Source: a virus
IMG/VR virus record: IMGVR_UViG_3300028024_000174
Coordinates: 1-21,844 of that record
DNA length: 21,844 nucleotides
Reading direction: 5' to 3' (one strand)
A program made the translations under genes and the position numbers. Shown here piece after piece: positions 1 through 21,844 of this stretch. Each line of letters starts with the position of its first letter. The first letter of the stretch is position 1. The notes under the pieces were generated by a model. It made no database searches and had not been told where the DNA came from. It saw only the letters and a program-made list of their open reading frames with translations.

Positions 1-660
1 TTATGGAATGTACTTTATGAACAGCGTGCCGTCGGGCTTACCTTCTACAGAAGGTGTGCCGGAGGCATACAGATACACGTTCACCACCCGCGCCTCCTCC
101 GGCGCTGTGCTGCCCGTGATCTTCAGCGTCGGAAGCACCGTATGGGTATGCCCAGCGGCCGCTTTGCCGTCCATGTCCTGCTTGAGCGTCGCCACGGAAT
201 ACGCGAGCACGCGCTCATCCGCGAAGCTGCCGGATACGATCCCCGTAGAATCGGCGCGCAGCTTGCAGAACGGCATCTGGTGGAGGACCCCGCCTGAATT
301 GACGTCCTCCTGCGTAAGGGGTGGGTATCCCGCCGTATCCGAAAGCACCTTGAAGCTGCCCTGCAAGAACTCCGCCTCGCTGTTGGCCTGGTTGAGGTTG
401 ACCTCGAACAGCACCCGCATGTACTGCGTCTGCCCTGCGGGCACCGATGGTATGCCGATGCTCTCAGGGGAAGTGATATACACCAGCCTCCCGCATACAA
501 AGAACGCCCCCGTGCCAATGTTCACGGCGGCGGCCCCGTCCTGCGCGACCTCGCAGCCGGAGATCACGCAGGAGTTGTTCGCCAGCGCAACCGCGTGGCA
601 CAGCCCGTCGTCCTGCGAGCGTACCTTCTGCTTGTCGAATGTAACTGCACGGATGGCCAT
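1..660 (-). CDS. Baseplate or tail-fibre-like phage protein
   Basis: 219-residue protein, complete: ATG at 660 and TAA at 1-3. A good ribosome binding site (AAGGAGGG) precedes the start. It lies 1 nt after the Tal-like gene, so the two are probably translated together. The N-terminal part is beta-rich and glycine-rich. Near residues 169-173 there is a GHTH motif, which is common near the C-terminus of tail fibre and baseplate proteins, followed by a short beta-rich tail. By position (after distal tail protein and Tal) it is probably part of the baseplate or receptor-binding apparatus at the tail tip. I do not recognise a specific family, so the role rests mostly on gene order and the GHTH motif. 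The downstream neighbour lies outside the window. Confidence 0.6.
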   Translation of the reverse strand: MAIRAVTFDKQKVRSQDDGLCHAVALANNSCVISGCEVAQDGAAAVNIGTGAFFVCGRLVYITSPESIGIPSVPAGQTQYMRVLFEVNLNQANSEAEFLQGSFKVLSDTAGYPPLTQEDVNSGGVLHQMPFCKLRADSTGIVSGSFADERVLAYSVATLKQDMDGKAAAGHTHTVLPTLKITGSTAPEEARVVNVYLYASGTPSVEGKPDGTLFIKYIP

Positions 661-661
661 A

Positions 662-1657
662 TCACATCCCTCCTTTGAGCTTGTCGGTCAGTGTCAGCTT
701 CGCGTCCCCGAAGCGGACCAGCGTCGTTCGTGCGCTGCTGCTCATATGGATGTAGCTGACGTAGGTATCGTAGATGCCGGAGCGGGTTTTCACGGTCGCC
801 CGGTCGAACAACCGGATGCCCGAAACGTCGTATAGCAAGGAACCGGAGAAAATTTCGGCCTCGATCAGGTGGCTGAACTGGTTCTTGGCGAAGGCGTCCG
901 CGGCGGCGGCCTCCTCGTCCTCGGGATTCTCACAATAGATGGCGTCCGCCTGCCCGGCTGATCGGATACCTGCCGAGGGGTCGGTTCCATAGGAACCGTC
1001 GGTGAAAAGATAGTAGGTCGTGGTGCCCGCAGACGTTTTTACCGTTACTTTGGAAACACACTTGGAAACGACGGTTTCGCTCAGGTGCAGCACGTCCGCC
1101 ACCGTGGCGTCAATAATATGCCGCTTCGGTTCCCGTTGCCCGAGCAACACGCGCAGCATGCCGGGCGCGGGCGTAAAATCCGCGAAAATCCCATGCCGTT
1201 TGGCAACGTAACGCAGGAAGGTATCGAGGTTGTAGATGCCATTGTCGTTGTGTGGGATGACGCCGAGCGGGGTCTGCGTTACCGCCTCGGCCCACAGGTA
1301 CGGTATATCCAGCACCGCGTCGCCGGAGGATATGAAATTGTCCCGAATAGCGGAGAAAATGAAGTTCTCCGTAACCGCATCCCCCGCGCCCAGCAGGATA
1401 TTCCGCGAAAACAGGCTGGATATGGGAAGCGCCTGGAGCGTAACGGCAGTCGTGTTTTTGTCTGCCTCAATCCCAGAACAGATGCCCAGGTAGCTGTTTC
1501 GCAACAGCACAAAATCTCCGATCGCCGCATCTACCGGAGCCGCGAACGTAAAGCTGCTTTGTGCGGGGGAGGCGGCATCCTCGCTGATTTCGTACCGAAC
1601 GGGGTTGGCTGCCGCCTTGACGGACATATCCGCTTTGGAAAGGATATAGCATTGCAT
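662..1657 (-). CDS. Tal-like tail/baseplate hub protein
   Basis: 331-residue protein directly after the distal tail protein; its ATG at 1657 lies 1 nt below that gene's stop codon at 1659. Established synteny in siphoviruses puts the tail-associated (Tal) hub protein here, closing the tail tube and organising the baseplate. The protein is short for a Tal: it covers only what looks like the N-terminal hub region, and I see no C-terminal peptidase or lytic domain. It resembles the ReqiPepy6 Gp37-like group of phage tail proteins in length and layout, but that is from memory and not tested. An acidic alanine-rich segment (ENPEDEEAAAADAFAK) lies around residues 244-259. The following gene starts at 660. 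Confidence 0.6.
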   Translation of the reverse strand: MQCYILSKADMSVKAAANPVRYEISEDAASPAQSSFTFAAPVDAAIGDFVLLRNSYLGICSGIEADKNTTAVTLQALPISSLFSRNILLGAGDAVTENFIFSAIRDNFISSGDAVLDIPYLWAEAVTQTPLGVIPHNDNGIYNLDTFLRYVAKRHGIFADFTPAPGMLRVLLGQREPKRHIIDATVADVLHLSETVVSKCVSKVTVKTSAGTTTYYLFTDGSYGTDPSAGIRSAGQADAIYCENPEDEEAAAADAFAKNQFSHLIEAEIFSGSLLYDVSGIRLFDRATVKTRSGIYDTYVSYIHMSSSARTTLVRFGDAKLTLTDKLKGGM

Positions 1658-1658
1658 A

Positions 1659-2513
1659 TCACACCGCCTTGTAAGAGGGGTATACCGTGATGGTCGCCTT
1701 CCCTGAAATCTCGTTGTCCGCGCTCAGGCGCAGGGCAGACAGCCCGCGCGGGAGCTTGAAGAAGTTGTCGTTCTCTATGGAGATGGCGCCGATCAGGTTT
1801 TCCTCCGAACCGTCCGGGAACCGTTTTTTGAGGTACAGTTCATCGTCCTTTGTGCAATAAAGTAGCGTTTGCCCTTCCTCGATCACATTGGTAACCGCGA
1901 GTTGGGCGGTGAGCGTTCCAAGAATATATAAGGAAAGAGCGGGGTTCACGAGCGGGCCTTCGGCTTCCAAGAGCAGAGGAGCATCGAAGTGCCCATCATT
2001 GGTGATCTCGATGTCGTTGGCGGAAACGTCGCTGTAGGCGTACTCATATGCGCGTTCATACCGCAGTTCCGTGCCTCCTTGGTCGGCTACGATGCGCAGG
2101 CTATCCCGCTTATACCAAGCGCTTTTCAGGGTCAGAGTAACATCGCACTCCATGCGGCCACCCTTGATTTCGCCCTTTGTGACCTGTTCAACCTCCGCAT
2201 CTGCCAGAAATTCTCCAGTGGCCGATTCGTAGCGCGGGGCATATACCAGGCGGAGCGTTCCGGCGGAGGATATGAAGTTCACCAGCGCCCGATAGCCGTC
2301 ATATGCGCGGGAATCGTCGAACGCAGCAACGCCCGTAAAGGAACGCAGCGGGAACGCCTCTTCTACCACCCGCGCGGCGCTGCCCACCAGTTCGTAGCTG
2401 CGGGATATGGCCAGCCCGAGGCCGGCGGGCGAGGTCAGTAGCGCCCCCGCCTTCAGGTCCTGCAGGTTGAAGCGCTGGCGGAGCGCGTTTTCAAGATAAA
2501 ATCTGCGGTGCAA
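1659..2513 (-). CDS. Distal tail protein (Dit), siphovirus tail component
   Basis: 284 residues from a TTG codon at 2513. I chose this start because the protein then begins MHRRFYLENALRQRFNLQD, the usual N-terminus of clostridial Dit proteins, and an AGGGGG ribosome binding site lies about 6 nt upstream. The frame stays open to 2633, but that longer reading would overlap the divergent plus-strand gene. Dit forms the ring joining the tail tube to the baseplate. Its place before the Tal-like gene supports this. Oddly, the first codons of this gene were copied into the tandem duplication next door: the dead copy at about 3206-3300 has its start codon changed from TTG to TAG and an internal stop. 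The living copy is intact. Transcription from the late operon must cross two antisense genes to reach it. Confidence 0.72.
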   Translation of the reverse strand: MHRRFYLENALRQRFNLQDLKAGALLTSPAGLGLAISRSYELVGSAARVVEEAFPLRSFTGVAAFDDSRAYDGYRALVNFISSAGTLRLVYAPRYESATGEFLADAEVEQVTKGEIKGGRMECDVTLTLKSAWYKRDSLRIVADQGGTELRYERAYEYAYSDVSANDIEITNDGHFDAPLLLEAEGPLVNPALSLYILGTLTAQLAVTNVIEEGQTLLYCTKDDELYLKKRFPDGSEENLIGAISIENDNFFKLPRGLSALRLSADNEISGKATITVYPSYKAV

Positions 2514-3201
2514 AAGAACGCCCCCTGTTCGTTGTGGTTTTATCTGCCGGAAAAAGCGTTTGAATATGAAACCGCCACATACAATGCTGTAAGCAGATAA
2601 GGGCAGGTGCGTTATGAGCTGGCAAGAAAACATACGGGTGCTTTGGACGGACCATCTGGTTTGGATCAGACAATTTCTGATCAGCCTGATGTTCCGACTT
2701 CGAGATTTAAGCTATATCTCGATACGCACCCTGCAAAATGCTATTGATTTCTCAGCGCAGCTTACTCCCTTCTACGGCTTGGAGAACGCGAAGCTCTATG
2801 AAACTCTGCTTGCCGAGCGGGTTCTGCTGTTGGCCGAATTGGCGTCCACCATAAAAATGGACGGTGATACTTCTGTGCAATTATCAAAACTGCAGAAAAA
2901 TGCGGATGATACCGCCGCCCTGTTTGCCGGTTTGAACCCTTATTGGGATAAGGCTGTATGGCAGCAGATGCTATATACGCAGTATCGGCTCGAAGAACAG
3001 CTCATACGGCAGATCGCGCAAGATAGGTTCTCCACGTCGGTTCCCATATATGACGCAATCTATCAAAATGCCTTGAAGATGGCGGCCTACACGGCACAAT
3101 TTCCAAAGTTCGCATATCCTCTAGGCACCGCTCTTGCGTTTCCTAGTACGCCATCCCCAGCCGGCGATTGAAGGTATTGACCAGCATGTTGATCTGCCCC
3201 T
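2414..3201. repeat. Tandem duplication, left copy (~790 bp)
   Basis: This unit holds the 5' end of the living Dit gene, the Dit/gene intergenic region, the whole plus-strand 185-codon gene and a dead copy of the tape measure 3' end. It matches 3204-4003. The two ATG codons (2614 and 3401) are 787 bp apart, as are the two CAGGTCCTGCAGGTTGAA tracts (2454 and 3241). At the far end the offset is 802 bp, because this copy lacks 15 bp (five codons) present in the other. The left boundary is fuzzy: Dit similarity fades around 2412-2420. Confidence 0.85.
2614..3171 (+). CDS. Small helical protein of unknown function, paralogue 1 (reverse to the late operon)
   Basis: 185 residues, plus strand, against the direction of all surrounding phage genes. 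The protein is probably mostly helical. Recognisable stretches are WTDHLVWIRQFLISLMF (residues 11-27), TPFYGLENAKL (51-61) and LNPYWDKAVWQQMLY (108-122). I recall a widespread uncharacterised Bacillota family with the same pattern (W..H..W.R, RLLQN, PFYG, NPYW), often mislabelled acetylglutamate kinase in databases; nothing in the sequence supports such an enzyme. It is about 80% identical by eye to the next paralogue and lacks five residues (MIDGI) near the end. The ribosome binding site is weak. A TACAAT -10-like hexamer about 40 bp upstream is kept in both copies, but no good -35 is visible. The last codons run antisense over the dead tape measure fragment. Expression apart from the late operon, perhaps in the lysogen, is an inference. 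Confidence 0.7.
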   Translation: MSWQENIRVLWTDHLVWIRQFLISLMFRLRDLSYISIRTLQNAIDFSAQLTPFYGLENAKLYETLLAERVLLLAELASTIKMDGDTSVQLSKLQKNADDTAALFAGLNPYWDKAVWQQMLYTQYRLEEQLIRQIAQDRFSTSVPIYDAIYQNALKMAAYTAQFPKFAYPLGTALAFPSTPSPAGD

Positions 3202-3202
3202 G
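3143..3202 (-). pseudogene. Dead fragment of tape measure protein C-terminus
   Basis: Read on the minus strand, this stretch encodes QINMLVNTFNRRLGMAY and a TAG stop, almost the same as the true end of the tape measure gene at 3945 (QINMLVNTVNRRLGMAL). There is no gene body upstream of it. It is a by-product of the tandem duplication and overlaps the 3' end of plus-strand paralogue 1 just as the living tape measure end overlaps paralogue 2. Confidence 0.85.
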
Positions 3203-3205
3203 CCG

Positions 3206-3300
3206 GGCCCGAGACCGGGCTGGGGTCGGCAGCACTCGCCCAGGTCCTGCAGGTTGAACCGTTACCGAAGCGCATTTTCAAGGTAAAATCTGCTGTGCTA
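3206..3300 (-). pseudogene. Dead fragment of distal tail protein N-terminus
   Basis: Minus-strand remnant of the Dit 5' end. The former TTG start codon is now TAG (3298-3300). The next codons still read HSRFYLENALR, then an in-frame TAA, then RFNLQDL, after which similarity decays. It ends at the junction with the tape measure fragment near 3203. It cannot be translated as Dit and marks the duplication junction. Confidence 0.85.
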
Positions 3301-3400
3301 AAATTCGCCCACCTGCTCGTTGTGGGTTTATCTGCCGAAAAGGCGTTTGAATACGAAAATGTTACATACAATGCTGTAAGCAGAAAGAGGCGGTATCTCT

Positions 3401-3973
3401 ATGAGCTGGCAGGAAAGTATACGTGTGCTCTGGACGGATCATCTGGCTTGGATTAGGCAACTCTTGACCAGCCTGATGTTCAGGTTGCGGGATTTAAGCT
3501 ATGTAACGATACGCACCCTGCAGAACGCCATCGATTTCTCAGCGCAGCTTACTCCCTTCTACGGCTTGGAGAACGCGAAGTTGTATGAGACTCTACTGGC
3601 CGAGCGGGTTCTGCTGTTGGCCGAATTAGCCTCCACTTTAAGAATGGGTAGCGATGTTGCCCTCCCAATGACAAAATTGCATGCAAACGCCGACGACACC
3701 GCGGCCCTGTTTGCTGCACTGAATCCCTATTGGAATAAGGCCGTGTGGCAGCAAATGCTGTATACGCAGTATCAGCTTGAAGAGCAGCTCATACGGCAGA
3801 TACTGGAGGACAAATACTCTACGTCGGTTCCCATATACGATGAAATTTATCAGAACGCCCTGAAGATGGCGTCCTATATGATTGATGGGATTACAGCGCA
3901 ATTTCCACAGTATGCATACCCTGTGGGCACGGCTCTTGCGTTTCCTACAGCGCCATCCCCAACCGGCGGTTGA
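3401..3973 (+). CDS. Small helical protein of unknown function, paralogue 2 (reverse to the late operon)
   Basis: 190 residues, the longer member of the tandem pair. It starts MSWQESIRVLWTDHLAWIRQ and keeps all the blocks of its partner: the W..H..W.R N-terminus, TPFYGLENAKL, LNPYWNKAVWQQMLY and a C-terminal TAQFPQYAYPVGTALAFP. Most differences fall in the middle (about residues 80-96), which looks like a tolerant linker between helices. The gene ends at 3973, overlapping the convergent tape measure gene by 29 nt. Its last roughly ten residues (AFPTAPSPTGG) are therefore encoded antisense to tape measure codons and may carry no function of their own. There is no signal peptide or clear membrane segment. 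The family is unknown to me beyond the resemblance noted for paralogue 1. That both copies are open and conserved in protein suggests selection. Confidence 0.72.
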   Translation: MSWQESIRVLWTDHLAWIRQLLTSLMFRLRDLSYVTIRTLQNAIDFSAQLTPFYGLENAKLYETLLAERVLLLAELASTLRMGSDVALPMTKLHANADDTAALFAALNPYWNKAVWQQMLYTQYQLEEQLIRQILEDKYSTSVPIYDEIYQNALKMASYMIDGITAQFPQYAYPVGTALAFPTAPSPTGG

Positions 3974-6299
3974 CCGTATTGACCAGCATATTGATCTGCC
4001 CCTCGTCCAGCGTATTCGTGTACACGTTTAGGGTGATTCGGCTACCGGAGGGTGTGCTTCCTGCGGCGTTTCCGCCGTCCACGGAGATGTTGGCTTTCGC
4101 CCCACCTACGGCGGCGTTTAGCCGGTACATGGCGTCGTCCACGGCCGGGACGCTGCCCGTGATCCCTTGTGCAAGGCCGAGGCTCAGGTTCTTGCCGATA
4201 TCCGCAAACACACGCGACGGCGAGTGGATGCCCAGGGTATCCTTGACGCCGCTGACCAAGCCGTTGAAAAGGCCCGTCACCTTGTTTTTCAGCCAGCTTG
4301 TCAGAGACTGGATGCCCGACCATACGCCCTGCATGAAGCTTTCGCCCAGATCGCCTGCGGCGCTCAGCAGTTTCCCCGCTGACTGGACGAGGCCCGATAC
4401 CAGTGCGCCCATCAACTCTACACCCGCCCGGATGATCTGCGGCAGGTTGTCCAAGATCGCCTGCGCGATCTCCGGGATCATGCCGATCACGGTCTGAATG
4501 AGCTGCGGCAGTGCGTTCAGGATGCCGAGCACCACCGCCAGCGTGATCTGAATACCCGCCTGAATGATCTTGGGCAGGCTCCGCAGGATGGCGCTCACGA
4601 TCTCGGGGATCAGGCCCAGGATGCAGTTCACCAATTGCGGCAGATTATCGAGAATGCCCTGGATCAGCGCCAGCAGCAGGTTCAAACCGGCCTCGATGAT
4701 CTTGGGCAGGTTTTCGGTCAGCGTCCGTATGATCTGCCCGATCGCCTGGATGATCGCGGGAATGAGCTGCGGGATGCTGTTTGTCAGCCCCTGCACCAGC
4801 GCAAGCAATATCTGTATGCCCGCGTCCAATACGACGGGGAGGCTGTCGAGCAGGCTTGTAGCGATCTGCGCCACCATCTGAACCGCCATGTTGGCGAGCG
4901 CGGGCGCGTTGCCCGAGATAGCAGCGATCACGCTTTGGAACATCCCCAGCGCGGCGGCGAGCAGAACAGGGAGTATCTGCGGGAGCGTGGCGATCGCCGA
5001 GGCCGCGAGGCTACTGAGAATCTTGGTGCCCTGCGTCGCAAGCTGGGGCAGCGCCGCCGATATGCGGGCCGATACATCCGTAAGGAGCGAGGATACCGAA
5101 TCCCCCACGGCGCTCCAATCGCCCGTCTGGATGGCACCCGCCGCAGACGCCGCCACCTCGCGCACATGATCGACCACTTCGCCGAGCGCAGGCACGACCG
5201 CCGCGCCCAACGTTTGCGCCAACACCGTGCCGGTGGCCTTCAGGCGCTGCATCCGGTCGTCGAACGCGCCCAGGGCCGTGACGCTGTGATCCCCCAGCAC
5301 CGCGCCGACGCTGTTCGCTTCTTCCGCAAGGTTATTGAGCGCATCCGATCCCGCCGCGATCAGAGGGTTCAGCTCCTTGGCATTCTTGCCGAAAAGCTGC
5401 ATGGCGAGGGCGTCGCGCTCGGTTTCATTGCTCACCTTGCCCAGCGCGCCGATCGCGTCGGTCCATACTTCCTTGCTGCTGCGCAACGAGCCGTCCGAAT
5501 TGGATATGGAAACACCCAGCGCCTTGAATGCCTCCGCCTGCTTGCCGCTGCCGTCGCGTGCGGAATCCATGCTCTTGGTCAGCTTGAACATGGAATCCGT
5601 CATGGTCTCGAGCGGCACGTCCACAAACCGGGAGGCGTAGGATAGCTCCTGCAGCGTTTTCGTGCTGATGCCCGTTTTATTGGAGAGGGTAATCAGCTCG
5701 TCCGCCGCTTCCCCCGCGCCGGTGGTGATCTTCCAGACGCCCGCACCCGCGGCCGCGGCGGCCGCGCCCACGGCGGCGATCCCCGCAACGGCCGCTTTGC
5801 CTATCCCGCCCGCTATGGAACCCAGCATGCCGGAAAAGCCGCGCGTCTTTTCGGAGGCGGTATCCATCTCACGCCCTGCGCTTTCCGCCTCGTTCCTAAG
5901 GGCGTCGATGCGTTCGTCGGCGGTACCGGCTACCGTACCCAGGCCCTGCAGCTCGCCCTCGAACCGGTTGACCTCGCCCTCAGCCTTGGCGATCTCGCGT
6001 GTGAAGGCGCGGTACTGCTCCTCGGAAATCTTGCCTTCGGCGAACTGCTGGTTGACCTGTGCCTGTGCGATGCGCAAGGTATCCAGTTTTTCCTTGGCAT
6101 TCGCTACAGCCTTTGCAAGTAGCTCTTGCTTCTGGGCGAGCAGTTCCACATTGCCGGGGTTCAATTTGAGGAGGGATTCGACCTGTTTCAGTTCCGATTG
6201 TAAGCTGCGCGCCTTCTTGTTGACGTCCTCCAGCGCTTTCCCGAGACCCGTGGTGCTGGCGCCGATCTCCACCGTAATACCCTTGATCGTGCCCGCCAC
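3945..6299 (-). CDS. Tail tape measure protein
   Basis: 784 residues from a GTG at 6299, preceded by AAGGAGGG; the upstream in-frame ATG would place the start inside a terminator hairpin, so GTG is preferred. The protein sets tail length and occupies the tail lumen. The N-terminal 160 residues are charged coiled coil, followed by an alanine/glycine-rich hydrophobic stretch (AAVAGIAAVGAAAAAAGAG), a globular part typical of TP901-type tape measures, and a hydrophobic helical region with a 44-residue repeat (three copies, DNA 4446-4841). After that come NKVTGLFNGLVSGVKDTLGIHSPSRVFADIG, a motif found near the end of many Bacillota tape measures, and a C-terminal NRRLGMAL. The 3' end overlaps the convergent plus-strand gene by 29 nt and was copied into the tandem duplication. 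Confidence 0.93.
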   Translation of the reverse strand: MAGTIKGITVEIGASTTGLGKALEDVNKKARSLQSELKQVESLLKLNPGNVELLAQKQELLAKAVANAKEKLDTLRIAQAQVNQQFAEGKISEEQYRAFTREIAKAEGEVNRFEGELQGLGTVAGTADERIDALRNEAESAGREMDTASEKTRGFSGMLGSIAGGIGKAAVAGIAAVGAAAAAAGAGVWKITTGAGEAADELITLSNKTGISTKTLQELSYASRFVDVPLETMTDSMFKLTKSMDSARDGSGKQAEAFKALGVSISNSDGSLRSSKEVWTDAIGALGKVSNETERDALAMQLFGKNAKELNPLIAAGSDALNNLAEEANSVGAVLGDHSVTALGAFDDRMQRLKATGTVLAQTLGAAVVPALGEVVDHVREVAASAAGAIQTGDWSAVGDSVSSLLTDVSARISAALPQLATQGTKILSSLAASAIATLPQILPVLLAAALGMFQSVIAAISGNAPALANMAVQMVAQIATSLLDSLPVVLDAGIQILLALVQGLTNSIPQLIPAIIQAIGQIIRTLTENLPKIIEAGLNLLLALIQGILDNLPQLVNCILGLIPEIVSAILRSLPKIIQAGIQITLAVVLGILNALPQLIQTVIGMIPEIAQAILDNLPQIIRAGVELMGALVSGLVQSAGKLLSAAGDLGESFMQGVWSGIQSLTSWLKNKVTGLFNGLVSGVKDTLGIHSPSRVFADIGKNLSLGLAQGITGSVPAVDDAMYRLNAAVGGAKANISVDGGNAAGSTPSGSRITLNVYTNTLDEGQINMLVNTVNRRLGMAL
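4446..4841 (-). repeat. Three 132-bp in-frame repeats in the tape measure gene
   Basis: Units start (minus strand) at 4841, 4709 and 4577, with a partial fourth at 4445. Each encodes 44 residues of the form LP.II.AG...LLALI.GIL..LPQL...I..IPEI..AIL... The spacing is exactly 132 bp each time, and 44 is four times the 11-residue helical period known in tape measure proteins. Confidence 0.85.
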
Positions 6300-6324
6300 A
6301 GCAATCCCTCCTTTCGGGTGCAAC

Positions 6325-6349
6325 AAAAAGGACCGCTGAATAGCGATCC
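6325..6349 (-). terminator. Intrinsic-terminator-like hairpin before the tape measure gene
   Basis: On the minus strand an 8-bp stem (6330-6337 with 6342-6349, one G-U pair, 4-nt loop) is followed by TTTTT. It ends about 25 nt before the tape measure GTG start, so it may attenuate rather than simply end transcription. Confidence 0.6.
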
Positions 6350-6365
6350 AATCGGTATCCTAATT

Positions 6366-6394
6366 AAAAAGCCTGCCGATCAGCGCCGGCAGGC
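6366..6394 (-). terminator. Terminator of the lipoprotein gene
   Basis: Perfect 8-bp GC-rich stem (6371-6378 with 6387-6394, 8-nt loop) followed on the minus strand by TTTTT (6366-6370). It lies about 30 nt past the stop codon of the lipoprotein gene at 6424. Confidence 0.75.
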
Positions 6395-6423
6395 CATGCA
6401 ATGCGATAGGGCTTTGGTCCTGT

Positions 6424-7770
6424 TTACTCCGTAACCAAGGCATTCAACCGGGGGTGCGTACCCTCCAGATTGTTATACACCCAGACTTTATCCCCCCATA
6501 TCCATAACCCACCGCTGACGGCCGGGGAAATGTCGGCGGTGGATTTTACCGGGGGGTATAGATCTGTGTAGTCCCAACCGTGCCGCGAAATGCCGATTTC
6601 GCTCAGAGGGATTTGGTACAGCAGGCTGTTCTCCCAAAGGAAATAGAGCGTATCGTTTGCGATGTTGATTTTCGCAGTGTCAACGCCGCCCTCGAGCCAA
6701 TCGATCACCAGCTCCGGCGTGCCGCCTTCCAAAGGAATACGCAGCAACTGCGTATGATGCTGCCCGGAACCCACAAAATCTCTATTGCCTATGTAGTATA
6801 TGTACCCATCGTAAACTGCGGCGATATATATCGCGTCCATAAAGGGAAGGACCTCGCTTTGCCCGGTTGTGAGATCCATTTTGCGGGTGACATAGCTCGC
6901 CTCGTTGGTAGCGGCGTCGCGCTCTTGCGCCGTGTACAGCAGGCAATCCTGACCGAACGTCATATAGATGATCCCCGGATAATCCTTATACGGGTACTCA
7001 ATAATCTTCTGCACCGTTCCATCCAATATGGAACGGCGTTCAAGGCCGATTATGCCATCCGGCCTTTTTGTTTCTTTGTCAATATGCTCCGACGTATCGG
7101 TTTCGTAATAGCACCAGCTTCCGACAATGGTGCACTTGCAATTATATCTGATATAAAACTCATCCAGTTTTTCCAAGGCGGCATCAGGATGATTGACGTC
7201 CTTCTTGAACAGCCTGGCCTTGCGCGCTTCTAAGTATGGGTTGTCCCGATCGGTCTCGGGAGCGGCCAGGGTAACGTAGCAGATATGCGCTTTATCCACA
7301 ATCCCCATTCCGACAAATTCGCCCAGGTCTCTGGCTGTGTCTATGATGTCCGCGCCGCCCTCGGCGGCGGATACCGTGCCGCCAATCATCTCGCACGTAT
7401 CGACGTCCGCCTTAAAGACGTTCCCCGAGGAATTCTGGTATACATACAGCATGCTGCCGTCGCTGACCATAATGTCACCGTGAGCATCCGTGCACATGTC
7501 CGGGTTTCCCATGAGACGGTTCATATTCACGTTGTTAATACCGCCGGCGCCATCCGAAGAGGCGTTCCATCCGATATTGGAGGATTTGGCTTCTTTATCC
7601 GGCGTGCTTTGGGCAGCCGCGGCTGAGCCGCCGTCCGTCTGTCCGGGCTGCGCCGTAGCGGCGCTGGCTGCTGATGCTTTTTCCATAACAGGGTTCGTTG
7701 CCTGATTCGCGCAGGATGATTCGAGTAAGCAAAGGCACAATAGTAAAACTGCAACGCGAATTCTTCTCAT
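6424..7770 (-). CDS. Predicted secreted lipoprotein with beta-propeller-like (DUF5050-like) region; phage cargo gene
   Basis: 448 residues, ATG at 7770 after an AAGGAG site. The N-terminus is a signal sequence (MRRIRVAVLLLCLCLLESSC), probably cleaved and lipidated at Cys20; the lipobox (LESSC) is not ideal because of Glu at -3. A low-complexity Ala/Ser/Gly linker follows to about residue 80. The rest has repeating blocks of the type DG.IYYI..........LLRIPLEGG.P and NDTLYFLWENSLLYQIPL, as in DUF5050-type propeller proteins of Clostridia. Such proteins sit on the outer face of the membrane; no enzyme motif is visible. It lies between the tail chaperone and the tape measure, where siphoviruses normally have nothing, and has its own terminator. 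It is best read as a cargo (moron) gene altering the lysogen's surface. It could instead be a virion-associated protein, which I consider less likely. Confidence 0.75.
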   Translation of the reverse strand: MRRIRVAVLLLCLCLLESSCANQATNPVMEKASAASAATAQPGQTDGGSAAAAQSTPDKEAKSSNIGWNASSDGAGGINNVNMNRLMGNPDMCTDAHGDIMVSDGSMLYVYQNSSGNVFKADVDTCEMIGGTVSAAEGGADIIDTARDLGEFVGMGIVDKAHICYVTLAAPETDRDNPYLEARKARLFKKDVNHPDAALEKLDEFYIRYNCKCTIVGSWCYYETDTSEHIDKETKRPDGIIGLERRSILDGTVQKIIEYPYKDYPGIIYMTFGQDCLLYTAQERDAATNEASYVTRKMDLTTGQSEVLPFMDAIYIAAVYDGYIYYIGNRDFVGSGQHHTQLLRIPLEGGTPELVIDWLEGGVDTAKINIANDTLYFLWENSLLYQIPLSEIGISRHGWDYTDLYPPVKSTADISPAVSGGLWIWGDKVWVYNNLEGTHPRLNALVTE

Positions 7771-7814
7771 TCTTTTCTCCTTATGGGTTCATGAATTTCA
7801 TCCGCACCTTTAAT

Positions 7815-7843
7815 ACCATACATCCTGAAACTGGATTTCGCAA
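7815..7843 (-). promoter_or_regulatory. Possible promoter of the lipoprotein gene
   Basis: Minus strand TTGCGA (7838-7843), 17-bp spacer, TATGGT (7815-7820), about 45 bp upstream of the lipoprotein ATG. The match is modest. The whole 145-bp gap between the chaperone stop (7916) and the lipoprotein start is AT-rich and contains no gene. It also holds an inverted repeat, CTGCAT...ATGCAG. Confidence 0.3.
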
Positions 7844-7915
7844 TACAAAATCCGGTCTTTTATAAGCTGCATTTATTTATGGATGCAGAAAATGCGCGTC
7901 ACTATATTCAAAAGA

Positions 7916-8493
7916 TTATATCGCTAGGTTGTCAATATCCGCCTGCGTCGCTTCGCGCTCGGGGTTTTTCGTGTCCACCAGGAAATCGGCATATGAAAGC
8001 AAGTCCGAGAAGGTAAGCTCGTCCAGCTCATGGAAAGAAAGCCCGGCGACCTTCCCGAGGTACAGGGCGTCGCGCCAGTCTACGTGTTGGCTGCCGGAGC
8101 CTGCGCCCGCACGCCCAGCAAAAGAAAAAAATTCTCGTTCACCAGCTCCATCGCCACCCGCGACGCCTCCACCATGTCGTAATCGGCAAGGGCGTCGCTC
8201 CACTCCTCGAACGGCGAAAGGTTCTTATTGGCGATGTAGGCGAACGTCCAGACCAGCCGGCGGACGATCGCGGCGAACTCGAACAGGCCGGATTGCCCCA
8301 GCATTTCAAGCGCATTTGTTTCATCCAGCCCGGAAAGCCCTTCGAGGGTGCGCATATCCGCCATCTGCTTGAGATCGGCGGCGAAGTCCGGTTCCGCTTC
8401 GCCGCGCAGCCGCGCGCGGCAATAATAATATAGGAAATTGGCCGACGCCCGAAGGGGCAAGGTCTGCCCGTTAATTAAAATAGCTCTCTGCAT
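7916..8493 (-). CDS. Tail assembly chaperone GT fusion made by -1 frameshift
   Basis: Product predicted when ribosomes slip back one base on T TTT TTT (8131-8125). It joins the first 123 residues of the G protein to 69 residues read in the other frame (SFAGRAGAGS...QADIDNLAI), giving 192 residues. The extension has no start codon or ribosome binding site of its own. It contains a helical, acidic segment (GLSFHELDELTFSDLLSYADFLVD) like T domains of other siphoviruses. In lambda and many Bacillota phages, G and GT at a fixed ratio chaperone tape measure and tail tube assembly. The slippery site, the frame relation and the location before the tape measure all agree. In this phage the lipoprotein insertion separates GT from its tape measure partner. 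Confidence 0.85.
8080..8493 (-). CDS. Tail assembly chaperone G
   Basis: 137 residues, ATG at 8493 with AAGGAGGG upstream overlapping the stop codon of the major tail protein. This is the unshifted product ending ...VRAQAPAANT at 8080. It is helical (RASANFLYYYCRARLRGEAEPDFAADLKQ... then FAAIVRRLVWTFAYIANK) and matches the size and position of G-type chaperones located between the major tail protein and the tape measure. It should be much more abundant than the GT form. The family name comes from synteny and the frameshift, not from an unmistakable motif. Confidence 0.8.
   Translation of the reverse strand: MQRAILINGQTLPLRASANFLYYYCRARLRGEAEPDFAADLKQMADMRTLEGLSGLDETNALEMLGQSGLFEFAAIVRRLVWTFAYIANKNLSPFEEWSDALADYDMVEASRVAMELVNENFFLLLGVRAQAPAANT
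8125..8131 (-). other. Programmed -1 frameshift slippery site T TTT TTT
   Basis: In the G frame the codons read AAT TTT TTT CTT. The heptamer T TTT TTT lets both tRNAs re-pair after a one-base backward slip, and the new frame stays open to 7916. A GC-rich stretch (GCTGGGCGTGCGGGCGCAGG) follows within 5-25 nt and could form a stimulatory structure, but I could not define a convincing stem or pseudoknot by eye. Confidence 0.85.
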
Positions 8494-8502
8494 ATACCCT
8501 CC

Positions 8503-9063
8503 TTACGGGGCGGTCGTGGCAAATTCGTATACATCGGTGTAAAAGCCAGCGTAGGCCGCTTCATTTTCCGCTGTCTTGACCAGCACCGCCTTCACCATGC
8601 CGTCCGATAATCTGGGGGAGGCGATGAAGGACAGCGTATCGGTGGTCGGTTCGATTGTGCCTTTGACGGTATTCGCCTCCACATTGGGCCGGGCCGCCAG
8701 GCATTCGTAGAACACGAACCGGCGGGGCTGGACGTCGCCCTGCACCTCAAACAGGAGCGCGAAGGGCGTCTGCACGGCGTCCATGTTTTCGAAGACGGCG
8801 CCGTTCCCGTCCTCAGTGAAGCCGAGGCAATCCTTGAGAAAGCTCGCGGGAACGTCGGCGATCGTCATTTCGCCCTCATACCCCTGGTTCGCCTCGCGCG
8901 TGAAATAGGCGACGTCGTCGGCGTAGAATTCCGCGCGGTCGCCCTTGGGCTTGAGCGTCAGGGATACCTGCCCCGGAAAGGGCATGGGGTCGGCGTAACC
9001 GGCGTCGGTTTTCTTGGCGTAATGGGCGTTGCGCAGCCCGAATTTGACCTTGTTTGCGGCCAT
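8503..9063 (-). CDS. Major tail protein, phi13 family
   Basis: 186 residues, ATG at 9063 after GGAGG. The protein forms the stacked rings of the tail tube. It begins MAANKVKFGLRNAHYAKKTDAG and contains the pattern usual for phi13-type tail proteins: an N-terminal KVKFGL.NAHYA, then PFPGQVSLTLKPKGDRAEFYADD..YFT, G.EGEM..ADVP..F....LG, and a C-terminal TEPTTDTLSF-like block (residues 151-159). It lies between the tail completion gene and the chaperone gene, as expected, and its stop codon overlaps the next ribosome binding site. The length is normal for the family. Confidence 0.93.
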   Translation of the reverse strand: MAANKVKFGLRNAHYAKKTDAGYADPMPFPGQVSLTLKPKGDRAEFYADDVAYFTREANQGYEGEMTIADVPASFLKDCLGFTEDGNGAVFENMDAVQTPFALLFEVQGDVQPRRFVFYECLAARPNVEANTVKGTIEPTTDTLSFIASPRLSDGMVKAVLVKTAENEAAYAGFYTDVYEFATTAP

Positions 9064-9065
9064 AT

Positions 9066-9383
9066 CTATCCTCCGATCAGTTGGATTTCGTACAGGATTT
9101 CGAGGAGCTTCTCGCTCTCGAGCCAGGACTCGGTCTTGTCGTAGAAAATCCCGTGGGAATCAAAAACGCCCTCGAGGATATCCTCAAGGGCGGGGTCTTT
9201 GTGTTCGGTGTATAGCTCCACCTGGTAGTGATCGCGTTTGAGATACACCATGGAGTCGGCGGCGTAGTTGGAGGAGTGCGAGAATACATACACCAGATAG
9301 GGCGGGGCCTGCGCTTTCTTGAATCCACCGCGGGCGACGGGGACGCCGACCTCGGAAAGAATGCCCGCAAGATACGCGCTCAT
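9066..9383 (-). CDS. Tail terminator/completion protein (by position)
   Basis: 105 residues from the ATG at 9383, which overlaps the stop codon of the previous gene as ATGA; the longer in-frame reading to 9437 lacks a ribosome binding site. The protein starts MSAYLAGILSEVGVPVARGGF and has PYLVYVFSHSSNYAADSMVYLKRDHYQVELYT, resembling the small proteins that cap the tail tube and join it to the head in clostridial siphoviruses. It sits just before the major tail protein, the usual place for the terminator. The gene carries an internal terminator-like hairpin (9162-9192). The exact family is not recognised with certainty. Confidence 0.65.
   Translation of the reverse strand: MSAYLAGILSEVGVPVARGGFKKAQAPPYLVYVFSHSSNYAADSMVYLKRDHYQVELYTEHKDPALEDILEGVFDSHGIFYDKTESWLESEKLLEILYEIQLIGG
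9162..9192 (-). other. Terminator-like hairpin inside the tail completion gene
   Basis: An 11-bp stem (9167-9177 with 9182-9192, one G-U pair on the minus-strand RNA, 4-nt loop ATAT) is followed by TTTTT (9166-9162). It lies in the middle of a coding region, over codons for EDILEGVF. It may attenuate late transcription or may reflect codon usage alone. Confidence 0.5.
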
Positions 9384-9760
9384 CTTCGCACTGCCTCCGC
9401 CAGCCGTTCCTCGAACCGGGGCAACACCTGGTCGCACGCGGGCTGGATATGGGGCTTACCCGAAACCCGACCGCCGCCGCGCTTGGCGTGGCCGTGCTCC
9501 AAGAGATGCGCGCGGGAATAGTGCTTCGGATTGCATACCAGCCTGGCGTACCCTTCCTTGGAGCGGGTATCGCTGCCGAGCGGGCGCGCCATCCAGCCCT
9601 TGGCGTACTTCCCGGTGCGGCGCGGCGCGCGGGACTGTATTTCTTTCACCAACATATCTGCGGTACTGTCTACGATAGGGGGAATCGCTTCCTCCACCTC
9701 TTCGGTGTACTCCTCCATGGCGGCGGCGATTTCCCCGGCAAGTTCGTTGATATTCGTCAT
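9380..9760 (-). CDS. HK97 gp10-like head-tail connector protein
   Basis: 126 residues from the ATG at 9760, which overlaps the upstream stop as ATGA. It begins MTNINELAGEIAAAMEEYTEEVEEAI and has the typical gp10-like core: DSTADMLVKEIQSRAPRRTGKYAKGW followed by HLLEHGHAKRGGGRVSGKPHI, where the RTGKYAKGW and LEHGHA..GG.RV..KPHI blocks are diagnostic of the HK97-gp10 family. Proteins of this family act at the head-tail interface. Position in the connector operon fits, and overlapping starts imply translational coupling. Confidence 0.88.
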   Translation of the reverse strand: MTNINELAGEIAAAMEEYTEEVEEAIPPIVDSTADMLVKEIQSRAPRRTGKYAKGWMARPLGSDTRSKEGYARLVCNPKHYSRAHLLEHGHAKRGGGRVSGKPHIQPACDQVLPRFEERLAEAVRR

Positions 9761-10080
9761 ATGGTTACCTCGCTGCAATACAGGATCAGCGTTTTATGTT
9801 GCTCCTTGGGGTCCGCGATCCACGAAACCTCAAATATCCGGTTTCCGTACAGCACCCGCATATCCGCTGCAACATCCGGCCGGTACCGAACGGTGACCTT
9901 CACGGTCGCCTCGGACGCCGTCTGCCGTGCGGCGGCGTATTCTCGGCCGGATAGTTGATCGACCGCGGCCCACACGGTGGCGACGTCCTCCCAAACCTCG
10001 GTCTGCTGGAGCAGCGCATCCGTTACAATGGTTTTCCTTTGCAGCATCACCCGGTGGCGCAGTTCGCCGATCTTTACCAT
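9757..10080 (-). CDS. Head-tail adaptor (SPP1 gp16-like / phage head-tail joining protein)
   Basis: 107 residues from the ATG at 10080, which overlaps the end of the connector gene by 7 nt. The frame is open further upstream to 10314, but that stretch is antisense-free shadow coding and lacks the family pattern. The protein begins MVKIGELRHRVMLQRKTIVTD and contains VWEDVATVWAAVDQLSGREYAAARQTASEATVKVTVRYRPDVAADMRVLY, typical of head-tail joining proteins (I.LR.RV.LQ......D, W.DVATVWA.V..LSGREY..A). The family forms the stopper or adaptor ring below the portal. Confidence 0.9.
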   Translation of the reverse strand: MVKIGELRHRVMLQRKTIVTDALLQQTEVWEDVATVWAAVDQLSGREYAAARQTASEATVKVTVRYRPDVAADMRVLYGNRIFEVSWIADPKEQHKTLILYCSEVTI

Positions 10081-10340
10081 GCCGCCTCCCGGTAGGCGAA
10101 CAGCATCCCGCGCAGGCCTGCCATGAGGCCCAGGATGTCGAGGCTCTCCCGTTCCTCGTAGAAACGGGACACGGCGTAGATCACGGCCTGCTTCACGGTT
10201 TCGGGCGCATCCCCGGAAACAGGGCGGCGGAGGATACCGTTCACGATATCCTCCGCCGCCTGTATAAAGGAAAGAAGCAACGCATCTTCCGTATCTCCGT
10301 CCACCCGCAGCCATGCCTTGGCTTCCTCCAGCGTAACCAC
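10074..10340 (-). CDS. Head-tail connector protein, gp6-like
   Basis: 88 residues from a GTG at 10340, only 2 nt after the capsid stop codon, so translation is probably coupled to capsid. It begins MVTLEEAKAWLRVDGDTEDALLLSFIQAAEDIVNGILRR, the standard start of gp6-like DNA-packaging/connector proteins (T.EE.K.WLRVD...ED.L....I.AAE), with VKQAVIYAVSRFYEERES later. It forms a ring under the portal. The gene contains a perfect 14-bp inverted repeat (10223-10260), a possible mRNA structure. Confidence 0.9.
   Translation of the reverse strand: MVTLEEAKAWLRVDGDTEDALLLSFIQAAEDIVNGILRRPVSGDAPETVKQAVIYAVSRFYEERESLDILGLMAGLRGMLFAYREAAW
10223..10260 (-). repeat. Perfect 14-bp inverted repeat in the connector gene
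   Basis: GGCGGCGGAGGATA (10223-10236) pairs without mismatch with TATCCTCCGCCGCC (10247-10260) across a 10-nt loop. The stem is very GC-rich. No T-run follows, so it is not a terminator; it may stabilise or process the mRNA downstream of the abundant capsid message. Confidence 0.75.
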
Positions 10341-10342
10341 GG

Positions 10343-11533
10343 CTACGCCTTCATCTGTAGGACCTTGATGGCTTCGGGCAGGATGAGCTTGCCATCCACG
10401 CGCTGGGTGGCCCGGAAGCCCACTTGGCCAGTGGCCGCGTATAGCTCGTTGAGCCGCTGGAAAGACCGGCCCTGCCTGTCCGCAATCCAGTAATACTTGA
10501 AATCGCCGAAAGCGATTACTTTCGCGGCCGCCTCGACCGCGGGCACATACCCGGAGGTGCGCACAGGCCGGTTCAGGATGGTATCCGGCTGTCCGGCCTG
10601 GATGGACGGCTGCCAGAGGTACTGGCCGCTGTTGTCCTTGAGCTTGCGGATGGCCTTGATCGTGGCGTCGTTGGTCAGAAACACTGCGTTGCGGCGGTAG
10701 GGCTCCCGCAGCGAGTGGTACAGGTCAATAATGTCATCCAGGGAAATCGCGGCAGCCGCGGACGTGACGCCGATCTCGGCGGAATGGAACAGGCCGGTGG
10801 GTTTGCCCGTGCCGTTGGCAACGATGAACGCCTGTTCCTCGGCGCGGCCGATCCGACGCGCGAACTCCTGGGCGATGTAGGTTTCCAGGCTGAACACGGA
10901 ATCGTTGAGCAGCTCCTCGCTGACCTTGATCATGGTGGAGAGCTTGTGCGCGCCGAGATTCACGACGCCGAAGGTATCGTCGCTTTCGTGCATGGGTGCT
11001 TCCTCGTCCGTCCAATCCGCCGTGCCCTTGCTGGCGACGATGGGGATCTTCTTATCCCCAAAGGAGGACGAAACCACGGTGGCCAGCTGACGGATCAGGT
11101 TTTCCTCCTCCAGCGCTTGGATCAGCGTTTTTTCGAACTCATCCGGCACGAGGTAACCGCCCTCGGAATCGGTGCCGACCTGCAGCGCGTCCAGGATCTC
11201 GGGCCGGGCGGCCTTGGAACGCATGGCGTTCCAGAAGGAACGCTTGTACTCATCCGAGGCACGGCCGGTCTTGGTATCCCCGCCGGTCTTGGCGTCGGGC
11301 TTGTTCACGATGGGTGTTGAGGTAGGCTTGGTCATTTCCAAGTCGACCACGGCCTGGCGTTCCAGGCGCTCGACCTCCTTGCCGAGCGCAACGACATCGG
11401 CTTCCATCTTGTCGTAGGTAGCGGCGTCCTCGGCGGACAAAAGCCCGCTCTCACCACGCTTGCTGTCCAGGAACGCCTTGGCCGCTTCCCATGCCTTCGC
11501 GCGCTTTTCGCGCAGTTCAAGAATTTTGCTCAA
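10343..11533 (-). CDS. Major capsid protein, HK97 fold
   Basis: 396 residues from a TTG at 11533 with AGGAGG 8 nt upstream. The protein then begins MSKILELREKRAKAWEAAKAFL, the normal N-terminus of this family; the next Met is residue 43, inside the scaffold domain. Residues 1 to about 65 are charged coiled coil, the delta domain that guides assembly and is removed by the protease. The mature shell domain probably starts just before LQVGTDSEGGYLVP (residue ~117), followed by the E-loop region and the conserved GAHKLSTMIKVSEELLNDS and NGTGKPTGLF blocks. Exact cleavage site is not visible. The gene follows the protease immediately: the protease stop lies within the capsid ribosome binding site. 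Confidence 0.94.
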   Translation of the reverse strand: MSKILELREKRAKAWEAAKAFLDSKRGESGLLSAEDAATYDKMEADVVALGKEVERLERQAVVDLEMTKPTSTPIVNKPDAKTGGDTKTGRASDEYKRSFWNAMRSKAARPEILDALQVGTDSEGGYLVPDEFEKTLIQALEEENLIRQLATVVSSSFGDKKIPIVASKGTADWTDEEAPMHESDDTFGVVNLGAHKLSTMIKVSEELLNDSVFSLETYIAQEFARRIGRAEEQAFIVANGTGKPTGLFHSAEIGVTSAAAAISLDDIIDLYHSLREPYRRNAVFLTNDATIKAIRKLKDNSGQYLWQPSIQAGQPDTILNRPVRTSGYVPAVEAAAKVIAFGDFKYYWIADRQGRSFQRLNELYAATGQVGFRATQRVDGKLILPEAIKVLQMKA

Positions 11534-11545
11534 ATTAAGTTCCTC

Positions 11546-12241
11546 CTATTTCTGCAATAAAAAAAGCCGCTTTTCCAGCGACTCGATCGGGATACCTGTA
11601 GGTTTTTCGGGGTGGGGGAGCTTCTCCAGGATGGAGTTGGTGACCGCTTGCCTGCTGAAGAGTAAGCCGTCCTCCGCGCCGGGCGGGGATTCATCCTCCT
11701 TGGAATACAGAACCGCATCCGCGAAGCCCAGTTCCACGGCCTTTTTGGCGTTTAACCAGGTCTCGGCGTCCATGAGGTGGGAGATGCGGGAGCGGGACAG
11801 CCCGGATTTCAGCTCATACGCGTTGATAATGCTTTCCTTGACCTCGTCCAGCAGGTCGATTGCCTTCTGCATTTCGTTTACATTTCCCCAGGCGACGGTC
11901 ATGGGGTTATGGATCATGAGCATACTGGTGGGCGACATGTACACCTCACCGCCGGCCATGGCGATGACCGAAGCGGCGCTGGCCGCGATCCCGTCCACCT
12001 TGACGGTGACATGCCCTTTGTACTCCATGAGCATGGTGTAGATCTGGGACGCGGCGAACACGTCGCCGCCGGGGCTGTTGATCCATACGGTGACGTCGCC
12101 TTCCTCCGAAAACAGCTCGCAGCGGAACTGCTTGGGCGTCACCTCGTCGCCCAGCCATGTTTCCTCCGCAATGGCGCCGTCCAGCCGCAGCGCGCGGGAG
12201 CCGTCCTCGTTTTTCACCCAGTTCCAAAAGCGGCTATGCAT
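11546..12241 (-). CDS. Prohead protease, ClpP type
   Basis: 231 residues, ATG at 12241 after AAGGAGGAGG. Serine protease of the ClpP/crotonase fold that cuts the capsid scaffold domain. Visible motifs are INSPGGDVFAASQIY (residues 54-68), GIAASAAS with catalytic Ser88, MLMIHNP with His111, and a probable Asp158 in SHLMDAETWL. The length is normal. The C-terminal tail of about 55 residues is variable in the family. The start lies 7 nt inside the end of the HNH gene, so the ribosome binding site is part of the HNH coding region. A terminator-like hairpin overlaps the last codons (11559-11583). Confidence 0.93.
   Translation of the reverse strand: MHSRFWNWVKNEDGSRALRLDGAIAEETWLGDEVTPKQFRCELFSEEGDVTVWINSPGGDVFAASQIYTMLMEYKGHVTVKVDGIAASAASVIAMAGGEVYMSPTSMLMIHNPMTVAWGNVNEMQKAIDLLDEVKESIINAYELKSGLSRSRISHLMDAETWLNAKKAVELGFADAVLYSKEDESPPGAEDGLLFSRQAVTNSILEKLPHPEKPTGIPIESLEKRLFLLQK
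11559..11583 (-). terminator. Terminator-like hairpin overlapping the protease gene end
   Basis: A 7-bp stem (11565-11571 with 11577-11583, one G-U pair on the minus-strand RNA) followed by TTTTTTT. It encodes ESLEKRLFLL of the protease C-terminus and stands just before the capsid ribosome binding site. Confidence 0.5.
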
Positions 12242-12911
12242 CTGCCTCCTCCTTTCGAATCGCGTTCAACTTGGCATACTCGCCGAAATAATAAGAAGCG
12301 GCGTTGTTGTAAGCAATCGCCGCTTCTTCGGGTGTCTCAAAATATCCTAAGAACTTAAATCGTCGGTCCGGATGAATGTGCGCCATATACCTTCCTTTCG
12401 ATTTATCAAAGCACACGCCTTTATAGCCGGTTGAGCTGTTCCGGCGTATTTGTTGGTTGTAACAATTCTTGTGCTGTGTACAGCGTCGCAGGTTACGCTT
12501 ACGGCAGTCAGAAGGATCTCCGTTGATATGATCAACTACTGTACCGCTTGGTACGCCCAAAAGATACCTGTGCAGTTTTATCCTTTTTCCACTTTCAGAG
12601 ACCGCAAGCACGTAACCTTGGGAATCTACGCTCCAAGAGCATATTTTAACTTTATTGATGTCTTCGGCATCAAATTTGAATGTTCGGCCGCTTGCCACTT
12701 TGCAATACGCGACATCCCCAGCTTCGGAATAAGTATTACAGTTCCCGCAGGTTTTGGTGTGATTGCTTCGCAGGAAAGAACCTCTCACAACGGTTTCCTT
12801 CCCGCAATCACACCTGCATCTCCACATGGTGTCATGCCTACGATAGGATCCGGCCTCGGCGAGCACAGATAAGTGATTGAATTTTCTGCCCGCCATCTCA
12901 ATCTTGTGCAT
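12234..12911 (-). CDS. HNH homing endonuclease with AP2 DNA-binding domain
   Basis: 225 residues from the second of two adjacent ATGs (12911; the first, 12914, sits only 2 nt from GAGGAGG). Layout: a short N-terminal region with CRCDCG...CGNC cysteines (residues 32-58, possibly zinc-binding), an HNH_3 type nuclease core at about 112-150 (KLHRYLLGVPSGTVVDHINGDPSDCRKRNLRRCT, with DH at 127-128 and N140), and an AP2 domain at about 163-215 (GYKGVCFDKSKGRYMAHI...FLGYFETPEEAAIAYNNAASYYFGEYAKLN). Such genes are selfish endonucleases moving between phages. It overlaps portal and protease at both ends, and codon usage is AT-richer than theirs. Nearly the same GGAGG...GATGCA string flanks both ends, which may mark the insertion. 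Confidence 0.9.
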   Translation of the reverse strand: MHKIEMAGRKFNHLSVLAEAGSYRRHDTMWRCRCDCGKETVVRGSFLRSNHTKTCGNCNTYSEAGDVAYCKVASGRTFKFDAEDINKVKICSWSVDSQGYVLAVSESGKRIKLHRYLLGVPSGTVVDHINGDPSDCRKRNLRRCTQHKNCYNQQIRRNSSTGYKGVCFDKSKGRYMAHIHPDRRFKFLGYFETPEEAAIAYNNAASYYFGEYAKLNAIRKEEADA

Positions 12912-14130
12912 CATGCCCTCCTCTTGAGGAATAAGCCGCGCCCGCGTCTCTAAGTCTGACCATATTGCCGTTAAGAACATAGAAATTGCCGCCTTCTTCC
13001 TCTGGGATCAAATTCAGATCTTCGAGCCGACGCACATCGTTTGGAGAGAGAAAACCATTCTGAATGCCGACGGAGTAACCTTGCATCCGGCTTTGGTAAT
13101 CGCCCCTGAGGAGGCCGTCTACGTTGAAACGGGCGAAGTAGATCGGCTTCTCGGAAGGAAGCAGCAGCGCCTTGGCGATCGCCTGCTCCCAGCGCACCAC
13201 CCAGGGGTCCAGCGTGTACTTTACGAACTCCAACGACTGCTGTTCGATGTTGGAAAAACTGGATTTGTCGAGGTCGCCCACCATGTGCGGAGGCACCCGG
13301 AAGATGCGGGCGATCTCGTTGAGCTGGAACTTCCGGGTTTCCAGGAACTGCGCCTGCTCTGGGGGAATGCCGATCGCCTGAAACTTCATGCCCTCCTCGA
13401 GCACGGCGATCCGGTGGGCGTTGCCGCTACCCTGATACACGGCGTTCCAGCTTTCGCGCACACGCTTGGGGTCCTTCACGACGCCGGGATGTTCCAATAC
13501 GCCGCCGGGATTGGCGCCGTTGGCGAAGAAGGATGCGCCGTACTCCTCGCAGGCGATCGCTATGCCGACGGCGTTCTTGGCCATGGCGATGGGCGAATAC
13601 CCCACGAGGCCGTCGAACCCGAGGCCGGGGATGTGCAGCACGTCCTCTGGCCGGAGGATCACAGGGGCGCCGTCCGTCCGGTATTCGTAGTAAAGCTGAC
13701 CGGAGGCGGTGCGGTCGACGGTCATTTTATTAGGAAGCAACGGGTACAGCGCCACGATCCGCCCCGCGCCGTCCCGGATGATCTGCGCGTAGGCGTTGCC
13801 CCACAGGAGCAGGTGGCTCATGAGGGTTTCCCGGAACACGAAGGAAGTCATTTCGGGATTCGGCTCGGTATGGAGCAGGTAGTACAGCGGGTGATCGGTC
13901 GCTTTCTCTTTCCCGCCGTCCGGCTTGTAGCGGTATAACTGGAGCGGCAGGCCGGCGATCGCCTCGGCCAGGATGCGCACGCAGGCGTACACCGCCGTGG
14001 TCTGCATGGCCGTGCGCTCGTTTACCGCCTTGCCCGAGGGCGTCCCGCCGAAGAAGAAGCTGTACTCGCTGCTGGGGAGGCGGTTTTGGGGCTTGTCGCG
14101 GGAACGGAACAAAAACTGAAATGGGTACAA
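12898..14130 (-). CDS. Portal protein, HK97 family
   Basis: 410 residues from a TTG at 14130 with AGGAGG 8 nt upstream. The longer frame to 14172 would run through a terminator hairpin and is rejected. The protein begins MYPFQFLFRSRDKPQNR, as portal proteins of this family do, and contains AVYACVRILAEAIAGLPLQLY, WGNAYAQIIRDGAGRIVALYPLLP, DVLHIPGLGFDGLVGYSPI and RIFRVPPHMVGDLDKSSFSNIEQQSLEFVKYTLDPW, all conserved portal blocks. It forms the 12-mer DNA gate of the head. It lies before the protease, as usual, but is separated from terL by a GH5 gene and from the protease by an HNH gene. Confidence 0.94.
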   Translation of the reverse strand: MYPFQFLFRSRDKPQNRLPSSEYSFFFGGTPSGKAVNERTAMQTTAVYACVRILAEAIAGLPLQLYRYKPDGGKEKATDHPLYYLLHTEPNPEMTSFVFRETLMSHLLLWGNAYAQIIRDGAGRIVALYPLLPNKMTVDRTASGQLYYEYRTDGAPVILRPEDVLHIPGLGFDGLVGYSPIAMAKNAVGIAIACEEYGASFFANGANPGGVLEHPGVVKDPKRVRESWNAVYQGSGNAHRIAVLEEGMKFQAIGIPPEQAQFLETRKFQLNEIARIFRVPPHMVGDLDKSSFSNIEQQSLEFVKYTLDPWVVRWEQAIAKALLLPSEKPIYFARFNVDGLLRGDYQSRMQGYSVGIQNGFLSPNDVRRLEDLNLIPEEEGGNFYVLNGNMVRLRDAGAAYSSRGGHDAQD

Positions 14131-14157
14131 GGGCGTAACCTCCTGAAAAAGGGTAAT

Positions 14158-14184
14158 AAAAAAAGCACTCATGGCTGAGTGCTT
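14158..14184 (-). terminator. Intrinsic terminator after the GH5 gene
   Basis: Perfect 9-bp stem (14163-14171 with 14176-14184) with a 4-nt loop, followed on the minus strand by a seven-T run. It lies about 45 nt after the GH5 stop and about 28 nt before the portal start. Confidence 0.85.
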
Positions 14185-14226
14185 CGCAAATGTTCCCGGT
14201 TTACCTGATATCCGAATACGGCTATT

Positions 14227-15687
14227 CTATTGAACACACTCCATAATTGCTTTCAGCAAATCAGGAAATGCCCATTGCATATTATGCCGATCAAATAAAG
14301 GAAAATTCTCGTTCGCGCCCTCTGATTCTTTCCAGCCGCATTCCCACCAAAAACAGGGTATGCCAAGATTACGGGCTTTTTTTATTATGTACGTCGCTTG
14401 GTCAATCCTTTCTTCAATAGGCATTGCCGCAGTACTGCCCCACTCCCCAAGAATAATCGGTATTCCTGTCTTATTAATATATTGTTTAATCGTTTTGAAT
14501 TCTTCATCAACTTTCTTCGTGTTTAGAGAATTTGAGCTGCTCCATTCTGTAACAGGGCCCCCGTCGTCATTCTGATAGTAATAGTGGACTTCAACCATTA
14601 GTTTGTCATCATTGGGAATATTTAAGTATTGCAATTCACTTGCGTTGTTCAATGCTGGGCTCAAAGCAAGTACGCGTTTTTCATTGTTGCCGCCGCTACT
14701 TCGGACTGTATCATAAAATAATTTGTTCAGTTCATTAACACGATCACGCTGCATCTGCTCCATATCTTTTTCAGAACCTGTTGAATGTAAAACGCTATCA
14801 CTCATACACGGTTCATTCATGGGTTCAAATATCAAATAATCATCGTATGACGAAAAGCGATCGGCTACCTGTTTCCAAATAGCTTTAAATCTGGCGTCAA
14901 CATAACTTTTATACTCCGGCCGCATCCAGTCCTCAGCCCATTTATCTCCTACCCAAGAACGGTTGAGGTAATCGTAATGGGAATTGAGAATGCAGTACAT
15001 CCCATTATCCAAAATAGCGCTTACATACTGTTCGACGGTATTCAGGAAATCGTCGTCTATTTTGTATGTTTGATCGTTCGTATAAAGCGACCATGAAACG
15101 TTAAGCCGTATGGAATCATACCCGGCTTCCTTAAAAATGCGGATCATATCGGTAGTGGGAGGAACGTCTCCCGTCTTTGTAAGATAATAATGGAGCTTGT
15201 CCAATCCGTTATGCTTGATCGCATAAGGATCAAAACCATGATTGAAATCCCAATCGATCACATCTAAGGCGCTTGCATAGTTTGTTCCGATTTTCATTTC
15301 AGAAAGAGCTTGCTTCGCTGTATTATCCCTCATGTTGACGGTATTGGTAACAGTGCAGGTATAGACAACTCCATCCGCCTTGCCTGTTATTGTTGCTATC
15401 CCGCCTTTATGTCGGCCAATGACAATGCCATTCTGATCTACACTGGCAACATAAGGATTTGAGGATGTCCACATCACATTCTGAGCGTCAGATACTACAA
15501 GTTTAATAGTTTCAGTGGGTTTGAGTGGAGCGGATTCATGATTAATCGCTGATTGCATAGTAGGAACAGGCGTAGAAGTTTTAGTCTCTCCAAGAATAGG
15601 CGAAGCGGCAATGTGAGTTGTACTCGAGGCACATGCCGCCAACGATAACAGTAAGATTATTGAGAATGCAAAGGCCACTTTTTTCAT
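14227..15687 (-). CDS. Secreted GH5-like glycoside hydrolase lipoprotein with Ig-like domain; phage cargo gene
   Basis: 486 residues from the ATG at 15687. It has a lipoprotein signal (MKKVAFAFSIILLLSLAAC, lipidated at Cys19), a Ser/Thr/Pro-rich linker, a bacterial Ig-like (BIG2) domain at about 59-118 (VMWTSSNPYVASVDQNG..), and a glycosidase domain at about 140-480. Cellulase-family GH5 hallmarks are visible: SIRLNVSWS (Arg194), IFEPMNEP with acid/base Glu292, VEVHYY, IILGEWGS with nucleophile Glu415, and CFWWECGW. It should cut beta-1,4-linked polysaccharide outside the cell, anchored to the host membrane; the substrate cannot be told. The gene is clearly AT-richer than its phage neighbours, and it has its own promoter (15747-15775) and terminator. 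It is therefore a foreign cargo unit, not a structural gene. Confidence 0.88.
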   Translation of the reverse strand: MKKVAFAFSIILLLSLAACASSTTHIAASPILGETKTSTPVPTMQSAINHESAPLKPTETIKLVVSDAQNVMWTSSNPYVASVDQNGIVIGRHKGGIATITGKADGVVYTCTVTNTVNMRDNTAKQALSEMKIGTNYASALDVIDWDFNHGFDPYAIKHNGLDKLHYYLTKTGDVPPTTDMIRIFKEAGYDSIRLNVSWSLYTNDQTYKIDDDFLNTVEQYVSAILDNGMYCILNSHYDYLNRSWVGDKWAEDWMRPEYKSYVDARFKAIWKQVADRFSSYDDYLIFEPMNEPCMSDSVLHSTGSEKDMEQMQRDRVNELNKLFYDTVRSSGGNNEKRVLALSPALNNASELQYLNIPNDDKLMVEVHYYYQNDDGGPVTEWSSSNSLNTKKVDEEFKTIKQYINKTGIPIILGEWGSTAAMPIEERIDQATYIIKKARNLGIPCFWWECGWKESEGANENFPLFDRHNMQWAFPDLLKAIMECVQ

Positions 15688-15750
15688 TGCGTAAACCCTA
15701 CTTCCGTGCTGATTAATGCGTAAACCTGGTGGCACCAATATACGGAAGTA
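15688..15750. repeat. Direct and inverted repeats in the GH5 leader, possible operator
   Basis: TGCGTAAACC occurs twice (15688-15697 and 15717-15726). TACTTCCGT (15699-15707) is the exact inverted copy of ACGGAAGTA (15742-15750), and the latter overlaps the -10 hexamer. The arrangement could be a regulator site. The ribosome binding site of the GH5 gene is hidden in this region and is not obvious. Confidence 0.5.
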
Positions 15751-15775
15751 TAGCATAATGGCTCCTCGAAATCAA
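15747..15775 (-). promoter_or_regulatory. Promoter of the GH5 gene, sigma-A type with extended -10
   Basis: TTGATT (15770-15775), 17-bp spacer, TATACT (15747-15752) preceded by TG one base upstream (TGC TATACT). The -35 overlaps the stop codon of terL. It is the best promoter in the window and would start RNA about 50 nt before the GH5 ATG. Confidence 0.75.
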
Positions 15776-17373
15776 AGCACTAGCAACCCTCTTTCATCAT
15801 ATACCGAAACCCCGCCAGCTCCTATATGCCGCAGCGCCCGATCCAGCGCCATGACAGTCGCCACCGCGCCGTCGATCTTTTCGGTGGATTTCTCTTTATC
15901 CGGTTTGATGTTACCGGCCGGGTCCGTCTTGATGTAGATGTTGTCCACCATCCAGCGCAGCACCGGATGTCCGCCGTGCGCGAGCTTTTCTTCCAGCGTC
16001 AGCTTCATAAGTTCCTTGGTTGGCGGGGACATATCCTTGAAACCCTGTCCGAAGGGGACCACCGTAAAGCCCAAACCCTCGAGGTTCTGCACCATCTGCA
16101 CCGCGCCCCACCGGTCGAACGCGATCTCCCGGATGTTGTACTTCGTGCCAAGCTCTTCTATGAAGCTCTCGATAAACCCGTAATGCACCACGTTCCCCTC
16201 GGTCGTTTTCAGGAAACCGCGCTGCTGCCAGACATCGTAGGGAACATGATCGCGGCGCACGCGAAGGGATAGGTTATCCTCCGGTATCCAGAAGAACGGA
16301 AGGATCATGTATTTGTCCGCATCGTCCTCGGGCGGGAACACGAGTACAAACGCCGTGATGTCCGTCGTGGAGGAAAGATCCAGCCCGCCGTAGCAAACCC
16401 GGCCGCGCAGGGCCTCGGGGTCTACCGCAAACGCGCACTTATCCCATTTCTCCATAGGCATCCACCGGATGGATTGCTTTACCCATTGGTTCAGGCGGAG
16501 CTGCCGGAACAGGTTCTCCTCGGCGGGATTCTGGCGGGCGTTTTCACAGGCGACCTGCAGCTTCTCCATATCCACCGTGATGTCCAGCGAGGGGTTGGCC
16601 TTGCGCCATACCGCCTCGCTTGTCCAATCGTCATCGTCGGCGGCGCCGTAGATCACGGGGTAGAACGTCGGGTCGATTTTCCGGCCCTGCAGAACGTCCT
16701 GCGCCTTTTGGTGAACCTCCCAACAGATGGAGTTCCGGTCGGTGCCGGCTGTGGTAATGAGAAAGAACAGCGGCTGCTTGCGCGCATCGCCGGAACCGTG
16801 GAGCATGACGTCGTACAGGTTCCGATTGGGCTGGGCATGCAATTCGTCGAACACCACACCGTGGACGTTCAGGCCGTGCTTGGTGTACGCCTCGGCGCTC
16901 AGCACCTGGTAGAAGCTCCCCAGCGGCTTGTACACCAAGCGCTTCTGGGAAAGCAGCGGCTTGATCCGGCTCTTGAGCGCCGGGCACTGCTCCACCATAT
17001 CCACCGCCACGTCGAACACGATGGAGGCCTGCTGGCGGTCCGACGCGCAGCCGTACACCTCGCCGCCGTGTTCGTAATCCCCGCAGGTAAGCAGCAGGGC
17101 GACGGCGGCGGCAAGTTCCGATTTGCCCTGCTTCTTGGGGATTTCCACATATGCGGTATTGAACTGCCGGTAGCCGTTGGGCTTGAGGATGCCGAACACA
17201 TCCCGGACGATCTGTTCCTGCCAATCGATCAGCTCGAACGGCTGGCCGTGCCATTCGCCCTTGGTGTGCTTGAGGTAGTTAATAAAGGAAACCGCGACGT
17301 CCGCCGATTGCCGGTTATACCGGGAACCGTCCGCGAGGAAGGAGGTAGGCGTGTATTTCTTGAGCGTCCGCAA
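15772..17373 (-). CDS. Terminase large subunit
   Basis: 533 residues from a TTG at 17373, with AAGGAGG 7 nt upstream; no closer in-frame ATG gives a full domain. It is the packaging motor and DNA-cutting enzyme at the portal. The ATPase part shows a Walker A-like motif PKKQGKS (residues 79-85), Walker B VVFDE (173-177) and the coupling motif ITTAGTDRNS (206-215). The nuclease part starts with GGLDLSSTTD (Asp332) and has IAFDRWGA and a late KEKSTEKIDGAVATVMALDRAL with another metal-ligand Asp. Length is normal. No small terminase gene precedes it inside the window: the amidoligase cassette takes that place. Confidence 0.95.
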   Translation of the reverse strand: MRTLKKYTPTSFLADGSRYNRQSADVAVSFINYLKHTKGEWHGQPFELIDWQEQIVRDVFGILKPNGYRQFNTAYVEIPKKQGKSELAAAVALLLTCGDYEHGGEVYGCASDRQQASIVFDVAVDMVEQCPALKSRIKPLLSQKRLVYKPLGSFYQVLSAEAYTKHGLNVHGVVFDELHAQPNRNLYDVMLHGSGDARKQPLFFLITTAGTDRNSICWEVHQKAQDVLQGRKIDPTFYPVIYGAADDDDWTSEAVWRKANPSLDITVDMEKLQVACENARQNPAEENLFRQLRLNQWVKQSIRWMPMEKWDKCAFAVDPEALRGRVCYGGLDLSSTTDITAFVLVFPPEDDADKYMILPFFWIPEDNLSLRVRRDHVPYDVWQQRGFLKTTEGNVVHYGFIESFIEELGTKYNIREIAFDRWGAVQMVQNLEGLGFTVVPFGQGFKDMSPPTKELMKLTLEEKLAHGGHPVLRWMVDNIYIKTDPAGNIKPDKEKSTEKIDGAVATVMALDRALRHIGAGGVSVYDERGLLVL

Positions 17374-17396
17374 ACAACAGCCTCCTTCCGGGCACG

Positions 17397-17426
17397 AAAA
17401 AAGGAGCCTCCGAAGAAGCTCCTTTT
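17397..17426 (-). terminator. Intrinsic terminator between the amidoligase cassette and terL
   Basis: Perfect 9-bp stem (17399-17407 with 17418-17426), 10-nt loop, followed on the minus strand by a T-run. It lies 15 nt after the GGCT-like gene and 10 nt before the terL ribosome binding site. Confidence 0.8.
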
Positions 17427-17440
17427 ATAGGTATCTCAGG

Positions 17441-17899
17441 TTATTCCACGCGCATCCTGCGCAGGGGCTTCGCGGAGTACCGCGCCGCGCGCAGCAGCGT
17501 ATCCGGCCGGAGGCCGGCGTCGCGGTACCCGTCCAGAATGACGTTGTAGTAGTACAGCCCCGGCCCGCCCATGGGCCTGCCGTCGTTCATGATGTAAACC
17601 ATGGCGGAAACCGGCCTCCCTTTGAAATCAATCGTCAGCGTTTCTTTCCGGTACAGGTGGGGCCAGCCTTCGTAGCGGTCCAGCGCCGCCTCGTCCTGCG
17701 GGGTAATCTCCCACAGCAGCGCGGGCACGCGCCCGTGCTCGTAGGGTTCGATCGTGGCCACCGCGTTGCCGTTACCGCCCCGGAACAGGAGCCGGTAGCC
17801 CGGTAGTTCCATGCTGCCCAACACCCGCGCTGTGGGGCACCTGTGCGCCATCTGCGCGAGGTTCATATTGCTGCCGTAAGCAAGGTATATCTTGTTCAT
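17441..17899 (-). CDS. Gamma-glutamylcyclotransferase-like protein
   Basis: 152 residues, ATG at 17899, 13 nt after the amidoligase stop, with AGGAG overlapping that gap. It has the AIG2/GGCT fold signature: LAYGSNMN (residues 6-13), LPGYRLLFRGGNGNAVATIEP, and LDRYEGWPHLYRKE with probable catalytic Glu77. The family cleaves gamma-glutamyl amides, releasing 5-oxoproline. Established work on amidoligases (Iyer and co-workers) noted that such cyclotransferases lie next to GS-fold amidoligases; the pair may make and break, or edit, a gamma-glutamyl-type bond. The substrate here is unknown. It ends its cassette, with a terminator behind it. Confidence 0.85.
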   Translation of the reverse strand: MNKIYLAYGSNMNLAQMAHRCPTARVLGSMELPGYRLLFRGGNGNAVATIEPYEHGRVPALLWEITPQDEAALDRYEGWPHLYRKETLTIDFKGRPVSAMVYIMNDGRPMGGPGLYYYNVILDGYRDAGLRPDTLLRAARYSAKPLRRMRVE

Positions 17900-17912
17900 G
17901 CCGTTCTCCTAT

Positions 17913-18815
17913 CTACGCCGCCGTGCGAAACCGCCAGGCGGCGTTGCCGTCCAGATGCTTGCAGAGGTGCTCGCGGCAGTTTTTGAACTCGTCGCCGATC
18001 AGACCGATGCGGTTGAGGTAGGTGCGCATGGCGAATTTCTCGTTTTCCACCTGCGGCTTCTTGCTGCTGGCGCTCCGCTGCGTGAGCGCCTGGTTGTTTA
18101 GGGCGAGGGCCAGGGCGATGTAGCTGCGTACTTTTCCGGCGTGCAGCTCGCTGTTGAAGCCCCGCAGCTCCACCGTGTGGTTACCCGTGAAAAAGCTGTG
18201 CAGGTTCAGGAAGTGGTACCGGCTGCTGTGGTAGTGCCGCGACCGGCTTTCGCCGTACCCCGCGTACCAAATGTTCTCAATCTGGGCGAAGGTCGCGGGT
18301 CTGGCGGCGTTCATCCGTTGGACCAGGGAGGCGTCCATCTTTTTGCAGAAGCGTACCCGCTCCTCTTCAATCTGGAGGGCTTTGTAAAAAAGGTCGTTTT
18401 TGCTGGCGATGATGTTGATAAAATTGCGGATGCTCCTGGGCGTATGGTCGGCGCCGTCGAGGTGGATGTGGATGCCGCAGGAGGAGTTGGTGAATCCGCC
18501 CGCCTTGCGCAGCCTGCGAATCAGCTCCTGCAGGGTTTCGATGTCGGCGTCGTAGGTCAGGATGGGGCTGACCAGTTCCACCCGGCGGTCGGTGTCGGCG
18601 CAGGTGGTTTGCTTGCCTTCTTTGCGCTGCGGGTAAATGCTGGCGTCGCTCATGATCTTCCAGACCCTGCCGTCGGCCGCCGTGACCTTGCGGGCGTCGT
18701 AGGAATCGTAGGTGGCCTCGACCGTGCCGCCAAGATAGTCGGCGGCAACCCTGGCCGCTTCCGCGCGGGTAATCCCCGTGAACTCCACCTCAATGCCGAA
18801 TCTGCTTGTAAACAC
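17913..18815 (-). CDS. Amidoligase family protein (GS-like fold)
   Basis: 300 residues from a GTG at 18815, 8 nt after AGGAGG; the upstream frame to 18893 has no ribosome binding site. Family motifs are FGIEVEFTGI (residues 6-15), WKIMSDASI, VELVSPIL, SSCGIHIHLDG, RYHFLNLHSFF and TVELRGFNSELHAGKVRSYIALALAL. These fit the amidoligase_2 family, thought to join a carboxyl and an amine using ATP; the Glu and His residues in EVEF and GIHIHLD are the metal/ATP site by analogy. The last ~45 residues (VENEKFAMRTYLNRIGLIGDEFKNCREHL...) are clearly alike to the end of the protein encoded at 19162-19878. A conserved 36-bp element lies upstream. Role unknown: peptide, cell wall or protein modification are all possible. 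Confidence 0.88.
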   Translation of the reverse strand: MFTSRFGIEVEFTGITRAEAARVAADYLGGTVEATYDSYDARKVTAADGRVWKIMSDASIYPQRKEGKQTTCADTDRRVELVSPILTYDADIETLQELIRRLRKAGGFTNSSCGIHIHLDGADHTPRSIRNFINIIASKNDLFYKALQIEEERVRFCKKMDASLVQRMNAARPATFAQIENIWYAGYGESRSRHYHSSRYHFLNLHSFFTGNHTVELRGFNSELHAGKVRSYIALALALNNQALTQRSASSKKPQVENEKFAMRTYLNRIGLIGDEFKNCREHLCKHLDGNAAWRFRTAA

Positions 18816-18860
18816 TGTGGTTTCCTCCTGAGCGTGTATGTTTTTTGCCCTTTGGGCATG

Positions 18861-18896
18861 TACATATATCACTCCGGGGGACTCATATAGCAAGCA
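18861..18896 (-). promoter_or_regulatory. Bipartite element upstream of the amidoligase gene (copy A)
   Basis: Minus strand TGCTTGCTAT, 12 variable bases, GAGTGAT, one base, TATGTA. The same element lies at 19909-19944 upstream of the 'virulence'-type gene, gap-free with 26 of 36 bases equal. It is 46 bp before the GTG. TATGTA could be a -10, but no -35 at the normal distance is evident. Confidence 0.6.
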
Positions 18897-18944
18897 ATAT
18901 CAAAGGGAAAAGCCGACTCAAAATATGGGTGTGTCTCTGCGGTT

Positions 18945-19169
18945 TCAGAGCCTTCGCACAGCGTCCTCGCCATACACGGCGCCGAGGGAAGAGCCGCAAT
19001 CCCAGGAGCAAAATATCGTCCCGGTATCATCCACAAAGTCCACGGCGCCTTGGTCGCCGGGGCACAACTTTGAATAAGGGTCGATCATGTGCACCAGCTC
19101 CACGCGTGTGCCCGCGGGATACTCTTTGCGAAGCCGCGCCACGGTTTCCTTCGAAGCGAACCTATTCAT
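18945..19169 (-). CDS. DUF4314 family protein
   Basis: 74 residues, ATG at 19169 overlapping the end of the upstream gene by 8 nt, with GGAGG 9 nt before it. It reads EYPAGTRVELVHMIDPYSKLCPGDQGAVDFVDDTGTIFCSWDCGSSLGAVYGEDAVR, the standard DUF4314 pattern (PGTRVELV.M.DPY.KL.PGD.G.V..VDD.G.I...W..GSSL). The family is a small SH3-like beta-barrel of unknown function, often beside amidoligase genes in clostridial mobile elements. It probably supports the two larger partners of the cassette. Confidence 0.88.
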   Translation of the reverse strand: MNRFASKETVARLRKEYPAGTRVELVHMIDPYSKLCPGDQGAVDFVDDTGTIFCSWDCGSSLGAVYGEDAVRRL

Positions 19170-19878
19170 CTGCCGGTGCCTCCGCCGCTTTCCTCGGGGC
19201 GCCGTTCTTGAAAGCCGTGTTGCCCGTCAGGCTTTTCAGCAGGACTTTTCGCGCGGCCTTGTAATCGTCGCCTACGAAGCCCAAACGGATGAGGAAAATG
19301 CGGAAGGCAAATTTCTCGTTCTCCACGGGCTTCTCTTTGGCGGTTACGCGGTGCTGTTCCTTGGCGGCCGCGCACAGGGCGCCGATGAACTGGGTGTAGG
19401 CAGAAACCTCCTCGGGCGAGGCGTCGAATCGGAACCATGGAAACCTGAGCGTCGTTTCCGTCCGCTCCACGGGCAGAGCGTCGGCGCCGATGGCCTTTTT
19501 GATGAGCGCCGCCTTGCTGGCGATGAGCCGGTCAAGGTTCGTAAGCGCGGCGTCGTTGAAGCCGTCCAGCGGCAGCTCGATTGTCAGGCTATCGGGAATG
19601 ATATTTTCCATATGCTCTCCCGCATCGAAAGGCATTCCGACCGCCGGGTCATCCGACGTAAAACCCGCCGCGCGTAATCCCTCCAAAAGTCTCCCTGCGG
19701 TCGCCTCGTCGGTGCACGCATCTAAGGAAAGGGTTCCGTCCTTGCTGATGGTAACGTTCGCCACCGCATACGCAAAGCTCGGCGCGCCCTTATAAACCGG
19801 CGCCCATCCGAGGATTCCGCCCACCGTTTCTGCGAGTTCCTTGCGCCTAGCGCCTGTTACGTTGCATCTGATTTCCAT
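19162..19878 (-). CDS. Phage protein of the clostridial 'virulence protein' type, sharing the amidoligase C-terminal domain
   Basis: 238 residues from the ATG at 19878, 8 nt after AAGGAGG; the frame is open to 20046 but only through the IS edge. It begins MEIRCNVTGARRKELAETVGGILGW. Similar proteins in Clostridia are labelled 'virulence protein' without experimental basis, as I recall. Two recognisable blocks: an N-terminal region ending near residue 110 (TISKDGTLSLDA.TDE...LLEGLRAAGF), and LDRLIASKAALIKKAIGADALPVERTETTLRFPWFRFDASPEEVSAYTQFI. The end (VENEKFAFRIFLIRLGFVGDDYKAARKVLLKSLTGNTAFK) matches the end of the amidoligase. There is no signal peptide. Function unknown; it is the first gene of the cassette and lies just inside the IS. 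Confidence 0.75.
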   Translation of the reverse strand: MEIRCNVTGARRKELAETVGGILGWAPVYKGAPSFAYAVANVTISKDGTLSLDACTDEATAGRLLEGLRAAGFTSDDPAVGMPFDAGEHMENIIPDSLTIELPLDGFNDAALTNLDRLIASKAALIKKAIGADALPVERTETTLRFPWFRFDASPEEVSAYTQFIGALCAAAKEQHRVTAKEKPVENEKFAFRIFLIRLGFVGDDYKAARKVLLKSLTGNTAFKNGAPRKAAEAPADE

Positions 19879-19908
19879 GTTGAAAGCCTCCTTAGCCTCT
19901 TTGGTGAT

Positions 19909-19944
19909 TACATAGATCACTCTGAAGCTGTGGAATAGCAAGCA
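19909..19944 (-). promoter_or_regulatory. Bipartite element upstream of the 'virulence'-type gene (copy B)
   Basis: Minus strand TGCTTGCTAT, 12 variable bases, GAGTGAT, one base, TATGTA, identical in layout to 18861-18896. It is 31 bp before the ATG and ends beside the likely left end of the IS element. Confidence 0.6.
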
Positions 19945-21844
19945 GACTGTCCGAAAACTCTGAAGAAAAACGCAGATAACTGCGAAGAACGTTTTGCTAA
20001 ATTCTGAATAGCCGAGAATATGGACTTGAAGGGGAAAGGGCAACAAAAAACGTCCTCTATCAGGCGTTGATGATTGCCATCAATTGTGAGGTCCCCAGTA
20101 GATTTACTGCTCGCTTGAAATCGTACCCAAGGAATGCAAGCGCCATTTCTGCTGAGGCCTTCAGTTTTCCTTTCATTAACAAGAATCGACTGTCATTCCA
20201 CCATTTGACGGTACCATAGGGATGTTCGACAATTTGGTTACGTTTCCTCAGGTTGTGCTGGTTCGGATAAAAACGGATTGTCACCCATTCGTTCCAAATG
20301 CTCTTATCTGAGGACAGTTTCTTACAAATAAAGGTGTGGTTCATCTTTTGCGTTATTTCCCCAACCTTGCAACGTTCATAGAAGTCGATATTAATCCGCG
20401 TCTCGCCCGGTTTGAAACTTATTACGCGCCTTTTACCCATGGTGCATTTGTTTGCGCACTTTTTACAAGCAGCTGCTCTGTGATATCGCCGAAGTGATAA
20501 GTCCGTGACCCCATTAGGCGAACCCGGACCTGCATAGTATAGTGTCTGCCCCATCGGACACACAACTGTATCCGTGTCCAAATCACGCTCAAAGTATTGC
20601 TGAAGCGGTGGAATACGCTGAACATCAATCTTCTCACGATCCGCTCCGCCGGCAGCAACCATTTCCCGGCGTGAAACAAGTTCCCCTGTTTCCCGATTAA
20701 GAAACAGGTAAGCACCTTCAACCCGCTTACGGGTGATCGCCATAGTAACATCACTCCGCTGCAATACATACGGCAACTGGCCGGCAGCCAGACATTTCTT
20801 CAAAGTTTCATGGTCTTTGGATGAAAGCATTTCGCTGGTGATTTCTTCATCCGCCTTTTGGAACCTGAACGTGCGACAATCCTGTCCTTTATTGGGGTAG
20901 GTTGTTGGAGTATCCCCATTAAGCAGACAATCCAGAATCTTCTCATCGCAGGCGTAGCCCTTGTCAGCAACACCCTCCAGCGTCTCCACGCCAAGGGCTT
21001 TCTTTGCCCCATTGATCCCTTCTTCGAGAAGATTCCAGTCTGCACATTCGTTGGTGACATCGTAATGCACGATGATATGACTGTCAGCATCTACAGCAGT
21101 CTGCACATTAAAACACGGCTTGTAGCCGTCACGTGTTTTCATTAGCCGACATTCAGGATCCGTAACGCAGATTTGGTTCGTGCTATTGTTCTCGAGCTGC
21201 GAAAGTGCGTTGGTCAACTGTTGCTTCCGCCTGCGCAGATAATCCAGCACCCCATGAATTTCATCTGCGGTAAGTGCTTCCGGCCGCTTCTCAGTTTTGT
21301 CGTTTTCGTCGAGCGCAGCCATGTATTTTTCAATCCGTTCATCTGCCTGGAGAATCATGGCGCTGACATTCTGCCTGACATAACTGTTCTGATCCGAATT
21401 GACGGCACGGAATTTTGACCCGTCTATCACGACAGTATCGTGAGATAACAGTCCTGCTTTGTTGCAAAGCTTAACGAACTCGCGGAATACGCCTTTGATC
21501 GCGCTTGCATTGTTTTTGCGAAAATCAGCAATGCAGCGAAAATCCGGAACGATTTTTCGCAGTAACCACATCAGTTCGATGTTGCGTCCGGCTTCAGTCT
21601 GAAGGCGTCGGGAAGAACGGATCTTGTTGATGCATCCATAAATATAGAGTTTCAACATATCACGTGGGTCATACCCGGGACGCCCTTCCGATGCAGGCTC
21701 TGCTATAAATCCCAACTCCGCAAGATCCAGTGAGTCGATAAACGCATCGATCACGCGAACGGAATTGTCGTTGGACACATAGCTTTCCAAGCAGTCTGGC
21801 ATTAGAATGATTTGGCCGCGGTCTTCGCCCTTGATATATGCCAT
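19945..21844 (-). mobile_element. IS1182-like insertion sequence (right end outside the window)
   Basis: Contains the complete transposase gene. The left end is placed near 19945 (GACTGTCCGAAAACTCTG) because similarity of the upstream elements stops there and the string looks like an IS terminus. The right inverted repeat is not in the window, so this boundary is an estimate. Confidence 0.55.
20060..21844 (-). CDS. IS1182-family transposase
   Basis: 594 residues, full length, ATG at the very end of the window (21844-21842). The N-terminal domain (MAYIKGEDRGQIILMPDCLESYVS..., then GRPGYDPRDMLKLYIYG.INKIRSSRRLQ) is the DUF772-type DNA-binding region. The DDE catalytic core has VVIDGSKFRA (first Asp, about residue 142), VADKGY (second Asp) and a C-terminal Glu in EHPYGTVKWWNDSRFLLMKGK. 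A cysteine-bearing stretch, CKKCANKCTMGKR, lies between. No frameshift or stop is seen, so it is probably active. It sits upstream of the phage cassette in the same direction and may cut it off from earlier genes. Confidence 0.93.
   Translation of the reverse strand: MAYIKGEDRGQIILMPDCLESYVSNDNSVRVIDAFIDSLDLAELGFIAEPASEGRPGYDPRDMLKLYIYGCINKIRSSRRLQTEAGRNIELMWLLRKIVPDFRCIADFRKNNASAIKGVFREFVKLCNKAGLLSHDTVVIDGSKFRAVNSDQNSYVRQNVSAMILQADERIEKYMAALDENDKTEKRPEALTADEIHGVLDYLRRRKQQLTNALSQLENNSTNQICVTDPECRLMKTRDGYKPCFNVQTAVDADSHIIVHYDVTNECADWNLLEEGINGAKKALGVETLEGVADKGYACDEKILDCLLNGDTPTTYPNKGQDCRTFRFQKADEEITSEMLSSKDHETLKKCLAAGQLPYVLQRSDVTMAITRKRVEGAYLFLNRETGELVSRREMVAAGGADREKIDVQRIPPLQQYFERDLDTDTVVCPMGQTLYYAGPGSPNGVTDLSLRRYHRAAACKKCANKCTMGKRRVISFKPGETRINIDFYERCKVGEITQKMNHTFICKKLSSDKSIWNEWVTIRFYPNQHNLRKRNQIVEHPYGTVKWWNDSRFLLMKGKLKASAEMALAFLGYDFKRAVNLLGTSQLMAIINA

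Follow-up and report, generated by a model that had tools for sequence, protein, structure and literature searches.

A tandem of two diverged cargo genes between the tape measure and distal tail protein genes of a Clostridia phage, possibly assembled from the alleles of two related phages

Organization of the tail region and its two tandem units

The window analysed here is the 21,844-base virus record IMGVR_UViG_3300028024_000174, which, as a record of the IMG/VR kind, is presumably of metagenomic origin. Its minus strand carries a siphophage late operon comprising terminase, portal, protease, capsid, tail tube, tape measure protein (TMP) chaperones, TMP, distal tail protein (Dit) and baseplate genes, of which Dit and TMP were named by profile and the remaining ones by translation and synteny. 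The live Dit gene (1659–2513, minus strand) starts with a TTG codon at 2513 and matches Pfam Dit_N (E = 7e-21); the longer open reading frame (ORF) listed from 2633 merely extends this gene mechanically. The live TMP gene (3945–6326, minus strand) matches PHROG 58 (E = 2e-78). Upstream of it lie two overlapping frames (7916–8493, minus strand), as in the siphophage gpG/gpT frameshift pair.

At the TMP/Dit junction, blastn delimits two tandem units. Unit 1 (2414–3201) consists of the live Dit start, an intergenic stretch, gene A and a dead TMP end, and unit 2 (3202–4003) of a dead Dit start, an intergenic stretch, gene B and the live TMP end. They form a single alignment of 804 columns with 636 identities (79%; E = 0.0), so their likeness is not due to chance; homology sets in at 2414 and 3207, and about five nucleotides at the junction (3202–3206) lie outside the alignment. 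A preliminary description of this DNA had reported two units of about 790 bp, each with an open plus-strand gene, the two genes being about 80% identical and differing by a five-codon gap, together with a dead Dit start and a dead tape measure end where the units meet, and the alignment of the units confirms each of these features.

Gene A (2614–3171, plus strand) encodes 185 amino acids and gene B (3401–3973, plus strand) 190, the last 29 nt of B overlapping the TMP stop on the opposite strand. Both belong to an unnamed cellular family of helical proteins, with B nearer to the family consensus. The two proteins are 82% identical over aligned columns, apart from one clean in-frame gap of five codons missing from A; because this gap removes G163, which is kept in 95% of the cellular family, the deletion is placed on the A side. 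The dN/dS of the copies had been proposed as a check, a value near 1 counting against selection, and the estimates are far from 1, namely 0.12 (NG86; bootstrap range 0.065–0.186), 0.16 (LWL85), 0.21 (YN00) and 0.17 (maximum likelihood), with dS of 0.54–0.85 across methods and third positions holding 62 of the 105 differences. Judged from their sequences, A and B are real protein-coding genes under purifying selection at the amino-acid level. Their GC3 is 55–60%, compared with 70–82% in the tail genes.

Where the two proteins differ, the commoner family residue is found in B at 19 positions and in A at 8, with 7 ties; copy A lacks G163 (95% conserved), I164 (80%) and further consensus residues kept by B. 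In the family tree A and B are each other's closest relatives (support 100/100), with tip lengths of 0.17 for A and 0.006 for B. The genes also share an uninterrupted stretch of 48 identical nucleotides (P = 0.003), perhaps a trace of subsequent exchange between the copies. On reading of the sequences, no signal or membrane-anchor features were seen in either protein.

Dead Dit and TMP ends and the origin of the tandem

The dead Dit start (about 3207–3300, minus strand) has TAG in place of the TTG start and TAA in place of CAG at codon 13, so the start change and internal stop described earlier are both present, and small frame-breaking gaps follow beyond codon 20, within 3207–3240. The dead TMP end (about 3143–3201, minus strand), which reads GQINMLVNTFNRRLGMAY before the stop, retains its last codons and stop; it ends in AY, as in relatives, whereas the live TMP ends in AL. 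Over the 31 alignable codons, all outside the overlap, the dead and live ends show 9 differences per 20.7 synonymous sites and 4 per 72.3 nonsynonymous sites (Fisher P = 1.2e-4), corresponding to a dS of 0.65, which matches that of A and B, and a dN of 0.057. As they differ almost solely at synonymous sites, the ends appear to have been functional as they diverged, over roughly the same time as A and B.

This pattern bears directly on the origin of the tandem, which the preliminary description had taken to be a tandem duplication with selection for two copies. In an old duplication in place, one phage would have doubled the segment from Dit start through the gene to TMP end, and selection would have kept both genes as the extra ends decayed. 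Such an event releases the surplus Dit start and TMP end from constraint, so that any of their sites may vary thereafter. It would account for the tandem layout, for the start loss, stop and gaps of the dead Dit and for the mutual closest relationship of A and B (support 100/100), and the dN/dS of 0.12–0.21 argues against either gene having been neutral throughout since divergence; but a duplication as old as the A/B divergence predicts at least 16 nonsynonymous changes in the dead ends, and only 4 are seen (P about 3e-4). With age left free, a likelihood-ratio test on the fragments alone also disfavours it (P = 0.003), the estimated time since the fragments died being 0–0.11 substitutions per site versus about 0.3 per lineage for A and B. 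Ends carrying the synonymous-only divergence of functional Dit and TMP do not bear out an old duplication in place, which we regard as rather unlikely. The same end state would be reached if one unit of such a duplication had later been replaced through recombination with a diverged relative, or been partially converted; this agrees with the substitution pattern of the fragments, and the 48-nt identical run suggests some exchange between the copies, but it needs an extra event that no observation requires and is in our view unlikely. Finally, the record is probably metagenomic and the units resemble the alleles of two strains, as an assembly chimera would have it; the joint, however, links non-homologous sequence (TMP end to Dit start) instead of the shared repeat typical of assembler errors, and the Dit fragment has lesions unexpected in a live allele, which makes a chimera very unlikely.

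The better reading of the sequences is that the tandem likely arose recently, when two single-copy alleles that had diverged in two related phages were joined. Two phages, at a dS of about 0.6 from each other, would each have carried a single copy of the gene at the TMP/Dit junction, and a recent non-homologous exchange would have joined the Dit, gene A and TMP end of one to the Dit start, gene B and TMP of the other, so that dead ends of both core genes lie at the centre of the tandem. The breakpoints would then have fallen inside Dit and TMP, and the earlier idea of a gene that captured the ends of two phage genes is not upheld. Under this joining, the low dN/dS would largely have been earned in separate genomes, in single copy, and thus shows selection on the gene and not on two copies, so that the selection for two copies put forward earlier finds no confirmation here. 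Since the joining, both ORFs would have stayed intact while about 94 nt of adjoining Dit lost the start codon and accumulated a stop and gaps; intact ORFs beside a fragment with several lesions point only weakly to the upkeep of both copies today.

The collections searched yielded neither the parental phages nor a phage carrying A or B singly, and relatives with either gene were likewise absent from these collections, which may lack very near relatives of the window. Two DNA patterns of the family gave 0 matches in viral contigs, though the patterns match 20 of the 42 known homologues.

The TMP/Dit junction in related phages

The Dit proteins of related phages are 68–74% identical to that of the window, and their TMPs mostly 58–60%. 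A comparison of junction alleles in relatives, suggested in the preliminary description, covered seven related contigs and yielded both empty and differently filled alleles. Five junctions are empty, with TMP and Dit 4–70 bp apart (L003, L004, L009, L011 and L012, of which L011 and L012 are related prophages in genomes G001 and G002, respectively), and two hold other cargo. In L005, 420 bp of inserted sequence contain a MarR-like gene and a promoter close to consensus (TTGACA-17-TATAGT), and L006 (2520–5998) has 3.5 kb with a lipoprotein gene, a gene for a 736-aa subtilase and a terminator-like site. What fills the L006 slot is cargo of a surface or secreted kind. As it is empty or otherwise filled in relatives, the TMP/Dit junction is a moron slot.

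The cellular protein family

The A/B family comprises unnamed, helical, cellular proteins of about 165 amino acids. It has no Pfam, NCBIfam or PHROG model, in agreement with the initial view of A and B as uncharacterised, and searches of Pfam, NCBIfam, PHROGs and PDB (by sequence) with A, B and cellular homologues returned nothing reliable except LysM in fusions. An N-terminal LysM domain occurs in some members (L016 and, by reading, L048). The family was found in 35 of 391 Clostridia genomes, with profile E-values down to 1e-34 over residues 5–169 (the whole core), and in 9 of the 101 relatives of G002. It also occurs on plasmids of Bacillaceae, Nocardioides, Methylocystis and Bradyrhizobium. 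Plasmid-borne members from Bacillaceae, Nocardioides and Methylocystis go under the names glycosyltransferase or hypothetical protein. The former annotation, given to Bacillaceae plasmid members, appears to be a mislabel, as tests of homologues revealed no glycosyltransferase domain. A relationship with DUF2935 was rejected (hhalign probability 0.14%, E = 0.42 against one DUF2935 protein). An AlphaFold model made with a two-sequence input has six helices (pLDDT 65, pTM 0.64), and Foldseek searches with it gave no significant matches. No consistent gene neighbours were found beside the cellular homologues.

The phage and cellular proteins share the length of the core and the residues W11, H14, W17, R19, R38, N42, D45, N96-A97 and N108-P109. 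The phage copies differ in that H69 (98% conserved), H123 (95%), W93 and Y94 are replaced, and A also lacks G163-I164. Of the histidines at 14, 69 and 123, which are conserved in the family and are not known as family-defining, H14 is kept, and R69 and Q123 stand in both copies. An activity needing the two lost histidines is thus probably gone or changed in the phage lineage, and the phage versions may have been repurposed.

In the tree the phage pair groups with members from the order that holds the related prophages (support 96/93), on a very long stem (2.72), which makes its place unsure. The only match to the family in the phage collection, MT837449, resembles chromosomal more than phage DNA by its ORFs. 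Derivation of the A/B gene from a host is the best explanation.

Distribution in spore-formers and possible role

SpoIVA (spoIVA) is present in all 35 family-positive genomes of the Clostridia sample versus 277 of 391 overall (P = 3e-6, a value without phylogenetic correction, genomes sharing the family not being independent). Nocardioides, Methylocystis and Bradyrhizobium are generally regarded as non-sporulating, yet the family, restricted to spore-formers in the Clostridia sample (35/35), is also found on their plasmids. Of the two genomes with related prophages, G001 has a SpoIVA match and G002 has none. Upstream of the homologues, sigma-K-like sites are weakly enriched (12 against 4.6 expected from shuffles in 43 sequences, all 12 cellular), and sigma-E, sigma-G and sigma-A promoters are not clearly above chance. 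This distribution, the sigma-K-like sites and the LysM fusions suggest a spore-associated role for the cellular family.

In the window, a sporulation -10-like element (CATACAAT) stands 36 nt before gene A (2578–2585, plus strand) and again 36 nt before gene B (3365–3372, plus strand); a matching sporulation -35 is missing upstream of both, and the two sites are treated as leads. The stretch 2200–4200 has a single promoter-like site, against 1.2 expected, and lacks terminator-like sites, and hence nothing above chance flanks A or B. The antisense position of the two genes would suit expression during lysogeny and not together with the late genes. The A/B protein would be expressed by the prophage, probably as its lysogenic host enters sporulation, and would have a structural or cell-surface function associated with the spore, a role proposed because of the family distribution, the LysM fusions and the weak sigma-K-like upstream motifs. 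Alternatively, A and B may serve the phage in exclusion or immunity, directed against competing phages or working at the host surface, with the diverged copies broadening specificity. Cargo in this slot and in the neighbouring one is often surface-directed in the phage group (lipoproteins, subtilase) and copy A has diverged faster, which would suit such a role, but A and B are devoid of visible signal or membrane-anchor features, and we consider it improbable.

Whether the pair is moron-type cargo of a Clostridia siphophage or prophage that became tandem through the joining of two phages' alleles and encodes a spore-associated, host-derived protein appears to us evenly balanced. The further proposal, that temperate Clostridia phages carry, antisense to the tail genes, a spore-layer protein that has been repurposed and is produced exclusively in sporulating lysogens, here as a hybrid pair of paralogues built by recombination between phages, and that the prophage thereby alters the spore carrying it, is speculative and decidedly improbable.

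Comparison with known phage cargo

In the original strict sense, a moron has its own promoter and terminator. The A/B pair resembles phage morons in being extra cargo that separates two core genes, is missing or replaced in relatives and has a lower GC3, and a promoter and/or terminator of their own accompanies other alleles of the slot (L005 and L006). In contrast, A and B lie on the strand opposite to the tail operon without a recognisable promoter or terminator, and they form a diverged pair separated by dead ends of core genes. In current use, the term covers any gene insertion in a limited set of genomes (PMC6316719), and the pair shows both an insertion between genes adjacent in relatives and a base composition unlike that of the core.

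Homologues of sporulation genes in phages have been published before (PMC10294663; PMC9429907), and the portion of the table examined in the former names regulators and partitioning, repair and cell-wall genes, with the A/B family absent from that portion. Like these homologues, A and B bring into a Clostridia phage a family that, in the Clostridia sample, occurs in spore-formers only; unlike them, their family is not among the genes in that portion and their role is only putative. The kind of cargo itself is already known, and the hybrid tandem structure is unusual.

If the joining took place as described, phages can gain paralogous cargo without copying, by uniting diverged alleles of a gene at breakpoints that fall within the core genes on either side. 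The dead core-gene ends would serve as a built-in clock that separates joining from copying and is usable on other tandem morons. The analysis also brings to attention, as a sporulation candidate, an unnamed family confined to spore-formers in the 391-genome Clostridia sample.

Other insertions in the window

A gene for a DUF5050-like lipoprotein of 448 aa (6424–7770, minus strand) lies between the TMP chaperone and TMP. In relatives, this gpT/TMP slot holds a small lipoprotein gene (L012), a MazE/YafQ-like pair (L011) or nothing (L003, L004 and L006); as this slot also varies, both sides of TMP are cargo sites in the phage group. An HNH/AP2 homing-endonuclease-like gene (12234–12980, minus strand) between protease and portal is absent from that place in L007. 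A GH5 cellulase gene (14227–15756, minus strand), with a lipoprotein-like N-terminus and a Big_2-like domain, is found between terminase and portal and has a GC3 of 41% versus 78–79% in its neighbours, constituting carbohydrate-degrading cargo in the head operon. Upstream of the terminase, an Amidoligase_2 gene is accompanied by a GGCT-like gene and one more gene (17441–20046, minus strand); the group looks like an amidoligase-GGCT cassette, of which the amidoligase alone is confirmed. A transposase-like ORF, IS1182-like by eye (20060–21844, minus strand), reaches the edge of the window.
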